The notes under the pieces are model-generated. The model did no database searches. It was not told the origin of the DNA and saw only the letters and a program-made list of their open reading frames with translations. Shown here piece after piece: positions 1-64,000 of a stretch of 64,000 nucleotides of DNA. The first letter of the stretch is position 1; each line of letters begins with the position of its first letter. Origin of the DNA: Pararhizobium sp. IMCC21322 (lineage in GTDB: Bacteria > Pseudomonadota > Alphaproteobacteria > Rhizobiales > GCA-2746425). The translations under genes and the position numbers were made by a program. The stretch spans positions 1,402,412 through 1,466,411 of the forward strand of contig NZ_CP132335.1 in NCBI RefSeq assembly GCF_030758295.1, given 5' to 3'.

Positions 1-614
1 GTTTGATATTCACATCGTTTTTTGGCCTCGGCCTTTTCATCGTCTCAATCAGCCCGGTGTCGGTCAGCATCCAGACCATCACAATGGGCAATATTCTGGC
101 CATCACGCCGGAAGACACGCTGCAACTCGTGATCATTGGTCTGGTGTCGCTGGTCGTGTTGTTGGCCAAGTGGAAAGATTTGATGGTCACCTTCTTTGAC
201 GAAAACCACGCCCGCTCCATCGGTCTGCGACCCGGGCTTCTAAAAGCTGTTTTCTTCGCCCTTCTGGCAGCATCTGTGGTGGCAGCCATGCAAACCGTCG
301 GTGCATTGTTGGTGATTGCCATGGTCGTCACGCCGGGTGCCACGGCCTATCTTCTGTGTGACCGGTTTCCCCGGCTGATCGCCACATCAGTTGCCATCGG
401 CAGCATCACAAGTTTTGTCGGTGCCTATGCCAGCTACTTCCTGGATGGCGCCACCGGCGGCATTATCGTGACGCTGCAAACGCTGGTGTTTCTGATTGCC
501 TTCGTACTTGCCCCCAAACACGGCATTCTTGCCTCCCGCCGTAAATCGCGCATGGCGTTGGAACAGATTGATCAGGAAACCCCTGACGCCGCAGCCATCA
601 GGGAAACGGCATAA
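1..614 (+). CDS. Metal (Mn/Fe/Zn) ABC transporter permease, 5' truncated by window
   Basis: This is the C-terminal part of an inner-membrane permease of the ABC-3 family (SitC/MntB/TroC type), which moves divalent metal across the cytoplasmic membrane. The reading frame is open to the left edge, so the true start lies outside. About 200 residues are visible with at least four hydrophobic segments. The motif KWKDLMVTFFDENHARSIGL is typical of the cytoplasmic loop that contacts the ATPase. The stop codon overlaps the ATG of the next permease (TAATG), so the two are translationally coupled. The ATPase and binding protein are presumably upstream. Metal specificity cannot be read from the permease. 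Confidence 0.85.
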   Translation, partial: LIFTSFFGLGLFIVSISPVSVSIQTITMGNILAITPEDTLQLVIIGLVSLVVLLAKWKDLMVTFFDENHARSIGLRPGLLKAVFFALLAASVVAAMQTVGALLVIAMVVTPGATAYLLCDRFPRLIATSVAIGSITSFVGAYASYFLDGATGGIIVTLQTLVFLIAFVLAPKHGILASRRKSRMALEQIDQETPDAAAIRETA

Positions 615-1486
615 TGGAAAGCCTGTTGCTGCCCTTCCAGTTTCCCTTCATGCAGAATGCGTTTTTCATCTGCATGATCGTGGCAATCCCGACTGCGTTG
701 TTATCCTGTTTTCTTGTGTTGAAAGGCTGGGCCCTGATGGGCGACGCCGTCAGCCATGCCGTACTGCCCGGCATTGTGCTGGCCTATGTTCTGGGCATTC
801 CACTGCTCATTGGCGCATTTGCAGCGGGTATGTTTTGCGCGGTAGCGACCGGTTATCTGTCAAACAATTCCAGGGTCAAGCAGGACACCGTAATGGGAGT
901 CGTGTTTTCCGGCATGTTTGCTGTTGGTATCGTGATGTATGTGTCCATCGAGACCAACATGCATCTGGATCACATCCTCTTTGGCAACATGCTGGGTGTC
1001 GAGCCGCATGAATTGCTGACCTCGGGGTTGATTTCGCTGTTCGTTTCACTGGCAATTTTGCTGAAGTGGAAAGATTTGCTGCTCCACTCATTCGACCCGA
1101 CACAGGCACGCGGGTCGGGCCTGCATGTCGGCTGGTTGCATTACGGATTGCTGGCCGCCTTGTCTTTGACGATTGTCGCAACCCTCAATGCCGCCGGGTT
1201 GATATTGGCAATCGGCCTGCTGATTGCGCCAGGGGCCATTGCCTTCCTGCTGGTGCGGAAGTTTTCAACCATGCTCTGGGTCGCGGTTCTGGTCAACATG
1301 GTCACCATGCTTGCCGGCACCTATGCAAGCTTCTTTCTGGACAGCGCATCTGCGCCCACCATTGTGCTTGTCCAAACCGCTGTCTTTATCGTTGCCTTTG
1401 TGCGCCGGCTTGCCATCACCCGCAAAGCGTCGCTCATGCAGATTACGGCAGAAACTGAGGCCTCAAACCAGTCAAGTACGGCCTAA
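614..1486 (+). CDS. Metal ABC transporter permease, second subunit
   Basis: This 290-residue integral membrane protein is of the ABC-3 family (SitD/TroD type) and about the usual length for the family. It shares with the upstream permease the loop KWKDLLLHSFDPTQARGSGL and the segment around LLIAPGAIAFLL, so the two subunits are homologous and probably form a heterodimeric channel. About eight hydrophobic segments are visible. It starts on an ATG that overlaps the preceding stop by one base. By family, the system imports Mn2+, Fe2+ or Zn2+. No metal-responsive operator is visible because the operon start lies outside the window. Confidence 0.85.
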   Translation: MESLLLPFQFPFMQNAFFICMIVAIPTALLSCFLVLKGWALMGDAVSHAVLPGIVLAYVLGIPLLIGAFAAGMFCAVATGYLSNNSRVKQDTVMGVVFSGMFAVGIVMYVSIETNMHLDHILFGNMLGVEPHELLTSGLISLFVSLAILLKWKDLLLHSFDPTQARGSGLHVGWLHYGLLAALSLTIVATLNAAGLILAIGLLIAPGAIAFLLVRKFSTMLWVAVLVNMVTMLAGTYASFFLDSASAPTIVLVQTAVFIVAFVRRLAITRKASLMQITAETEASNQSSTA

Positions 1487-1549
1487 GGAAAAAGCGCGCA
1501 GCTCATAGAAATGGGAGCGCAGTCTGCGCCCCCATATCGGTCTGACTGA

Positions 1550-2086
1550 TCAGACCTCACCATCATATTCGCCGCGTGCCGGGTAGTTGTTTTTGATTGC
1601 AAAATCCAGCGCACTGACAAGCTCTGAGAAATGCGGACGCACAAACGGCATGGTCTGCGTCGAGCCATAATAAAGGCTCTGATCCGGTGAAACCATGAAG
1701 AGACCGGGCTCTGAAAACAGGGCAGGTTCCTCAATGCCAATGGACGTCTTGCCGCGTGAGGTCGAAATATAAAGGCCCCATTCGCGTGCGACAGACAGCG
1801 GCAGGCTGTGACCGAAGCGGATATTCTTGTTCTCGATCTTGTCAGCCATGGCCCGCGTGCGTTCCTCGGTGTCGACACTGAGCGCAATGACCGTCACACC
1901 ACGCTCTGCAAACTCGCTGACGCGCTTGTCGAGTTCGGACAGGTAGTTCGCGCAGATCAGGCAGTGCAGCCCCCGATAAAAACACACAACAGTGCCGCGT
2001 TCAGACTGTTCGTCTGACAGATTGAACGCGCCATGATCAAGGGTGGGAACGGTAAGCTCAGGGGTCTTGCGACGTGGCATCAACAT
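1550..2086 (-). CDS. Peroxiredoxin-like (AhpC/TSA or redoxin fold) protein
   Basis: A 178-residue thioredoxin-fold protein of the peroxiredoxin-like group. The segment FYRGLHCLICANYLSELDKR carries a C-x-x-C pair where AhpC/TSA proteins have the peroxidatic cysteine region. It is followed by VIALSVDTEERTRAMADK, the usual second beta-alpha unit. The frame stays open further upstream, but the ATG at 2086 has a clean AAAAGGAG ribosome site eight bases away, so that start was chosen. It is divergent from an AraC regulator, which may control it. A role in peroxide or thiol redox chemistry is inferred from the fold. The substrate is unknown. Confidence 0.75.
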   Translation of the reverse strand: MLMPRRKTPELTVPTLDHGAFNLSDEQSERGTVVCFYRGLHCLICANYLSELDKRVSEFAERGVTVIALSVDTEERTRAMADKIENKNIRFGHSLPLSVAREWGLYISTSRGKTSIGIEEPALFSEPGLFMVSPDQSLYYGSTQTMPFVRPHFSELVSALDFAIKNNYPARGEYDGEV

Positions 2087-2094
2087 GAGTAATT

Positions 2095-2123
2095 CTCCTT
2101 TTGAATTTCTGTTGCAAAAGGAG
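2095..2123 (-). promoter_or_regulatory. Inverted repeat that contains the peroxiredoxin ribosome-binding site
   Basis: CTCCTTTT at 2095-2102 and AAAAGGAG at 2116-2123 form a perfect 8-bp inverted repeat with a 13-base spacer. In the minus-strand mRNA the downstream arm is the Shine-Dalgarno sequence of the peroxiredoxin-like gene, so the upstream arm could pair with it and block translation. Alternatively the repeat could be a DNA site for the divergent AraC protein. Confidence 0.45.
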
Positions 2124-2175
2124 TAGCAGTCTCTATGATCGGATAAATCAGAAATAACCAACTTTAAAGACGAAA

Positions 2176-2922
2176 ATGAAGATTGATCGCCTGACGGCCC
2201 TGTTGAACCGCTTTCGCCTGATTGTACAGCCCACAACACTGGAAAGCGCAAATCTGGCCGCGTTTCGAAATGTCGAAACAGGGCAGGATCATTTGGTGTT
2301 TCAACCTCGGGAAATCGGTATTTCAGGTCACGAGGGCGCACTTTTGTTCGCGTTGCATGTCGACTTTGATAATCTGACCAACCCGCTGCAAACCGCTCTG
2401 CCGGAGATGGTGGTCGAGATCGCCGAGCCTGATAGTGATTTGTCCAGTCTGGTCTCGTTGCTGGCGTCCGAGCAGCAAAATGCCCGCTGCGGCGCACCTG
2501 CTGTGCTGGGCCGTTTGGGGGAGGTTCTGGTGGTCCGCATGTTGCGCTTGCAATTGGAGCGCGGTGCAACAAATTCCGGTCTTCTGGCTGGTCTCGCCCA
2601 TCCCCGCATCAGCCCGGCAATCGTCGCCATACATGACAATCCGGAAAAACCATGGAGCAATGCAGCGCTGGCCAGCGTGGCAGGCCTGTCCCAAAGCCGC
2701 TTCAAGCAACTCTTCGCCAGCGCCGTCGGCACAACCCCCGCCAGCTATCTGCGCCGTTGGCGCATGGTATTGGCACGCATCGATTTACAAAAAGGCGACC
2801 GCGTAGAACGCGTCGCCCACCGCTACGGCTACACCGCGCCAGACGCATTTTCGCGGGCTTTCATGAAGGAGTTCGGGGTGAGACCGAGCCATGTAACAAA
2901 TGAGCTGTCTCATCCGGCATAA
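2176..2922 (+). CDS. AraC-family transcriptional regulator (cupin_6 type)
   Basis: A 248-residue regulator. The N-terminal part (about 1-130) resembles the cupin_6 ligand domain, with the conserved stretch ALPEMVVEI near its middle. The C-terminal 100 residues contain two helix-turn-helix units: WSNAALASVAGLSQSRFKQLFASAVGTTPASYLRRWRM, then VERVAHRYGYTAPDAFSRAFMKEFGVRPS, the AraC signature. It is transcribed away from the peroxiredoxin-like gene across a 90-bp shared intergenic region. Regulation of that neighbour is inferred from the layout only. The effector is unknown. Confidence 0.85.
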   Translation: MKIDRLTALLNRFRLIVQPTTLESANLAAFRNVETGQDHLVFQPREIGISGHEGALLFALHVDFDNLTNPLQTALPEMVVEIAEPDSDLSSLVSLLASEQQNARCGAPAVLGRLGEVLVVRMLRLQLERGATNSGLLAGLAHPRISPAIVAIHDNPEKPWSNAALASVAGLSQSRFKQLFASAVGTTPASYLRRWRMVLARIDLQKGDRVERVAHRYGYTAPDAFSRAFMKEFGVRPSHVTNELSHPA

Positions 2923-3156
2923 GTAAATCTGATTAGCTATCTGAAGTGTTGGTAGCGGAGGCAGGGCACTGTGTGGTCGTTTGATGTTGTAGCGGTTCCT
3001 CCAGTTTGCCGCACAGCCGCGAGGGAAGTGAATTGGCGTGCCAAAGCAACTCTGTTAGAACGGGATGGCAAGCTACCTTGCGCCAGGCTGGCAACTCATG
3101 CCACTGGTCAGACCCCGGTGTTCAACATCCTTCCAACTGCAGATACAGGAAAACAT

Positions 3157-3699
3157 ATGACCGTCTATCTCATTCGGCACGGCCAATCGGAATTCAATGC
3201 TGCCCACAATGACGGCGAAGCGGACCCGATGATTTTTGATGCGCCATTAACGGAAAAAGGACGCATGCAGGCGGAACAGGCAAGAGTCGCAATCATGGAT
3301 CTTGGAATTCAGCAGGTCATAACGTCACCGTTGAGCCGCGCCATCCAAACAGCCCTTACAATTTTCCAGGGCATAGCGCCAATTCGCGTGCAGTCAGGCC
3401 ACCGTGAACTTTTAAGCCACAGTTGCGATATGGGCCGCGCTCCAGGCGCATTGCAGGCGGAATTCTCCAGCCTGTCTTTTGACCATTTGGATGAGATATG
3501 GTGGCATCAGGGGCCGACAAACGCGAATGGCGTGCCTGTCGAACCAAGGGATATTTTCCAGCAACGCATAAGAAAGTTCGCCTTGGAACTTGACCAGATG
3601 GCAGACATTCAATTGGCAGTGGTCGGTCATGGAGACGTCTTCAGGGAACTGGCGGGATTCTCCATGGAAAACTGTGAAATCCGCGAATATCCCAAATAA
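3157..3699 (+). CDS. Histidine phosphatase family protein
   Basis: A 180-residue protein of the phosphoglycerate-mutase-like histidine phosphatase superfamily. It opens with the catalytic motif YLIRHGQSEFN (nucleophilic histidine in RHG). It has the second arginine in ITSPLSRAIQTA and the second catalytic histidine in AVVGHGDVFREL. The ATG at 3157 is preferred over a longer upstream frame because it places RHG at residues 7-9, as in the family, and has AGGA upstream. The gene stands alone and converges on the dehydrogenase at 3967. The substrate is unknown; the family includes sugar-phosphate, nucleotide and protein phosphatases. Confidence 0.82.
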   Translation: MTVYLIRHGQSEFNAAHNDGEADPMIFDAPLTEKGRMQAEQARVAIMDLGIQQVITSPLSRAIQTALTIFQGIAPIRVQSGHRELLSHSCDMGRAPGALQAEFSSLSFDHLDEIWWHQGPTNANGVPVEPRDIFQQRIRKFALELDQMADIQLAVVGHGDVFRELAGFSMENCEIREYPK

Positions 3700-3966
3700 T
3701 TTGCGGCACCTTGCACCGTTTCCTGGTGGCTCCGTAATGTCGGCGGGTGCCCAACCCATAAGCACAGTTCTGTTAATCGGCTGCGCCACTGCCATGGGCC
3801 GCACCTAACCCGCTAAACAGGGCACCCCGCCCTATCAATGGCTTGTCGAAATTCAATGACAAACACATGGTCGGGATGGTCAAAAACAAGCCCGGTGGGA
3901 GCGTCCGTTTTCAGGATTTCCGACAGATCGGAACTCAATCACGTACGAACGCCGCCAAGCATCGCC

Positions 3967-5112
3967 TCAGTCAAGCGGAAGGTGCGGATACGCCTTCTGG
4001 CGTTTTTGGAAGGACAGAACGACCGGGTTTACAACAACACCGGCATCAACATTGATGGCCCGGCGAATGGTCTCGTTTTCCTGCCAGGCGGCGCGTCCAT
4101 CGACAATGGTTGGCAAGTGCACCAGGAGTGCTGCAGAAATGGAACGTGACGCACTTTCCCAAAGGTAATTCGGGGTATGATCAACCGCATAATAATCGGT
4201 CTTTTCAACCTTGAACATTGGGTCTTTGAAAGTTGTTGGCTTGGCGAAATAGAACCCCATGCCCTCATCGCAGCTCACATCCACGATCAGGCTTCCCGGT
4301 TTCAGACAGGATTTTTCGGCTTCCGTGACAAAATCCATAGGATTATCCGGGTCCTGATAGGTCCCGTTGACAATGATGTCGGACTCGGAAATCAGATCGG
4401 ACAGTGACCGTTCGCTGCCATCATGCTCGACGACCAGCATACGCGCTTCACCTTCACCGCCTTCGCGCAAGCGAACATAGTGACAATCCAGAACCTCTTC
4501 GCGCACTTCATGATCAGGGCGTTGGATGCAAATAGTTATGTCTCTGAATCCATGGGCCTTGAGCGCATAGATAGCGCCACGGCTGACCGCGCCAAAACTG
4601 AAAATGATCGTCTTGCGCTGGTTACCATAATGTCCATCAATGCCCTTGACCCGCAAAGCATGCAGGATTGCGCAATACCCGGCCAATTCATTGTTCTTGT
4701 AAAATGTATGCCGCCCGACCTGCCCGGACGGGCTCCAGACAAACATGTCCTCAAAGGCAATAAGGGTTAGCTTGCGGTCGATCGCAGCCTGGGTGATGTC
4801 GCGCTGTTGAGCGCAATGCGGATAACCCCAAAGAATGCCGCCCTCTTGAAGCTCCATAAGATCGGATAACATGGGCTTGGCGACGATCACATTTCCAAGC
4901 TCGGACAGGAGCGAACTTCGCGACGCAACGCCCCCGGTTTGTGCGGCAAGTTCAGCATCTGAAATGTTAAACGGTTCGCCATAGCCCTCCTCAAAGACCA
5001 GTTTTTTGCGATATTCTTCGGCCAGCCGAGGCAAGTGTTCGGGATGAATTGGAACGCGCTTTTCATATTTTTTCCTGGATGTCCCAATGACTCCGAAGGT
5101 TAGCTTGCTCAT
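3967..5112 (-). CDS. N5-(carboxyethyl)ornithine synthase-like dehydrogenase (AlaDH/PNT family)
   Basis: A 381-residue NAD(P)-dependent dehydrogenase. The N-terminus, FGVIGTSRKKYEKRVPIHPEHLPRL, is the AlaDH/PNT N-terminal pattern and resembles N5-(carboxyethyl)ornithine synthase, which reductively couples pyruvate to ornithine or lysine. IIFSFGAVSRGAIYALKAHGF fits the Rossmann nucleotide-binding region, although its glycine pattern is unusual. YYAVDHTPNYLWESASRSIS matches the conserved active-site end of this family. The gene is a single transcription unit with no obvious opine transport or catabolism gene alongside. It could instead be a different amino-acid or opine dehydrogenase. Family membership is fairly sure; substrate is not. 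Confidence 0.65.
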   Translation of the reverse strand: MSKLTFGVIGTSRKKYEKRVPIHPEHLPRLAEEYRKKLVFEEGYGEPFNISDAELAAQTGGVASRSSLLSELGNVIVAKPMLSDLMELQEGGILWGYPHCAQQRDITQAAIDRKLTLIAFEDMFVWSPSGQVGRHTFYKNNELAGYCAILHALRVKGIDGHYGNQRKTIIFSFGAVSRGAIYALKAHGFRDITICIQRPDHEVREEVLDCHYVRLREGGEGEARMLVVEHDGSERSLSDLISESDIIVNGTYQDPDNPMDFVTEAEKSCLKPGSLIVDVSCDEGMGFYFAKPTTFKDPMFKVEKTDYYAVDHTPNYLWESASRSISAALLVHLPTIVDGRAAWQENETIRRAINVDAGVVVNPVVLSFQKRQKAYPHLPLD

Positions 5113-5200
5113 TCTGGTTCCATTTCCGGGGATTGCCCCTGAGGTCTAGGTCGATATGGGGGTAGACGTCGATATTTTGATCGCAATTTGAGCCAAACAG

Positions 5201-5230
5201 CAGAGGGAAATGTCTATGGACATCCCTCTG
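5201..5230. repeat. Hairpin in the intergenic region between the dehydrogenase and the sugar ABC operon
   Basis: CAGAGGG (5201-5207) pairs with CCCTCTG (5224-5230), and ATGTC pairs with GACAT inside it around a TATG loop, with a two-base bulge. The hairpin lies about 90 bases 5' of the minus-strand dehydrogenase start, so it would be in that gene's leader. It has no T run on either side, so it is not a simple terminator. The rest of 5113-5480 shows no convincing gene. Confidence 0.4.
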
Positions 5231-5481
5231 GCAAACCCGGCTTTTCATTGAAAGAGGCTGACAGCAGATGCCGCCAAATTTGCAGCTTCCACTGTAAGTT
5301 TTATGCAGTAACTGATTGCCTGAAAATTATCCAACAGAAACAGTTTTTAAGAAACATCGGGGTTGGCGGAGATCTGCTGATATGGAATTCATTCTCCCAA
5401 TTGGGTGCAGACTCTAGGCCTTTGATGAGCGGTCATTGGCTGAAAGAAATCAGAAGGCAGCATCATATGGCACAGCCTGTA

Positions 5482-5509
5482 TTGACACACTACCATGGTA
5501 AAGTAACAT
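5482..5509 (+). promoter_or_regulatory. Sigma-70-like promoter of the sugar ABC operon with GntR operator in the spacer
   Basis: TTGACA (5482-5487) and TAACAT (5504-5509) are separated by 16 bases. The spacer contains the palindrome TACCATGGTA (5491-5500), and the 12-mer ACTACCATGGTA is also present in the larger palindrome before the GntR gene at 10629. Placement between -35 and -10 is classic for a repressor operator. The binding-protein start codon follows about 95 bases later. Confidence 0.65.
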
Positions 5510-5603
5510 GCGGTTGTGAGACCACTCTGGCAAACGCGGTCATGAAGAACCCTGTCGGGAAATGGTGGTCACCTAATTTTGGATGTTAACGGGAGGACTT
5601 TGA

Positions 5604-6617
5604 ATGTCTTTGAAATGCCTTATCACCACTCTTGTTGCTATCGGAGCGGTTCCAACCGCTGCCCTGGCCGAACCGTCTTCGCGCGTTGCTTTGGTTCCAG
5701 GTGGTCCCCATCCCTATTTTGCCGCTTGGGAACAGGCCGGTGCTGATGCTGCCAAAGAATTCAACATTGGTGCGGCAGAGTACAAAGTCCCGCAGAAATG
5801 GGAACTCGGACTGCAGAACCAAATGCTCGAAAGCCTTGTCACTCAGGGCTATAACGGCTTTCTGATTTTCCCCGGTGATCCAGTTGGAACAGTTGCAATC
5901 GCAAATGAACTGGCGGATACGGGGGCTCCTGTCATCGCTCTTGCCGGCTGCCTGAAGGATCCTTCTGACGCGCAGTTCTGTATGGGAACTGACACTGGAA
6001 ATTCCGCCTATCTAGGCACGAAGGAATTGCTTAAGGAACTTGGAAGTGGTGCGAAGATCGCTCATTTCACAGGCTTTCTGGTGGATCCTAACACCCAGTT
6101 GCGCATCGACGCCGTGGAAAAAGCCGCAAAAGAAGGCGGCGCTGAGGTCATCCAGGTGATTGCCGATATCGATGCACCTGAACCTGCCGAAGAAAAAATC
6201 AACGCCTATCTGGCAGCCCATGCCAGTGAGGTTGACGGCATCATCACAACTGCATGGGTGCCAGCGGTTGTCGCATCCTCCGCTCTGCGCAAGATCGGTG
6301 ACAAGCGCATCAAGATGGTTGGCATCGATCATGATAAAGTGGTGTTGCAGGCAATTAAGGATGGTTTCGTCCACGGCACCATGCTGCAAAACCCTTATGG
6401 TCAGGGCTATATCGGTTCCTATGCGGCAGACAAGCTGCGCACCGGTTGTACAGTAAAGGCTGATGCGCCGTTCAAGAGCAACGCTCTGACCGACAAATTC
6501 ATCGATTCCGGCACAGTGTTTGCCGGCGTGAATGATGTCGATAATTACGTCGCATCAATGCAGGCGATCACCAAGACTCTTTTCGAAGGTTTTGAATCGA
6601 CTTATCTCGATTGTTGA
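5604..6617 (+). CDS. Sugar ABC transporter periplasmic substrate-binding protein (RbsB type)
   Basis: A 337-residue exported binding protein. A signal peptide of about 22 residues ends at AALA-EP. The mature part follows the periplasmic-binding-protein type I pattern, with GYNGFLIFPGDPVGTVAIANELADTGAPVIAL, a hinge-proximal GTDTGNSAYLG, and VDGIITTAWVPAVVASSALRKIG. GGGAGGAC precedes the ATG. It is the first gene of a four-gene importer (binding protein, two permeases, double ATPase) under a GntR-type operator. Four cysteines remain in the mature protein, which may form disulfides. Ligand is unknown; linked genes suggest a deoxy- or uncommon aldose. Confidence 0.85.
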   Translation: MSLKCLITTLVAIGAVPTAALAEPSSRVALVPGGPHPYFAAWEQAGADAAKEFNIGAAEYKVPQKWELGLQNQMLESLVTQGYNGFLIFPGDPVGTVAIANELADTGAPVIALAGCLKDPSDAQFCMGTDTGNSAYLGTKELLKELGSGAKIAHFTGFLVDPNTQLRIDAVEKAAKEGGAEVIQVIADIDAPEPAEEKINAYLAAHASEVDGIITTAWVPAVVASSALRKIGDKRIKMVGIDHDKVVLQAIKDGFVHGTMLQNPYGQGYIGSYAADKLRTGCTVKADAPFKSNALTDKFIDSGTVFAGVNDVDNYVASMQAITKTLFEGFESTYLDC

Positions 6618-6626
6618 TATTATTGT

Positions 6627-6656
6627 TTGGCGGAGCCTGATCCCGGGCTTCGCCAA
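6627..6656 (+). terminator. Stem-loop between binding-protein and permease genes
   Basis: TTGGCG-GAGCC (6627-6637) pairs with GGCTT-CGCCAA (6646-6656), an 11-bp stem with one G-T pair and an 8-base loop. There is no strong T run, so it more likely protects the binding-protein mRNA 3' end or partly attenuates transcription than ends it fully. This would give more binding protein than permease. Confidence 0.55.
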
Positions 6657-6750
6657 TTCTACTTCGTCAATCGCTCTTCCATGATTTATGACGGGACGGA
6701 AGTTTGAAAACTGACGTCCCGCATATCCATTTGATGCTATCAAGGAAATA

Positions 6751-7761
6751 ATGGCCAATTCCTCTCAGCAAGACGCACCCCCGCGCTTTTCTGCCACACG
6801 CATTCTGTTAAGCAATGAATTCGGCCTGCTAGTGCTGATTGTGTTGTTTGCGACCATTTTTTCGACCATTTCTCCGGCATTTCTGTCGAAATTCAGCCTC
6901 TATGCTCTTGGGCGCACGTCTGCAGTCAACATTATGATCGGCTTTTCCATGATGGTCGTAATCATCACCGGCGGACTCAATCTGTCGGTTGGTGCCATCG
7001 GAGTGTCCGCTGCCATGTTCAGCGGCCTTCTGATGGAAAGCGTCGGACTGCCATGGCCTTTGGCCGTCGTCGGCGGGCTTGCGGTCGGTGCGGGTTTGGG
7101 CGCGATCAACGGCATCATCATCGTGCGCACCGGACTGCACAGTTTCATCATTACCCTGGCGACGATGAGTATCTTTTTCGGCATGATGATCTTTCTCACC
7201 CATGCTGAATCGTACCGTGGGATATCGCCGGTCTTCACCGGATTCGGGCGGATGAAGCTGTTCTCAATCTTCTCCCCATTGCTGCTGGTGACAATAGTCG
7301 TCGCACTCGGTCTTTCCGTGCTGTTTCGCTTTACCGCTCTGGGCCGGGAATTTCTCGCAACGGGCGCCAATGAGCGCGCAGCCGAACTGTCCGGCATCCG
7401 CGTCCATAGAATGATTACCTATTGTCATATGCTGTCCGGTGTTCTTGCTGGCATTGCCGGACTGATGCTGGTGTCGCGCACCGGTGCAGCGATTCCGTCG
7501 ATGGCTGGGCAACTCGGGCAAGACTGGCTGCTACCGGCCTTTCTGGGCCCGGTACTGGGCGGAACGCTGCTCACCGGTGGACGCGTCTCTGTTCTTGGCA
7601 CCTTACTGGGGTCGTTTCTGGTCACCATGCTCACAACAGGTCTGCTGCTGATGCAGGTCGGGGCATTCTGGGTGCAGACTTATCTGGGGCTGCTGCTGCT
7701 TTTTGCGGTTCTGGTAGATCTCGTGCGCCGATCTTATCTGCAGCGGAGAAAGTTGATATGA
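6751..7761 (+). CDS. Sugar ABC transporter permease (RbsC family), first
   Basis: A 336-residue inner-membrane permease of the BPD_transp_2 family. Family landmarks are MVVIITGGLNLSVGAIGVSAAM in the early membrane region, the EAA-like loop ATGANERAAELSGIRVHRMITYCHMLSGVLAGIAGLML, and LLPAFLGPVLGGTLLTGGRVS near the C-terminus. Eight to ten membrane segments are visible. AAGGAAAT lies just before the ATG. The last codons overlap the next permease start (ATGA), which implies translational coupling. Together with the next gene it forms a probable heterodimeric channel. Confidence 0.88.
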   Translation: MANSSQQDAPPRFSATRILLSNEFGLLVLIVLFATIFSTISPAFLSKFSLYALGRTSAVNIMIGFSMMVVIITGGLNLSVGAIGVSAAMFSGLLMESVGLPWPLAVVGGLAVGAGLGAINGIIIVRTGLHSFIITLATMSIFFGMMIFLTHAESYRGISPVFTGFGRMKLFSIFSPLLLVTIVVALGLSVLFRFTALGREFLATGANERAAELSGIRVHRMITYCHMLSGVLAGIAGLMLVSRTGAAIPSMAGQLGQDWLLPAFLGPVLGGTLLTGGRVSVLGTLLGSFLVTMLTTGLLLMQVGAFWVQTYLGLLLLFAVLVDLVRRSYLQRRKLI

Positions 7762-8726
7762 GCACCCGCTTCTGGGAGTCCGACTGGTTCGGACCATTTG
7801 TTATTACAATTGCCGCCATTGTTGTCGTCGGCGCGCTCAATCCGTCGTTTCTGTCACCGTTTAACATTCAGGTGCTGTTGCTTGCCATTTCGGTCAACGC
7901 ACTGATTGCATTTTCTCAAATGATCATTATTGCCATTGGCCAGATGAATCTTTCGGTTGGCGCGATAGGTGGCCTGGCAGCGATTTCCTTTGCCGGAATG
8001 ATGCAGGTATGGGGTATCCCCTGGCCCATCGCGGCGGCGGCGGCTCTGGCTATCGGCCTGCTGGCAGGCCTTGCCAATGGCGTGCTGGTCGCCTTCACTG
8101 GTATCTCGGCATTTGTCATCACCCTGGCCAGTCTTTCCATATATAAGGGCATCAATCTGGGCATTACCGAAGCCCAGCCCTTTTATGACATCCCCGACAT
8201 CGTCAAGTCCTTGGGAAATGACACGTTCATTCACCCATTGCCGTGGCTGGTAATCCCCTGTGTTCTGGCGGCGATCGCGCTCTGGTATCTGCTCAATCGG
8301 CTGCCTCTCGGGCGTTCGATCCTGGCTGTGGGCGGCAATGAACATGCATCCGAACTGTCTGGTATTTCTGTCCGTCTAGTGGTCATCGTCGCCCATGCAA
8401 TTTCCGGTGCACTGGCAGCTCTGGCGGGCATTTTGCTGGTCGGACGTCTGCAATTGGGCCAACCGACCATTGGCGACGATTGGCTGATCCTGTCCTTTGC
8501 CGCACCTGTGATCGGAGGTGCAATCCTGTCCGGAGGGCATGTCAGTGTTGGTGGCACGCTGCTTGGCGTTATGATCGTCGCGATTTTCACCCAGGTGCTG
8601 GTGCTGTTCAATATTGATCCATTCCTCGTTCAAGTCGTTCTGGGCGGGCTGATCCTGTGGGCTGTCGGTATGAATCGTTGGCGCGAAGTTCGGACGCAGC
8701 GCCATGCCGGGCAGGTTCGGACATGA
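7758..8726 (+). CDS. Sugar ABC transporter permease (RbsC family), second
   Basis: A 322-residue permease homologous to the preceding one. It has MIIIAIGQMNLSVGAIGGLAAISF, the loop AVGGNEHASELSGISVRLVVIVAHAISGALAALAGILL, and LSFAAPVIGGAILSGGHVSVGG. The start was set at the ATG overlapping the previous stop (ATGA) rather than at the much longer open frame, whose extra N-terminus is a shadow of the first permease. The stop overlaps the ATPase start in the same way. Two permease genes with one double ATPase is a common arrangement for this class. Confidence 0.88.
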   Translation: MSTRFWESDWFGPFVITIAAIVVVGALNPSFLSPFNIQVLLLAISVNALIAFSQMIIIAIGQMNLSVGAIGGLAAISFAGMMQVWGIPWPIAAAAALAIGLLAGLANGVLVAFTGISAFVITLASLSIYKGINLGITEAQPFYDIPDIVKSLGNDTFIHPLPWLVIPCVLAAIALWYLLNRLPLGRSILAVGGNEHASELSGISVRLVVIVAHAISGALAALAGILLVGRLQLGQPTIGDDWLILSFAAPVIGGAILSGGHVSVGGTLLGVMIVAIFTQVLVLFNIDPFLVQVVLGGLILWAVGMNRWREVRTQRHAGQVRT

Positions 8727-10279
8727 GCGATACGACCCTCAAAACTGTGTTTCATGCTGACAATATCACCAAGACCTTCCCCGGTGTCGTTGCGCTGGAC
8801 GAGGCGCGCATAACCCTGTCGGAAGGCTCAGTTCACGCCTTGCTGGGTGAAAACGGGGCCGGAAAGTCAACCCTGATCAAGGCGATCACCGGTGTTCATC
8901 GACCCGATTCCGGCTCAATGACGTTGAATGGCGAAGTCTTTGCGCCGCTCAGCACCAGAGATGCCATTGCCAAAGGCGTTGGCGTGGTGCACCAGGAGCG
9001 CAATCTGATCCCGCGCTTTTCTATTGCGGAAAATATATTTCTGGAAAAGCTTAGCGCCCACCCAATGCGGCCGATCAATTATCGGAAATTGTTTCGGGAC
9101 GCGCGCAAGTGGCTGGATCTGCTGGAGATCGATGCTGATCCTTCGCTTCCGGTCTCGCGTCTCAGTGTGGCAAAGACCCAATTGGTGGAAATCGCCAAAG
9201 CTCTGTCGCTGAATTCAAAAATTCTCCTGCTCGACGAGCCGACCGCCTCTCTGACCTCGCATGAGACCGACACCTTGTTCGACATTCTGCGCCGTTTGAA
9301 AGGCGATGGGGTGAGCCTGATGTTTGTCAGCCACAAACTTGAAGAAGTTCAGGAAATTTGTGATCAGGTGACTGTGTTGCGGGATGGCCGAAATGCCTGC
9401 GAAAGCAGGCCTCTGGCGGGTCTTGATCGTCAGGACATCGTACGCTTGATGATCGGTCGCAACGAACAGATTCCGGATTGGTCGGCGCGTGACCGGTCCG
9501 GCGAAGAGACGGTTCTTGAGTTGAAGAATGTGGCGTCCTCCCTTGGGCACAAAGGCATTAATCTCAGTCTTCACAAAGGTGAAATTGCCGGGCTTTACGG
9601 GCTGGTCGGAGCAGGGCGCAGTGAACTTGCAAAAGCGATCCTCGGCAAATTTGCAATCACTGAAGGGTCGGTTCTGCTGAACGGTGAAAAGGTCGAGATT
9701 AAAAGCGTGGCCGATGCCGTTGGCAAATACCGCATCGGCTATGTAAGTGAGGATCGCAAGAGTGAGGGCCTCATACTACTGCATTCGGTGCTGGAGAATG
9801 TCGGTGTCCCTGTCTGGCGGCGGCTTGCAAACCTGTTCGCACCGCTGACCAATCGCGCTATTCGCGAGCACACCGAGCCCTATATCCGCAAGCTTGAAGT
9901 GCGCACGCCGTCGCTCGACCAGAATATGGGCAATCTTTCCGGCGGCAACCAGCAGAAAGTCAGCGTTGCCAAATGGCTCGCGGCTCAGGTCCAGATCCTG
10001 ATTATTGACGAGCCTTCGGTTGGCATCGACATCAAGACAAAGGCCTATCTGCACGAACTCATCCGCGAACTCTCCGATCAGGGGACCGCAATTCTCCTGA
10101 TTACCAGCGATATGCCGGAGATGATCGCGCTGGCAGACCGGATCATCGTGCTGAACGATTATCAGGTGCGCGGAGAAATCAGCAATACCCGCGAATACGA
10201 CACTATGAGTGAGCGCATCATGAACCTGATTCAGGGTGAAGAAGCTTCAGTTGAGGTGATGGCTTCCGCAGGGTCATAA
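8723..10279 (+). CDS. Sugar ABC transporter ATP-binding protein, two ABC domains (RbsA/MglA type)
   Basis: A 518-residue cytoplasmic ATPase with two nucleotide-binding domains in tandem. Domain 1 has Walker A GENGAGKST, the signature-like stretch VSRLSVAKTQLVEIAKAL, Walker B LLLDEPTASLT and the H-loop MFVSHKLEE. Domain 2 (from about residue 255) has the degenerate Walker A GLVGAGRSELA usual for this family, signature NLSGGNQQKVSVAKWLA and Walker B ILIIDEPSVGID. The start overlaps the permease stop. It powers the importer encoded just upstream. No terminator was found after the stop. Confidence 0.92.
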   Translation: MSDTTLKTVFHADNITKTFPGVVALDEARITLSEGSVHALLGENGAGKSTLIKAITGVHRPDSGSMTLNGEVFAPLSTRDAIAKGVGVVHQERNLIPRFSIAENIFLEKLSAHPMRPINYRKLFRDARKWLDLLEIDADPSLPVSRLSVAKTQLVEIAKALSLNSKILLLDEPTASLTSHETDTLFDILRRLKGDGVSLMFVSHKLEEVQEICDQVTVLRDGRNACESRPLAGLDRQDIVRLMIGRNEQIPDWSARDRSGEETVLELKNVASSLGHKGINLSLHKGEIAGLYGLVGAGRSELAKAILGKFAITEGSVLLNGEKVEIKSVADAVGKYRIGYVSEDRKSEGLILLHSVLENVGVPVWRRLANLFAPLTNRAIREHTEPYIRKLEVRTPSLDQNMGNLSGGNQQKVSVAKWLAAQVQILIIDEPSVGIDIKTKAYLHELIRELSDQGTAILLITSDMPEMIALADRIIVLNDYQVRGEISNTREYDTMSERIMNLIQGEEASVEVMASAGS

Positions 10280-10313
10280 CGATTAGGGTAACCTGATTTG
10301 GGGCGATTTGGAG

Positions 10314-10490
10314 CTAGATCACAGAATGGAATTTGTCACATGTGCCGCCCATGATGGCGACCTGTTCTGCCTCACTTAATTGGTTAGCCGAAGAGATGAC
10401 GATGTCCAGCGCCATCAGAAAATCTGCTGCCAAAGTGCAGACCCGCCCGCCGGATTCACTCATCAACCGGTTTGGTCTTGGTGTCGGATG
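10314..10490 (-). pseudogene. Possible C-terminal remnant of an amidohydrolase (sugar lactonase type)
   Basis: On the minus strand an open stretch ending at a TAG (10314-10316) encodes about 58 residues, including ALDIVISSANQLSEAEQ and AIMGGTCDKFHSV. These resemble the very C-terminus of amidohydrolase-2 enzymes such as L-fuconolactonase (helix, S-x-x-E, then a GGTA-x-x-F/Y-like end). A TAA closes the frame at 10491-10493. In a neighbouring frame further upstream RIMIAQSVDFPGK faintly recalls the family's RxMxxSDFP motif, so a frameshifted relic is plausible. A lactonase is the step expected between the aldo-keto reductase and the dehydratase here. The match is short and uncertain. The rest of 10280-10628 holds only this stub and the operator. 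Confidence 0.35.
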
Positions 10491-10558
10491 TTATCGTAAG
10501 TTTGCCAGGGAAATCGACAGATTGCGCAATCATGATGCGGGTTTACCCGCGAGAGAGT

Positions 10559-10580
10559 ACCTACTACCATGGTAGTAGGT
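10559..10580. promoter_or_regulatory. Perfect 22-bp palindromic operator upstream of the GntR gene
   Basis: The 22 bases are a perfect palindrome with core CTACTACCATGGTAGTAG. It ends 48 bases before the GntR start codon. Its central ACTACCATGGTA recurs in the promoter spacer of the transporter operon (5489-5500), and ACTACCATGG recurs at the dehydratase start (13737-13746, minus strand). This is the expected pattern of an autoregulating GntR/FCD repressor. Confidence 0.65.
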
Positions 10581-10628
10581 TAATCTGAACTGTGAGAAGT
10601 GGCCGGGTCGGGGAAGGAGGGCTTCCAG

Positions 10629-11321
10629 ATGAATTCTGACGCAGCAATCATTACCTTTGACCGGAGCGGCCCTGTCACGGTCCAGGTCCATGCTTTTTTG
10701 CGACAACGCATATTGCGTGTGCAGTTGAAACCCGGAGAAGCGCTGAGCGAAAAGGAACTTTCCCTGCAGTTGGGCGTCAGTCGAACACCGGTGCGAGAGG
10801 CGTTTATACGGCTTTCCGAAGAAGGGCTTGTCGATATTTTCCCACAACGCGGAACTCTGGTTTCCCCCATCAGAATGGACGAAATCAAGGAGGCCCAGTT
10901 TCTGCGGGATATTCTGGAAACCGCCATAGTTCGCCGTGCGGCACGGGATATCGATGAGGCCAGCCTGTCACAGATGCAAGCCAACCTTCAGCGCCAGGAA
11001 GTCTCTCTGCAGAAGAAGGACTATTTTCAATTTATGGAACTGGACGAAGAGTTTCACCGGCTATTGTGCCAGAGCATCTCCCTGCCGCGAGCCTGGCGGG
11101 TGATTCAAGCCATTAAGGGACAATTGGATAGAGTGCGGTTTATGGGGCTGCCCCAGCCAGGTCATGCAGATCTCATGGTGCGGCAGCATGGAGCTATTTT
11201 CAATGCGATAAGGACGGGCGATGCGGATCTGGCTGAAACCGAAATGCGGATCCATTTGCAGGCGATCTGGGGCTCCATAGAATTGATGACCAACGAAAAC
11301 GGCGCGTTTTTCGAAACTTGA
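10629..11321 (+). CDS. GntR-family transcriptional regulator (FCD subfamily)
   Basis: A 230-residue regulator. The winged helix is near the N-terminus: VHAFLRQRILRVQLKPGEALSEKELSLQLGVSRTPVREAFIRLSEEGLVDIFPQRGTLVSPI. A C-terminal FCD effector domain follows, with the pattern ELDEEFHRLLCQSISLPRAWRVI. The ATG at 10629 was chosen because AGGAGGG lies seven bases upstream; a frame starting 30 bases earlier lacks this. It sits between the importer and the aldo-keto reductase and is preceded by a 22-bp palindrome. It probably represses the whole sugar-acid island until a sugar or sugar-acid inducer binds. Confidence 0.88.
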   Translation: MNSDAAIITFDRSGPVTVQVHAFLRQRILRVQLKPGEALSEKELSLQLGVSRTPVREAFIRLSEEGLVDIFPQRGTLVSPIRMDEIKEAQFLRDILETAIVRRAARDIDEASLSQMQANLQRQEVSLQKKDYFQFMELDEEFHRLLCQSISLPRAWRVIQAIKGQLDRVRFMGLPQPGHADLMVRQHGAIFNAIRTGDADLAETEMRIHLQAIWGSIELMTNENGAFFET

Positions 11322-11340
11322 CTTAGAAGAGAAGACTTTC

Positions 11341-12315
11341 ATGGCAATTGACCTCCCACAATTGGGTTTTGGTGGCGCGCCGATCGGTGGGTTGCTTGAC
11401 CCAGTTGACGATGCCGCCGCTCTGGACGCTGTTTCAGCAGCGCTTGAATGCGGAATTCGGTATTTTGATACCGCGCCGTTTTACGGGTTTGGCCTGTCGG
11501 AGCGGCGGCTGGGCGATGTGGTACGCGGCGCAGATGACATCATCATCTCCACCAAGGTCGGACGGCTGTTGAAGCCGGGTCTGCCGGGCGATCCTGCAGC
11601 CTTCGGCTGGCCCAATCCATTGCCATTTCATCCGCAATTCGATTATGGCTATGCTGCTGTTATGCGCTCTTTTGAAGACAGTCTGCAACGGCTCGGGCGC
11701 GATCATGTTGATATCCTGTTTCTGCATGACATTGGCCCGTTCACGCATACTGACCCGGATGAAGAGACGCGCCATTTCAAGGATGCGATGAGCGGTGGTT
11801 ACAAGGCGCTGGATGAGCTGCGCCGGGCAGGAAACATCAAGGCGATTGGAATCGGCGTCAACGAGATTGATGTTTCGATGCGCGCACTCGATCATGGAGA
11901 CTGGGATGTCTTTCTCCTGGCGGGGCGCTACACCTTGCTGGAGCAGCATGCGCTTGGAGAATTTCTACCGAAATGTGCTGCAAAGTCGGTGCGCATTATA
12001 ATCGGTGGTCCGTTCAATTCGGGTATTCTCGTTGGAGGCACGACTTGGAATTATGAAACCGCTCCGGCTGAAATCGTCAACCGGGTAAAGGGTTTGACAG
12101 AAGTCTGTACAGCTCACAATGTGCCGCTTCCCGCAGCCGCACTGAAATTTCCGCTTGCGCATTCGTCTGTTTCCAGCGTCATTCCTGGTGTGCGCACACC
12201 GGAGGAATTCTCGCAGCTTATGGACTGGTGGAAAACAGACATCCCCGCCGCCCTCTGGACAGATATGAAAAGCGCAGGTCTTATTCGCGAAGATGCACCG
12301 CTGCCAGTGTCGTGA
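11341..12315 (+). CDS. Aldo-keto reductase, D-threo-aldose/L-fucose dehydrogenase type
   Basis: A 324-residue NAD(P)-dependent oxidoreductase with the aldo-keto reductase barrel. The start LPQLGFGGAPIGGL and the segment CGIRYFDTAPFYGFGLSERRLG match the D-threo-aldose 1-dehydrogenase/pyridoxal 4-dehydrogenase group. The catalytic tetrad is visible as Asp and Tyr in YFDTAPFYG, Lys in ISTKVGR, and His in ILFLHDIG. In that group the enzyme oxidises an aldose at C1 to the lactone. It follows the GntR gene by 20 bases and is probably co-transcribed. With the linked dehydratase it would start an oxidative, non-phosphorylating sugar pathway. The exact sugar is unknown. Confidence 0.82.
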   Translation: MAIDLPQLGFGGAPIGGLLDPVDDAAALDAVSAALECGIRYFDTAPFYGFGLSERRLGDVVRGADDIIISTKVGRLLKPGLPGDPAAFGWPNPLPFHPQFDYGYAAVMRSFEDSLQRLGRDHVDILFLHDIGPFTHTDPDEETRHFKDAMSGGYKALDELRRAGNIKAIGIGVNEIDVSMRALDHGDWDVFLLAGRYTLLEQHALGEFLPKCAAKSVRIIIGGPFNSGILVGGTTWNYETAPAEIVNRVKGLTEVCTAHNVPLPAAALKFPLAHSSVSSVIPGVRTPEEFSQLMDWWKTDIPAALWTDMKSAGLIREDAPLPVS

Positions 12316-12349
12316 TCTGGCTTATGTTGGTACCAGATTTGTGTTCGTG

Positions 12350-12616
12350 TCAGGCAAGATGAAATACGTCGTACATCATCGCCCGGAACTCACCGTCCTT
12401 GCGCGTTGACAGCGGCACCAGGCAGGGGTCGGTAATGGTCAACCAGCGCAGGTTTTCCGGCTTCCTCAGAAAGATCGAATAATTGCGGATATGGCTCGTC
12501 GCCAGACAATCCAGAACTGACGGCCAAACGTTAGCATGCAGCCGTTTATAGTCAGCCACTTTCTCTGACTTCGAGCCTGTCACCATGCCCATTCGCTGCA
12601 GTGCACTGCCCCTCAT
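12350..12616 (-). pseudogene. L-rhamnose mutarotase-like (RhaM) gene with internal in-frame deletion
   Basis: The product is 88 residues. The first part (QRMGMVTGSKSEKV, YKRLHANVWPSVLD, IRNYSIFLRKPENL) matches RhaM-type mutarotases, including the catalytic histidine region. The last part (RWLTITDPCLVPLSTRKDGEF, MMYDVFHLA) matches their C-terminus. The 20-25 residues that normally join these halves, a core beta strand and helix, are missing at the PENL/RWLT junction. The frame is kept, so the gene is open but probably inactive. It lies 14 bases after the dehydratase stop in the same direction. An intact family member would interconvert anomers of a 6-deoxy or related aldose. Confidence 0.65.
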
Positions 12617-12630
12617 TTATGCCGTTGATG

Positions 12631-13740
12631 TCAGTTCGATGACCATGAGAGGCCGTCAATCCGAGACCGGTCAATTGCGTCCCAGTCCCACTCGATGCCC
12701 AGTCCGGGCACTTCGCTCGGCCAGGCACGCCCGTTTTCAATACGCAGGCCCGATTTTGTAATCGTTTCGAGCTGCGGAATATATTCCAGCCACGGCGCAT
12801 TGGGAATGGCGCAGACCAGGCTTGCATGCAGCTCCATCAGAAAATGCGGACAGACCGGCACGCTGAAAGCTTCAGCCAAATGCGCGACTTTCATCCAGGG
12901 CGTAATGCCCCCGATACGCGCGACATCAACCTGAACAATCGAGGCGCCGCCGCAGACAAGGTAATCCTTGAACTGGCTGACAGAATACATGCTTTCACCC
13001 ACGGCAATCGGAACAGAGGTAGAGGCAGCAAGTCTGGCATGCTCAAGAACATTGTCCGCAGGCATAGGTTCTTCAAACCAGCCGATGTCGAACTCCTCCA
13101 GCATCCGTGCCCGTCGGGTTGCTTCCGCCCGGCTGAACGACTGATTGGCATCTACCATGATTTCGTAGGCCGGTCCGACCGCCTCGCGAACAGCGGATAG
13201 CCGTGCCCGGTCCTCTGAAATATGCGGTCTGCCGATCTTGATTTTCGACCCGGCAAATCCCTTCGCTTTCGCGTCCAGAGCATCCTTGACCAAATCTTCG
13301 GTATCAATGTGCAGCCAGCCACCCTCGGTGGTGTAGCAGGGCACATTGTTCTTGGCGCCACCCAGAAGCTGGAACAGCGGTAGGCCAGCTTTCTGACATC
13401 TCAAATCCCACAGCGCCGTGTCGATCGCTGCCTGCGCAAGCGAGGTAATCGCACCAACGGCCGTCGCATGAGTGGAGAACAGCAAATCCTGCCAGATTGC
13501 TTCAATAGTTTCGGCTTCTTTGCCGATCAGTCTGGGGACGAGAGTATCGCGCAGCAGAGACATGATCGCCGGCCCACCCTGACCAATTGTATAACAATAT
13601 CCAGTGCCCGTGACGCCGTCCTTGTCGGTAATGCGCACGATTGGCGTTTCCTGGCTGTCAAAGGATTGGATCGCATCCGTCCGGCGCACCTTGGGCACCA
13701 GATCAACCATCAAAATCTCACACCGATCAATTATAGCCAT
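12631..13740 (-). CDS. Enolase-superfamily (mandelate racemase-type) sugar-acid dehydratase
   Basis: A 369-residue enzyme with an N-terminal capping domain and a C-terminal barrel. Visible active-site elements are the K-x-K pair in GSKIKIGRP, three metal ligands in VDANQSF, WFEEPMP and AVGESM, and the Asp and His bases in QVDVARIGG and CPHFLMELHAS. Family members dehydrate sugar acids or racemise hydroxy acids. The ATG at 13740 is chosen because AGGGAAGG lies about nine bases upstream. A half-matching copy of the GntR palindrome overlaps this start. It shares a strand with the broken mutarotase and faces the aldo-keto reductase, which could supply the acid after lactone opening. Confidence 0.85.
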   Translation of the reverse strand: MAIIDRCEILMVDLVPKVRRTDAIQSFDSQETPIVRITDKDGVTGTGYCYTIGQGGPAIMSLLRDTLVPRLIGKEAETIEAIWQDLLFSTHATAVGAITSLAQAAIDTALWDLRCQKAGLPLFQLLGGAKNNVPCYTTEGGWLHIDTEDLVKDALDAKAKGFAGSKIKIGRPHISEDRARLSAVREAVGPAYEIMVDANQSFSRAEATRRARMLEEFDIGWFEEPMPADNVLEHARLAASTSVPIAVGESMYSVSQFKDYLVCGGASIVQVDVARIGGITPWMKVAHLAEAFSVPVCPHFLMELHASLVCAIPNAPWLEYIPQLETITKSGLRIENGRAWPSEVPGLGIEWDWDAIDRSRIDGLSWSSN

Positions 13741-13746
13741 GGTAGT
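13735..13746 (-). promoter_or_regulatory. Operator-like sequence overlapping the dehydratase start codon
   Basis: On the minus strand ACTACCATGGCT covers the ATG of the dehydratase gene. Ten bases (ACTACCATGG) are identical to half of the palindrome at 10559-10580. If real it would work as a roadblock or start-site operator. The match includes the start codon, so chance resemblance is possible. Confidence 0.35.
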
Positions 13747-13812
13747 CAGCCTTCCCTGCCTCAATTCGTCAACATCTTCCCGACTCAGCTTTCACCGACA
13801 GGAAATCAGACT

Positions 13813-13926
13813 TTAATCAGCCCCGTTTGACTGGTCCAGTTCGATTGTTCTTGCAGCCATGAACATGTCTGCGCATCTTCCATAACGAGTTGCAATGCGC
13901 TGCCAGTCTGTGAGCCTGCCGATCAT
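13813..13926 (-). pseudogene. IS5-like transposase C-terminal remnant
   Basis: The minus strand encodes a 37-residue stub, MIGRLTDWQRIATRYGRCAD followed by MFMAARTIEL. It resembles the C-terminal end of IS5-family transposases, where the pattern is M-F-G-R-L-K-D-W-R-R-I-A-T-R-Y-D-R-C with a following hydrophobic helix. No N-terminal or catalytic part is present. It lies directly upstream of the dehydratase gene, so the insertion may mark the edge of the sugar-acid island. Confidence 0.55.
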
Positions 13927-14091
13927 CCACAAGGGTACTTCGTGAACCAACGGGGAGGTGTCCCTAGCGCTTGGTGCCGGGCGAATATCTCACATCAAAT
14001 AACAAGATGCCGCACAGGACCTTGAAAGCGCATCGTCTAAATCTGTGTATCTGTCTGCATACATTGAAAGAAGATCAATGTATCAACCGTC

Positions 14092-14244
14092 ATGGCCAAT
14101 CAGAGGCTGGGCATCAAGGAGGTGGACGATGGAATCTGGCTCATCAACTTCATGAAATATGATCTGGGTTACATCGACCCGAAACAAAAAACACAGCAAA
14201 CTATCGACAACCCGTTCGGCGCAAGGGTGTCACCTATGTCTTAG
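14092..14244 (+). pseudogene. IS481-like (DDE) transposase C-terminal remnant
   Basis: Fifty codons encode a stub with LGIKEVDDGIWLINFMKYDL and IDNPFGARVSPMS, the standard C-terminal end of integrase-core transposases of the IS481-like group. The repeated phrases GTTACCTATGTCTCCGGGTC and TATGTCTCTGGGTCGGAC follow downstream and look like an IS end. The catalytic core is absent. The stub ends about 65 bases from the tRNA-Met gene. No intact IS was found in the window. Confidence 0.6.
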
Positions 14245-14307
14245 GTACAACCTGTTACCTATGTCTCCGGGTCGGACACTATGTCTCTGGGTCGGACAAG
14301 TGAAAAA

Positions 14308-14384
14308 TGGTAGCGGAAGAGGGACTCGAACCCCCGACACGCGGATTATGATTCCGCTGCTCTAACCAGCTGAGCTACTCCGCC
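14308..14384 (-). tRNA. tRNA-Met (anticodon CAT)
   Basis: A 77-base cloverleaf can be drawn on the minus strand. The acceptor GGCGGAG pairs with TTCCGCT (two wobble pairs). The D arm starts GCTCAGCTGGTTAGAGC. The anticodon stem GCGGA/TCCGC holds loop ATCATAA with anticodon CAT. The T arm GGGGG-TTCGAGT-CCCTC is intact and CCA is encoded. It looks like an elongator tRNA-Met; an Ile2 (lysidine) reading of CAT is less likely. Confidence 0.92.
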
Positions 14385-14548
14385 CCGTAAGGGACATCCA
14401 CATTGAACGAAGTCATGGGATGTCTGGAAATCGTTATTTATCTAACGAATGACGCGCATATAAAGGGCGCAGCGCAGTCGTGTCAAGCGCTGTCACGGTG
14501 CCACTTTCAGATGAATGACGCCTGTGCGGTCTGACCGCCGGAAACGGG

Positions 14549-15754
14549 TCAGGCAATCAGGAAGTCTGAGACGGTTTTTGGCGCCGATGCCGGGTCTGTT
14601 GAAGCGGCAGAACTGATCTGCGGACGCTCGGTCGAGCCTATCCAGCCGCCGCCCAGAACAAGGGTGCTTGCAGTGTCATCTTCATAGATTACACAGGCCT
14701 GCCCTGGCGAAATACCGTCTTCCGGATTTGCCAATTCGCACCACACATCATCTCCTGATGCAAAGAGAGTTGCGGGCATTGGTGGGCGTGTGCTTCGCAA
14801 GCGCGCAAAGATCGGCAGACCCTCTTCAGGCAATTCCGTTAGTGCTGGTGTACCAAGCCAATTGACGTCACGCAGATGCACAATGGCCGTTGCCAGCGCT
14901 TCGCGCGGACCGACAATAACCTGCTGGGTTTTGGCATCCAGATCCACCACATAAAGCGGGTCGGCAGCTGAAATGCCAAGGCCACGGCGCTGGCCAACAG
15001 TGTAGTGAATAATGCCCTTATGGATGCCAAGCACTGTGCCATCCACATGCACGATGTCACCGCCGGTTGCCGCGTCCGGCTTCAGTCGTGAGATCACATC
15101 GGCATAGCGGCCGGATGGCACGAAACAGATGTCCTGGCTGTCCGGCTTTTGTGCAACATGCAGGTTCAGATCTTCTGCAATCTGGCGGGTTTCCGCCTTG
15201 CTGAGACCGCCAAGCGGAAAGCGGATAAAGTCGAGCTGTTCCTGCGTGGTGGCAAACAGGAAATAGCTTTGGTCCCGGTCATGATCGACCGGGCGATAAA
15301 GCTCGCGGTGCCCATCTTCGCGCATACGGCTGCCAATGTAATGGCCGGTCGCAAGCGCCGCCACACCCAGGCTTTTGGCGGTTTCCAGGAGATCGGAAAA
15401 TTTGACGGTCTGGTTGCAGGCCACACACGGAATCGGTGTTTCGCCAGCCACGTAGCTTTCCATGAACGGGTTGATCACCTGCTCGCGGAATTTCTGCTCA
15501 TAATCCAGTACGTAATGCGGCATATCCAGCATGTCGGCCACACGGCGGGCATCATGAATGTCCTGCCCGGCACAACAGGCACCCTTTTTGTGGGTCGCTT
15601 CGCCGTGATCATAAAGTTGCAGGGTCATGCCAATGACCTGATAGCCCTCGCGCTTCAAAATCGCGGCGGTCACAGAGGAATCGACGCCGCCAGACATCGC
15701 AACAACAATGCGCGTGTCTTCCGGCTTTCCCGGTAAATCAAGACTGTTCAGCAT
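14549..15754 (-). CDS. mnmA: tRNA-specific 2-thiouridylase MnmA
   Basis: A 401-residue ATP-dependent enzyme that thiolates U34 at the wobble position of Lys, Glu and Gln tRNAs, using sulfur relayed from cysteine desulfurase. The PP-loop [27 protein letters not shown] is at the N-terminus. The catalytic cysteines are in [13 protein letters not shown] and [19 protein letters not shown] and [11 protein letters not shown] are further conserved blocks. The C-terminal 25 residues are a loosely conserved tail. It is a single gene about 160 bases from the tRNA-Met gene and is read in the same direction. Confidence 0.95.
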
Positions 15755-15939
15755 GGCAATGGTCCAGATAGTTCATCAGATGGTTTGCAGTGAATGCAAT
15801 CACAAGGTTTGCATATAGTCCGACAATAACAAAACCCAAGCGGTTCCAATCATTTCGCGGCGTTTTAGGCCGAACACGCCGCCCATGCAAGGTTTCGCGT
15901 CCTACCGACACCGCCAATATGGCGAAGATGCGGTCGCAT

Positions 15940-15968
15940 TTGCCGCTTTGGGCGGAAAAAATTGCCGC
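15940..15968. promoter_or_regulatory. Paired TTGCCGC motifs upstream of the sigma-54 promoter, candidate activator sites
   Basis: TTGCCGC occurs at 15940-15946 and again at 15962-15968. The 22-base offset is two helical turns, so both copies face the same side of the DNA. They lie 70-100 bases upstream of the -24/-12 promoter before fliK, the usual place for an enhancer-type activator such as FlbD. The reverse complement GCGGCAA recalls the CGGCAA core reported for Caulobacter ftr sites, from memory. The rest of 15755-16096 holds no convincing gene. Confidence 0.4.
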
Positions 15969-16039
15969 CTCTCAAGAGATGAAAACACGCGGATTATATC
16001 AAGTGTCTGATAAGTATGGATAAAATAGAGGAAAAAAAC

Positions 16040-16055
16040 TGGCCTCTTGCTTGCA
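16040..16055 (+). promoter_or_regulatory. Sigma-54 (-24/-12) promoter of fliK-flgD
   Basis: TGGCCTCTTGCTTGCA matches the sigma-54 consensus TGGCAC-N5-TTGCA with exact GG-N10-GC spacing (GG at 16041-16042, GC at 16053-16054). The fliK start codon lies 42 bases downstream, leaving room for a short leader. The FlbD-type sigma-54 activator encoded at 22732 is the natural candidate to drive it. Confidence 0.8.
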
Positions 16056-16096
16056 TAGAGTGAGTGTCGGCGTGCGTCGACGCTTTGGAGTAAGCC

Positions 16097-17548
16097 ATGT
16101 TTGTTTCCACGCCTCCGCAGATATCAGCGGATGCAGCCCAGACCGGATCTAATGGTCCGTCAGCCCCGGCAGATGCCGGATCTGGCGGGGGCTTTGCTGC
16201 GTGGTTGCCTGGCAGTGCGCAGCCAGGCGGCGAGACGCCAACAGGCGCGGCCCCCCTTCAAGGCGCTGACGGCACAATACCACCACCACAATTTTCACCG
16301 TTTGGACTGGAAGTCGCGGCGGGGGCATTGGGTCAATCCAATCAGGCAACTGCTGAAGCTGCGGTTACAACCGGTTTTCAAAAAGGGGCCGGTACAGCCG
16401 CTGACATGCTGCTGCAAACAGCTTTCCTGACCAAGGGTGACGGGCAGGCAAACCAGAGCGCGAACCCGTTGGCTGGCCAACAGGGCCTCGCCCAGTCAGG
16501 TGCAGAACTTGGCCTGATGGCTTCATCAAAATCCGGAACGACTGCGGCCACCACACAGACCGATGCTGACACCGCCGAGACTGTACTGAACCGGTTGGGT
16601 GTCCCTGCAATGCCAAAAGAGATGACAGACCCCTTAGCCAAACGCGCTGCCGCTTTCTCATCCACGGCGGCAGAACCATTTGGCAGCGCGCAACGCGTCA
16701 GTTCTGATGGATTGCCGCAGAGCCAGACACAATTAGCGACATTGCCGCAATCGACAGATAGCGGGTTCCGGCCACAGCTTTCGCAAGGTGGCCTGACCCA
16801 ATCCCAAACTCAGGGTCAGGGCCAGGATGGCACCGGGAGACCCAACCCGACTATAAACTCCCCGGACATTGCGGTGCAGATGGCGCGCAACAAGGCGGCT
16901 GGCAACAATCAATTCACAATTCGCCTGACACCGGAATCCATGGGCACCATCACCGTCAAGCTGAACATAGCCAACAATGCAAATCTGACGGCGCAGTTGA
17001 CGGTTGAAAAACCCGAAACGCTGGCGCTTTTGCAAAAGGATATGGCTGGCCTGGAAAAAGCGTTGAAAGCGCAAGGGTTTACGACCGGTGACGGAGATCT
17101 GACGATTGCATTGAAATCGTCTGCAATCGGCGTGCGTGGCGGCGAAGCGGCGATGAATTCTGGCGCCGACCAGCGTTTTAGCCACAACCAGAACACTGGC
17201 CAGAATATGGGCCAAAATCAAAGTCAGGCGCAGGGTCAAACCAATGCGCAAAATCAGGGATCAAGCACTGCTGCACAACAAGCGCCGTCCAGCCCGGCCC
17301 CGACAGGTGGCATGGATCGTCCGGCTCCCGGCATGTTGTCGTCCGGCGATATGGGCTTCCAGCAGTCTCATCATGAGCAAGGTACCCATGGTCACGAGGG
17401 GTTTGAGCAAAACCCGAACGGACAGGGCCAGCCGGAACCAGATGAACAGGATATGGCTCTGTTGGAACACGCAGAGCTTATTGCAAATGCCTATCACGGC
17501 AACAGCTTATTAATCGGAATGTCCACCCAGTTGGACCTGTCCGTATGA
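16097..17548 (+). CDS. fliK: Flagellar hook-length control protein FliK
   Basis: A 483-residue protein that acts as the molecular ruler and specificity switch of the flagellar export apparatus. The first 250 residues are low-complexity and rich in Ala, Gly, Gln and Thr, as in other FliK rulers. The conserved C-terminal Flg_hook domain is at about 270-340: FTIRLTPESMGTITVKLNIANN, LTAQLTVEKPETLALLQKDM, LEKALKAQGF. A second low-complexity Gln/Asn-rich tail follows. TGGAG lies before the ATG. It heads a two-gene unit with flgD behind the sigma-54 promoter. Confidence 0.88.
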   Translation: MFVSTPPQISADAAQTGSNGPSAPADAGSGGGFAAWLPGSAQPGGETPTGAAPLQGADGTIPPPQFSPFGLEVAAGALGQSNQATAEAAVTTGFQKGAGTAADMLLQTAFLTKGDGQANQSANPLAGQQGLAQSGAELGLMASSKSGTTAATTQTDADTAETVLNRLGVPAMPKEMTDPLAKRAAAFSSTAAEPFGSAQRVSSDGLPQSQTQLATLPQSTDSGFRPQLSQGGLTQSQTQGQGQDGTGRPNPTINSPDIAVQMARNKAAGNNQFTIRLTPESMGTITVKLNIANNANLTAQLTVEKPETLALLQKDMAGLEKALKAQGFTTGDGDLTIALKSSAIGVRGGEAAMNSGADQRFSHNQNTGQNMGQNQSQAQGQTNAQNQGSSTAAQQAPSSPAPTGGMDRPAPGMLSSGDMGFQQSHHEQGTHGHEGFEQNPNGQGQPEPDEQDMALLEHAELIANAYHGNSLLIGMSTQLDLSV

Positions 17549-17564
17549 CTTTTGGAGAAATGAC

Positions 17565-18236
17565 ATGGACCTGAGCGGACTCAGCGCTTTAACCAGCCCA
17601 GCCAGCACAGCCAGTGCGGCCAGCACGGATCAGTCGGATTTGATTCAGAGTTATGATCAATTTCTGCAAATTCTGACGGCACAATTGCAAAACCAGAGCC
17701 CGCTGGAACCTATGGATGCAAATGAATTCACCAATCAGCTGGTGCAATTCTCATCCGTGGAGCAGGCCATCAAGACCAATGATTCGCTTGAATCCCTGAT
17801 TGCGCTTAGCGCTTCCAATGAGGCAACCAGCCTGGTTGGATATCTGGGACAGAACATCACAGCCGAAGGCGCGGCAACCACATTGCAAAATGGTTCGGCC
17901 ACGTGGAAGCTGGATTCTGCCGATTATGCAAGTGAAACTCAGGTAAAGATTCGAAATGCAGCCGGGACGATCATCTACTCAGATGAGGGCACGCTGGACC
18001 CGGGTGAAACCAGCTATGTCTGGGATGGCACAACAAATGACGGCGGCACCGCCCCGGATGGCCTTTACGGCATTACCGTGGAAGCCAGAGACGGGGAAGG
18101 TAACGTGGTTGATGTATCGACGGCCATTTCCGGCAAGGTAACCGGTGTGGATTTCAAGACCTTCCCATCCGCACTTTTGGTGGGCGACACCCGTGTTCCG
18201 ATCACGTCTTTGACGGCAGTCGAACTCGGAACCTAG
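17565..18236 (+). CDS. flgD: Flagellar hook-assembly (cap) protein FlgD
   Basis: A 223-residue scaffold protein that caps the growing hook and is removed after completion. The N-terminal export and assembly motif YDQFLQILTAQLQNQSPLEPMDANEFTNQLVQFSSVEQ is diagnostic. The C-terminal half (about 115-190) is the FlgD Ig-like domain, with YVWDGTTNDGGTAPDGLYGITVEA. It follows fliK by 16 bases with GGAG as ribosome site, so the two are one operon. About 300 bases without a gene separate it from sciP. Confidence 0.93.
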   Translation: MDLSGLSALTSPASTASAASTDQSDLIQSYDQFLQILTAQLQNQSPLEPMDANEFTNQLVQFSSVEQAIKTNDSLESLIALSASNEATSLVGYLGQNITAEGAATTLQNGSATWKLDSADYASETQVKIRNAAGTIIYSDEGTLDPGETSYVWDGTTNDGGTAPDGLYGITVEARDGEGNVVDVSTAISGKVTGVDFKTFPSALLVGDTRVPITSLTAVELGT

Positions 18237-18437
18237 CGCCTGTTTCATCCACCCAGAGCCATTTTATAAATTGAGCCAGCTGGCTTGAGGGCTGATATAC
18301 AGCGGACAGCGCGTCTGCCCACCTGTGGTCGTAGAAGGCAGATGCGTCGATTGTGCCCCGCCAGCAAACGCCGAAACCCGGTCAAATGATTGCGTTTGAA
18401 CAGAATATATCTGGGCCATTCGCATCCGTTCAAATTC

Positions 18438-18474
18438 TTAGCAAATCCTTACAGTCACCTTAGGCAAAATTTAA
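18438..18474 (+). promoter_or_regulatory. Two CtrA-like boxes upstream of sciP
   Basis: TTAG-N7-TTAC (18438-18452) and TTAG-N7-TTAA (18460-18474) each match the CtrA consensus TTAA-N7-TTAA with one or two mismatches. They are offset by exactly 22 bases, two helical turns. They end about 60 bases before the sciP start codon. In Caulobacter, sciP is known to be activated by CtrA, which fits. Confidence 0.5.
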
Positions 18475-18532
18475 GGCGTCAGCGGTATTGTCTCCAAGTC
18501 TGGTCACATCAGATTTGAGTGTGAGAGTACTG

Positions 18533-18805
18533 ATGACCGATCGCATAAAACCGCGTGTCAAATACGTGATCGGCCCTGACGGGTCGCCACTAACTATTGC
18601 TGATTTGCCTCCAGCGACAACTCGTCGTTGGGTCATTCGCCGCAAAGCAGAAGTTGTAGCTGCTGTTCGTGGTGGTCTGTTGAGCCTGGAAGAAGCCTGC
18701 AGTCGTTATACGTTAACGGTTGAAGAATTTTTATCCTGGCAATTGTCAATAGAAAGCCATGGGTTGGCTGGTTTACGAACGACGCGCATTCAGCAGTATC
18801 GCTGA
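18533..18805 (+). CDS. sciP: CtrA inhibitor SciP (DUF1153)
   Basis: A 90-residue helix-turn-helix protein of the DUF1153 family. The blocks PRVKYVIGPDGSPLTIADLP, RRWVIRRKAEVVAAVRGGLL, SLEEACSRYTLTVEEFLSWQ and HGLAGLRTTRIQQYR are almost invariant across alphaproteobacteria. In Caulobacter SciP binds CtrA and blocks its transcriptional activation late in the cell cycle, including flagellar genes. The ATG at 18533 was preferred over an upstream frame because the conserved family N-terminus begins there. It lies between flgD and fliF, has CtrA-like boxes upstream and is followed at once by a strong terminator, so it is probably monocistronic. Confidence 0.92.
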   Translation: MTDRIKPRVKYVIGPDGSPLTIADLPPATTRRWVIRRKAEVVAAVRGGLLSLEEACSRYTLTVEEFLSWQLSIESHGLAGLRTTRIQQYR

Positions 18806-18820
18806 ATGATACAAAACTAA

Positions 18821-18847
18821 AAAACCGGCGGAAACGCCGGTTTTTTT
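18821..18847 (+). terminator. Rho-independent terminator after sciP
   Basis: AAAACCGGCG pairs with CGCCGGTTTT around a GAAA tetraloop and is followed by a run of T (18841-18847). It lies 15 bases after the sciP stop and isolates sciP from the fliF operon. Confidence 0.92.
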
Positions 18848-18851
18848 ACGC

Positions 18852-18993
18852 CCAAATTTCCAAATTTCACCGTGCGACCATGTTTCAAACATGGCCTCAA
18901 AATGTGCCTTGAATGAGGCCAAAACGCGGCGCTTTTTGGAAACGCTGCACTCGCTGGTTCACTAAATCTTAAGGCTTGTTAAGGACTTGTTTA
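18852..18993. promoter_or_regulatory. Repeat-rich region upstream of fliF
   Basis: Several ordered repeats lie here. They are a tandem CCAAATTT pair (18852-18867), the palindrome CCATGTTT-C-AAACATGG (18878-18894), GGCCTC/GAGGCC arms (18893-18898 and 18915-18920) and CCAAAA/TTTTGG arms (18919-18924 and 18934-18939). A CtrA-like TTAA-N7-TTTA (18979-18993) overlaps TTAA-N6-TTAA. This is the control region for the fliF operon, but which proteins bind is unknown. Confidence 0.4.
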
Positions 18994-19075
18994 CCAATAG
19001 GTAGGTAATTTTTTCCTAGCAACACAACTATCTGAGCCAACAACACCACACCAATATTGAGAATAGAGTCCCTTC

Positions 19076-20674
19076 GTGCTGGAATTGACACGTTTTTTCA
19101 AATCAATCGGCGTTGCGCGTTTGGCTGCCATGGGGGTCGTCGCGGCAGTCCTTATCGGCTTTTTTGTGTTGATCATATCGCGCGTCACGTCGCCTTACAT
19201 GGTGCCGCTATTCACCGATCTCACCTTTGAAGATTCAGCCGCAATTATTGAACAGCTTGAAAGCCAGGCCGTTCCATATGATCTGCGCGGGGAAGGCGCA
19301 GTTGTCCTGGTCCCGAAGGAAAATGTCCTGCGGTTGCGCATGTCTCTTGCCGAAAGCGGTCTGCCATCGGGCGGCAGCGTCGGCTATGAGATATTTGATC
19401 GTGGTGACACTTTGGGCGCTACAAGTTTTGTTCAGAATATCAATCGCCTACGTGCATTGGAAGGCGAGCTGTCGCGCACGATTCGTGCCCTGCAGCGTGT
19501 CGTGCAGGCCAGGGTGCATCTGGTCATACCCGAGCGGCAATTGTTTCAGCGTGACTCCGAATCACCCACTGCCTCCATAGCGGTGAAAGTACGTGGCGAA
19601 CTCACCAACGGGCAGATTCAGGCAATCAGGCATCTGGTTGCATCAGCTGTTCCAGGACTTAAGCCATCACGCGTTTCGATTGTCGATGAAGCCGGCCAAT
19701 TACTGGCAAATGGCGAAGACAGCGCCTCCGGCGGTGCCATGATGGGCGCGCTTGATGAAAAGCGCAAAGCGCAGGAAGCCCGTTTGCGCCGCGCCGTTGA
19801 GGAGATTGTTTTCCAGGTCGTTGGTGATGGCCGGGCGCGGGTACAGGTCACTGCAGAGCTGGAGCGCAACCGCATTACCCAGACGGCCGATGTCTTTGAC
19901 CCGGATGGACAGGTTGTCAGATCTTCCCAATCTCGCTCCGAAGCCAGCAACGCATCAGAAGATCTTGCTGCCGGTGGTGTCACTGTTGGCAACCAATTGC
20001 CAGGCGCTGATGAAGAGGGCGGAGATACAGGCTCAAATTCTCAACGTGAAACCTCCGAAGAGGTCGTGAACTACGAAATTTCCCGCACCACAACCACCGA
20101 AGTGACCGAGGCTGGACGCCTTCGCAAATTGTCTGTCGCTGTCTTGGTTGACGGGGTTTACACCCAGGAAGCCGGTGGAGATCTCACCTATGCGCCCCGC
20201 ACGGACGAACAATTGGCGCAAATTGCAACACTCGTTCGGTCTGCTGTCGGTTTTGAAGAAGGCCGTGGTGATCTGGTCGAAGTGGTCAATATGAGATTTG
20301 TGGCCAATGCTGCGCCTGATGCAGCACTGGTGGAACCCGGTCTGTTTAACTTCAGCATGGACGACATCATGCAGGTTGCCGAATTGGGTGTCATGCTTTT
20401 GATGACATTGCTGTTGGTGTTGTTTGTCATGCGCCCGCTGGTTCGAAAAGTTCTGACGCCAGAGCAGGTTGAAACGCCAGCACCGATCAGCCCGACCATG
20501 AACCAGGAGGGTTCTGAAGGGGTCGCTGTGGGTGAGCCGGATCAAAGGCTTGAAAAGGCACAGGCTACCGGTGCTGCTCGTGCTGACATGGTGCGTCAGG
20601 TCAGTGAACTGGTAAAAACAAATCCCGATGATGCGGCGACCATTCTGCGCAATTGGCTGCAGGAGGCTGCGTAA
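19076..20674 (+). CDS. fliF: Flagellar MS-ring protein FliF
   Basis: A 532-residue protein that forms the membrane-supramembrane ring of the flagellar basal body. The first membrane segment (about residues 18-38, [16 protein letters not shown]) is followed by the YscJ/FliF domain with [20 protein letters not shown] and [12 protein letters not shown], and the FliF C-terminal domain. A second membrane segment, [18 protein letters not shown], comes near residue 445. The last 40 residues ([26 protein letters not shown]) are the FliG-binding tail. The start is a GTG with only a weak AGAG ribosome site. The stop overlaps the fliG ATG. Confidence 0.95.
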
Positions 20675-21723
20675 TGAATGATCTTGCAGCTATTGGTGAG
20701 CTACAGATTTCAGAAAGCGCCCAGAACCGGAAACTGACCGGGGCTGACCGGGCTGCGGTTCTTCTGTTGTCACTGGGGGGTGACAATGGCATCGGCGTCT
20801 GGGAACGCCTTGATGAAATAGAAATCAAGGAAATCTCATTGGCTATGGCTCGCCTGGGGCCCGTATCCCCGGGCATGATGGAGGATCTGTTGGTTGATTT
20901 TGTTGCCAAATTATCCGCCAAGGGCGCGGTGATGGGCAATTATGAATCGACCGAAAGATTGCTTGCCTGTTTCCTGCCCAATGAACAGGTCAGCTCCATC
21001 ATGGAAGAGATTCGCGGACCCGCTGGCCGAACCATGTGGGAAAAACTGTCCAACGTTCAGGAAACTCTCCTGGCCAATTATCTGAAGAATGAATATCCGC
21101 AAACCGTTGCTGTCGTGTTGTCCAAGATCAAGTCGGACCATGCCTCCCGTGTTCTCAGCCTGTTGCCGGAGGAGTTTTCTCTGGAAGTCGTCAACCGGAT
21201 GCTGCGCATGGAGGCTGTTCAGACCGAAATTCTGGACAAGATTGAACAGACCCTGCGCGTAGAATTCATGGCCAATCTGTCCCGTGGCAGCAAGCGTGAT
21301 CCACACGAACACATGGCGGATATCTTCAACAGCTTCGACCGTCAGACAGAAACACGCTTCATGTCATCGCTCGAAGAAGAGAATGAAGAATCAGCTGACA
21401 AGATCAAGGCTCTGATGTTCACATTCGATGATCTGGCGAAACTGGATGGCATGGCAATCCAGAGCATGCTGCGCTTCATCGAGCGGCCTCAACTGGCCCT
21501 GGCGCTGAAAGGCGCGGGGGACAGCATTCGCGATGTATTTTTTGAAAACATGTCTCAACGGGCCACCAAACTGCTCAAGGATGACATGGAAGCGTTAGGG
21601 CCTGTCAGACTGAAAGATGTTGATGAAGCGCAAAGCGGTATGGTCAACAAAGCCAAGGAAATGGCTGACCGTGGTGAAATCGCGATCTCCAGTAACCAAG
21701 GAGAGGACGAGTTGGTTTACTAA
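20674..21723 (+). CDS. fliG: Flagellar motor switch protein FliG
   Basis: A 349-residue switch-complex protein that links the MS ring to the C ring and contacts the stator. Its N-terminal domain binds FliF ([31 protein letters not shown]). The middle domain has [32 protein letters not shown]. The C-terminal torque domain includes [20 protein letters not shown] and [28 protein letters not shown]. The ATG overlaps the fliF stop (TAATG), with AGGAGG upstream. Confidence 0.95.
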
Positions 21724-21740
21724 GCCAACCGCTGCGTATC

Positions 21741-22379
21741 ATGGACGAAACTATCGTTGCCTCAACACCATTCCGATTTGATCTGGATCTGTCAAAAAAT
21801 GCCATGACAGTTCAGGAGCGTCTGAATGCGCTTGAAATCGAACGCCTGGATCTGGAAAACAGGCACAGCACCGAACTTGCTGACGCCATAAAGGACAGTG
21901 AAGCAAAGGGGCGCGAATCCGCCGAAGCTGTCGCCGCAAAGAAATCCGCTGATGATGTGGCAAAGCTTGTCAAAAGCGCGGAAGCCCTTTTAAGCGCAAG
22001 AGACACCAACGCACAAAAGATGGAACGTGAGGCCTGCGAACTGGCCTTTACCATCGGCACACATTTGGCAGAAACCGCATTGGCCAAAACACCCTTTGCA
22101 GAAATCGAAGCACTTTTGAAAGACACAATGGATGTGTTGTCAGATACACCACATCTGGTGCTGTATCTGCCGCTGCAGACAGCTGATGACATCAAGCCGC
22201 AATTGACCCGGCTTTTGGATGAAAGTGGATTTTCCGGACGCCTGATCATTAAGGCCGAGCGTGAATTCACCAGCTCTGATGTACGCCTGGAATGGTCAGA
22301 AGGACAATTGGTGCGCGACCTGGAGGCAGCCAAAGCTGCTTTGCGCGAAAAGATAAATCATTATTTTGAGGCCACCTGA
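21741..22379 (+). CDS. FliH-like flagellar assembly protein (FlbE type)
   Basis: A 212-residue protein in the fliH position between fliG and fliN. The middle (about 30-110) is charged and Ala-rich and likely forms a long coiled coil. The C-terminal half, with EACELAFTIGTHLAETAL and SSDVRLEWSEGQLVRDLEA, has the FliH/FlbE pattern that holds the export ATPase FliI at the base. Sequence conservation in this family is low, so the call rests on position plus these blocks. The stop overlaps the fliN ATG (TGATG). Confidence 0.75.
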   Translation: MDETIVASTPFRFDLDLSKNAMTVQERLNALEIERLDLENRHSTELADAIKDSEAKGRESAEAVAAKKSADDVAKLVKSAEALLSARDTNAQKMEREACELAFTIGTHLAETALAKTPFAEIEALLKDTMDVLSDTPHLVLYLPLQTADDIKPQLTRLLDESGFSGRLIIKAEREFTSSDVRLEWSEGQLVRDLEAAKAALREKINHYFEAT

Positions 22380-22723
22380 TGAGTGACACCACAGACAAAG
22401 CAGCTGGTGCTTTACCACTGGATGACCACGGACCATCCAGTGGTAAATCAGAACTGAATGACCCCGACACACCCAAAACGGCGGCTGATCTTGAGAAGCT
22501 GTTCGATGTGCCCGTCAAGGTCTCTGCCATTCTTGGGCGGGCACGTATGCCTGTGGCTGAATTGCTGAAGCTTGATGAGGGTGCGGTTATCGAACTGGAC
22601 CGTAAAGTGGGTGAAGCCATTGATATTTACGTCAATGATCGGTTGGTCGCACGCGGTGAAGTTGTGCTGGTTGACAGCAAGCTCGGCGTTACGATGACAG
22701 AAATTATCAAGACAGATAACTAG
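22379..22723 (+). CDS. fliN: Flagellar motor switch protein FliN
   Basis: A 114-residue C-ring protein with one SpoA domain: FDVPVKVSAILGRARMPVAELLKLDEGAVIELDRKVGEAIDIYVNDRLVARGEVVLVDSKLGVTMTEI-like order is complete from residue 40 to the end (blocks VPVKVSAILGRARMPVAELL, VGEAIDIYVNDRLVARGEVV, KLGVTMTEII). The first 40 residues are a variable acidic linker. It is translationally coupled to the fliH-like gene and followed eight bases later by flbD. Confidence 0.92.
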   Translation: MSDTTDKAAGALPLDDHGPSSGKSELNDPDTPKTAADLEKLFDVPVKVSAILGRARMPVAELLKLDEGAVIELDRKVGEAIDIYVNDRLVARGEVVLVDSKLGVTMTEIIKTDN

Positions 22724-22731
22724 GAAGAGTC

Positions 22732-24105
22732 ATGCGTTTATTGATCATCGGCAGTCTGAATGGACAACTGACCCTCGCCACCAAAATGGCTATGGCAGAG
22801 GGTGCCAAAGTTGTTCATGCCGACACCGTTGTACAAGCCCTGCAGGTTCTGAATGGCGGCACAAGCTTCGACCTGGTGATGGTGGACGTTACGCTCCAGG
22901 TGGCTGATCTGGTGTCTGGCATTACGCGTGCACGTATTCATCTGGATGTTGTGGCCTGTGGCATTGATCCTGATGCCGATGTGGCTGTTGCGGCTATCAA
23001 AGCTGGCGCAAAGGAATATATTCCACTGCCGCCAGAGCCGAAACTGATTGCAGCCATTTTGAAGGCTGTATCCCAGGAAAGCGCAGATATTATCTATGCC
23101 GATCCCAAATCACAGGCACTGATTGCGCTGGCCGAACAGATTGCTCCTTCTGAAGCAACCGTTCTGATTACCGGTGAATCCGGCGTTGGCAAGGAAGTCT
23201 TCGCCAAACACATCCACGCCAAATCCCGTCGTGCAAAAGCACCCTTTATCTCGCTGAACTGTGCCGCTATTCCCGAACAATTGCTGGAATCTGAATTGTT
23301 CGGCCATGAGAAGGGCGCGTTTACCGGCGCCGGGTCGAGGCGCATCGGAAAATTTGAAGAGGCCGATGGTGGAACGCTGCTGCTGGATGAAATCAGCGAG
23401 ATGGATTTGCGGCTTCAGGCCAAACTGCTGCGCGCTTTGCAGGAACGCGTCATCGATCGTGTCGGAGGCAGTAAACCAATTCCGGTGGATATTCGCATTC
23501 TGGCCACCAGCAATCTGGACTTGATGAAAGCCGTTGCCGAAAATCGCTTTCGCGAAGATTTGTATTACCGGTTGAATGTGGTGAACCTTGCCATTCCGCC
23601 TTTGCGTGAACGGCCGCTGGACGTTGTGGTTCTGGCCAGGCATTTCGTCAAGAAATACGGGCAGGTCAACGGATTTACGTTACAGTCGCTTTCGCCACAG
23701 CTTGAAGAGGTGCTGATGGCAGCACCATGGCAGGGCAATGTGCGCGAACTGGAAAACGCGATGCACCGCGCTGTTCTCCTGTCCGGCGAGAGCCCGATTT
23801 CCGAAGCCGTGTTGAACCTGCCTTTGAATGGCGCAACATCTGCATCAGGCCTCACAGCCAGCAGTCACGCCGCACACATGGCGGCAGCCACAACACAAAA
23901 CATGGTGGGCCGCACAGTGGCTGATGTGGAGCGCGAGCTGATCCTTGAAACGCTGGATCATTGTCTTGGCAACCGCACCCATGCCTCAAACATACTTGGT
24001 ATTTCAATTCGCACACTGCGCAATAAGCTGAACCAATATACGGATGAGGGGCTGGATGTTGCGGCCCCTGGCGGCCAGCGCACCGCGCCTGCCTATCTAT
24101 CGTGA
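22732..24105 (+). CDS. flbD: Sigma-54-dependent flagellar regulator FlbD
   Basis: A 457-residue NtrC-class activator. The N-terminal 120 residues resemble a response-regulator receiver, but the site region reads LVMVDVTLQVADL, so the usual phospho-acceptor context is altered, as in FlbD proteins. The AAA+ domain has Walker A GESGVGKE, the sigma-54-contacting loop GAFTGA, Walker B GGTLLLDEI and an arginine-finger region (REDLYYRLNVV). The C-terminal helix-turn-helix is ATHASNILGISIRTLRNKLNQY-like, at about 410-435. AGGAAG precedes the ATG. It probably activates the sigma-54 promoter before fliK and other late flagellar genes elsewhere. Confidence 0.92.
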   Translation: MRLLIIGSLNGQLTLATKMAMAEGAKVVHADTVVQALQVLNGGTSFDLVMVDVTLQVADLVSGITRARIHLDVVACGIDPDADVAVAAIKAGAKEYIPLPPEPKLIAAILKAVSQESADIIYADPKSQALIALAEQIAPSEATVLITGESGVGKEVFAKHIHAKSRRAKAPFISLNCAAIPEQLLESELFGHEKGAFTGAGSRRIGKFEEADGGTLLLDEISEMDLRLQAKLLRALQERVIDRVGGSKPIPVDIRILATSNLDLMKAVAENRFREDLYYRLNVVNLAIPPLRERPLDVVVLARHFVKKYGQVNGFTLQSLSPQLEEVLMAAPWQGNVRELENAMHRAVLLSGESPISEAVLNLPLNGATSASGLTASSHAAHMAAATTQNMVGRTVADVERELILETLDHCLGNRTHASNILGISIRTLRNKLNQYTDEGLDVAAPGGQRTAPAYLS

Positions 24106-24115
24106 AAGCTGATCA

Positions 24116-26242
24116 GTGAGCGATACCACTCAAAACACACCTGCAACCGGGCCGAAATCGGGCGCTGGCTTCAAGTTTCCTGGTCTCGATCAGATTGCAA
24201 AACGGGCTGATCTTGGGCTTGCTCTTTGCGTGATCTTTATCATTCTGGTTTTGATCATGCCTTTGCCCTCAGGGGCACTGGATTTTCTGCTTGCGCTGTC
24301 AATCATCTTCTCTGTCCTGATTTTGATGACGGCTTTGTTCATTCAATCGCCGACTGAGTTCTCATCATTTCCGGCCATTTTGCTGATCGCAACCATGTTG
24401 CGATTATCGCTCAATCTGGCATCAACACGTCTGATTCTGTCGAATGGGCACGAGGGGCCCGGGGCTGCTGGCAAGGTGATTGAAGCCTTCGGTAACTTTG
24501 TCATGCAGGGTAATTTCGTCATCGGGATTATTGTTTTCGGCATTCTGGTGATCGTGAACTTTGTCGTCATTACAAAGGGTTCTGGCCGTATTGCCGAAGT
24601 GGCTGCCCGCTTTAATCTGGATGCGATGCCCGGCAAGCAGATGGCCATTGATGCTGATTTGTCAGCAGGCCTCATCGACGAGAGTGAAGCCAAGGCGCGC
24701 CGCCGCGAACTGGAAGATGAGAGTTCCTTTTTCGGTGCCATGGATGGTGCCTCCAAATTCGTGCGTGGCGATGCCATTGCTGGTCTGCTGATCACCTTCA
24801 TCAATGTTATTGGCGGGATGATTATTGGTGTGGCCCAGATGGATATGTCCGCAGGCGATGCGGCCCGTGCCTATACGTTGCTGACGGTCGGCGATGGTCT
24901 GGTCAGTCAGATACCGTCACTGATTGTGTCCATTGCCGCTGGCTTGCTGGTGTCCAAAGCTGGCGTCAAAGGTGCTGCTGATCAGGCGTTGATCAAACAA
25001 TTGTCCGGCTATCCAAAAGCCATGGGCCTTTCGGCTTTTGTCATGATCGCCATGGCCTTCCTGCCTGGCCTGCCTTTCATACCGTTTATGGCGCTGGGTC
25101 TGGGGGCGGCATTCATTGCCCATCGATCATCGCGAAAACAGGATGAAGAGGTTGAAAATGCCGCTGCCATCCAGATCGCCGCGTCAGCCGACACGGGTCC
25201 CAAAGAAGAACCCATAACAGATGCGTTGAAGATGGATGAACTGCGTGTCGAGCTTGGCTATGGTCTTGTTCCCCTCATCAACGGCCCTGCCGGACAGGAC
25301 ATGTTGAGTGAACAGATCAAAGCTCTGCGCCGCCAGATGGCGCTTGATCTGGGCTTCATCATGCCGTCGGTTCGTATTCTGGATAACATCCAGCTGACCG
25401 GTGGTGACTACGTTATCAAAATCCGCGAAATCGATGCGGGCAGCGGAACCTTGTACCCGGACCATCTGATGGTGATGGACCCGGCAGGTGGCAAAATAAG
25501 CCTGCCCGGTCATCATACAACCGAGCCGACATTCGGCATTCCCGCCACCTGGGTGGAAGGGTCTTTGCATGATGAAGCGGAAGCCCGTGGCTTGACGGTT
25601 GTTGATCCGGCTACGGTTCTCGTCACCCATCTGACCGAGATCATCAAAAGCAACATTGCCGAATTGTTCAGCTATGCCCATGTTCAAAAACTGGTCGATG
25701 AATTGCCAAGCGAGCATAAGAAACTCGCTGATGACATCATCCCCTCCCAGATTTCGATGAGCGGCTTGCAGCGCGTTCTGCAGATGCTGCTGGCGGAACG
25801 GATTTCCATCCGCGATCTACCCGCCATTCTGGAAGGCGTGGCTGAAGCTGCAGGCAGCAACCGCAATCCGCAATGGTTGTCAGAACAGGTGCGCGCCAGA
25901 TTGGCTCGGCAGTTGTGCAACGTAAACAAGGCCCCCGGCGGCTACCTGCCTATTTTGCCCATGTCACCGCAATGGGAGCAATCCTTCGCCGATGCCATGA
26001 TCGGAGATGGCGAGGCGCGCCAATTGGCCATGGCCCCATCCAAACTCCAGGAGTTCGTCACCACGCTTCAGGAACGCTTTGAAAGCGCTGCAAAACTGGG
26101 TGAAGTACCGGTGCTGCTAACGTCCCCCGGCATTCGCCCCCATGTCCGCTCCATCGTCGAACGCTTCCGCACGCAGACCGTGGTCATGTCCCAGGCGGAA
26201 GTGCATTCGCAATGCAAGCTGAAGACAGTCGGGACTGTTTGA
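24116..26242 (+). CDS. flhA: Flagellar export gate protein FlhA
   Basis: A 708-residue component of the flagellar type III export gate. The N-terminal half has about eight membrane segments, with LILMTALFIQSPTEFSSFPA and the conserved cytoplasmic loop RFNLDAMPGKQMAIDADLSA, DESEAKARRRELEDESSFFG and MDGASKFVRGDAIAG that define the FHIPEP family. The C-terminal cytosolic domain (about 360-708) docks substrates and chaperones. The start is GTG, close after the flbD stop. No fliR or flhB follows; the next gene is unrelated, so the flagellar block ends here. Confidence 0.95.
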   Translation: MSDTTQNTPATGPKSGAGFKFPGLDQIAKRADLGLALCVIFIILVLIMPLPSGALDFLLALSIIFSVLILMTALFIQSPTEFSSFPAILLIATMLRLSLNLASTRLILSNGHEGPGAAGKVIEAFGNFVMQGNFVIGIIVFGILVIVNFVVITKGSGRIAEVAARFNLDAMPGKQMAIDADLSAGLIDESEAKARRRELEDESSFFGAMDGASKFVRGDAIAGLLITFINVIGGMIIGVAQMDMSAGDAARAYTLLTVGDGLVSQIPSLIVSIAAGLLVSKAGVKGAADQALIKQLSGYPKAMGLSAFVMIAMAFLPGLPFIPFMALGLGAAFIAHRSSRKQDEEVENAAAIQIAASADTGPKEEPITDALKMDELRVELGYGLVPLINGPAGQDMLSEQIKALRRQMALDLGFIMPSVRILDNIQLTGGDYVIKIREIDAGSGTLYPDHLMVMDPAGGKISLPGHHTTEPTFGIPATWVEGSLHDEAEARGLTVVDPATVLVTHLTEIIKSNIAELFSYAHVQKLVDELPSEHKKLADDIIPSQISMSGLQRVLQMLLAERISIRDLPAILEGVAEAAGSNRNPQWLSEQVRARLARQLCNVNKAPGGYLPILPMSPQWEQSFADAMIGDGEARQLAMAPSKLQEFVTTLQERFESAAKLGEVPVLLTSPGIRPHVRSIVERFRTQTVVMSQAEVHSQCKLKTVGTV

Positions 26243-26533
26243 GTTTTGGCGGGTGGGTCTGTGAGTGAACGGGCCGGAACACAAGGCTTCACCTACTGGA
26301 CTGGAAAGTCAGCACACCTTAATCCGTGAAGACGCAATGCGTGTTGAGTTCCCAGCCGTCTATGTGGCTTTTGCACGACCATATCTGATGCTCTTCTGTC
26401 TGCGGTTGGAACTGATGCATATCGACTGCGATGTGACGCCAGTAACGGCAAATACCGCTATCTAGACAAATCTGACTTTGATCAATGCACAAAGCGTTCG
26501 CATTTTTCGGGCGAGCGGCTAGTCTCCTTGAAT

Positions 26534-27379
26534 ATGACCTATGATGTAACCCTGTTGATATTGCTCGCCGCAGTTTTGCACGCTGGCTGGAATGCATTGA
26601 TTAAGATCAGTGGTGACCGCATTGCCGTGATGGCGGTTGTCACAATGGCAGGAAGCATTTTGTCGGCGTTCGCACTACCCTTTGTAAATAGTCCAGACCC
26701 GGCGAGTTGGCCGTTGCTGGCTCTGACCATCTGTATTCACACCGGGTATCATTTTTTCCTTCCTGCTGCCTACGATCATGGGGATCTCGGGCAGGTATAT
26801 CCAATTGCTCGCGGTATGGCCACTATTCTTGTCACTCTCGGCGCGTTGGTATTCGCTGGAGAGCACGTAAGCCAACTCGCGTTAATTGGCATTTTATGTC
26901 TCGCCGTCGGGGTTATGGCGCTCGCTTTCGATGGTGGAAAAGTCAGCTCGATCAATCCCAGGGCGATATTCTTTGCGCTTGCGACAGGCGTTTGTATTGC
27001 CTCCTACACGGTTGTCGATGGATTGGGCGTGAGGCAAGCCGGGTCGGTGCTCGGCTTTGCAGTGTGGCTCACCATTTGCAACGGAGTCCTGACTTTTCTG
27101 ATTGCACTCATTTGGAAGAAGCGCGAAATAGCAGTGGTTTTGAAAAACAATGCTCTGACCGGTCTCGCCGGGGGCGCGATGCAAGTTGGCGCTTATTGGA
27201 TTATCGTCTTTGCATTGGCTGTTGCGCCCATGGGAATGGTCTCCGGCCTGCGCGAGACAAGCGTTCTTTTCGCCGCGCTGATTTCTACTTTCTTGCTCAA
27301 GGAAGGATTCGGCGTTTGGCGCTTTGTGTCCGCCTGCCTGGTGACATTTGGGCTAATAGTCAGTCGAAACAGAAGTTAG
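26534..27379 (+). CDS. EamA/DMT-family transporter
   Basis: A 281-residue inner-membrane protein with about ten hydrophobic segments arranged as two EamA repeats, the drug/metabolite transporter fold. AVLHAGWNALIKISGDR opens the first repeat. PIARGMATILVTLGALVFAGE and APMGMVSGLRETSVLFAALIS are the typical ends of repeats one and two. The ATG at 26534 is favoured; a TTG two codons earlier is possible and neither has a strong ribosome site. The substrate is unknown. It overlaps no operon partner; about 290 bases before it hold no recognisable gene. Confidence 0.8.
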   Translation: MTYDVTLLILLAAVLHAGWNALIKISGDRIAVMAVVTMAGSILSAFALPFVNSPDPASWPLLALTICIHTGYHFFLPAAYDHGDLGQVYPIARGMATILVTLGALVFAGEHVSQLALIGILCLAVGVMALAFDGGKVSSINPRAIFFALATGVCIASYTVVDGLGVRQAGSVLGFAVWLTICNGVLTFLIALIWKKREIAVVLKNNALTGLAGGAMQVGAYWIIVFALAVAPMGMVSGLRETSVLFAALISTFLLKEGFGVWRFVSACLVTFGLIVSRNRS

Positions 27380-27484
27380 ACAGTTGAACAAGGCCTGCTT
27401 CTGCGAGTGGGCAAAACAGAGATCGACAGCCGAGAAGAAATCCGCTTGGGCGACATCCCAGCCGAGGCATTGAGAGGAGCAGGT

Positions 27485-28138
27485 ATGGTGAAAGAGACAC
27501 AATTGAAGCCGGAGTTTTTGGTCAAGGATGAGGAAGACTTGAGGTCTCTGTTTCCACAAACTCATGCCTTGGCAGTCAAGAAATGCCAAAATCACCTGGA
27601 CAAACATGCCATGGACTTCGTGGCTCGATCACCCTTTCTGTGCATGGGAACACAATCGCCGGATGGGTTGGCTGATGTCAGCCCGAGAGGTGATCCCAGC
27701 GGTTTTGTAAAAGTCCTGGATGACAAAACACTCATGATCCCGGACCGGCCCGGAAACAACCGCCTCGACTCACAAACAAATATCCTGGCCAATCCTGCAG
27801 TCGGTTTGCTGTTCATGGTACCTGGATTTGATGACACGTTGCGTGTGAACGGGAATGCAAGAATAACCTGTGATCCAGATTTGCTTGCATTGATGGCCAT
27901 GAAGGACCGAATGCCGACCGCTGCCATCGTTGTTACTGTCGAGGAAGTGTTCATGCATTGCGCAAAGGCTTTTCGACGCTCAAAGCTGTGGGATCCAGAT
28001 CAGCTTCAGGATCGCAGCGAAATGCCATCCTTGCCCAAGATAATACTCGATCAAACCTTTGGTACACCTGACGACCCTGAAGAGATGCGGAAGATCGACG
28101 CTGACCTTGAGGATGAATATAAAAGGACGATGTATTAG
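27485..28138 (+). CDS. Pyridoxamine 5'-phosphate oxidase-like FMN-binding protein
   Basis: A 217-residue split-barrel flavoprotein of the MSMEG_1061-like group. Key blocks are HAMDFVARSPFLCMGTQSPDGLADVSPRGDPSGFVKVLD, DDKTLMIPDRPGNNRLDSQTNILANPAVGLLFMVPG and LRVNGNARI, which form the FMN site. A GAGGAG ribosome site supports the ATG at 27485 over an earlier start in the same frame. The family includes flavin reductases and heme or redox-related proteins. The reaction here is unknown. Confidence 0.78.
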   Translation: MVKETQLKPEFLVKDEEDLRSLFPQTHALAVKKCQNHLDKHAMDFVARSPFLCMGTQSPDGLADVSPRGDPSGFVKVLDDKTLMIPDRPGNNRLDSQTNILANPAVGLLFMVPGFDDTLRVNGNARITCDPDLLALMAMKDRMPTAAIVVTVEEVFMHCAKAFRRSKLWDPDQLQDRSEMPSLPKIILDQTFGTPDDPEEMRKIDADLEDEYKRTMY

Positions 28139-28273
28139 CGCATGCGGGAAATCGCGATGTCCGCATGTCAGCCATGCAGACAAACCTGCTCTTGGGAAAT
28201 TCAGGTTGAGTAATTGTTCCTATTCCACAGCGGATGGTCAAATTTCATCGAGGCGTCAGCACATCCTATTTAT

Positions 28274-28690
28274 TTATGTGGTCTCTGTTCGTTTTTCAGA
28301 CACAAACAACCATAGGAAAAACAGCATGAACACAAAGTCATTTAGCCCGTATATCGAATAAAAAACGCCTGCAAGAAAATCACTGGAATAAACCGCGCCG
28401 AGATCATTATTTATCAACCAGTTCAGCCAGGCCGAAACATAGACCAGCTTCTCAACTGCAAATACTGCTGCCAGCCACATGATATTCGACCGGATCGTGG
28501 ATGCGCTTATGTAGGCGAGGCCCCAAATGACAATCATGAGGAGCCCGAAGTTAGACATAACAACAGGATCGGCTTCATTGATTGTCGTGTTTGAAAAAAA
28601 TCGTGAGCAACCTAATGCGCCGACGATATTCATCACTCCGGCGGCAATAAGCCCGTTTTTCTTCAGTTGTACCTGCATCATGTAAGCCAT
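28274..28690 (-). CDS. Small hypothetical membrane protein
   Basis: A 138-residue protein with four hydrophobic segments: KKNGLIAAGVMNIVGALGC, NFGLLMIVIWGLAYIS, IMWLAAVFAVEKLVYVSAWL and GLNDFVFMLFFLWLFV. Charged residues are few and the C-terminus is short and polar. I do not recognise the family. The membrane pattern and sensible codon use make a real gene likely. It stands alone between two unrelated genes, and the ribosome site is weak, so the exact start among three nearby ATG codons is uncertain. Confidence 0.6.
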   Translation of the reverse strand: MAYMMQVQLKKNGLIAAGVMNIVGALGCSRFFSNTTINEADPVVMSNFGLLMIVIWGLAYISASTIRSNIMWLAAVFAVEKLVYVSAWLNWLINNDLGAVYSSDFLAGVFYSIYGLNDFVFMLFFLWLFVSEKRTETT

Positions 28691-28820
28691 TTATTCGGTG
28701 GAAATCTGGTGCTGGCCATGCTGATACCATACAAATCAGCTTAACTGGGTTTTCGAAATGGCTTACTGCTGTCAGCAGAGCTGTAATCGGCAACTCTGCT
28801 GACGGTATGTGAAAATCCGA

Positions 28821-30245
28821 TCAATCAAACCGGCGCAGGAATTTGAGCACCCGCTGAACCCATTTGTTCTGCGCAGCCCCTGAAAGATTGGTGACAGCTG
28901 CACGTTTGCTGATTTCGGTTATCGTCGGGTATGGCGAAATGTAACCGGAAATTGCGCTGATATTCATCTTCTGTGAAATTGCCAGCGACCACATATTGAT
29001 CATCTCACCGGCCTGATAGCCGACAATGGATGCGCCAAGGATCTTGCCTTTTCGGTTTACAATAACCTTGATCAGGCCGCTGGTCTTGCCTTCGGCCTGG
29101 GCTCGGTCATTTTCCGCATAGGGCCAGCGCAGAACTTTAATGCCGCGATGTTTTTTGCGGGCTGATTCTTCGGTAAAGCCCACATGCGCCATTTCCGGAT
29201 CTGTGTAAGTGGCCCAGGGAATGATGTCCCGGTTTTCCTTCACCGGCAGGCGGAACAGAATGGCGCGGATCACCAGACCTGCGTGGTAATTCGCCATATG
29301 GGTGAATTGCAGGCTACCGGACACATCGCCAATAGCGTAGGCGCGCCGGTTGGAGGTGCGCATGCTTTTGGACACTTTAATGGCGCGATCAAACCGGATG
29401 CGCGCCTCTTTCAGACCAAGCCCGTCTACATTCGGCTTGCGACCGGCCGCGACCAGAAGATGGCTGCCGGCAATGATTTCTTCTTCGCCATTGCCGCTGT
29501 CCAGTACAACGGCCACACCGCTACCGGATTTTTCAACCCGTGCAATTTTAACTTCTTCACGAATGACAATGCCGTCTTCTTTCAGCTTGTCGAGAACGAT
29601 TTCTGTCAGTTCAGGATCATCCTTCGCCAGCGCCTTGAACGCTTCAACCACTGTGACCTGGGCACCAAGACGCCGATGGGCCTGAGCCATCTCCATGCCG
29701 ATGGGACCACCGCCAATGATGATCAGATGATCAGGCGCTTCGGTGCGTTCAAAGATGGTCTCATTGGTCAGGAATGGAATGCTGTCCAGTCCCTTGATCG
29801 GCGGGACGGCCGCGCTGGATCCTGTTGAGATGACAAAGCGTCTGGCACGAATACGGATGCCATTGACCTCGACAACCCGTGGGTTGATGAACTTTCCGGC
29901 GCCTTCAATGACATGAACGCCCATGGAGGTGAAACGCTCCACACTGTCATTGGGCGCGATTGCGCCAATTACTGAATGCACATAATCATGGACCTGCTGA
30001 AAGTCGACGACAGGCTCAGGCACGTGAATTCCGTATTTATCAGCATGCCGAATTGCATCTGCGGTTTTGGCCGTTGCGATCATGGCTTTTGAAGGCACGC
30101 AGCCATAATTCAGGCAATCACCGCCCATTTTACCTTTTTCAATCAGAACAACGGAAACACCGAAGGCTGCCGCGATGGCTGCAACGGACAACCCGCCGGA
30201 ACCGGCGCCAATGACGCAAATGTCAGGTGTGAGAATTTCGGCCAT
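28821..30245 (-). CDS. FAD-dependent pyridine nucleotide-disulfide oxidoreductase (dihydrolipoamide/mercuric reductase-like)
   Basis: A 474-residue flavoenzyme. The FAD motif ICVIGAGSGGLSVAAIAAAFG is followed by the redox-active disulfide GGDCLNYGCVPSKAMI. The NAD(P) motif is LIIIGGGPIGMEMAQAHRRLG, and the second FAD block is AYAIGDVSGSLQFTHMANYHAG. The dimerisation domain ends with a shortened C-terminus that lacks the usual H-x-H-P-T-x-x-E: here SPYPTITEISKRAA replaces it, so the His-Glu couple of dihydrolipoamide dehydrogenase is missing. It therefore belongs to the FAD-dependent group without lipoamide activity. It precedes the TVP38 gene in reverse order on the same strand, a common pairing. 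Confidence 0.85.
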   Translation of the reverse strand: MAEILTPDICVIGAGSGGLSVAAIAAAFGVSVVLIEKGKMGGDCLNYGCVPSKAMIATAKTADAIRHADKYGIHVPEPVVDFQQVHDYVHSVIGAIAPNDSVERFTSMGVHVIEGAGKFINPRVVEVNGIRIRARRFVISTGSSAAVPPIKGLDSIPFLTNETIFERTEAPDHLIIIGGGPIGMEMAQAHRRLGAQVTVVEAFKALAKDDPELTEIVLDKLKEDGIVIREEVKIARVEKSGSGVAVVLDSGNGEEEIIAGSHLLVAAGRKPNVDGLGLKEARIRFDRAIKVSKSMRTSNRRAYAIGDVSGSLQFTHMANYHAGLVIRAILFRLPVKENRDIIPWATYTDPEMAHVGFTEESARKKHRGIKVLRWPYAENDRAQAEGKTSGLIKVIVNRKGKILGASIVGYQAGEMINMWSLAISQKMNISAISGYISPYPTITEISKRAAVTNLSGAAQNKWVQRVLKFLRRFD

Positions 30246-30271
30246 AATAAAAGTCTTTCCAAAAAGTCGGG

Positions 30272-31081
30272 TTAAGCGGGTTTGCGGTTGCGCAACCGCT
30301 TCAGAACAACCGGGATCAGGGCAACCACGCTGAGGGCTGCCAGAGCTGCAAGAATTTCAGGTGTAATCAGGTCACCAGTGCTGATTTCGATGGCACATTC
30401 GCTGTTGCCGATGCAATCGGCATTGGCCGCGCGCTGTGCCTCGATAACGCTACCCAGTCCCGCGCCAACGAAGGCAAAGGCAAACGAACCTGGAATAATG
30501 CCGATGGCCGTCGCAGTTACGTAGGTGGACAGTTTGATTCCAAGCATGGCCGGGGCAAGATTGACCAGCCAGAACGGAAAGGCAGGTACGAGGCGGAGAA
30601 ACAGGAGGTAGTTGAAGGCATCTTTTTCAAAGCCCTCTTTCAGCTTGGCGACCCAGGGTCCGGCTTTGGCACGCAAGGCATCGCCAAACGATGTCGTCAC
30701 GGCCAGGAACAAAAGCGTTGCTCCAATTGTTGCGGCAACAATGGTCGCTGGCGCGCTCACCAGCCAGCCAAACAGGAACCCGCCACCAATGCTCAGGATG
30801 CCGGCACCCGGCAGCGAAAGCACCACGACGGCAATGTAAATGCCGACATAGGTCAGTAATGTCAGGGCAAAATTATCTTCAACGAAAGCCCCAAGACGTT
30901 CTCTGTTTTCTATCAGGGCGCTGATGGACAGGGCCTTATGCCATCCCATGAAAAAGGCAAATGCCATGAAGCCGGCAATGGCGACCAACGGTAGCCAGCG
31001 TTTCAGGCTGGAACCGGATTTGTCTTGCTTCGGGGCATTTTCCATTTGTGTTTGCTCTTCCAGTTGCTCGGACAGCATCAT
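30272..31081 (-). CDS. TVP38/TMEM64-family (VTT domain) membrane protein
   Basis: A 269-residue inner-membrane protein of the SNARE-associated/VTT family, related to DedA. The signature region includes VVVLSLPGAGILSIGGGFLFGWLVSAPATIVAATIGATLLFL, the loop KLKEGFEKDAFNYLLFLRLVPAFPFWLVNLAPAML, and IIPGSFAFAFVGAGLGSV. Five to six membrane segments are visible. It lies upstream of the flavoenzyme gene by 26 bases on the same strand and the two are probably one operon. A role in lipid scrambling or membrane homeostasis is known for the family; the function here is not established. Confidence 0.85.
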   Translation of the reverse strand: MMLSEQLEEQTQMENAPKQDKSGSSLKRWLPLVAIAGFMAFAFFMGWHKALSISALIENRERLGAFVEDNFALTLLTYVGIYIAVVVLSLPGAGILSIGGGFLFGWLVSAPATIVAATIGATLLFLAVTTSFGDALRAKAGPWVAKLKEGFEKDAFNYLLFLRLVPAFPFWLVNLAPAMLGIKLSTYVTATAIGIIPGSFAFAFVGAGLGSVIEAQRAANADCIGNSECAIEISTGDLITPEILAALAALSVVALIPVVLKRLRNRKPA

Positions 31082-31343
31082 AGGTGCCCCTCTTTAAAAT
31101 CATCAAGTGTTGCTTCAGATCGATTGCGGCATTTGGTCCCCGGTCTGCACGCGTTGCGATCGTGCATGTCCATCCGGGAACAGCCCCTAAATAGATGTCT
31201 GATGGCAAAACGAAAGCACAATCCGCGAGTCTCACCCATAAGTGAGAGAAGGGTCAAACCCGCCTCACGCCGCTGTGACTATTGTGATGTTGAATGTGAT
31301 CGGCCAAGAAAGGTCGAATTACGGAATTCTGGTCCGCGATCAA

Positions 31344-31373
31344 TTGACTTTTGCCGACAATCTTGCCTATAAG
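31344..31373 (+). promoter_or_regulatory. Sigma-70-like promoter of the rpmH-rnpA-yidC operon
   Basis: TTGACT (31344-31349) and TATAAG (31368-31373) are separated by 18 bases. The transcript would have a leader of about 120 bases before rpmH. That leader contains a GCCGC/GCGGC hairpin (31474-31490) ending ten bases before the rpmH ATG. The remainder of 31082-31499 shows no gene. Confidence 0.55.
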
Positions 31374-31499
31374 CCCGCTGACTTTGGCAAAACTCGGCTG
31401 AACTTTACGCTGATATGGCTTTGCCATTATGATTTCCCGTCTTGCGACGTTGTAATAGACTTTTTTTAAGAGGGCCGCTCCCTTTGCGGCAATGATACG

Positions 31500-31634
31500 A
31501 TGAAACGTACCTTCCAACCGAGCCGTCTGGTTCGTAAACGCCGTCACGGTTTTCGCGCACGCATGGCCACCAGCGGTGGTCGCCGTGTTATTGCAGCCCG
31601 GCGCGCTAAGGGTCGTAAGACCCTTTCGGCTTAA
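31500..31634 (+). CDS. rpmH: 50S ribosomal protein L34
   Basis: A 44-residue ribosomal protein that is basic throughout: [20 protein letters not shown], then [20 protein letters not shown], ending TLSA. This is the complete, near-universal L34 sequence. It is part of the large subunit. It is followed by rnpA and yidC in the conserved bacterial order. Confidence 0.98.
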
Positions 31635-31709
31635 GACAGCTTGCCGGCCTGATAGGGTCGGCAACCGGGTTAGGGCGTTTCTGATTCGACACAGACCAGA
31701 AGCGCTTTG

Positions 31710-32210
31710 ATGGATCGGCTCAAAAAACGTTCTGATTTTCTGCGTGCGGCGCGGGGGCACAAACAGGTGCGCCGCGCCCTTGTGCTACAAGCATGGCAAC
31801 ACCAGATACAGGAACACGAGCAACCGGACCGCGAGCAATCCACCGATGGCGCGACCCGCATTGGATTCACTGTTACCAAAAAAGTTGGCAACGCGGTCAT
31901 ACGCAATCGTGTCCGCCGACGCCTTAAAGAAGCCGTTCGCCTTTTTGAAAAATCCGGCGGTGAAAGCGGACAAACAGATCTATTTCTTCCAAACACTGAC
32001 TATGTTGTCGTTGGCAGGCTGTCGGCGCTTACCATGTCGTTTTCAGAAATTCAGCAGGATCTGGCCAGCGCATTTGACAAAATTGCAGCACAAATCAGGC
32101 GCCGCTCTCGTAAACTTGATAAAAAAGCTGAGAATCCTGAGCCTGACCACTCGCCAATCGATCAAAACCCCCTTAAAGAGCAGGGCACAAAGCCCTCTGA
32201 CATTGCCTAA
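31710..32210 (+). CDS. rnpA: Ribonuclease P protein component
   Basis: A 166-residue protein subunit of RNase P that matures tRNA 5' ends with the catalytic RNA. The opening MDRLKKRSDFLRAARG and the RNR signature RIGFTVTKKVGNAVIRNRVRRRLKEAVR are diagnostic, followed by YVVVGR. The C-terminus (after about 130) is a variable, charged and disordered tail. A TTG one codon earlier is possible. It sits between rpmH and yidC. Confidence 0.95.
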   Translation: MDRLKKRSDFLRAARGHKQVRRALVLQAWQHQIQEHEQPDREQSTDGATRIGFTVTKKVGNAVIRNRVRRRLKEAVRLFEKSGGESGQTDLFLPNTDYVVVGRLSALTMSFSEIQQDLASAFDKIAAQIRRRSRKLDKKAENPEPDHSPIDQNPLKEQGTKPSDIA

Positions 32211-32224
32211 AAGCTGGACCCTTC

Positions 32225-34066
32225 ATGCAGGACACTAAGAATCTCATACTTGCCGTTGCGTTGTCTGCTGTCGTTTTGATGGCGGCCCAGTTCTTTCTCT
32301 GGGGCCCGCAGCAGGAAGAAGCCCGGCTTCAGGCGGAACAACGCCAAGCGGAAATTTCCCAATCGACGGATGCTGCAACGACAACAACACCTGCTCCTGG
32401 CAGCAGTGTTGTGCCGACGCCCGGCGCGGCGCCGAGCGCCGCATCGGGATCGGGCTCCGTGGCTCCGCCATCCGGCGCGCCACGTGAAGCTGTTTTGCAG
32501 TCCAGCCAACGTGTTTTAATCGACACACCGGATTTGACCGGCTCCATCAATCTGACCGGTGGCCGGGTTGATGATCTGTCCTTGAAGAATTACCGCGAAG
32601 AGATTGATCCGGAAAGCCCGATCATTCAGCTGTTCTCGCCATCCGGCAGTGCGAACCCGTATTATGCGGAATTCGGTTGGGTGAAGGGGCAGGGCGTGAC
32701 CGCGACGGTACCCGACAGTCAGACGCCATGGACCCTGACGCAGGGAGATCGTCTGACGGCGGAAACGCCGATTACCGTTTCCTGGGATAATGGCGAGGGT
32801 CTGATATTCTCGCGTGTCTATGCGATAGACGAACATTATCTGGTGACAATCACCGACAGTGTGGAGAATAACACAGCTGCACCTGTGTCACTGTTTCCCT
32901 ATGCGCTGGTAACGCGCCATGGCATTCCCGATCTCCAGAATTTCTTTATTCTGCACGAAGGCATGATTGGCTTTGTTGGCGAAGAGGGTTTGCAGGAAGT
33001 CGATTATGATGACCTGGAAGAAGAGGGCGAGCTGAAATTCGGCACGCAGACCCAAGGCTGGCTTGGCATCACGGACAAATACTGGGCGTCAGCCATCGTG
33101 CCGACCCCGGGAGAGGCCTACACGCCGCGCTTCTTCCACCATATGGTCAACAATCGCTCCGCATTCCAGGCAGACTTTTTGGGTGAGTTGGTGGAAATCG
33201 CTCCCAGCAGCAGCGGAGAACATGTTTCGCGGCTGTTTGCAGGCGCCAAGGAAGTCAGCGTCATAAACAGCTACCGCGACGCGCCGGGCATTGAGCGCTT
33301 CGATCTGATGATCGACTGGGGCTGGTTCTATTTCATCACCAAGCCGCTTTTTGTGGCTCTGGACTGGCTCTTCAATCTGATCGGCAATTTTGGTCTTGCG
33401 ATTCTGGCCGTGACCGTTGTTCTTAAAATATTCTTCTTCCCGCTTGCCAATAAATCATATGCCTCCATGGCCAATATGAAAAAGGTTCAGCCGCAACTGA
33501 CCGAATTGCGTGAGCGCTACAAGGATGATCGTGCCCAACAGCAAAAGGCTATGATGGAATTGTACAAGAAGGAAAAGATCAATCCCCTGGCGGGTTGTCT
33601 TCCGGTCTTGTTGCAGATTCCCGTATTCTTTGCGCTGTACAAGGTTCTGTTTGTTACGATTGAAATGCGCCATGCGCCTTTCTTCGGCTGGATTCAGGAT
33701 TTGGCTGCACCGGACCCCACGTCGATTTTCAACTTGTTTGGTCTTATTCCCTGGGACCCGCCGCAAATCCTGATGCTTGGCATCTGGCCTTTGATTATGG
33801 GCGTCACCATGTTCGTTCAGATGCGTCTGAATCCATTGCCGCCCGATAAGACACAGGCAATGATTTTCACCTGGATGCCGGTCATTTTCACCTTCATGCT
33901 GGCGTCATTCCCGGCAGGTCTGGTGATCTACTGGGCTTGGAACAACACCCTGTCCATTGCACAGCAGTCGGTCATTATGCGCCGTCAGGGTGTGCCTGTG
34001 GAAATCTGGAAAAATACGCTCGAAGCTTTTGGCTTGGGCGGTAAAGAGAAAGACGAGAAGGCGTAG
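32225..34066 (+). CDS. yidC: Membrane protein insertase YidC
   Basis: A 613-residue inner-membrane insertase that inserts and folds membrane proteins alone or with SecYEG. The N-terminal membrane anchor (LILAVALSAVVLMAAQFFLW) is followed by a low-complexity linker rich in Ala, Thr and Pro. Then come a large periplasmic beta domain (about 100-345) and five C-terminal membrane segments. Conserved parts are GWFYFITKPLFVALDWLFNLIGNFGLAILAVTVVLK, MKKVQPQLTELRERYKDD, GCLPVLLQIPVFFALYKVL and LVIYWAWNNTLSIAQQ. It starts 14 bases after rnpA. Confidence 0.97.
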   Translation: MQDTKNLILAVALSAVVLMAAQFFLWGPQQEEARLQAEQRQAEISQSTDAATTTTPAPGSSVVPTPGAAPSAASGSGSVAPPSGAPREAVLQSSQRVLIDTPDLTGSINLTGGRVDDLSLKNYREEIDPESPIIQLFSPSGSANPYYAEFGWVKGQGVTATVPDSQTPWTLTQGDRLTAETPITVSWDNGEGLIFSRVYAIDEHYLVTITDSVENNTAAPVSLFPYALVTRHGIPDLQNFFILHEGMIGFVGEEGLQEVDYDDLEEEGELKFGTQTQGWLGITDKYWASAIVPTPGEAYTPRFFHHMVNNRSAFQADFLGELVEIAPSSSGEHVSRLFAGAKEVSVINSYRDAPGIERFDLMIDWGWFYFITKPLFVALDWLFNLIGNFGLAILAVTVVLKIFFFPLANKSYASMANMKKVQPQLTELRERYKDDRAQQQKAMMELYKKEKINPLAGCLPVLLQIPVFFALYKVLFVTIEMRHAPFFGWIQDLAAPDPTSIFNLFGLIPWDPPQILMLGIWPLIMGVTMFVQMRLNPLPPDKTQAMIFTWMPVIFTFMLASFPAGLVIYWAWNNTLSIAQQSVIMRRQGVPVEIWKNTLEAFGLGGKEKDEKA

Positions 34067-34096
34067 CACCTATTTGCTATGCCGAGATTGGCTTTG

Positions 34097-34148
34097 AATC
34101 AGGTCCTGGACCGGGCGATCTGTTTGATCGTTCGATTCAGACCTGATT
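34097..34148. repeat. Inverted repeat after yidC
   Basis: AATCAGGTC (34097-34105) and GACCTGATT (34140-34148) are perfect 9-base arms around a 34-base spacer that itself has GATC-TGTTT-GATC. No T run follows, so termination is uncertain. It may be a mRNA stability element between yidC and the acetyltransferase gene. Confidence 0.35.
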
Positions 34149-34192
34149 TACTGTCGCAACAGACAGACCAACCCATTTGATTCGAGACAGAA

Positions 34193-34879
34193 ATGCCTGC
34201 AGATATTCCTGAGCAAAGCGTCGGTCAGTCCGATGGCGTGTCTGGGATGGGTCCAGATCCTGAATTGGCATTTCCCTTGTCGGAATTCCCGCAATTGGGT
34301 TTTCTCAATTGTCTGGTTGATCATCCGCATGTGACGATTGGCGATTACAGCTATTATGATGATCCCGATGGGCCGCAACATTTTCTGGAAAAATGCGTCA
34401 AATATCATTTTGACTTTGTTGGCGACGAGCTGATTATTGGTCGCTTCTGCGCATTTGCAACTGGCGTGCAATTTATTATGAATGGTGCAAATCATCCGAT
34501 GGATGGATTCTCCACCTATCCCTTTGCCGCTATGGGCCGTGGTTGGGAAGCCGGTTACGAATGGCCGAAAAATTCCCGTGGCAATACAATCATCGGAAAT
34601 GATGTTTGGATTGGCCGGGAAGCTATGATCATGCCAGGTGTGACAATCGGGGATGGTGCCATTGTCGGGGCACGAGCGGTTGTTTCGCGCGATGTGCCCG
34701 CCTACACGATCGTGGCAGGCAATCCGGCGCAAATTGTGCGAAAGCGTTTTGATCAGGACGTAATCGATCGTTTGTGCCGCATTGCATGGTGGAACTGGGA
34801 TATAGCGACAATTACCCGCAATCTGAATATCATTCGCGGGGCGGATCTGGAAGCGATGGTACGGGCGGCGCCACAATGA
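34193..34879 (+). CDS. CatB-related O-acetyltransferase (xenobiotic acetyltransferase type)
   Basis: A 228-residue acetyl-CoA-dependent transferase with a left-handed beta-helix. The family start [11 protein letters not shown] and block [44 protein letters not shown] are followed by [63 protein letters not shown]. The histidine in NGANHPMD is the catalytic position in chloramphenicol and streptogramin acetyltransferases of this type. Members occur widely in chromosomes without conferring resistance, so the natural substrate is open. Its stop overlaps the engB ATG, placing it inside a housekeeping operon. Confidence 0.85.
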
Positions 34880-35532
34880 GCACGGATAACACACAATCAG
34901 ACTCGGCTGAAAATGCGTTCACACCCGAACAATTGGAAACCGGTCGACTGGCCTTCGCCCGCCCATGGCGGTTTGTCCTAGGCGTTGCAAAGCTGGTTCA
35001 GCTACCGGAAAATGATGGTATTGAAATAGCCTTTGCCGGTCGATCGAATGTTGGAAAATCCAGCCTGATCAATGCGCTGACCGGTCAAAATGGCTTGGCC
35101 CGAACATCCAACACACCCGGCCGCACCCAGGAACTGAACTTCTTTACCAATGACGATATTACCATCGTCGATATGCCCGGCTACGGCTACGCCAAGGCGC
35201 CGAAAGGGCAAGTCGAGGCATGGACACGTCTTGTCTATTCATATCTGCGCGGACGGCCAAATCTGCGGCGTGCCTATGTGCTGGTCGACAGCCGTCATGG
35301 CATCAAGGAAACCGATCAAAAAGCGCTGGACCTGATGGATAAAAGTGCCGTTTCCTATCAGATTGTCATGACAAAAGTTGACAAGCCGCGGCCGGCCGAA
35401 CTTCAGGATGCCTTGGAGAAAACTCGCGCTGCCATTGCCAAACGTCCGGCGGCGCATCCGGAAATTTTGCTGACATCCTCGGAAAAAGGCTCCGGTCTTC
35501 CGGAGCTTCGTGCCGAAATTCTGCGCCTGTGA
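34876..35532 (+). CDS. engB: Ribosome biogenesis GTP-binding protein EngB (YsxC/YihA)
   Basis: A 218-residue GTPase needed for assembly of the large ribosomal subunit. G motifs are G1 [20 protein letters not shown]2 [17 protein letters not shown]3 [14 protein letters not shown]4 IVMTKVDKP and G5 [15 protein letters not shown]. The first 40 residues are variable. The ATG overlaps the acetyltransferase stop (ATGA); a longer upstream frame is a shadow. Position after yidC is conserved in alphaproteobacteria. Confidence 0.96.
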
Positions 35533-35679
35533 CCCGATTTACCCCCTCCATCGCTTAAATTTTGGTCATAAAGGCACCTTTGCCCTAGTCCAGTCCGGCT
35601 TATAACCTATAGAAATAAGGACGGGTGGACGGTGTTTGTGCATCGTTCAGATTTTAAGCGCGTTTTCAGGAGGCTGGTC

Positions 35680-37587
35680 TTGGCAATAAAGAGTGAGCAA
35701 ATAAGAGCATGTGCAGACGATAAGTTTCAGCACAGTCTGATCGTGGCAGGGACGTTTGTCTTAACAATGCTGGCGGCCTTATGGGTTGTGAGCCCGGCGA
35801 GTGCACAAACCATGAGCGAGTGGAAAAAGTCCACTGCCTTGGTTGGTGAGCCGCAATACACTGATGATTTTACTCATTTTAATTATGTCAATCCGGATGC
35901 CCCAAAGGGTGGAATTGTGCGTCTGGCAACTGACGGCACTTTTGACACGCTCAATTCCGTTCCACAACGCGGCAATCTGGCGATTGGTCTGGGCCTGATT
36001 TACGACACTCTGTTGACGCCTTCCCTCGACGAAATCTCGGCAATGTATCCGCTGGTCGCCACGCAGATGCGCTATCCCGATGATTACTCCAGCGTCACAT
36101 TCCAACTGCATGAAGACGCGCGCTGGCACGACGGAGAGCCGCTGACAGCCGATGATGTGGCCTGGTCGTTCAATACGCTGATTGAGAACAACCGCGTTTA
36201 CCAGAATTATTACAAGCATGTCAGTGGTGTGGAAATCATCAATGATCACGAAGTCACGTTCACCTTCGACCAGACTGGAAACCGTGAGCTGCCGCACATT
36301 GTTGGCCAGTTGCTGGTTATGCCCAAGCATTGGTGGGAGGGCACGGATAAAAAGGGCGAGCCACGGGATATAACGAAGGGTACTTTGGAAATCCCGCTTG
36401 GAAGCAGCGCTTACCGCATTTCACGAGTCGTTCCTGGGCGTACTGTTGAATATGAACGTGTTGAAGATTACTGGGGCCGGGATTTGCCGGTTAATGTCGG
36501 TCAGCACAATTTTGATCGAATCCGATACGAATACTTCCGTGACTCAGTTGTCCAGATGGAAGCCTTCAAATCTGACGATTATGATTATCGGGTTGAAAGC
36601 ACAGCGCGTGTCTGGGCCACCGGGTATGATTTTCCCGCAGTGGCTGACGGTCGGGTCATCAAAGAGAGTTTTGTCGAGCGCGGGCGCGGGCTGATGGTTG
36701 GGTTCATACCCAATTTGCGCCGTGAGAAGTTTCAGGATCCGCGTGTTCGCAAGGCTCTGAACTTCGCGTTTAATTTCAACGAGATGAACCAGGCTCTTTT
36801 CTTCGACCAATACGAACGCATTGACTCCTATTTTTATGGAGAGGAATTGGCTTCGTCCGGTGTGCCGACAGGTCTTGAACTTGAGATACTCGATGGCATG
36901 CGTGACATGGTCCCGGAGGAGGTTTTCACAACACCCTACGAAAATCCGGTGTCTGGTGACACGCGCGCATATCGCACCAATTTGCGCGAATCCATCAAGC
37001 TGTTTCGTGAAGCCGGCTACGAGTTGAAAGACGGCAAGATGGTAAATGCCACGACTGGCGAGCCCTTTACCATTGAGTATTTGCTTAACAGTAATCGCTT
37101 TGAAAAGGTCGCATTGCGCCTGAAGTCGAATTTCGCACGAATTGGCGTCGATCTTTCGGTGCGCATTGTTGACAGTTCCCAATGGGTAAACCGCGTACGA
37201 AGCCGTGACTTTGACTTTATCTACTCCGGTTGGGCGCAGTCACTTTCTCCGGGAAACGAGCAATTGGAGTATTTTGGCTCCGCTGCTGCAGACCAGGAAA
37301 GTGCGCGCAACTGGGCCGGTGTAAAAAACCCTGCCGTTGACAAGCTCATTCAACGCATAATCTTTGCCAAGGACCGCGATGAACTGATCGCTGCGACGAA
37401 GGCCATGGACAGGGTACTTCTGGCCAATCATTACATCATCCCGGGCTGGACGCTGTTGTCGACACGCACGGCCCGTTGGGATCGTTTTTCCCATCCAGAG
37501 ACGCTGCCTGCGTTCTCAGAACCGGGCTTCCCGACTATCTGGTGGTATGATGATGAAAAGGCCGCCCGCGTTGAGGCTGCCGAATGA
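35680..37587 (+). CDS. yejA: Peptide/microcin C-type ABC transporter binding protein (YejA-like), first copy
   Basis: A 635-residue exported binding protein of the SBP_bac_5 family. The TTG at 35680 is chosen because AGGAGG lies six bases upstream; a GTG 48 bases earlier keeps the frame open. The signal segment SLIVAGTFVLTMLAALWVV ends at PASAQ, leaving a rather long basic N-region. Family marks are HFNYVNPDAPKGGIVRLATDG, YDTLLTPSLDEISAMYPLVA, FQLHEDARWHDGEPLTADDV and the C-terminal WVNRVRSRDFDFIYSGWAQ. YejA proteins feed peptides or peptide-nucleotide antibiotics to YejBEF. It overlaps the second copy by four bases. Confidence 0.88.
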   Translation: MAIKSEQIRACADDKFQHSLIVAGTFVLTMLAALWVVSPASAQTMSEWKKSTALVGEPQYTDDFTHFNYVNPDAPKGGIVRLATDGTFDTLNSVPQRGNLAIGLGLIYDTLLTPSLDEISAMYPLVATQMRYPDDYSSVTFQLHEDARWHDGEPLTADDVAWSFNTLIENNRVYQNYYKHVSGVEIINDHEVTFTFDQTGNRELPHIVGQLLVMPKHWWEGTDKKGEPRDITKGTLEIPLGSSAYRISRVVPGRTVEYERVEDYWGRDLPVNVGQHNFDRIRYEYFRDSVVQMEAFKSDDYDYRVESTARVWATGYDFPAVADGRVIKESFVERGRGLMVGFIPNLRREKFQDPRVRKALNFAFNFNEMNQALFFDQYERIDSYFYGEELASSGVPTGLELEILDGMRDMVPEEVFTTPYENPVSGDTRAYRTNLRESIKLFREAGYELKDGKMVNATTGEPFTIEYLLNSNRFEKVALRLKSNFARIGVDLSVRIVDSSQWVNRVRSRDFDFIYSGWAQSLSPGNEQLEYFGSAAADQESARNWAGVKNPAVDKLIQRIIFAKDRDELIAATKAMDRVLLANHYIIPGWTLLSTRTARWDRFSHPETLPAFSEPGFPTIWWYDDEKAARVEAAE

Positions 37588-39461
37588 CAAAGCAAACCCA
37601 GACAGGCATAACCCGGCGTGAAGGATTGTTGTTTGCCGGTGGGACAGTGCTGAGCCTTGCGGCAGGTCCGGTTCATGCCCAAACGCTGGTCAGCCAAGTT
37701 GAAGGCTTTACAGACCAACCTGCCCGCCACGGCCTGTCCATCTTTGGTGATCTGAAATATCCCGCTGGCTTCTCCCACTTTGATTATGCCAATCCATCGG
37801 CACCAAAGGGCGGGCGCTTTGTGTTGGCGCCGGGAAGCTGGTTTCACAATCAAAATCCGCAAACCTTCAATACGCTGAATGGCTACGTCACCAAGGGGGA
37901 TGCCCCTCCACGGCTTGAACTGATCTTTGATTCGTTGATGGCCCGCGCCCATGATGAGCCGGACGCTGTTTACGGGCTGGTGGCAGACAGCATTACCGTG
38001 TCTGAAGACGGCAACAGCTTTTTGTTCAGTCTTCGCCCCAATGCCCGGTTCCACGATGGGACGCCGTTGACGGCAGAAGATGTGGTGTTTTCTCTGACGA
38101 CACTGAAAGAGAAGGGGCACCCTGATTACACTCAGAGCTTTCGCAAGGTAATGGCCCTTGAGGCACTTGATGAAGGGCGCCTTCTGGTCACGCTGGATGG
38201 CACCCAGTCCCGCGGCCTGATTTTTGAAGTTGCTGGCGCACCAATTTTCTCAAAAGCCTATTACGCAGATCGAGACTTTACCGCGTCCACCATGGACCCG
38301 CCCCTTGCGTCAGGTCCTTACAGGATTGGCCGCTTCGATGCCGGAACCTTTCTGGAGTATGAGCGTGTAGAGGATTATTGGGCAAAGGATTTGCCCATCA
38401 TGCGCGGTCAGGCCAATTTTGATGTGGTGCGTGTTGAATTCTACCGCGAGCGGCAGACAGCATTTGAGGCCTTCAAAAAAGGCAATATGACATTCCGGCA
38501 GGAATTCACATCCAAGACCTGGGAAACGGAATACAACTTTCCCGCCGCCCTTGATGGCCGGATCAAGAAGGTTTTGTTTCCAGCCGAACTCCGGCCGCGA
38601 TTTCAGGGCTCCTTTCTGAACACCAGACGCCAGAAATTTGCCGATCCGCGAACCCGCGAAGCATTGGTGCTTTGCTTCGATTATGAATGGGTCAATGAAA
38701 ACCTGTTCTTCAACGCCTATTCCCGCGTTTCCTCCTATGTCGAAGGGTCGATTTACAAGGCAGAAGGGGTGGCGAGCGGCATGGAGCTTGCGCTGTTGGA
38801 GCCATTTCGCGACCAATTGCCCGAAGCAGTTTTCGGCGAAGCCTATCTTCCGCCCGTATCAGATGGCAGCGGCCGGGACCGCAGCTTGCTGCGGCGTGCC
38901 TCCGAACTCCTGTCAGAAGCAGGCTGGCAGCGCCGGGATGGCGGACTTTATAGTGTAAATGGTCAAAAGCTGACGATGGAAATTATGGTGCGCTCGCCTG
39001 TGTTTGAACGCGTCTATGGCAAATATGTAGATTCGCTTCGCGCTGTCGGTATTGAGGCCACAATCCGCGTCGTGGACCCTGCACAGTTCCAGGCCCGCTC
39101 CTCAGTGTTTGACTACGACATGGTTGGCACTGCGTTGTCATTGGGAGCCACGCCGTTTTCATCTGCTGATCAATTGTTCTCTTCACGCTCCGCTGATCTG
39201 GAGGGAAGCAACAATTGGGCAGGCATCAAAGACCCGGTTGTAGATGCGCTGACAGAAATAGTGGAAGCTGCAAAAGACCGCGAAACCCACCAAGCTGCAT
39301 GGCGGGCTCTTGACCGGGTGGTCCGCGCTGGCCATTACTGGCTTCCAGGGTGGTATTCGGCAAATCATCGAATAGCAGTATGGGATAAATATGAATGGCC
39401 AGACACAAAACCGGATTATTATTTCCCTGTGGAAACCACTTGGTGGTCAAAGACGACCTGA
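37584..39461 (+). CDS. yejA: Peptide/microcin C-type ABC transporter binding protein (YejA-like), second copy
   Basis: A 625-residue binding protein paralogous to the upstream copy. Shared blocks are HFDYANPSAPKGGRFVLAPG, LRPNARFHDGTPLTAEDVVFS and YERVEDYWAKDLP. It differs in export signal: TRREGLLFAGGTVLSLAAGPVHAQ contains a twin-arginine motif, so it may use the Tat route, whereas the first copy has a Sec-type signal. The start ATG overlaps the first copy's stop (ATGA). Two binding proteins for one channel may widen the peptide range. Confidence 0.88.
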   Translation: MTKQTQTGITRREGLLFAGGTVLSLAAGPVHAQTLVSQVEGFTDQPARHGLSIFGDLKYPAGFSHFDYANPSAPKGGRFVLAPGSWFHNQNPQTFNTLNGYVTKGDAPPRLELIFDSLMARAHDEPDAVYGLVADSITVSEDGNSFLFSLRPNARFHDGTPLTAEDVVFSLTTLKEKGHPDYTQSFRKVMALEALDEGRLLVTLDGTQSRGLIFEVAGAPIFSKAYYADRDFTASTMDPPLASGPYRIGRFDAGTFLEYERVEDYWAKDLPIMRGQANFDVVRVEFYRERQTAFEAFKKGNMTFRQEFTSKTWETEYNFPAALDGRIKKVLFPAELRPRFQGSFLNTRRQKFADPRTREALVLCFDYEWVNENLFFNAYSRVSSYVEGSIYKAEGVASGMELALLEPFRDQLPEAVFGEAYLPPVSDGSGRDRSLLRRASELLSEAGWQRRDGGLYSVNGQKLTMEIMVRSPVFERVYGKYVDSLRAVGIEATIRVVDPAQFQARSSVFDYDMVGTALSLGATPFSSADQLFSSRSADLEGSNNWAGIKDPVVDALTEIVEAAKDRETHQAAWRALDRVVRAGHYWLPGWYSANHRIAVWDKYEWPDTKPDYYFPVETTWWSKTT

Positions 39462-39489
39462 CGCAATAACAGTTTGAGTCGATAGAATT

Positions 39490-40608
39490 ATGGCCGCTTA
39501 TATTCTGAAACGCTTTTTGCTCATGATCCCAACCTTGTTCGGGATTATGGCCATTACCTTTGTCATCATCCAGTTCGCGCCCGGCGGGCCGGTGGAACAG
39601 GTGATTGCGAAACTCTCCGGCAATTCCATTTCAGCCACAGAGCGCATCAGCGGATCCGGCGGTGATTTTGGATCCGTTGGTGAAAATAATCTGGAACAAT
39701 CCGGTCAGGCTGATCCGATCAACTCACGCTATCGCGGGGCACAAGGCCTTGACCCGGAGTTTATCCTTCAGCTGGAAAAAGACTTTGGCTTCGACAAGCC
39801 GCCGGTTGAGCGCTTTTTCTCCATGCTCTGGAATTATGTGCGCTTTGACTTCGGCGACAGCTATTTCCGCGATGTCAGCGTCATTGATCTCATCAAGGAA
39901 AAAATGCCTGTCTCGATTTCACTCGGCCTCTGGATGACACTGATCTCCTACGGCATCTCAATCCCCCTGGGCATTTCCAAAGCAGTACGTGATGGAAGCC
40001 GTTTTGATGTGTGGACTTCTTCAATCATCATTGTCGGCTATGCGGTGCCAGGGTTTTTAATTGCGATCTTGCTGATTGTAGTTTTTGCCGGGGGCAGTTT
40101 CTGGGATATTTTCCCTTTACGCGGTCTGACCTCGGAGAATTTCGACCAGCTGAATCTGTTTGAAAAAGTGCTGGATTATTTCTGGCACCTGGTCCTGCCT
40201 TTGACTGCCATGGCATTGGCCGCCTTCGCCACATCCACGCTGCTCACGAAAAACTCGTTTCTGGATGAAATTCGCAAACAGTATGTGGTCACAGCCAAGG
40301 CAAAAGGCGTGTCCAATCGTCAGGTTTTGTATGGTCACGTATTCCGAAACGCGATGCTGATTGTGATCGCAGGTTTTCCAGGTGCCTTTATCGGAGCATT
40401 CTTCTCCGGGTCTTTGTTGATTGAAACGATCTTCTCGTTGGACGGTCTGGGGCTTTTGAGCTTTGAATCTGTTCTCAACAGGGACTATGCGGTGGTCTTT
40501 GCAACACTCTACATCTTTTCGATCATGGGGCTCCTGGTCAGTCTGATATCGGATTTGACCTATACGTGGATTGATCCGCGTATCGATTTTGAATCGCGGG
40601 AGGTGTAG
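39490..40608 (+). CDS. yejB: Peptide/microcin C-type ABC transporter permease YejB
   Basis: A 372-residue permease with the family's N-terminal membrane segment (MAAYILKRFLLMIPTLFGIMAITFVIIQFAPGG). An 85-residue periplasmic insertion follows, then five more membrane segments. The EAA loop is TAKAKGVSNRQVLYGHVFRNAMLIVIAGFPG, and the end reads YTWIDPRIDFESREV. The long insertion after FAPGGP, absent in DppB/OppB, is a YejB feature. It forms a channel with YejE. The ribosome site is weak. Confidence 0.93.
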   Translation: MAAYILKRFLLMIPTLFGIMAITFVIIQFAPGGPVEQVIAKLSGNSISATERISGSGGDFGSVGENNLEQSGQADPINSRYRGAQGLDPEFILQLEKDFGFDKPPVERFFSMLWNYVRFDFGDSYFRDVSVIDLIKEKMPVSISLGLWMTLISYGISIPLGISKAVRDGSRFDVWTSSIIIVGYAVPGFLIAILLIVVFAGGSFWDIFPLRGLTSENFDQLNLFEKVLDYFWHLVLPLTAMALAAFATSTLLTKNSFLDEIRKQYVVTAKAKGVSNRQVLYGHVFRNAMLIVIAGFPGAFIGAFFSGSLLIETIFSLDGLGLLSFESVLNRDYAVVFATLYIFSIMGLLVSLISDLTYTWIDPRIDFESREV

Positions 40609-40611
40609 GTC

Positions 40612-41766
40612 ATGGATGCACAGATTACACCAGCCGAGACAACAGATGCGGCAGCGGCTCCGCAGAAACGCAGCCGGTTCTCGCCAATCAATCAGAGGCG
40701 CTGGCAGAACTTTAAGGGCAATGGCCGCGGCTACTGGAGCCTGCAGATTTTTCTGGTGTTGTTTTTCGTCACCCTGTTTGCCGAATTCATTGCCAATGAC
40801 AAACCTTTGCTCGTCTCCTATCAGGGCGAACTGCTGACACCGGTCTTTGTCGATTATCCTGAAGAGAAGTTTGGCGGTTTCTTGCCCGTGACGGATTATC
40901 GGGATCCATTTGTGCTGGAAGAAATCGAGGCCAATGGCTGGATTCTATGGGCGCCAATCCGTTATTCCTACCGCACTGTGAATAATGAAATTCCAACGCC
41001 CGCGCCTTCAGCTCCCTCATGGATGCTGGACAAGGAGGAACGCTGCCAGCGTTATCCGGGCGGGGTTGATGATCCCAATTGCTCCATCGGCAACTGGAAC
41101 TGGTTCGGCACAGATGATCAGGCCCGTGATGTTATGGCCCGCCTGATATACGGCTTCCGGATATCGGTTCTGTTTGGTCTGACATTGACAATATTCTCGT
41201 CCATCATCGGCATTGCTGCTGGCGCGACGCAGGGCTATTTCGGTGGCTGGACGGATCTTCTGTTTCAGCGCTTCATTGAAATCTGGACCTCGGTTCCAAC
41301 CCTCTATCTGTTGTTGATACTGGCCGCCATCATCACACCGAACTTCTGGATATTGCTCGGCATTCTGCTGCTGTTTTCTTGGGTCAGTCTGGTGGCTGTT
41401 GTGCGGGCCGAATTCCTGCGCGCCCGAAACTTTGAATATGTCAACGCAGCCCGTGCTTTGGGCGTGGGCAACATGACGATTATGTGGCGGCATTTGTTGC
41501 CAAACGCCATGGTCGCGACGCTCACCTTCATGCCGTTTATCCTCAATGGCTCGATCACAACTCTGACCTCACTGGACTTCCTGGGTTTCGGCCTGCCGCC
41601 GGGGTCACCTTCGCTTGGTGAATTGCTGGCACAGGGCAAGAATAACCTTCAGGCACCATGGCTGGCACTGACCGGCTTCTTTGTCATCTCGCTGATGCTG
41701 AGCCTTCTGATTTTCGTCGGTGAAGCCGTCCGTGACGCATTTGATCCCAGAAAGACGTTTTCCTGA
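40612..41766 (+). CDS. yejE: Peptide/microcin C-type ABC transporter permease YejE
   Basis: A 384-residue permease, partner of YejB. An N-terminal cytoplasmic tail of about 45 residues precedes RRWQNFKGNGRGYWSLQIFLVLFFVTLFAEFIANDKPLL, a YejE hallmark. A large periplasmic loop contains WNWFGTDDQARDVMARLIYGFRIS. The EAA loop is NAARALGVGNMTIMWRHLLPNAMVATLTFMPF. GGGAGG precedes the ATG and the stop overlaps the yejF start (TGATG). Confidence 0.93.
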   Translation: MDAQITPAETTDAAAAPQKRSRFSPINQRRWQNFKGNGRGYWSLQIFLVLFFVTLFAEFIANDKPLLVSYQGELLTPVFVDYPEEKFGGFLPVTDYRDPFVLEEIEANGWILWAPIRYSYRTVNNEIPTPAPSAPSWMLDKEERCQRYPGGVDDPNCSIGNWNWFGTDDQARDVMARLIYGFRISVLFGLTLTIFSSIIGIAAGATQGYFGGWTDLLFQRFIEIWTSVPTLYLLLILAAIITPNFWILLGILLLFSWVSLVAVVRAEFLRARNFEYVNAARALGVGNMTIMWRHLLPNAMVATLTFMPFILNGSITTLTSLDFLGFGLPPGSPSLGELLAQGKNNLQAPWLALTGFFVISLMLSLLIFVGEAVRDAFDPRKTFS

Positions 41767-43409
41767 TGGCGACAGATAAGGCGGCTGCGCCACTCTTGAA
41801 AGTTGACAATCTGCATGTGGATTTTACCGCTGATGGTAAAACCACGCATGCGGTGCGGGGCGTGTCATTTCACATCAATCAGGGCGAAACTGTCGCGCTG
41901 GTGGGTGAATCCGGCTCAGGCAAATCGGTCACGGCCTTGTCCATTCTGAAATTGCTGCCCTATCCCCCGGCGTCGCACCCGGCAGGCAGCATTCTGTTTG
42001 ATGGCGAAGACCTGATGCAGACCAAGGAAACAGAGTTGCAGCACGTGCGCGGCAACAATATTTCCATGATTTTTCAGGAGCCCATGACCTCGCTCAATCC
42101 GCTGCATTCGGTTGAACGCCAGATCGGTGAAACCTTGAAACTGCATCAGGGCGCATCTGACACCAAAGTCCGGGCGCGTGTTCTGGAATTGCTCAATCAG
42201 GTCGGAATTCGCGATCCTGAGAAACGACTGGAGTCCTACCCGCACCAATTATCCGGCGGGCAGCGCCAGCGTGTGATGATTGCCATGGCCCTTGCCAACA
42301 GCCCGAAGCTGCTGATTGCCGATGAGCCAACCACGGCGCTTGATGTAACTGTGCAGGCGCAGATATTGGAATTGCTGGCAGATATGAAAACCCGCATGGG
42401 TATGGGCATGCTGTTCATCACCCATGATCTGGGCATTGTGCGCAAGATTGCAGACAGGGTCTGTGTCATGACCGATGGTGAGATTGTGGAGCATGGGCCA
42501 ACGGAAGATATTTTCCGCAACCCGCAGCACAGCTATACCCAACATCTGCTGTCTGCGGAGCCAAAGGGTGATCCACCGGAGTTGGATGTCAACGCAGCGC
42601 CCGTCATGACCGGGAAGGACATCAAGGTCTGGTTCCCGATCAAGCGCGGATTTATGCGCAAGACGGTGGACAACATCAAAGCCGTCGACGGTATTGATGT
42701 AACGGTGCGCGAAGGCCAGACACTGGGCATTGTTGGTGAAAGCGGATCAGGCAAGACGACGCTTGGTCTGGCATTGATGCGGCTTATTTCCTCAAGGGGC
42801 GATATCAATCTTCTGGGAACGGGTCTTCAGGGCAAATCATCAAAGGAATTGCGCCCATTGCGCAAGGATATGCAGATTGTCTTTCAGGATCCATTCGGTT
42901 CTCTCAGTCCGCGTATGTCAATTGCCGCAATTATTGCAGAAGGCCTGACAATCCATTTCCCCAAATTGTCTGTGGAAGAGCGCGAACAGCGCGTATCTGA
43001 CGTGTTGCGCGAAGTTGGGCTGGACCCGGAGATGCGTAATCGCTATCCGCATGAATTCTCCGGTGGTCAGCGCCAGCGCTTCGCCATCGCCCGTGCGCTG
43101 GTTCTGGAACCCAAATTTCTGATGCTGGACGAACCGACCTCGGCTCTGGATATGAGCGTACAGGCGCAAGTCGTGGATTTGCTTCGGGCGGTCCAGAAAC
43201 GGCGCAATCTGGCTTATCTGTTTATCAGCCACGATCTGAAAGTCGTGCGCGCGCTTGCCAATGAAGTCATCGTTATGCGGCTTGGCAGAGTTGTGGAGCA
43301 GGGACCATCAGCAAAGATTTTTGATGCGCCCGAGCAGGATTATACCAAGGCCCTGATGGCCGCAGCCTTTGATCTTGCTGCAGTCGATTCTGATGAGGTT
43401 GCGGTCTAA
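41766..43409 (+). CDS. yejF: Peptide/microcin C-type ABC transporter ATPase YejF, two ABC domains
   Basis: A 547-residue fused ATPase of the Opp/Dpp class. Domain 1 has Walker [10 protein letters not shown], signature [15 protein letters not shown] and Walker [13 protein letters not shown]. Domain 2 has Walker [10 protein letters not shown], signature [15 protein letters not shown] and Walker [12 protein letters not shown]. Both oligopeptide C-terminal regions ([15 protein letters not shown] and [15 protein letters not shown]) are present. It energises YejB/YejE and completes a full importer at this locus. Confidence 0.95.
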
Positions 43410-43418
43410 AGTGCTATC

Positions 43419-44360
43419 ATGAGCATTCTTGTATTGGTCGATGGCTGGAATCCGGCGCCCTGGGTGCATGCCCTCAAGGCAGCAATGCCGGATGAGCGTA
43501 TTGAGGCCTATCCAGATATCAAAGACCCGGAAGCGGTTGAGTATGCCCTGGTGTGGGCAGCCCAGGGCGAAACCCTGGCCACGTTTCCAAATTTAAAGGC
43601 TCTGTTTTCTTTGGGGGCAGGTGTTGACCATTTGTTTGGTGGCAACACATTGCCCCCAGTGCCACTTGCACGCGTTGTCGACCCTGATCTGACAGCCTGG
43701 ATGACGGAGTGGGTTGTGGCGCAGGTCTTGCTGCACCACCGCCAGCAATTGCAGTATTCTCAACAACAGCGCCGTCGCAATTGGCAGGTTTTGGCGCAGC
43801 CTTTAGCCAGAGAAGTGCAGATCGGCTTGATGGGCCTTGGCGAATTGGGGCGTGATTCAGCGGGCCTGTTACACAAGCTTGGCTTTGGTTTGCGCGGCTG
43901 GAGCCGAACTCCGAAAGAACTGGACAATGTTACCTGCTTTCACGGTGCTGATGGGCTGGATGAATTTCTGTCCGGTACGGATATTCTGGTGTGCCTGCTG
44001 CCACTGACACCGGAGACGAAGGGGCTGATCGGGGCATCTGTCTTTGAAAAGCTGCACCGAAGCGGACCGCTGGGCGGGTCGGTCTTCATCAATGCCGGGC
44101 GCGGGCGCATTCATGTGGAAACGGATGTTGTGGCCGCCTTGCAAAGCGGCGTGCTGAAAGCGGCCAGTCTGGATGTGTTTGAAGTGGAGCCCTTGCCGAA
44201 GGAGAGCCCGCTTTGGGACTTGGACAACATTATCATCACACCGCATGTGGCAGCGGTCAGCGATCCAAAGACCCTGTCACAGCTGATTGCCAGACAGGTG
44301 GGTGCTCATAGGGACGGCAGATCGCTGGAGCATCTGGTGGATATGACACGCGGTTATTAA
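43419..44360 (+). CDS. ghrA: Glyoxylate/hydroxypyruvate reductase A-like D-2-hydroxyacid dehydrogenase
   Basis: A 313-residue NAD(P)H-dependent reductase that fits the GhrA subgroup, which reduces glyoxylate and hydroxypyruvate. Landmarks are FSLGAGVDHLFGGNTLP (substrate side), the nucleotide loop IGLMGLGELGRDSAGLL, FINAGRGRIHVETDVVAAL (catalytic Arg region), SLDVFEVEPLPKESPLW (Glu) and NIIITPHVAAVS (His). It follows yejF by nine bases with a weak ribosome site, so it is probably at the end of the same transcript. A metabolic link to peptide uptake is not evident. Confidence 0.85.
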   Translation: MSILVLVDGWNPAPWVHALKAAMPDERIEAYPDIKDPEAVEYALVWAAQGETLATFPNLKALFSLGAGVDHLFGGNTLPPVPLARVVDPDLTAWMTEWVVAQVLLHHRQQLQYSQQQRRRNWQVLAQPLAREVQIGLMGLGELGRDSAGLLHKLGFGLRGWSRTPKELDNVTCFHGADGLDEFLSGTDILVCLLPLTPETKGLIGASVFEKLHRSGPLGGSVFINAGRGRIHVETDVVAALQSGVLKAASLDVFEVEPLPKESPLWDLDNIIITPHVAAVSDPKTLSQLIARQVGAHRDGRSLEHLVDMTRGY

Positions 44361-44398
44361 AGCGCGTCTGACAATTGGCCACACAAACGGGAGTCTAT

Positions 44399-45046
44399 AT
44401 GTCGCAATCTATTGATCAGCAGGAACTTTTGACGGAGCTGGTAAAAGGCGTCGATGCCGGTTTGGCTGGCGACAGGCTCATCATTGCCATTGCAGGCGCG
44501 CCCGCTTCAGGTAAGTCGACCCTTGCTGAATGGCTGGTGGATCAACTGAATGAAGTCCGTGCGGGGCAGGCCGCCTTACTGCCCATGGATGGCTATCATT
44601 ATGATGACCATGTGCTGACACCAAAAGGATGGCAGGCGCAAAAAGGCGCGCCCCATACATTTGATGTTGGTGGACTGGCTGCCATGATCAAACGGCTTCG
44701 GGCTAACACTGAGCCGTCCATTGCTGTGCCAGTGTTTGACAGAACCATAGAAATTGCCCGTGCGGGTGCCGCTCTCATTGAACAGGCAACCCGTGTGATT
44801 GTGGTTGAAGGGAATTATCTGCTGTTGGATGAGGCACCCTGGCAGCAATTGGCGGAGCAGTTTGACAGAACGGTGATGGTCGAGGTGGGAGCTGCTGAAT
44901 TGGAGCGGCGCTTGCGAGAGCGCTGGGTAAAGCTGGGGCTGTCAGAGGCTGATGTTGAACGCAAGGTTTTCGACAATGATTTGCCGAATGGCCTGTTGGT
45001 TTATGGAAAAAGCCGGGTGCCGGATATACGCCTTCAAAGCAACTGA
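44399..45046 (+). CDS. P-loop kinase of the phosphoribulokinase/uridine kinase/pantothenate kinase family
   Basis: A 215-residue nucleotide kinase-like protein. Walker A is AIAGAPASGKSTLAEWLVDQL. PMDGYHYDDHVL is the substrate-binding segment, VFDRTIEIARAG follows it, VIVVEGNYLLLDE is Walker B, and LRERWVKLGLSEADVERKV is the lid. The ATG at 44399 has GGGAG five bases upstream and is preferred to an earlier ATG in the same frame. The family includes uridine and fructose kinases (YggC/FrcK-like). Its substrate is unknown. It is probably the last gene of the yej transcript. Confidence 0.82.
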   Translation: MSQSIDQQELLTELVKGVDAGLAGDRLIIAIAGAPASGKSTLAEWLVDQLNEVRAGQAALLPMDGYHYDDHVLTPKGWQAQKGAPHTFDVGGLAAMIKRLRANTEPSIAVPVFDRTIEIARAGAALIEQATRVIVVEGNYLLLDEAPWQQLAEQFDRTVMVEVGAAELERRLRERWVKLGLSEADVERKVFDNDLPNGLLVYGKSRVPDIRLQSN

Positions 45047-45076
45047 CGGGCGCAGCCTGTTGGACCCAATGATGCT

Positions 45077-48000
45077 TTAATGAAAATTTCGCCCTTTTGG
45101 CAAAACCGCACCGGCGCGTGAAGGGGGGCGGTTTTTGTGACGCATTGTATCGAGATCTTTTTCAAATTTTTCAATTCGGTCAGGGCGCGCGCGTTTTTGC
45201 CTGACATCCTGCTGCGGGTTTTTAACCTCATCTGCATTGGCCAGCGGCTCCAGATGCTCCGTTGCATCAGATATGGCTGACAGAAGATGCGTCAGATCTT
45301 CAAGATGGTTTGCAATCACATGCGTCACGCCCTCTGCCGTTTGAACCTTGCCATGAATGCCGACAAACCGTGCGCCCAGAACAACCGGCCGATATTTTTC
45401 AAAAATTTTCGGCCAGACAATAATATTGGCAACCCCGGTTTCATCCTCGATGGTTTCAAAGATCACGCCTTTGGCCGTGCCCGGTCGCTGGCGCACAAGT
45501 ACCAGTCCGGCAATACGAATGAATGAGTTTGACCGTGCTGTGTTGAGAGCTTCCGTCTGGCGGTAATGCATTTGTCCCAGTGTTTGCCTGACGAAGGACA
45601 CAGGATGCGCCTTCAGCGATAGGGATAGCGAGCGGTAGTCATGGATCACATGCTCGCCCAATGGCATGGTCGGCAGCGCAACATCCGGCTCGTTACGACG
45701 GTCCGTATCTGCCCCGATTGCAAACAGCGGCAGACGCTCTTCACTGGTCAGCGGGTCCAGTGCCTTGGCGGCCCACAGGGCCGTGCGGCGGTCCAGACCA
45801 AGAGAGCGCAGACAATCGGCCTCTGCCAGACGTTCCAGAGTGGATTTTGCAAGGCCGGAGCGAAGCCACAGATCGCGCATACTGTCATAACCACGCCCGC
45901 GATGGGCAACCAGTTGATCCGCATGGTCCTTATGCAGGCCTTTGACCCGGTTAAGGCCAAGGCGAACGGCATGGTTGTTTTGCATCACACCAGCCATATC
46001 CCGGTGTTGCGGTGAAATTCTCTGCGCCTGTGAATCTGCTTCCAGACTTGTGTCCCAGTTTGAATGATTAATGTCGGGAGGGCGCAGTTCCACACCATGT
46101 TCCCTGGCATCGCGCACAAGCTGAGCCGGGGCGTAGAAACCCATGGGTTGCGAGTTCAGGATCGCAGCGCAGAACACATCGGGATAATAGCATTTCAGCC
46201 AGCAGGACACATAGACCAGCAGAGCAAAACTGGCTGCATGGCTTTCGGGAAAACCATAATCGCCAAACCCTTCAATCTGCTTGAAGCAATGTTTGGCAAA
46301 GTCGCGCTCATACCCGTTGGCCACCATGCCCTCCACCATTTTCCGTTCAAAATTGCCGATGGTGCCAACCCGGCGAAACGTGGCCATGGCGCGGCGTAAT
46401 TTATCGGCCTCGGACGGGGTGAAATGGGCGGCGACAATGGCAATATTCATGGCCTGTTCCTGAAACAGCGGAACACCCAGCGTTTTTTTAAGAACCCTTT
46501 CCAGTTCAGCTTTGGGATAGCTGACCTTTTCCTTGCCCTGGCGACGGCGCAAATAGGGGTGCACCATATCCCCCTGAATGGGTCCGGGCCGGACAATGGC
46601 AACCTCAATGACAAGGTCATAATAGGTTCTGGGCTTCAGACGCGGCAGCATCGACATTTGCGCCCGGCTTTCAATCTGAAACACACCCAGCGTATCGGCC
46701 CGGCAGATCATGTCGTAGGTCGCTGTATCTTCCTGCGGCAGGGACGCCAGAGTTTCATGACGTCCATAATGGGTTTTGAGCAGATCAAACGCCTTGCGAA
46801 TGCAGGTCAGCATGCCCAGCGCCAGCACATCGATTTTCAACATGCCGAGACTTTCAAGATCATCCTTGTCCCATTCCACAATGGTACGATCATCCATGGC
46901 GGCATTTTCAATCGGGATCAGCGATGACAGCCGGTCGCGTGTAATGACAAAACCGCCGACATGCTGGGAGAGATGACGCGGAAAGCCGATGATCTGATTG
47001 GCCAGATCAAGCAATTGCTTCAGATGTTTGTCCTGTGGGTCCAAACCGGCCCGCTTGGTCTCCTCATCACTGATGGCGCTTGATCCGCTGCCCCATCTCG
47101 TGCCGGAAATGGCGCTGATGGCATCATCCGACAGGCCAAAAACCTTGCCCACTTCCCGTATGGCCGAGCGCGCGCGATAGGTGATGACCGTGGCTGCCAG
47201 ACCGGCTTTCTCCCGGCCGTATTTTGCGTAGATATACTGGATGACTTCTTCGCGCCGCTCATGCTCGAAATCCACATCAATATCCGGCGGCTCGCCGCGC
47301 TCTTCGGAAATAAAACGTTCAAACAGCAAGTCAACCTTGACGGGGTCAACTTCGGTAATGCGCAGGCAATAGCAAATGCTTGAATTGGCAGCAGAGCCGC
47401 GCCCCTGACATAAAATACCCTGACTGCGGGCAAAGCGCACAATGTCGAAAACTGTCAGAAAATAGGAGGCATAATTCAGCTTTTTGATCAAACCCATCTC
47501 ATGGCGGATAGCAGCCTGCACCTTGGGGGGCACCCCTTCAGGAAAGCGTTCCTTTGCACCGCGTGCGGTCAATTGTTCCAGCGCAATCTGGGAGGGAACC
47601 GGATGCCCGCCAAGCTCTTCAAAAACCGGATCTTCAGGATATTGATAGCGCAATTCATCCAGAGAAAACTGCAACTGTTCAAACACGGCTACAGAAGCGC
47701 TGACAGCCGCTTCATAGCCTTTGAAAAGCTGTGTCATTTCAATGCCGGATTTCAAATGACGCTCGGCATTCGGCTCCAGTGCCTTGCCAATGGTGGCCAG
47801 TGTCTTGCCTTCGCGCACACAGCTTAAAACATCCTGCAAAGGCCGCCTGTCGGGCGCGTGGTAAAGCACGTCGCCAATGGCCAGAAGCGGCAATTTGTAA
47901 GTGCTGGCCATGCGTGACAGACGTTGCAACCGCCTGTCATCATGCGTCCCATAGCTGCGCGACAGGGCAAGATAGACGTTGCGGCCAAACCGGCTTTTCA

Positions 48001-48439
48001 ATTTTGGTAGAAAAGCGCCCGTCTTTTCTGAAAATTGTGCGGGCAGAACAGGAGCCATGATCATCTGTTCTCCCAAATCCAGAAAATCATCAAGCTGCAG
48101 ATAACAGGCAGCTTTCGGCGCACGCCGTTTACCCCGTGTCAGCAATTCACACAGATTGCCCCAGCCCTGCCGGCTTTTCGGCCAGACAAGAATATCCGGT
48201 GTGGCATCGGTGAACACCAGCCGGCATCCAGGTGCAAAGGGCAGCTCTGCCTCCTTGGCGGCCATATGAGCGCGCACCACACCAGCCATGGAATTGCGGT
48301 CGGCAATGGCCAGGCCGGTGAGGTCCAGTTTTTTAGCCTGAAGAACCATTTCCTCGCCATGAGAGGCTCCGCGCAGAAAGGAAAAATTACTGGCTGCGGC
48401 CAGTTCCACATAAGGCAGGGCAAATGGCTGCTGGGTCAC
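45077..48439 (-). CDS. dnaE2: Error-prone DNA polymerase DnaE2
   Basis: A 1120-residue C-family polymerase used in SOS mutagenesis with ImuA and ImuB. The N-terminal PHP domain opens YVELAAASNFSFLRGASHGEEM. The active site lies in RGSAANSSICYCLRITEVDP and PDIDVDFEHERREEVIQYI. The finger and helix-hairpin-helix parts follow (FPESHAASFALLVYVSCWLKCYYP; IAGLVLVRQRPGTAKGVIF is the OB fold). The GTG at 48439, which overlaps the imuB stop (GTGA), is preferred to a TTG eight codons earlier. Translational coupling and the upstream LexA box place it in the damage-induced cassette. Confidence 0.95.
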   Translation of the reverse strand: MTQQPFALPYVELAAASNFSFLRGASHGEEMVLQAKKLDLTGLAIADRNSMAGVVRAHMAAKEAELPFAPGCRLVFTDATPDILVWPKSRQGWGNLCELLTRGKRRAPKAACYLQLDDFLDLGEQMIMAPVLPAQFSEKTGAFLPKLKSRFGRNVYLALSRSYGTHDDRRLQRLSRMASTYKLPLLAIGDVLYHAPDRRPLQDVLSCVREGKTLATIGKALEPNAERHLKSGIEMTQLFKGYEAAVSASVAVFEQLQFSLDELRYQYPEDPVFEELGGHPVPSQIALEQLTARGAKERFPEGVPPKVQAAIRHEMGLIKKLNYASYFLTVFDIVRFARSQGILCQGRGSAANSSICYCLRITEVDPVKVDLLFERFISEERGEPPDIDVDFEHERREEVIQYIYAKYGREKAGLAATVITYRARSAIREVGKVFGLSDDAISAISGTRWGSGSSAISDEETKRAGLDPQDKHLKQLLDLANQIIGFPRHLSQHVGGFVITRDRLSSLIPIENAAMDDRTIVEWDKDDLESLGMLKIDVLALGMLTCIRKAFDLLKTHYGRHETLASLPQEDTATYDMICRADTLGVFQIESRAQMSMLPRLKPRTYYDLVIEVAIVRPGPIQGDMVHPYLRRRQGKEKVSYPKAELERVLKKTLGVPLFQEQAMNIAIVAAHFTPSEADKLRRAMATFRRVGTIGNFERKMVEGMVANGYERDFAKHCFKQIEGFGDYGFPESHAASFALLVYVSCWLKCYYPDVFCAAILNSQPMGFYAPAQLVRDAREHGVELRPPDINHSNWDTSLEADSQAQRISPQHRDMAGVMQNNHAVRLGLNRVKGLHKDHADQLVAHRGRGYDSMRDLWLRSGLAKSTLERLAEADCLRSLGLDRRTALWAAKALDPLTSEERLPLFAIGADTDRRNEPDVALPTMPLGEHVIHDYRSLSLSLKAHPVSFVRQTLGQMHYRQTEALNTARSNSFIRIAGLVLVRQRPGTAKGVIFETIEDETGVANIIVWPKIFEKYRPVVLGARFVGIHGKVQTAEGVTHVIANHLEDLTHLLSAISDATEHLEPLANADEVKNPQQDVRQKRARPDRIEKFEKDLDTMRHKNRPPSRAGAVLPKGRNFH
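45102..45135 (+). terminator. Terminator for the yej/ghrA/kinase transcript, inside the dnaE2 3' end
   Basis: AAAACCGC (45102-45109) pairs with GCGGTTTT (45128-45135) and T residues run to 45136 on the plus strand. It lies about 55 bases after the kinase stop. The region is also the last coding part of convergent dnaE2, so one sequence serves both roles. Confidence 0.45.
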
Positions 48440-50148
48440 GGGAACAGCCCGTGCATATACCAATGCGGGCGCGCGGCTTCCCGCTCGTATAATCCCTGAC
48501 GGAACAGCCAGAACCGCCGCCCTTCACGATCTTCAGTCTTGAAGTAATCCCGCGTCAGCGCCTGACGGCCATCGCGCCACCACTCGCAGGCAATTCGCTC
48601 CGGACCTTCGCTGGCGGCAATCTCATACAGCACTTTGCGCCAGCGGAAGCGTTGCGGCAGGCCTTCGGGTATCTCGGCAATCACATCCACAGGTTCAGGC
48701 TGATTCAACAGCAGAATTGGCCGCGTCAGTTGCGTGTCCAGCTCTTCCATATCCTCAGCATCTGTCAGGGAGAGGGCGGCCTGCGCCCGCATATTTTGAT
48801 GCCTATGTCGGCCCTTCTGATTGGGCCTGCGAATGGACGGTAGCACCCCAAAGCTGCGTTCCGGAATATGGCTGTCATTCATGATGAAATGCTGGACCCG
48901 GTCTGTGCCAAGGCGCGCGCCAAGCCGGTTGATGAGCGCGTTATAGCTGTCTTCCATCGGCACTTTGGCAACAAAATCTGCCTGCTGATCGAGCATGGGC
49001 TCCGATGTGGCAATTTCCAGACGGACCAGATCAAACCCGAAACCGGCTTCCAAAGGGCTGTGCAAACTGACAAGCCGGTCCTGAAACAATTGCTCAATAT
49101 GGGCGGGCTCGCGTTCCGGATTGGCCGTGACAACGCTGAGCATGCGGCGCTCTCCGTCCACCCGGAACAGTTTCAAGACCAGAACCCGTGCGCCAAGCGC
49201 GCGCTTTTCCAGAATAGGTTTCAGATTGCCTGCAAGCGATAAAATGCTGCGGCTGATATCATCCTGCAACGAGATTGGATCAACAAATTGCCGTTCAGAT
49301 GCAAGTTCCGCCACAGCCATGCGCGGTGAAATGGTTTCCTCTTCGCGGCCAAGCGCCTGATCAAGCCTGCGCAGCAACTGCCTGCCAAACCGCAGCGATA
49401 GCGGCCCGCGTGGCAAATCCATGATGCAGCCAACGGTTTTCAACCCGACCTGCTTCAGTTCCTCAACAGTTTTCGGGTCCATGCGCAGAGCCTCAAGGGG
49501 CAGGGGCGCGACATGGTCCCGCTCTGCGCCTTGGGCAGCAATACGACTGTCGTTCACGTTCCCGTAGCGGGCAATACCCCAGGCAGCCCCTGGTGTGGAG
49601 GCAATGGCAATGTTGGTGACAAAACCCTGGGCATTCAGGCTCGAAATCAGATTCAGGCGCAATGCCTCCTCGCCTTTGAACAGATGTGCGCAGCCGGTGA
49701 TGTCCAGCATCAGTCCGGGAAGACCATTGATCGTGTCGATGGACAACAGCGGTGTGTAGCGCTCGCACCAGTCGGCAATGGCTTCCAGAAGCGCAGCATC
49801 AGCCGCCTCATCAGCTTCATGACAGTCCAGCTTTGGCAAAATAGCCCGTGCATCTGTCAGGGTCTGATCTTTATGCAATCCGGCCTGTCTGGCCGTCTGG
49901 TTTAGCGCGGACAGGCGCAAGGCACTTTTAATGGAAGCGATAACGGCAAGGGGCGGGCAGTCAGCCTGCCCGTTCCAGTTTTGTTGGAAGCGCCACGATT
50001 TTCCCCATATCTGACGGCTGATCCGGTCGGTTGGCAGAAAGGGGAAGGCGATGCTGAGGAAGCGTTGCCCTTTGTCCTGATTGGGGCCCAGATTGTGGCC
50101 CTGAGTGTACCCCAGATTGTTCGTGGATGTGATCTTTGTGTCGGACAT
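48436..50148 (-). CDS. imuB: ImuB, DNA polymerase Y-family accessory protein
   Basis: A 570-residue protein related to Y-family polymerases. The start RFLSIAFPFLPTDRISRQIW and the palm region RYTPLLSIDTINGLPGLMLDITGCAHLFKGE are visible. The S-I-D-E acidic motif of active Y polymerases is changed to SID-T, and the N-terminal DxD-like site is absent, so it is non-catalytic, as known for ImuB. It acts as a hub between ImuA, DnaE2 and the sliding clamp. The ATG at 50148 is the best start seen; the frame is open to 50256. Either choice overlaps imuA by more than 100 bases. Confidence 0.88.
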   Translation of the reverse strand: MSDTKITSTNNLGYTQGHNLGPNQDKGQRFLSIAFPFLPTDRISRQIWGKSWRFQQNWNGQADCPPLAVIASIKSALRLSALNQTARQAGLHKDQTLTDARAILPKLDCHEADEAADAALLEAIADWCERYTPLLSIDTINGLPGLMLDITGCAHLFKGEEALRLNLISSLNAQGFVTNIAIASTPGAAWGIARYGNVNDSRIAAQGAERDHVAPLPLEALRMDPKTVEELKQVGLKTVGCIMDLPRGPLSLRFGRQLLRRLDQALGREEETISPRMAVAELASERQFVDPISLQDDISRSILSLAGNLKPILEKRALGARVLVLKLFRVDGERRMLSVVTANPEREPAHIEQLFQDRLVSLHSPLEAGFGFDLVRLEIATSEPMLDQQADFVAKVPMEDSYNALINRLGARLGTDRVQHFIMNDSHIPERSFGVLPSIRRPNQKGRHRHQNMRAQAALSLTDAEDMEELDTQLTRPILLLNQPEPVDVIAEIPEGLPQRFRWRKVLYEIAASEGPERIACEWWRDGRQALTRDYFKTEDREGRRFWLFRQGLYEREAARPHWYMHGLFP

Positions 50149-50941
50149 GGCAAAAGCCTCGAATTTGGTGGTTCCATGTGGCAGAGGCAGCCCCGGTTGC
50201 CCCTTGTCGATTACGCTCCAGATGAGCGGAAAATGCGGTATGACCAATGCCTGCATCGGGCTTCAGGGCACCCTGCATGTCTAACTGGCAGGACAGGCGC
50301 GGCTTGATGCACCAACGCGTTATGGCTGCATTGGCTTCCTCTTCGCTGCTCTGCCGCAGAATGAGAACGCTGGTTCCGCTTTCACTGGCTCGCAGGTTCA
50401 AACGCCGCGTAGCGGTCATATCAAGTGTTCTGGGGTGGCCCTCAACATGCAGAATGACAGCCGCCAGATCGGTGCATTTGGCAGCCTCATCCGCCGCCCA
50501 TAAAGCGTGTTTCACACTGAGTGGCGTGACAATGACAAGGCGGTCAGGATCAAAGCCCAGATTGGCAAGACCCTGCGGGAACAGGCTCATATTGCTGGTA
50601 TCGGCAAAAGGCGCTGATATCCATAAAACCGGTTTCGCCGCGTGTTGGTTCATCCGGCTCAGCAAGGCCATTGCAAACCCTGTCAAAGCCCCCGCATCAC
50701 GGCTGTGCGCGCAGCGTATTTCATGCAGGCTGCCGGGCGGCAGACCGGTGTCAAAAAAGGCTGACAATTCATCTTCTGCAACACTCTGGCTGTTGGGCAG
50801 TAAGCGGCTGGCAGGGATCAGCTGTGCATTCAGCGCAGCGGGTAATCTGGTCCCAACTTTTGTCTGAAAACCGTCCTGAACGCGCATTTGATCCTGCGTA
50901 TGCAAATGATCAATCAACGCTGTTGCCGTTGCGTTACGCAC
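49961..50941 (-). CDS. imuA: ImuA, SOS mutagenesis RecA-like protein
   Basis: A 326-residue protein, first gene of the imuA-imuB-dnaE2 cassette. The conserved core (about 60-235) has SAFFDTGLPPGSLHEIRCAHSRDAGALTGFAMALLSRM, FDPDRLVIVTPLSVKHALWAADEAA and DLAAVILHVEGHPRTLDMTATRRLNLRASESGTSVLILR, a degenerate RecA/SulA-like fold. SAHLERNRQGATG is the usual end of the family. Beyond it 75 extra residues, rich in His, Gln and Pro, read through the start of imuB in another frame and are probably unconserved. A LexA box lies 18 bases before the ATG. Confidence 0.85.
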   Translation of the reverse strand: MRNATATALIDHLHTQDQMRVQDGFQTKVGTRLPAALNAQLIPASRLLPNSQSVAEDELSAFFDTGLPPGSLHEIRCAHSRDAGALTGFAMALLSRMNQHAAKPVLWISAPFADTSNMSLFPQGLANLGFDPDRLVIVTPLSVKHALWAADEAAKCTDLAAVILHVEGHPRTLDMTATRRLNLRASESGTSVLILRQSSEEEANAAITRWCIKPRLSCQLDMQGALKPDAGIGHTAFSAHLERNRQGATGAASATWNHQIRGFCHVRHKDHIHEQSGVHSGPQSGPQSGQRATLPQHRLPLSANRPDQPSDMGKIVALPTKLERAG

Positions 50942-50958
50942 AATCGTCCTCGCTAAAT

Positions 50959-50973
50959 GTTCCTATTTTGTTC
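50959..50973 (-). promoter_or_regulatory. LexA-binding (SOS) box of the imuA-imuB-dnaE2 operon
   Basis: GTTCCTATTTTGTTC is an exact GTTC-N7-GTTC, the alphaproteobacterial LexA site (GAAC-N7-GAAC on the operon's strand). It lies 18 bases upstream of the imuA start. LexA repression relieved by DNA damage is the known control of this cassette in alphaproteobacteria. Confidence 0.88.
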
Positions 50974-51131
50974 TATTTAACAGGAGGGCGGACAAATGAG
51001 TCAAGCGGAAGATTTCAACAGCAACTCTGAAGCATGGCTCTGGTGCAGGCAGTTAAACCGAAGGCTGTAGTGAAAAAATATACCCGTGTTCAAACGGGTG
51101 AGCAAAACGGCGCAAGGTGCTGGATCGGGCA

Positions 51132-51181
51132 TTGACTCATTTCATACGCTTTGATATTTCTTGTAAAATTTTACAAGAAAT
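51132..51181 (+). promoter_or_regulatory. Promoter and 26-bp palindromic operator of the GntR gene at 51204
   Basis: TTGACT (51132-51137) and TATTTC (51155-51160) are separated by 17 bases. A perfect 26-bp palindrome with core TTGTAAAATTTTACAA spans 51156-51181. It overlaps the -10 and the expected transcription start. The layout suits autorepression by the GntR protein encoded immediately downstream. Confidence 0.6.
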
Positions 51182-51203
51182 TTTATTGGGAGGGGACCTG
51201 AAT

Positions 51204-51848
51204 TTGCTTCGCGAAAACGCTTATGCGGCCTTCAAGGAATCACTGTTTGCCGAGCAATTGCATCCCGGACAGTTTCTATCGATTCAGGAATTATGTGATG
51301 GATTGAACGTCTCGATCAGTCCCCTGCGTGATGCTTTACGCCAGCTTGAAAGTGAAGGGCTGGTCGAACTGCTTCCCAAAAAGGGCGTTCGCATCGCCAA
51401 GGTCGACCGGGATTTCATCACCAACGCATTTCAGGTGCGCCGGTTTCTGGAAGTGCAGGCCTGTTATGAACTGGGCGACAATGGCTGGCCGCAATTGCAG
51501 GAAATTCGCGACCGGACAAAAAGCATTGCCGTCAGGGCAGAAACCAATATTGACGAGGCCCTGCTGCACGATGCCTACAAGACCGATTGGGCATTCCATG
51601 ACGGTTTGATAGCAGCCATCGGGAATGATTTGCTGACCCAGATACATGGCCAGAACAGTGACAAGGTCCGCATGGTTCGTCTGAACCGTCGCTTCATTGC
51701 TTCGCGCGTTTTACCGGCCATGCAGGAGCATTTGAAAATACTGGACGCGTTGATTGTGGATGACCGTGCGGCGGCTGCAGCAGCCCTGAATGAGCATCTT
51801 TGCATCTCGGAAGCCAGAGCCCTTGGAAAAGAACCGGGGCTGGTCTGA
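51204..51848 (+). CDS. GntR-family transcriptional regulator (FCD subfamily)
   Basis: A 214-residue regulator. The winged helix is LFAEQLHPGQFLSIQELCDGLNVSISPLRDALRQLESEGLVELLPKKGVRIAKV-like in order (blocks HPGQFLSIQELCDGLNVSIS and PLRDALRQLESEGLVELLPK). The FCD domain has the ligand or metal pattern DWAFHDGLIAAIGNDLL and ends with a conserved His in EHLCIS. The TTG at 51204 has GAGGGG eight bases upstream and follows the 26-bp palindrome; an earlier frame would run through the operator. It is followed by an NMT1-type ABC importer on the same strand, its likely target. Confidence 0.82.
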   Translation: MLRENAYAAFKESLFAEQLHPGQFLSIQELCDGLNVSISPLRDALRQLESEGLVELLPKKGVRIAKVDRDFITNAFQVRRFLEVQACYELGDNGWPQLQEIRDRTKSIAVRAETNIDEALLHDAYKTDWAFHDGLIAAIGNDLLTQIHGQNSDKVRMVRLNRRFIASRVLPAMQEHLKILDALIVDDRAAAAAALNEHLCISEARALGKEPGLV

Positions 51849-51962
51849 CGAACGCACGCCATCCCTAAAATAGCATCTCTGGCCATGAATGCCTTGCCGA
51901 ACAGAAGATCCGGGACGTGGCCAGTACCAATAGACTGACACCCAAATAAAGAGGAGGAAACC

Positions 51963-52994
51963 ATGAATACAATACTTAAATTAATGCGCTTCGCCATGGT
52001 GGCGTTGTTACTGGGCGGAGGAGCCGCAACTGCACAGGATACTCTGAAGCTGAAAATTGCCGCTGCAGGTGGAACACTGCATGCACCAATTTTTGTGGCG
52101 GTGGAGCAGGGCCTGTTTGAAAAGCATGGTCTTGATGCAGAGATTGTGATGTTCCAGACAGGTGTCGAGATGATCAACGGTCTGCTGGCAGGCTCCCATG
52201 ATGTGAACACGATGGGATCAATTCCATTCCTGTCCGGGGCATCAAACGGCTTTCCGCTTGTTTTGATCGGTCACCTTCATGGCGACGCCCTCAAGGATCA
52301 CTATGTTGACAATAACGGTATCGCATCGTCAGCCGGTATCAATTCAATTGAGGATCTGAAGGGAAAACGCATCGGTTTGCCCCGCGGCACTGGCGCGGAA
52401 GGCTATGTGCTGGGCCTGCTTGCCCAACACGGAATGACAGGTGATGATGTCGAGATGATCAACGTTAAGCCACCGGAGCTTCCGACAGCTCTTCTGAACG
52501 GCGATGTAGATGCGGTTTCCGTGTGGGAGCCATGGCTCTCAACAAGTGTTGTCAACGTTGATGGCGCCAAACAGCTCATCGTCGGCCAATGTCAATCCTG
52601 CTATGATCCCGGCACAATTCTGACGTCCAAATCCGTTGTTGAGGGAAAGGCGGAACAGCTTCGCCGCTTCATGCTCGCATTCGCAGAAGCGTCTCAATGG
52701 GTTCGCCAGAATCTCGATGAGGCTGCGGAAGTGAACCTGCGTTGGATCAATCTCAAGGATGCCAGCGTCATGAAAGCTGCCATACGCAACGGTCTGAGTG
52801 ACCCGCGCATGTCCCGCTACACCGTGGATATGTACCGGGAAAAAACCATTCCTGGTCTGAAGGCTGCCGGCAAGCTGCGTGATGAAATCAATCTGGATGA
52901 GGTTGTTGATGCGCAGTTCATCAATTATGCGATGGAAACAGCTCCGCAATTTTTTGATGATCTGAAGCCGATCCCGGATGATCTGAAAAACTAG
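51963..52994 (+). CDS. ABC transporter substrate-binding protein, NMT1/SsuA/TauA-like
   Basis: A 343-residue exported binding protein. The signal peptide of about 24 residues ends ATAQ-DT. The mature start LKLKIAAAGGTLHAPIFVAVEQGLFEKHGLDAEIVMFQTGVEMINGLLAG is the NMT1-like pattern shared by nitrate, sulfonate, taurine and pyrimidine-precursor binding proteins. Further blocks are INSIEDLKGKRIGLPRGTGAEGYVLGLLA and LLNGDVDAVSVWEPW. AGAGGAGG precedes the ATG. CQSCYDPG contains a C-x-x-C pair that is unusual for the family and may form a disulfide. Ligand unknown. Confidence 0.85.
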   Translation: MNTILKLMRFAMVALLLGGGAATAQDTLKLKIAAAGGTLHAPIFVAVEQGLFEKHGLDAEIVMFQTGVEMINGLLAGSHDVNTMGSIPFLSGASNGFPLVLIGHLHGDALKDHYVDNNGIASSAGINSIEDLKGKRIGLPRGTGAEGYVLGLLAQHGMTGDDVEMINVKPPELPTALLNGDVDAVSVWEPWLSTSVVNVDGAKQLIVGQCQSCYDPGTILTSKSVVEGKAEQLRRFMLAFAEASQWVRQNLDEAAEVNLRWINLKDASVMKAAIRNGLSDPRMSRYTVDMYREKTIPGLKAAGKLRDEINLDEVVDAQFINYAMETAPQFFDDLKPIPDDLKN

Positions 52995-53038
52995 CAGATA
53001 AACGGAGCCGTCAAACAGGGCGGCTCCGTTTTTATCTG
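52995..53038 (+). terminator. Long stem-loop with T run between binding-protein and ATPase genes
   Basis: ACGGAGCCG (53002-53010) pairs with CGGCTCCGT (53021-53029), followed by TTTTT. The outer CAGATA/TATCTG arms extend the stem with two unpaired bases. Such a partial terminator inside an ABC operon lowers permease and ATPase expression compared with the binding protein. Confidence 0.7.
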
Positions 53039-53053
53039 CCAGAGCAAAGAAAT

Positions 53054-53845
53054 GTGGTTGTGAACAAAGAACTCCCCAAAATTTCGGTCGACAACGCGTC
53101 CATCGCCTACACCAATCAGGACCTTTCCGAGCCGCATCTGGCGGTCAAGGATGTCACATTGGAGGTGAGTGCAAACGAGTTTCTGGTCGTTGTCGGGCCC
53201 AGTGGTTGCGGAAAATCCTCATTGCTGTCGGCAATCGCCGGATTTCTGACACCGCAGAGCGGCAGCATCAAGCTGAACGGCAAGGACATTGAAGGACCGG
53301 GCGCTGATCGCGGTGTGGTGTTTCAGGATTATGCCCTGCTGCCGTGGAAAACGGTGCTGGACAATGTTGGCCTTGGCCTGAAATTCCGTGGCAAATCCAA
53401 GCCCGAGCGCGATAAAACAGCCCGTGAATATCTGGCCCTGTGTGGCCTTGCAGATGCGGAAGCGAAATACCCCCATCAATTGTCAGGTGGCATGCGCCAG
53501 CGCGCGGCCGTGGCACGCACATTGGCGAATGAGCCGGAAGTGATGTTGATGGATGAGCCGTTTGCAGCCGTGGATGCACAAACCCGCATGACGCTTCAGG
53601 AAGAACTGGTCCGCATCTGGCAACAGACAGAAGTGACCGTCTTTTTTGTAACCCACAGTGTGGAAGAAGCCATCTTTCTCGGTGACCGGGTTATGGTTCT
53701 GTCTTCCGGCCCTGGCGAGATCAAGGCGATGGTGGATATCGATATTGACCGTTCAGAACGAGATATGTCGTCACTGAATTCCAATCCGCGCTTTCAGGCA
53801 TTGCGCGACGAGATCACAAAGCTGGTCAGGCAGGATGCGGCGTGA
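53054..53845 (+). CDS. ABC transporter ATP-binding protein, SsuB/TauB-like
   Basis: A 263-residue ATPase. Walker A is VVGPSGCGKSSLLSAIAGF, the Q-loop is VVFQDYALLPWKTVLDNVGLG, the signature is QLSGGMRQRAAVARTLA, Walker B is EVMLMDEPFAAVDAQTR and the H-loop FFVTHSVEEAIFLGDRV. The order and FQDYALLPWKT are typical of nitrate/sulfonate/taurine ATPases. The start is a GTG with no clear ribosome site; a second GTG two codons later is also possible. The stop overlaps the next ATG (TGATG). Confidence 0.88.
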   Translation: MVVNKELPKISVDNASIAYTNQDLSEPHLAVKDVTLEVSANEFLVVVGPSGCGKSSLLSAIAGFLTPQSGSIKLNGKDIEGPGADRGVVFQDYALLPWKTVLDNVGLGLKFRGKSKPERDKTAREYLALCGLADAEAKYPHQLSGGMRQRAAVARTLANEPEVMLMDEPFAAVDAQTRMTLQEELVRIWQQTEVTVFFVTHSVEEAIFLGDRVMVLSSGPGEIKAMVDIDIDRSERDMSSLNSNPRFQALRDEITKLVRQDAA

Positions 53846-54189
53846 TGGGTTGGATGCGAGTGCTGCTGAAGCCGCCGATCCTGACCACATCCCTGATCCT
53901 GGTCTTTGTGCTGGTCATTGCGTTGCACCGCACCTCACAGCGTGATCTGAAACTGGACGGGTTCCAGACAGAGCCGGGGGGGAAATACGCCATTGTTGCA
54001 AGTCTCGACTTTCAACCGGAAGCATTTCACATGACGCGTCTGCAGCAGACCGGCAGGTTGATGCGGGTAGATGAAACCAACGTGTATCTGCGTGATGTGT
54101 CGACCGGGGACCTGCTGGCACTGGCGAGCAAACCATGGATTTCATCAATCAATTCCTGGGATCCAGAGCAGGGTGACGCAAGTGAGTAG
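53845..54189 (+). CDS. Small membrane-anchored protein of unknown function in an ABC operon
   Basis: A 114-residue protein. One hydrophobic segment (ILTTSLILVFVLVIALH, about residues 12-28) follows a short basic N-terminus. The remaining 85 residues would be periplasmic. They include YAIVASLDFQPEAFHMTRL and RVDETNVYLRDVSTGDLLAL, which look like a small beta-rich domain. I do not recognise the family. Tight overlaps on both sides (TGATG with the ATPase, 8 bases with the permease) show it is translated with the transporter. It may be an accessory subunit of the importer. Confidence 0.6.
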   Translation: MGWMRVLLKPPILTTSLILVFVLVIALHRTSQRDLKLDGFQTEPGGKYAIVASLDFQPEAFHMTRLQQTGRLMRVDETNVYLRDVSTGDLLALASKPWISSINSWDPEQGDASE

Positions 54190-55000
54190 GTCGCCAGCTC
54201 AGGCACGTTTGATAAAGCGTGGGATTAAAGCTTCCAAAGGCGTCGCCGGGATAGCGGCCCTGTTCATCGCCTGGCAGATAGGTGCCAGCGTGTCCGGGGT
54301 CAGTTCCTATTTCTTTCCAGCACCGGTTGATGTCTATCACGCCTTTATGGACATGATGCGCAAAGGCATTCTGGAGGTCTATCTTCTGGACAGCCTTTAC
54401 CGCTATGTGGCCGGTGTCTTTCTTGGCTCCCTTGTGGGAATTGGTGTTGCGCTTGCACTTGGCCTGAACAAGGCCATTGCCGCCGTTTTCGCACCGCTGG
54501 TCGGGTTCTTCTATGCAATTGTGGAATCGGCCTGGCTGCCGGTCTTCGTCATCTGGTTTGGCTATGGCATTACGACCATATTGACGTTGCTGATCTTCGT
54601 GGTCGCATTTCCCATTCTCTACAATGTTCTGGCTGGTATTCAGACCCTGCCAATCGTCTATGTAAATGCGGCGCGCTCACTGGGCGCTACCCGCTGGCAA
54701 ATCCTCAGGGAGGTTATTTTGCCGGGTGTGTTGCCAAGCATTGTAACCGGTTTTCGCATTGGTGCCGGTTTTGCATTCCGTGGCCTCATCATTGCTGAAG
54801 CCATTGCCGCCACATCAGGAATCGGCTTTCTGATTTTCGATGGTGCGGCCAACAAGCAAACCGACAGAACCATTGTCGGCATGATTATCATGGGGCTGTT
54901 GTGGCTGATTATCGAACTGGCCTATCTGCGCCCCTTTGAGCGCGCCACCATTCAAAAATGGGGCTTGGTGACTACAGCCGAGCAGCGTGAGATTCAATGA
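54182..55000 (+). CDS. ABC transporter permease (SsuC/TauC-like), first
   Basis: A 272-residue permease of the BPD_transp_1 family with six membrane segments. YRYVAGVFLGSLVGIGVALALGL and the EAA loop YVNAARSLGATRWQILREVILPGVLPSIVTGFRIGAGFAFRGLIIAEAIAATSGIGFLIFDGA identify it. The GTG at 54182 has AGGGTGA upstream and overlaps the small protein by eight bases; a longer frame is a shadow. The stop overlaps the second permease ATG (ATGA). Confidence 0.87.
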   Translation: MSRSPAQARLIKRGIKASKGVAGIAALFIAWQIGASVSGVSSYFFPAPVDVYHAFMDMMRKGILEVYLLDSLYRYVAGVFLGSLVGIGVALALGLNKAIAAVFAPLVGFFYAIVESAWLPVFVIWFGYGITTILTLLIFVVAFPILYNVLAGIQTLPIVYVNAARSLGATRWQILREVILPGVLPSIVTGFRIGAGFAFRGLIIAEAIAATSGIGFLIFDGAANKQTDRTIVGMIIMGLLWLIIELAYLRPFERATIQKWGLVTTAEQREIQ

Positions 55001-55776
55001 TGAAAACCTTCAAACTCAGGCCATATCTACTCGCTGCAATGCCCTTTATCGGCATCCTGATATTATGGACGGTGCTGCCCTCACTGCTGTCTGTGCCAGC
55101 TTACAAACTGCCATCTCCGCAGCTTGTCTGGACCAAAGCAATCGAACTCACCGGCGATGGATCGCTGTTGGAACATATTCTGGTCAGTCTCTATCGGCTG
55201 GCGCTTGGATTTATCGTGGGAAATCTGCTGGCAGTCCCGATTGGCATTGCCATTGGCGTCAACAGACATGCATCTGATTTCCTGCTGCCCCTGCTGACAT
55301 TTCTGCAATCCATTGCCGGTATTGCCTGGATTCCGCTGGCCGTCTTGTGGTTTGGCATTGGCGATGGCGCAATCATCTTCGTTATTGCCAATATCATCTT
55401 CTTCTCAAATCTCTACAACACGGTGATTGGTGTTGAATCCATCCCGCAAACCTATTACCGCGCTGTTCTCTCACTTGGGGCCAGCCGGTTTGATATTCTG
55501 AAATCCGTCATCATCCCCGGTGCCTTTGTGCAGCTGATCGTTGGCTTTCGCTCATCCATGGCTTTTGGCTGGCGCGCCCTGATCGGAGCAGAACTCATCG
55601 CTGGAACCACGGGGCTTGGCTATATGACCCTTGATGCCGTTCAATGGTATCAGACCGAGACAGTCATATTGGGCATGATTATCGTGGGCGTCATCTGGCT
55701 TGTCATGGACCGCTTCCTGTTCCGCAAACTGGAAACCATGACCGTGCGCCGATGGGGCATCCTTCAAGACAAATAG
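54997..55776 (+). CDS. ABC transporter permease (SsuC/TauC-like), second
   Basis: A 259-residue permease homologous to, but distinct from, the preceding one. It shows YRLALGFIVGNLLAVPIGIAIGV, SIAGIAWIPLAVLWFGIGDGAIIFVIANIIFFSNLYNTVIGV and the EAA loop YRAVLSLGASRFDILKSVIIPGAFVQLIVGFRSSMAFGWRALIGAELIAG. Most SsuABC/TauABC-type importers have a single permease gene and a homodimeric channel. Here two coupled genes imply a heterodimer. It is the last gene of the operon and converges on the cation efflux gene. Confidence 0.87.
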   Translation: MMKTFKLRPYLLAAMPFIGILILWTVLPSLLSVPAYKLPSPQLVWTKAIELTGDGSLLEHILVSLYRLALGFIVGNLLAVPIGIAIGVNRHASDFLLPLLTFLQSIAGIAWIPLAVLWFGIGDGAIIFVIANIIFFSNLYNTVIGVESIPQTYYRAVLSLGASRFDILKSVIIPGAFVQLIVGFRSSMAFGWRALIGAELIAGTTGLGYMTLDAVQWYQTETVILGMIIVGVIWLVMDRFLFRKLETMTVRRWGILQDK

Positions 55777-55789
55777 TAGAGCCCGGACC

Positions 55790-56761
55790 CTAACCCGTCC
55801 AGCTGTGTTCGTGATCCCCATGTTGATCGGTTTTGTCGGCTCCACTGGCAGCCGCATGACCAACAGTCTTTGCTGCGGGGCAGGCATGGATCGAACATTC
55901 AATTTCCAGTGTTGCATGCGCAATGCCAAATTTGGCTTGAAGCAATTCCTTGGTGGTCATCTTGATAGCATCAGCATGTCCCCATGCGCCTTGTGATACA
56001 ACCAGATGTGCATTGAGCGCCGTCTCATGTTCCTGCATCTGCCAAAGGTGCACATGATGAATATCTGCCACACCCTCAATGGACCGGAGTTCTGCCAGAA
56101 TATCGGGAATACTCATATCAGGTGGGCTACCAAGCATCAGAATGCGGATCACAGGCCCGATCTCCGCAAATGACTGCCACAGGATATAAGCAGCAATCAT
56201 CAGAGTGACAATCGGGTCCACCAGACGCCAGTCATAAAGCAGGATCAGGGTGCCGGCGAAAATGACGGCGATCGATCCCAACGCATCCGCCACATTGTGC
56301 AGGAACGCTGCACGAATATTCATACTCTGCTTGGACATGGTAAATGTCAGAAGCGCTGTAACGGTATCAACGGCAAGCGCTATGCCTGCAATGATGATAA
56401 CCAGCCAGCCATCCACGCCCTGCGGATCAAAGAACCGCAAGACCGCCTCATAAATCAGATAGAGCCCGATAACGATCAGTGTTGTGTAATTGACCAGCGC
56501 CGCCACGATCTCGGCTCTGCCATAGCCAAATGTCATGGCTTCATCTGCCGGACGGCGCGCAATCTTGCGCGCGGCAAACGCGATGATCAGCGAAATGGCG
56601 TCGGAAAAATTATGTAACGCATCAGCCAGCAACGCCAGGCTGCCAGACAGAATGCCGCCAATGATCTGAGCAATTGTAAGGCCCAGATTGACGACAACAG
56701 CCCAGAATACACGCGTGTCGCCAGCGTCCGGGTCTATGTGATGGTGGTGATGTCCTGCCAA
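55790..56761 (-). CDS. Cation diffusion facilitator (Zn/Co/Cd efflux, DmeF/CzcD type)
   Basis: A 323-residue metal/proton antiporter with six membrane segments. The metal sites in segments II and V are LADALHNFSDAISL and AFLHNVADALGS (H-x-x-x-D). It begins GHHHHHIDP, a His-rich metal-binding start, and the C-terminal cytoplasmic domain has VADIHHVHLWQMQEHE, the usual dimerisation and metal sensing part. The end is again His-rich (DQHGDHEHSWTG). Zn2+, Co2+ or Cd2+ are plausible; Zn is likeliest from the HxxxD sites. No metal regulator is adjacent. Confidence 0.9.
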   Translation of the reverse strand: MAGHHHHHIDPDAGDTRVFWAVVVNLGLTIAQIIGGILSGSLALLADALHNFSDAISLIIAFAARKIARRPADEAMTFGYGRAEIVAALVNYTTLIVIGLYLIYEAVLRFFDPQGVDGWLVIIIAGIALAVDTVTALLTFTMSKQSMNIRAAFLHNVADALGSIAVIFAGTLILLYDWRLVDPIVTLMIAAYILWQSFAEIGPVIRILMLGSPPDMSIPDILAELRSIEGVADIHHVHLWQMQEHETALNAHLVVSQGAWGHADAIKMTTKELLQAKFGIAHATLEIECSIHACPAAKTVGHAAASGADKTDQHGDHEHSWTG

Positions 56762-56875
56762 TGCCTAATCCTGCGCCATTCCTGCCGAATTCATATTCAT
56801 TCCATATTTCAAGAATATCTGTGCCCATTATGTGTCGCACTTTTGCACACTTTCTCACACAGGCGGCCTGAAAGC

Positions 56876-57823
56876 ATGTTTAAACACACCCTCCCAATTG
56901 TCTTTCTCTGCACGCTCGCACCTGCTGCTTTTGCACAGGAACCAACCTTCACAACCGGCCCGGCAGAAATCACCAACCCTGGTCTCATTGATTGCGGGCG
57001 CCGGTCTCGTGTCAGTCTGGTCGGAGAGATTACGGCCGATGACGGCACGGTATGGACTGTTCCGGCAGCGACCAATTTTGAAACAGCTCCAAAAGCAACT
57101 GATCTGTACAATGAGTGTGGCGGCGCCCAGCTTGGCTCTCTTTCAGAGCTGAACCTGGCGGACGTTCCGCTGATGGATGCGGGCGGCGATGAGGAATTCA
57201 CCGCCTATATCTTCGCAGACAATTATTTCGAGTTCTATGTAAATGGCGAGTTGCTGGCGGTCGATCCGGTTCCGTTCACGCCATTCAACTCAAATGTAAT
57301 CCGCTTTTCCGCTGATCGTCCGGTGACCATTGCCGTGATGATGGTTGATTGGGAAGAAAATCTGGGTCTTGGCTCTGAAGCCAACCGCAGCGCAAGCCAT
57401 CATCCGGGTGATGGCGGCTTCGTGGCCCATATTCAGGATGCTGCAGGTAAAATCGTTGCCCTGACAGATTCCAGTTGGCGCGCGCAGACCTTTTACACCG
57501 CACCGCTTAAGGACCGCACTTGCCTTGTTGTAAGTGGTCCACTGCGGGACAGTTCGACCTGTGATCAGGAAGGCGTAAATGATGCAACAGGCTTTTCCGC
57601 CGCTCACTGGGCCATGCCCGAAGACTGGATGATGCCCAATTTTGACGACAGCATCTGGCCTTACGCCTCGACCTATACAAATGACATTGTTGGCGTCGAC
57701 AACAAAAAAAGCTTCACAAATTTCGTGGATGTTTTTGACACGCCCGATGCGGATGCAGACTTCATCTGGTCAACCAATCTGGTGCTCGACAATCTTGTGC
57801 TTTTGCGAAAGACAGTTGAATAA
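56876..57823 (+). CDS. Secreted protein of unknown function
   Basis: A 315-residue exported protein. The ATG at 56876 begins a clear signal peptide (MFKHTLPIVFLCTLAPAAFA), and the earlier open frame is disregarded. The mature protein has paired cysteines (LIDCGRRSR, LYNECGGAQ, RTCLVVSG, SSTCDQEG) and a repeated beta motif: FIFADNYFEFYVNGELL-like with YIFADNYFEFYVNGELLAVD and later DDSIWPYASTYTND. This recalls the galactose-binding-like jelly roll that precedes rhamnosidase or glycosidase modules. No catalytic motif was seen. It is divergent from the cation efflux gene; a link is not proven. Confidence 0.65.
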   Translation: MFKHTLPIVFLCTLAPAAFAQEPTFTTGPAEITNPGLIDCGRRSRVSLVGEITADDGTVWTVPAATNFETAPKATDLYNECGGAQLGSLSELNLADVPLMDAGGDEEFTAYIFADNYFEFYVNGELLAVDPVPFTPFNSNVIRFSADRPVTIAVMMVDWEENLGLGSEANRSASHHPGDGGFVAHIQDAAGKIVALTDSSWRAQTFYTAPLKDRTCLVVSGPLRDSSTCDQEGVNDATGFSAAHWAMPEDWMMPNFDDSIWPYASTYTNDIVGVDNKKSFTNFVDVFDTPDADADFIWSTNLVLDNLVLLRKTVE

Positions 57824-57838
57824 CTTACAGCGCCTAAA

Positions 57839-58624
57839 TCACGAGGCCTGAACAGATCGCGAAATTTCATGAACCCGCTCGGTATTGTCAACGGCCAGTG
57901 AACCATCTTGGTTCCAGAGCGAGTTTTCAAAGCCGACGCGGACTTTCCCGCCCAGTCTGACAGCTTCTGTCAGACAGTCTGTCTCTTCGCGCCCGAAGGC
58001 ACACAGCATCCAGTCGAATGTATGGGCGCTAGAGCTGCCCAACAGATCAAGCAGGGACTGTATGTCATCCAGGCGGCTGATGCGCGTGCCCTGATAGTCG
58101 CCCAGAACGAATTGCAGCAAATGATGCGTGCCGGGAATTTTGCCCGCGTCTAAAGCGCCGAGAAACGCCGCGACCTCTTTGGGGGTATAAAGAATGTGCT
58201 GGATCGCAACGTTGGCTTCTGCTGCCCAATGATAAAAATCCCGTGCGGCGGGCCAGGCTTCAGGCGAGGGGGCCATTTCCCTCAGCGCAACAGAAACATG
58301 ATCCGGCTTCAGGGCACGAACAATGGCTATCTGCTCGCCGGTTTCGTAGCGACCGGCAGCTTCCGATGTCACTTGAAGATACATTTCCGGAACAGCAGCC
58401 ATGAGCGCCTCAAGCAATTGCGCATAGCCCGCTGCATCCAGCAGATGCAGTCCCTGTTCGTCCCTGATGTGAAGATGTATCCCGTCTGCACCTGCTTTTT
58501 GGCAGGCAATCGCGGTTTCAACCAGTTCCGACTGCGTCAGGGGAATGGCCGGATGATCCGCTTTGGTTCTGCGCGCACCATTGGGTGCCACCATGATGTT
58601 TGGCAATGGCCGGTGATGGATCAT
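57839..58624 (-). CDS. Beta-keto acid cleavage enzyme (BKACE, DUF849)
   Basis: A 261-residue Zn-dependent enzyme of the DUF849 family, which cleaves a beta-keto acid with acetyl-CoA to give acetoacetate and a new acyl-CoA. Conserved blocks are IMVAPNGARR near the N-terminus, GADGIHLHIRDEQGLHLLD with the metal-binding H-x-H, LQVTSEAAGRY, and VRLGGKVRVGFENSLW near the end with the catalytic acidic residue. The ATG at 58624 gives the family's N-terminus; a GTG 48 bases earlier is possible. It is the last gene of a five-gene minus-strand operon with a tricarboxylate-type transporter. Confidence 0.82.
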   Translation of the reverse strand: MIHHRPLPNIMVAPNGARRTKADHPAIPLTQSELVETAIACQKAGADGIHLHIRDEQGLHLLDAAGYAQLLEALMAAVPEMYLQVTSEAAGRYETGEQIAIVRALKPDHVSVALREMAPSPEAWPAARDFYHWAAEANVAIQHILYTPKEVAAFLGALDAGKIPGTHHLLQFVLGDYQGTRISRLDDIQSLLDLLGSSSAHTFDWMLCAFGREETDCLTEAVRLGGKVRVGFENSLWNQDGSLAVDNTERVHEISRSVQAS

Positions 58625-58794
58625 AGAACGGCAAAACTCCGATGAGGGTTGGGTCCGGAATTTATAAAACACATTTTAAAGTGGCACGCCAATACCGGCC
58701 AACGAACCGCTTGGAGTATGTGAAGTGAGGTTCCAGATTTGTGAAAATTGCTGAGAGATGAGCAGAATGACGCAAGATTTCTGATTTCGCTGCC

Positions 58795-60300
58795 CTAATC
58801 CTCGTCCACCAGCGCAACGTTCCTTGTCTTCCGAACAGACGGCAGAACTGCAGCCACCAATGCAATGGCCGCAACGGCCAGAAGTCCGGCGCTGATTGGC
58901 TCGCGCACAAAGACAGAAACCTCACCGCCCGAGATCAACAAGGCCCGTTGCATATGCCCTTCCATCATCGGCCCCAGAATGAAGCCCAGGATCATGGGGG
59001 CAGCCTCGCATTCCAGCTTCTTCAGCACATATCCAAGAACGCCAAAGGCGGCCATGGTCAGCACTGCGAAAGCAGTGTTGTTGACGCTGAAGACACCCAC
59101 ACAGGCAAACACGATCACAATCGGAAACAGAAATTTATAGGGGATGGACACCAGTTTGACCCACAACCCGACCAGCGGCAGATTAAGAACCAGAAGCATC
59201 AGATTGCCGATCCACATGGAAGCAATAATACCCCAGAACAATTCAGGGTGGTCTGTAATCACGGCAGGGCCAGGCTCAATCCCCTGAATGATAAGAGCGC
59301 TGATCATCAGCGCCATCACCGGATTGGAGGGAATGCCAAGGGTCAACATGGGAATAAAGGAGGTTTGTGCACCGGCATTGTTGGCCGATTCAGGCGCTGC
59401 TACACCCTGAATGGCACCTTTTCCGAATGCGCTGGGATCCTTGGCGATTTTCTTTTCCAGCGCATAGGCCGAAAAGGATGCCAGCAGCGCTCCGCCGCCG
59501 GGCAACACGCCCAGAAAGGAGCCCAGAAACGTGCCTCGCACCATGGGCGCAAAAATGAGTTTCAGATCATCCCGTGTCGGCATCAGACTTGTAATTTTTG
59601 ACACACTAAATTCGCGTTTGGTGGTGTCTTCCAGATTGCGCATGATCTCGCCAAGACCGAAAATGCCCATGGCAATTGCGGCAACGCTCAACCCGTCTGA
59701 TAGTTCAGGAATGTCCAGTGTCATGCGCTGAAGGCCCGTCATTTCATCGGTGCCGATCAGACCCAGCAAAAGACCAAAGACCATCATGCCGATGGCTTTC
59801 AGAACGGAGCCATTGGCAAGCACGACAGAGACAATCAGACCGCAAACCATCAGGGAAAAATATTCGGCAGGGCCAAACTGAAAGGCAAGCTCTGCAAGGG
59901 GCGGTGCGAAGACTCCAATCAGAACCGTGGCCACACATCCGGCAAAGAAAGACCCAATGGCTGCGGTCGCCAGCGCTTTTCCAGCATGTCCGCGCTTCGC
60001 CATTTCGTGGCCATCCAGCGTCGTAACAATGGAAGAGGCTTCTCCCGGCAAATTGATCAGAATGGCTGTCGTCGAGCCACCATATTGTGCGCCGTAGAAA
60101 ATTCCAGCCAGCATGATCATCGAGGACACCGGATCAAGCCCGAAAGTGAAGGGCAGCAATACAGCGATAGCCACTAATGGCCCAAGGCCGGGAAGCACGC
60201 CGATAAGTGTTCCCAGCAAGACGCCGAAAAAGGAGAAGAGCAAATTCTGGCCGGTTAAAACTGTGCTGAAACCGAGGCTGAGATTGTTGATCAGTTCCAT
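58795..60300 (-). CDS. tctA: Tripartite tricarboxylate transporter large permease TctA
   Basis: A 501-residue inner-membrane protein with about twelve membrane segments. TctA marks are GVLLGTLIGVLPGLGPLVAIAVLLPFTFGLDP, FYGAQYGGSTTAILINLPGEASSIVTTLDG, FGKGAIQGVAAPESANNAGAQTSFIPMLTLGIPSNPVMALMISALIIQGI and LGFILGPMMEGHMQRALLIS. It is energised by the ion gradient and moves a carboxylate delivered by TctC. It starts 11 bases after tctB in the same operon. Confidence 0.94.
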   Translation of the reverse strand: MELINNLSLGFSTVLTGQNLLFSFFGVLLGTLIGVLPGLGPLVAIAVLLPFTFGLDPVSSMIMLAGIFYGAQYGGSTTAILINLPGEASSIVTTLDGHEMAKRGHAGKALATAAIGSFFAGCVATVLIGVFAPPLAELAFQFGPAEYFSLMVCGLIVSVVLANGSVLKAIGMMVFGLLLGLIGTDEMTGLQRMTLDIPELSDGLSVAAIAMGIFGLGEIMRNLEDTTKREFSVSKITSLMPTRDDLKLIFAPMVRGTFLGSFLGVLPGGGALLASFSAYALEKKIAKDPSAFGKGAIQGVAAPESANNAGAQTSFIPMLTLGIPSNPVMALMISALIIQGIEPGPAVITDHPELFWGIIASMWIGNLMLLVLNLPLVGLWVKLVSIPYKFLFPIVIVFACVGVFSVNNTAFAVLTMAAFGVLGYVLKKLECEAAPMILGFILGPMMEGHMQRALLISGGEVSVFVREPISAGLLAVAAIALVAAVLPSVRKTRNVALVDED

Positions 60301-60310
60301 ACCACGCCTC

Positions 60311-60754
60311 TCAAAACGACCAGAGGGCGACAGGTAAATTCAAGGCACCGATGAACAGAAGCGCGCTGAAAAAGGCGAGACCCGCTGCTGCCAGAATGCG
60401 GTGAACCCAGCCATAATTGGCTCGGGCAAAGCTGGCAACAATGGCAGTGACAAACACCGACGGCACCAGACCAAAGCGCTCAATACACAACGCAAAAACG
60501 ACGACTGCGCAGGTAATCAACAAGAAGGGCCGGATCGCAATTGCCGAAATTGGGTCGGCTTCACGCAACCAAACACCAAGCGCCACTGCAATGCCAATCA
60601 GAATCAGAAGCGTGGACAGGATAATCGGAAAAAAGCCGGGGCCAGGCTCTGCAGTGGACCCAAATTCAAAGCTGGATGTCAGGACCAGACCCGTGATGCC
60701 AGCCAGGGCAAACAGCAAACCCGATCCAAAATCCTTGTCAGTCAATAACTTCAC
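60311..60754 (-). CDS. tctB: Tripartite tricarboxylate transporter small permease TctB
   Basis: A 147-residue protein with four membrane segments. SGLLFALAGITGLVLTSSFEFGSTAEPGPGFFPIILSTLLILIG carries the TctB glycine-proline motif G-P-G-F-F-P. The start is the GTG at 60754 with GAGGGG six bases upstream; a longer frame begins without a ribosome site. It lies between tctC and tctA in the standard order C-B-A. Confidence 0.88.
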   Translation of the reverse strand: MKLLTDKDFGSGLLFALAGITGLVLTSSFEFGSTAEPGPGFFPIILSTLLILIGIAVALGVWLREADPISAIAIRPFLLITCAVVVFALCIERFGLVPSVFVTAIVASFARANYGWVHRILAAAGLAFFSALLFIGALNLPVALWSF

Positions 60755-60835
60755 CGCGAGCCCCTCAGTTTTGGTGAAAGACACCAAAGGCCTGCACAAA
60801 CTATGAACAGGCCTTTGTCTTATTATACAGCTTGG

Positions 60836-61840
60836 CTACTTGGACAGAATACCCTTCCAACTGGCAAGCTCAGCATCAATTACGCTGGCGAATTCTTCCG
60901 GTGTGCCAGCGATCAGTTCCAGCCCGGCCTTTGCAAGTGCCTGCTGGAAAGCCTCTGTCTTGGTCTGGCGGACGACTTCCGCATTCAGCTTGGCAATGAT
61001 GTCCGAAGGAACCCCCGATGGTGTAATAAAGCCAAACCAGGATTTGAATTCATAGCCGGGAACACCAAGTTCCGCGATTGGTTTCAACTCCGGCGCGCCT
61101 GGATTGGGTGTCAGACCGGTGATGCCCAATGCGGTCAACTTGCCATCCCGGACAAATTGCATGCCTTGTGCAGCAGACACAAATACGGTGGAGACGCGCC
61201 CTGCGACAACATCCAGAACACCAAGATTGAGCTTCTTGTAAGGAACGGCTTTCATGCTCACGCCGGTTTTGGTCTGGAACAGTTCCGATGCCAGATTGGC
61301 AGCGCTGCCAAGGCCCGCTGTTGCAAATGTCAGCTTGTCGGGATTGGCTTTGGCATAATCGATGAATTCCTGAACGCTCGAAATGCCAAGGTCATTGTTC
61401 ACATAATGCACCATGGACGCACCCGCGACCCGGATCACCGGATCAAAATCCGCCTGCACATCATATTTGATTTTGTAAAGATAGGGGTGCGTGGTGAGGT
61501 TCGCTGGAACAAAACCAAGCGTGTAGCCATCAGCCTCTGCTTCCGCAATCTTGGCAGCCCCGATAGAGCCGCCAGCACCGCCAATATTCTTGACGATGAC
61601 CTGCTGGCCCCAATTCTCGGTCATGCCATCACCAACGAGGCGCGCCAGAATATCAACCAGGCTGCCAGGGCCTGTTGGCACAATAATGTTGATGGGCTTT
61701 TCCGGATAGGATTGAGCCGCTGCAGGCGTTGGCATGGCTGTCAGCGACAAACCAATCGCGCCAATGGCCAAACCACCAAATTTCAGGCCACCAAATGTCA
61801 GAGCACCAAAGGCGCGTCTGCTCAGTTTCAAAAATGTCAT
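60836..61840 (-). CDS. tctC: Tripartite tricarboxylate transporter substrate-binding protein TctC (Bug family)
   Basis: A 334-residue periplasmic binding protein. The N-terminus has SRRAFGALTF, a possible twin-arginine signal, followed by a long hydrophobic stretch ending AAAQ. The mature protein has the Bug motifs INIIVPTGPGSLVDILARLV, VIVKNIGGAGGSIGAAKIAEAEADGYTLGFV and MKAVPYKKLNLGVLDVVAGRV. Bug proteins bind carboxylates such as citrate or dicarboxylates by two water molecules. The ATG at 61840 has GGGAGGA upstream. The substrate here is likely the acid used by the linked BKACE. Confidence 0.9.
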   Translation of the reverse strand: MTFLKLSRRAFGALTFGGLKFGGLAIGAIGLSLTAMPTPAAAQSYPEKPINIIVPTGPGSLVDILARLVGDGMTENWGQQVIVKNIGGAGGSIGAAKIAEAEADGYTLGFVPANLTTHPYLYKIKYDVQADFDPVIRVAGASMVHYVNNDLGISSVQEFIDYAKANPDKLTFATAGLGSAANLASELFQTKTGVSMKAVPYKKLNLGVLDVVAGRVSTVFVSAAQGMQFVRDGKLTALGITGLTPNPGAPELKPIAELGVPGYEFKSWFGFITPSGVPSDIIAKLNAEVVRQTKTEAFQQALAKAGLELIAGTPEEFASVIDAELASWKGILSK

Positions 61841-61878
61841 GGCAATTTCCTCCCGTTTTACCAATTATCTGTTCTGTT

Positions 61879-62907
61879 CTAGAAATATGTAAGTGTCTCG
61901 ATACCCTTGCCCGCGGCCACACAGGCCACTGCCTTCTGGCTGGCCAGATGAACCCGCGTAAACAGACCGCAATCATGATTTGAGATCAGCGTGTGCTCAC
62001 CGTCCGGATCAAAGGCAATGCCTTGTGGGCCCTTGGCGATTGGCAGCAAGACGTGATCTTCCGGGTCCTGCGCATCATGGATATGCATGACACCGGAGAC
62101 GTAATTTGTGCTCACAAGATATTTGCCGTCAGGCGAGAAACGCAACCGGATCAACCGGCTTGTTTTGGGGCTGCTGAGGACAGCGCCCTTCAATGCAATC
62201 ACCCGAATGATCTTATTGGTCGCTATGTCGATTTCCAGCAGATCCTGCTTGCTGTTTTCCGCCGCATAAAGCCGGTCGCCGCCGGGTGAAATCGAGATGC
62301 CCTCGGTCCCCTTTGGCACCTGAATTTCCGCTACGACCTGCCGTGATGCGATATCAAAAACCAGAATATTGCCAAGCTTGCATGAGACATAGATGCGCTT
62401 GCCGTCCGGTGTGATTTCAATGAAGGGAGCACGCTTTCCTGCCGCGCCAATGACGCAGGTCTCAACCAACTCCATGGAGCCGGTATCAATCCGTCCCAGT
62501 TCACCGGTCTCTTCAAAGATCACCCAAAGATCGCCATTTGCATCAAAGCGCATGGCGTGTGGCCCTTTGAATTCTGATGTGGAAATGCGGTGCATAATGG
62601 ATTGTTCTTCCAGATCGACCACGCTGATATGCGCGCCGGACTCGATGAAATTTCCGGCGAAAAACTTGCCGAGTTCCGAGACGAAGGCAAATTTATGATC
62701 TGGCGTGACAGCCAGCTCATGGTGGTTTTTCTTGGGAATTATTTTTTGTGTCTCAAGGCTGACAGGGTCAAAAAACAAGATGGCGTCGCCAACCTTATCG
62801 ATACCGATAAGACCGTTACGCCCGGTTGGATTGTTCACGGCTCCAAGATTTGAAACGCCAGACGGGCTTTCTTGTGGCGTGCCGTCCTGTTGTGTCGCGA
62901 TTGCCAT
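61879..62907 (-). CDS. YVTN/NHL-type beta-propeller protein, possibly lactonase-like
   Basis: A 342-residue protein of repeated blades. Repeats are visible as KNHHELAVTPDHKFAFVSELG, FKGPHAMRFDANGDLWVIFEETGELG, APFIEITPDGKRIYVSCKLGNILVFD, GTEGISISPGGDRLYAAENSKQ, LIRLRFSPDGKYLVSTNYVSGVM and GPQGIAFDPDGEHTLISNHDCG. No signal peptide is seen, so it is probably cytoplasmic. It is the first gene of the operon with tctC-tctB-tctA-BKACE and is divergent from the LysR gene. It may be a lactonase or a scaffold; no catalytic residues could be assigned. Confidence 0.7.
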   Translation of the reverse strand: MAIATQQDGTPQESPSGVSNLGAVNNPTGRNGLIGIDKVGDAILFFDPVSLETQKIIPKKNHHELAVTPDHKFAFVSELGKFFAGNFIESGAHISVVDLEEQSIMHRISTSEFKGPHAMRFDANGDLWVIFEETGELGRIDTGSMELVETCVIGAAGKRAPFIEITPDGKRIYVSCKLGNILVFDIASRQVVAEIQVPKGTEGISISPGGDRLYAAENSKQDLLEIDIATNKIIRVIALKGAVLSSPKTSRLIRLRFSPDGKYLVSTNYVSGVMHIHDAQDPEDHVLLPIAKGPQGIAFDPDGEHTLISNHDCGLFTRVHLASQKAVACVAAGKGIETLTYF

Positions 62908-62983
62908 GCTTCCTCACCTGCCGAACTCCCCATCCGGCTTGAATTTGTCCGCAGCTTCGCAATTGCTTTATTCCATTTCAAAT

Positions 62984-63003
62984 ATATAATTATCATATTA
63001 TAT
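62984..63003. promoter_or_regulatory. LysR-type operator between the beta-propeller operon and lysR
   Basis: ATATAAT (62984-62990) and ATTATAT (62997-63003) are perfect inverted arms around TATCAT. The AT-rich site matches the T-N11-A type of LysR operators and sits 19 bases before the lysR start, in the region shared with the minus-strand operon. Confidence 0.5.
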
Positions 63004-63022
63004 TCTTATATGGACTATTAAC

Positions 63023-63922
63023 ATGCGATTTTCACTGAACCAGATTCAGGCCATTGTCGAGATAAGCAGGCAGGGGTTTCATGTGTCGAAGGCTGCAAAA
63101 AAGCTGAACACATCCCAGTCAGTCATCAGCAAGCATTTGAAATCACTGGAAGATACACTCACCCGCAAAATCTTTATTCGCACCGGAAAACGCCTGTCTG
63201 GCCTAACGCCGGAGGGTGAGAAAATTCTGCACCATGCAGAGCGTGTTCTTCAGGATATTGGCAGCATCGAAAAAATCGGACAGGAAGCCAGTACGCTGGA
63301 ACAGGAGACCCTGTCGCTGGCAACAACACCAACCCTGGCGCATTATCTGCTCACGCCAACGGTGAAGAAATTCACGCTCAAGCATCCAAACGTTCACTTG
63401 CGCATGCAGGTGGAGGAATCGGACAAGGCGGTCGAAGCTGTACGCCTCGGGCAATGCGATTTTGCAATTGCACCAATTGGCGCGGAGCCGCGCGGAAATC
63501 TGGCAACAGATATCCTGCTGGAATGGACGCGCTTGCTGATAGGAACTGCAGATTGTCCATTGTTCAGTGCGGAGAATATTACGCTTGAGATGATTTCAAC
63601 CGAGCCGATTATCGCGTTTGAAACGCCAACGGTTTCCCTACGCGAGACCTTTGACAGAAACGGACTCAGCCCCAATTACGCGCTGACCACCAGCAACCCG
63701 GATGTCATGAAAACCTACGCTGCCAATGGGCTTGGTGTTGCCATTGTCGCCACGCCGACCTTTGACGCGGAGCGCGACAGGCCGCTGGTTGCCCGAGATG
63801 TTTCACACCTGTTTCCCAACGTCAAAATTGCCTCTGTGCATCGGATTGATGATTACAGCACGCTGGCCCGTAGAACGTTCCTGGATTATCTGAAATCCGG
63901 TTTGACAGAACAGAACAGCTGA
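63023..63922 (+). CDS. LysR-family transcriptional regulator
   Basis: A 299-residue activator. The helix-turn-helix is at residues 1-60: QIQAIVEISRQGFHVSKAAKKLNTSQSVISKHLKSLEDTLTRKIFIRTGKRLSGLTPEGEKIL-type in order (blocks VEISRQGFHVSKAAKKLNTS and QSVISKHLKSLEDTL). The C-terminal effector domain includes ATTPTLAHYLLTPTVKKFTLKHPNVHLRMQ and VRLGQCDFAIAPIGAEP, resembling CysB/Cbl-type regulators. It is divergent from the beta-propeller-TTT-BKACE operon, which it probably controls in response to the transported acid. Confidence 0.9.
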   Translation: MRFSLNQIQAIVEISRQGFHVSKAAKKLNTSQSVISKHLKSLEDTLTRKIFIRTGKRLSGLTPEGEKILHHAERVLQDIGSIEKIGQEASTLEQETLSLATTPTLAHYLLTPTVKKFTLKHPNVHLRMQVEESDKAVEAVRLGQCDFAIAPIGAEPRGNLATDILLEWTRLLIGTADCPLFSAENITLEMISTEPIIAFETPTVSLRETFDRNGLSPNYALTTSNPDVMKTYAANGLGVAIVATPTFDAERDRPLVARDVSHLFPNVKIASVHRIDDYSTLARRTFLDYLKSGLTEQNS

Positions 63923-63927
63923 GAAAA

Positions 63928-63960
63928 AAGCGGCGCCCCGGATATCCCGGAACGCCGCTT
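63928..63960 (-). terminator. Terminator of a minus-strand gene that extends beyond the window
   Basis: AAGCGGCG (63928-63935) pairs with CGCCGCTT (63953-63960), and CCCCGG/CCGGG parts lie inside. On the minus strand the hairpin is followed by TTTTTT, so it ends a transcript entering from the right. A reading frame ending at the TGA complement of 63973-63975 (last residues ASSASI) is open to the window edge and may be that gene's C-terminus. On the plus strand it could also help end lysR. Confidence 0.6.
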
Positions 63961-64000
63961 CGCAATTTTGGTTCAGATGCTGGCAGATGATGCCCTGTTC

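Follow-up and report, generated by a model that had tools for sequence, protein, structure and literature searches.

The window analysed here, a stretch of 64,000 nucleotides from Pararhizobium sp. IMCC21322, carries a six-gene cassette on the + strand (51204-55776) that opens with a GntR/FCD transcriptional regulator (51204-51848; PF00392 6e-14, PF07729 5e-16). The genes that follow encode an NMT1/SsuA-family substrate-binding protein (SBP) with a signal peptide (51963-52994; PF09084 5.5e-27, TIGR01728), a TauB/NrtD-like ABC ATPase (53054-53845; PF00005 3.7e-33), a small protein of 114 aa, labelled SML (53845-54189), a TauC-like permease, PER1, whose GTG start overlaps the SML stop (54182-55000; PF00528 7.8e-24), and a TauC/SaoP-like permease, PER2 (54997-55776; PF00528 1.8e-20). 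The initial annotation, which described an NMT1-type importer with two permeases and a 114-residue membrane-anchored protein, is thereby confirmed, all of the genes being present with the family matches listed. Its description of the genes as overlapped or closely spaced holds for the ATPase, SML, PER1 and PER2, which overlap successively by 1, 8 and 4 bases, but the SBP gene is not overlapped and lies 59 bp from the ATPase gene. This gap holds a conserved hairpin (52994-53039, + strand), the arms of which were read in the sequence; in the sister species the stem is retained with both arms changed. The hairpin is absent from the list of a terminator scan with a loop limit of 8, and it is possible that it acts as an mRNA stabiliser or attenuator.

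The regulator gene likely starts at the TTG at 51204, judging from the Shine-Dalgarno-like GGGAGGGG at 51188 and from conservation. An earlier proposed start at 51132 is not retained, as it would include an operator-like palindrome (51157-51182, without strand). This perfect palindrome, with the core TTCTTGTAAAATTTTACAAGAA (51158-51179), stands about 22 bases 5' of the likely start, has no second copy in the window even when as many as 3 mismatches are allowed (shuffles give an expectation of 0), and is kept in the sister species with one core change, which makes it a probable GntR/FCD operator. The operon had been called GntR-controlled; the support for this consists of the adjacency of the regulator and the palindrome before its gene, and the claim is kept in the form that the regulator probably acts on the operon through this site. 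Against phnR_burk (TIGR03338), the regulator scores below the cutoff.

The cassette belongs to the NitT/TauT class (SsuA family), as indicated by its SBP family, its BPD_transp_1 permeases and its Tau/Nrt-type ATPase. The SBP scores 95.5 bits against PF09084 (cutoff 20.5) and passes TIGR01728 (SsuA_fam) narrowly, with 167.0 bits against 163.5; its closest solved structures are nitrate and alkanesulfonate binding proteins. PF00528 scores of the permeases are 84.8 and 73.9 bits, the ATPase reaches 115.4 bits with PF00005, and the top NCBIfam matches of these three proteins are TauB, SaoA, NtrCD, TauC and SaoP. All curated equivalog cutoffs for TauABC and SsuABC are nevertheless missed: the ATPase has 260.5 bits against TauB (PRK11248; cutoff 357), the SBP 62.2 bits against TauA (cutoff 304), and the permeases 138.8 and 131.8 bits against TauC (cutoff 342 for both) and 95.6 and 107.2 bits against SsuC (cutoff 347). 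The two permeases are diverged, with 35% identity between PER1 and PER2.

SML consists of a single transmembrane helix (residues 10-36) followed by a domain of ferredoxin-like topology (47-104), modelled by AlphaFold2 as beta-alpha-beta-beta-alpha-beta with a pLDDT of 90.8. The helix is expected to run N-in, with the domain in the periplasm: the net charge is +2.35 on the N-side and -0.24 past the helix, and the N-side is positive in 51 of 54 family members. The folded domain of about 60 residues is conserved and has near-invariant motif residues (a PE-x-F motif), with E59 and F61 conserved and H62 mostly so at the start of helix 1; the Agrobacterium member has Asn in place of H62, and Sinorhizobium has lost the motif. 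None of the 54 SML family members has a Pfam or NCBIfam match, the SML gene is labelled 'hypothetical protein' in RefSeq-derived records, and literature searches found no paper on the protein. Searching PDB sequences with a profile of SML returned nothing credible. Against the PDB, Foldseek reached a best E of 0.11; its matches, protease prodomains among them, are generic to the ferredoxin-like fold and were dropped as evidence of function.

A contig scan with the window SML as a single sequence gave no confirmed relatives; the family was recovered by profile searches, after neighbouring loci from whole genomes had supplied an alignment. The 95 SML loci come from Pseudomonadota, Actinomycetota and Rokuibacteriota, and all of them fall within SBP/ATPase/two-permease cassettes, in four gene orders; 92 cassettes are complete, and each of the 3 that lack a piece is cut off by the end of its contig. 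One class sample of 385 genomes contains 11 that carry SML, and it is these 11 and no others that have a PER1 match (E<=1e-40). The permease tree places the SML cassettes in one group (support 95/95) and recovers PER1 as monophyletic across all SML clades (99/97), whereas the ATPase tree groups them weakly (88/91, below the starred level). The window locus belongs to the class defined in this analysis as the SML-type five-gene importer, since its SML gene lies by genes for an SBP, an ATPase and two permeases and its PER1 falls within the PER1 clade. SML accompanies a two-permease importer at all loci examined in three phyla and is therefore probably an overlooked part of it.

That the small ORF is spurious, or decaying between two real genes, might be supposed from the missing family match and from its rate of evolution, which is faster than that of its neighbours (75% identity to the sister species, compared with 94% for the ATPase). 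Between these sister sequences, however, pN is 0.14 and pS 0.645, which indicates purifying selection; this and the profile matches in the same type of cassette across three phyla argue that the ORF is not due to chance. The lack of conservation that would have undermined the initial annotation was thus not found. With 54 diverse members, a confident fold, four gene orders and complete co-occurrence (11/11), the spurious-ORF reading is refuted at the sequence level and retains practically no probability.

In the usual description, a TauC/SsuC-type importer has a single permease and a single ATPase besides its binding protein. In TauABC, the ATPase is TauB and the transmembrane domain is formed by TauC (PMC6906117). 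The window cassette resembles SsuABC and TauABC in its SsuA_fam SBP and its TauB/TauC-like ATPase and permeases, but departs from their gene content of a single permease and no extra subunit by having two permease genes and a TM-anchored protein, and its operon contains no TauD or SsuD-type enzyme. Two permeases are not in themselves new. NMT1-type two-permease cassettes without SML occur in the same genome (locus L180) and on Bradyrhizobium and Phyllobacterium plasmids; those of B. guangxiense p53363 and of the Phyllobacterium plasmids (with LLM monooxygenase) share with the window an operon of SBP, ATPase and two TauC-like permeases, but lack SML and have permease pairs outside the SML group. 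In the tree, such cassettes branch outside this group with duplications of their own. The layout, earlier called distinct, is so in its unusual conserved small protein and not in its permease number, and literature searches found it for no characterised transporter. SML tracks one ancient heterodimeric permease pair, and it is SML that sets the layout apart.

Read together, these sequence comparisons best fit SML as a fifth subunit, ancient and dedicated, of a heterodimeric importer of the TauT/SsuA type. Such an importer would combine a soluble SBP with a pair of ATPase copies, with two ancient permease paralogues as a heterodimer, and with SML, whose helix, with its N-terminus inside, would pack against the permease pair. 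The domain on the periplasmic face would most likely dock or gate the SBP, or stabilise the asymmetric permease dimer. Taken as a whole, with sulfate-ester-type cargo at this locus and GntR/FCD control, this five-component reading is favoured with moderate confidence. A broader proposal, more doubtful and offered tentatively, is that SML stands for a class of integral fifth subunit not previously recognised in type I ABC importers and conserved in at least three phyla; a single-copy, TM-anchored ferredoxin-like domain would here break the symmetry of a heterodimeric permease and control SBP docking. If SML is a conserved extra subunit, a widespread importer type is incompletely annotated. SML also makes it testable why some importers of the class use two different permeases, and provides a marker gene to find and classify them.

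An extra subunit of this kind has a precedent in LucB of mycobacterial Mce1, a small membrane protein present only in hetero-oligomeric ABC importer systems, which has at least four TM helices and is encoded outside the mce operon by a paralogue-free gene (PMC9882608). SML, with one TM helix and no Pfam family, is not of this multi-TM, Rv2536-related type and shows no evident relation to it. Its architecture of a single helix and a small soluble domain would also suit an assembly or stability factor acting outside the transport cycle, in the way that small proteins shield transporters from proteolysis. Single-helix proteins such as AcrZ and MgtS act on transporters, and MgtS stabilises MgtA (PMC10710835). 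These modulators are of about 50 aa or less and have no folded domain, whereas SML has a predicted periplasmic domain exceeding the <50 aa regulators in that review and is strictly operon-linked; its tie to one permease type fits a working subunit equally well or better, and an assembly role is considered rather unlikely. Less probable still is a periplasmic substrate binder or sensor, serving as auxiliary receptor or transport regulator. The predicted topology and the conserved residues at the start of helix 1 would accommodate such a role, but the variation of H62 and the loss of the motif noted above, the differing catabolic neighbours across SML clades, and the absence of a significant Foldseek match in the PDB to a ligand-binding domain argue against it.

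The initial annotation left the substrate open; it can be narrowed in the window clade, because sulfatase genes adjoin the cassette in relatives. A sulfatase gene lies within 1.6 kb in three of four independent lineages (L022, L132, L183), and the Agrobacterium member additionally carries a formylglycine-generating enzyme gene. The Agrobacterium sulfatase belongs to a different subfamily (27% identity to that of L022) and is separated from the transporter by a LysR gene and another, small gene, so the link is a repeated one and not one conserved gene. The adjacency suggests as the probable cargo in this clade a sulfate ester, or an organosulfur anion like it, from which sulfate would be removed in the cytosol, and points to sulfated-compound uptake by a sulfatase-rich alphaproteobacterium. 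The AtsRBC system of Pseudomonas imports sulfate esters by an ABC mechanism coupled to sulfatases. It is not known to have an SML, and it is likened to the proposed import by its described function. Such importers are mentioned indirectly in PMC4079955.

Another organic anion as cargo, with coincidental sulfatases, is a serious competitor given slightly less than an even chance. Sulfatase genes are numerous in the window genome (tblastn gives 41 matches, with several to a gene), which makes chance adjacency easier; the window operon contains no sulfatase, none adjoins the window or sister locus, and the catabolic gene closest to the operon is of the BKACE type and lies next to a tripartite tricarboxylate importer. 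Against coincidence stand the three unrelated lineages, the two sulfatase subfamilies and the formylglycine-generating enzyme, and the remaining SML loci scanned gave no sulfatase match at E<=1e-3. No neighbour gene was seen that would support a thiamine precursor, a pyrimidine or a nitrile as cargo. Other SML clades adjoin SDR, cupin (Cupin_7 in the main clade), Fe-ADH and RraA-like genes, so the family has no common cargo; these main-clade neighbours, from a separate clade, were dropped as a clue for the window. Within the window genome, the nearest relative of the L022 sulfatase (55%) is more than 2 Mb distant, which counts against a sulfated cargo. In favour of such a cargo, sulfatases adjoin two sibling genes of the window GntR regulator. 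Also in its favour is a further locus, L179, a conventional importer that resembles the window cassette in its adjacent GntR gene, NMT1-like SBP, TauC-like permease and ATPase, but has one permease, no SML and a cytosolic-type sulfatase inside the operon.

The importer encoded here is of a known kind, and its new part is a conserved, probable fifth subunit, the 114-residue membrane-anchored protein SML (53845-54189, plus strand). All six genes listed in the initial annotation are present on the plus strand with the products it named, and overlaps of 1, 8 and 4 bases join ATPase to SML, SML to permease 1 (PER1, 54182-55000) and permease 1 to permease 2 (PER2, 54997-55776), respectively. By sequence comparison, SML is a real protein. 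Divergence between the window and sister-species copies is 14% at nonsynonymous sites against 64.5% at synonymous ones, and homologues in relatives share 25-37% identity, all lying between or adjoining the same transporter genes. A profile search found SML in Bradyrhizobium, Afipia, Bosea, Methylobacterium, Burkholderiales and Geminicoccaceae, and also in Nocardioides, Phytoactinopolyspora and one Rokuibacteriota MAG. It is a "hypothetical protein" in annotated plasmid records; no publication on it was found in the literature searched, which had most subscription journals outside its reach, and no Pfam or NCBIfam model matched any of 54 SML members at E<=0.01.

The linkage of SML to the importer is close. 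In a census of 95 SML loci, 92 are complete SBP/ATPase/two-permease cassettes, and in the remaining three the only missing pieces fall at contig ends. The order PER-PER-ATP-SML-SBP occurs in the majority, SBP-ATP-SML-PER-PER in the window clade, SBP-PER-PER-ATP-SML in Actinomycetota and SBP-ATP-PER-PER-SML in the f153 and G036 genomes; SML therefore moves with the whole set rather than occupying one accidental slot. Because the census was seeded from SML matches, a reciprocal search with PER1 is important. Across a 385-genome class sample, SML and PER1 (E<=1e-40, a limit fixed beforehand, with at most six candidates scored per genome) select the same 11 genomes: the window's own (G000), G039, G254, G299, G328, G356, G404, G487, G493, G511 and G570.

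An AlphaFold2 model of SML built from 54 sequences (pLDDT 90.8) predicts a helix at residues 10-36 followed by a beta-alpha-beta-beta-alpha-beta domain, with strands at 47-54, 71-76, 79-86 and 99-104 and helices at 60-69 and 87-94. Foldseek detected no significant relative in the PDB. The charge distribution places the N-terminus inside, which would put the domain in the periplasm. E59, F61, H62, G70 and W98 are invariant across the 54-row alignment; Agrobacterium SML has N at H62, and Sinorhizobium SML lacks the motif. In the proposed mechanism, the SBP (51963-52994) would bring cargo to a PER1/PER2 heterodimer and the ATPase would power transport, while the SML helix may pack against the permease pair and its domain could act in docking, gating or stabilising on the periplasmic side. 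A parallel exists in LucB of Mce1 (PMC9882608), a small membrane protein that is an additional subunit restricted to hetero-oligomeric MCE systems; its resemblance to SML is one of type rather than of sequence.

Two permeases had been regarded as an unusual trait in themselves, a view that fails because the same genome carries another two-permease NMT1-type set without SML (L180). A branch with 95/95 support in the permease tree has every SML-linked permease on the same side of it; the ATPase tree concurs with weaker support (88/91). The monophyly of PER1 across every SML clade (99/97) dates the PER1/PER2 split to before those clades diverged; the tree gives no resolution of PER2 monophyly. 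Judged against a small outgroup of nine permeases from SML-free systems, the SML-linked permeases appear as one ancient heterodimeric type. The permease pairs of SML-free cassettes in B. guangxiense and Phyllobacterium branch outside this group, which on tree position gives them a separate origin.

Cargo must differ between SML clades, since their catabolic neighbours differ: other clades adjoin SDR, Cupin_7, Fe-ADH, RraA-like, GntR/FCD and IclR genes, and two tested Fe-ADH proteins exceed the 4-hydroxybutyrate dehydrogenase cutoff. At the main-clade loci L082, L061 and L090, the cassette is flanked by Cupin_7, SDR and Fe-ADH above that cutoff, suggesting a catabolic pathway shared within that clade. 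A more diverged cassette (L128, G570:C2:909000-922000, 11-7181) is flanked by genes resembling, from protein starts read by eye, a large dehydrogenase subunit and formyltetrahydrofolate deformylase, hinting at a different, methylated cargo there.

The window clade (window, sister-species L020, L022, L132 and Agrobacterium L183) is strongly supported in the permease and ATPase trees, and its SBP in the window is SsuA-family, barely above the curated cutoff. A sulfatase gene lies close by in three of four independent lineages. L022 reads GntR-sulfatase-SBP-ATP-SML-PER-PER in one direction; in L132 the sulfatase is divergent and directly adjacent to the cassette; in Agrobacterium pA it is divergent and about 1.6 kb off, with a LysR gene and a small gene in between, and is followed by formylglycine-generating enzyme and alpha/beta hydrolase genes. 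The L022 and L132 sulfatases resemble choline sulfatase, but their scores of about 285-295 bits fall short of the 433-bit equivalog cutoff. No sulfatase gene adjoins the cassette in the window or its sister species; the window's genome is apparently rich in such genes by alphaproteobacterial standards (tblastn gave 41 matches, several being pieces of one gene), and no sulfatase was found in a search of the other SML loci. Together, the sulfatase neighbours, the genome's own sulfatases and the lack of sulfatases at other SML loci point, at roughly even odds, to window-clade cargo that is a sulfate ester or a comparable organosulfur anion. Elsewhere in this genome, a GntR-sulfatase-importer module is repeated at L146 (G000:C1:4398000-4414500, 6961-12123) and L147 (G000:C1:94000-110500, 4932-12252), each with a sibling of the window GntR and an apparent TctC/TctA/TctB importer; both sulfatases are close to that of L022. 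L179 (G000:C1:3759000-3773000, 4829-9741) is a one-permease Tau-like operon with a sulfatase between SBP and permease and GntR upstream.

The GntR/FCD regulator gene (plus strand) likely starts at TTG 51204, preceded by GGGAGGGG. In front of it lies a perfect palindrome (51157-51182), probably the operator of this protein; the window holds no other match at three or fewer mismatches (0 expected), and the sister species retains it with one core change. A hairpin (52994-53039) sits inside the 59-bp gap from the SBP gene to the ATPase gene, its stem conserved in the sister species (G002; L011/L020) with changes in both arms. Directly upstream, in the opposite direction, the operon adjoins three consecutive minus-strand ORFs (45077-50941) that, read by eye, resemble an ImuA-ImuB-DnaE2 mutagenesis cassette. 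At 57839-62907, a gene for a beta-keto acid cleavage enzyme (BKACE) and nearby apparent tripartite tricarboxylate importer genes possibly form a separate catabolic cluster.
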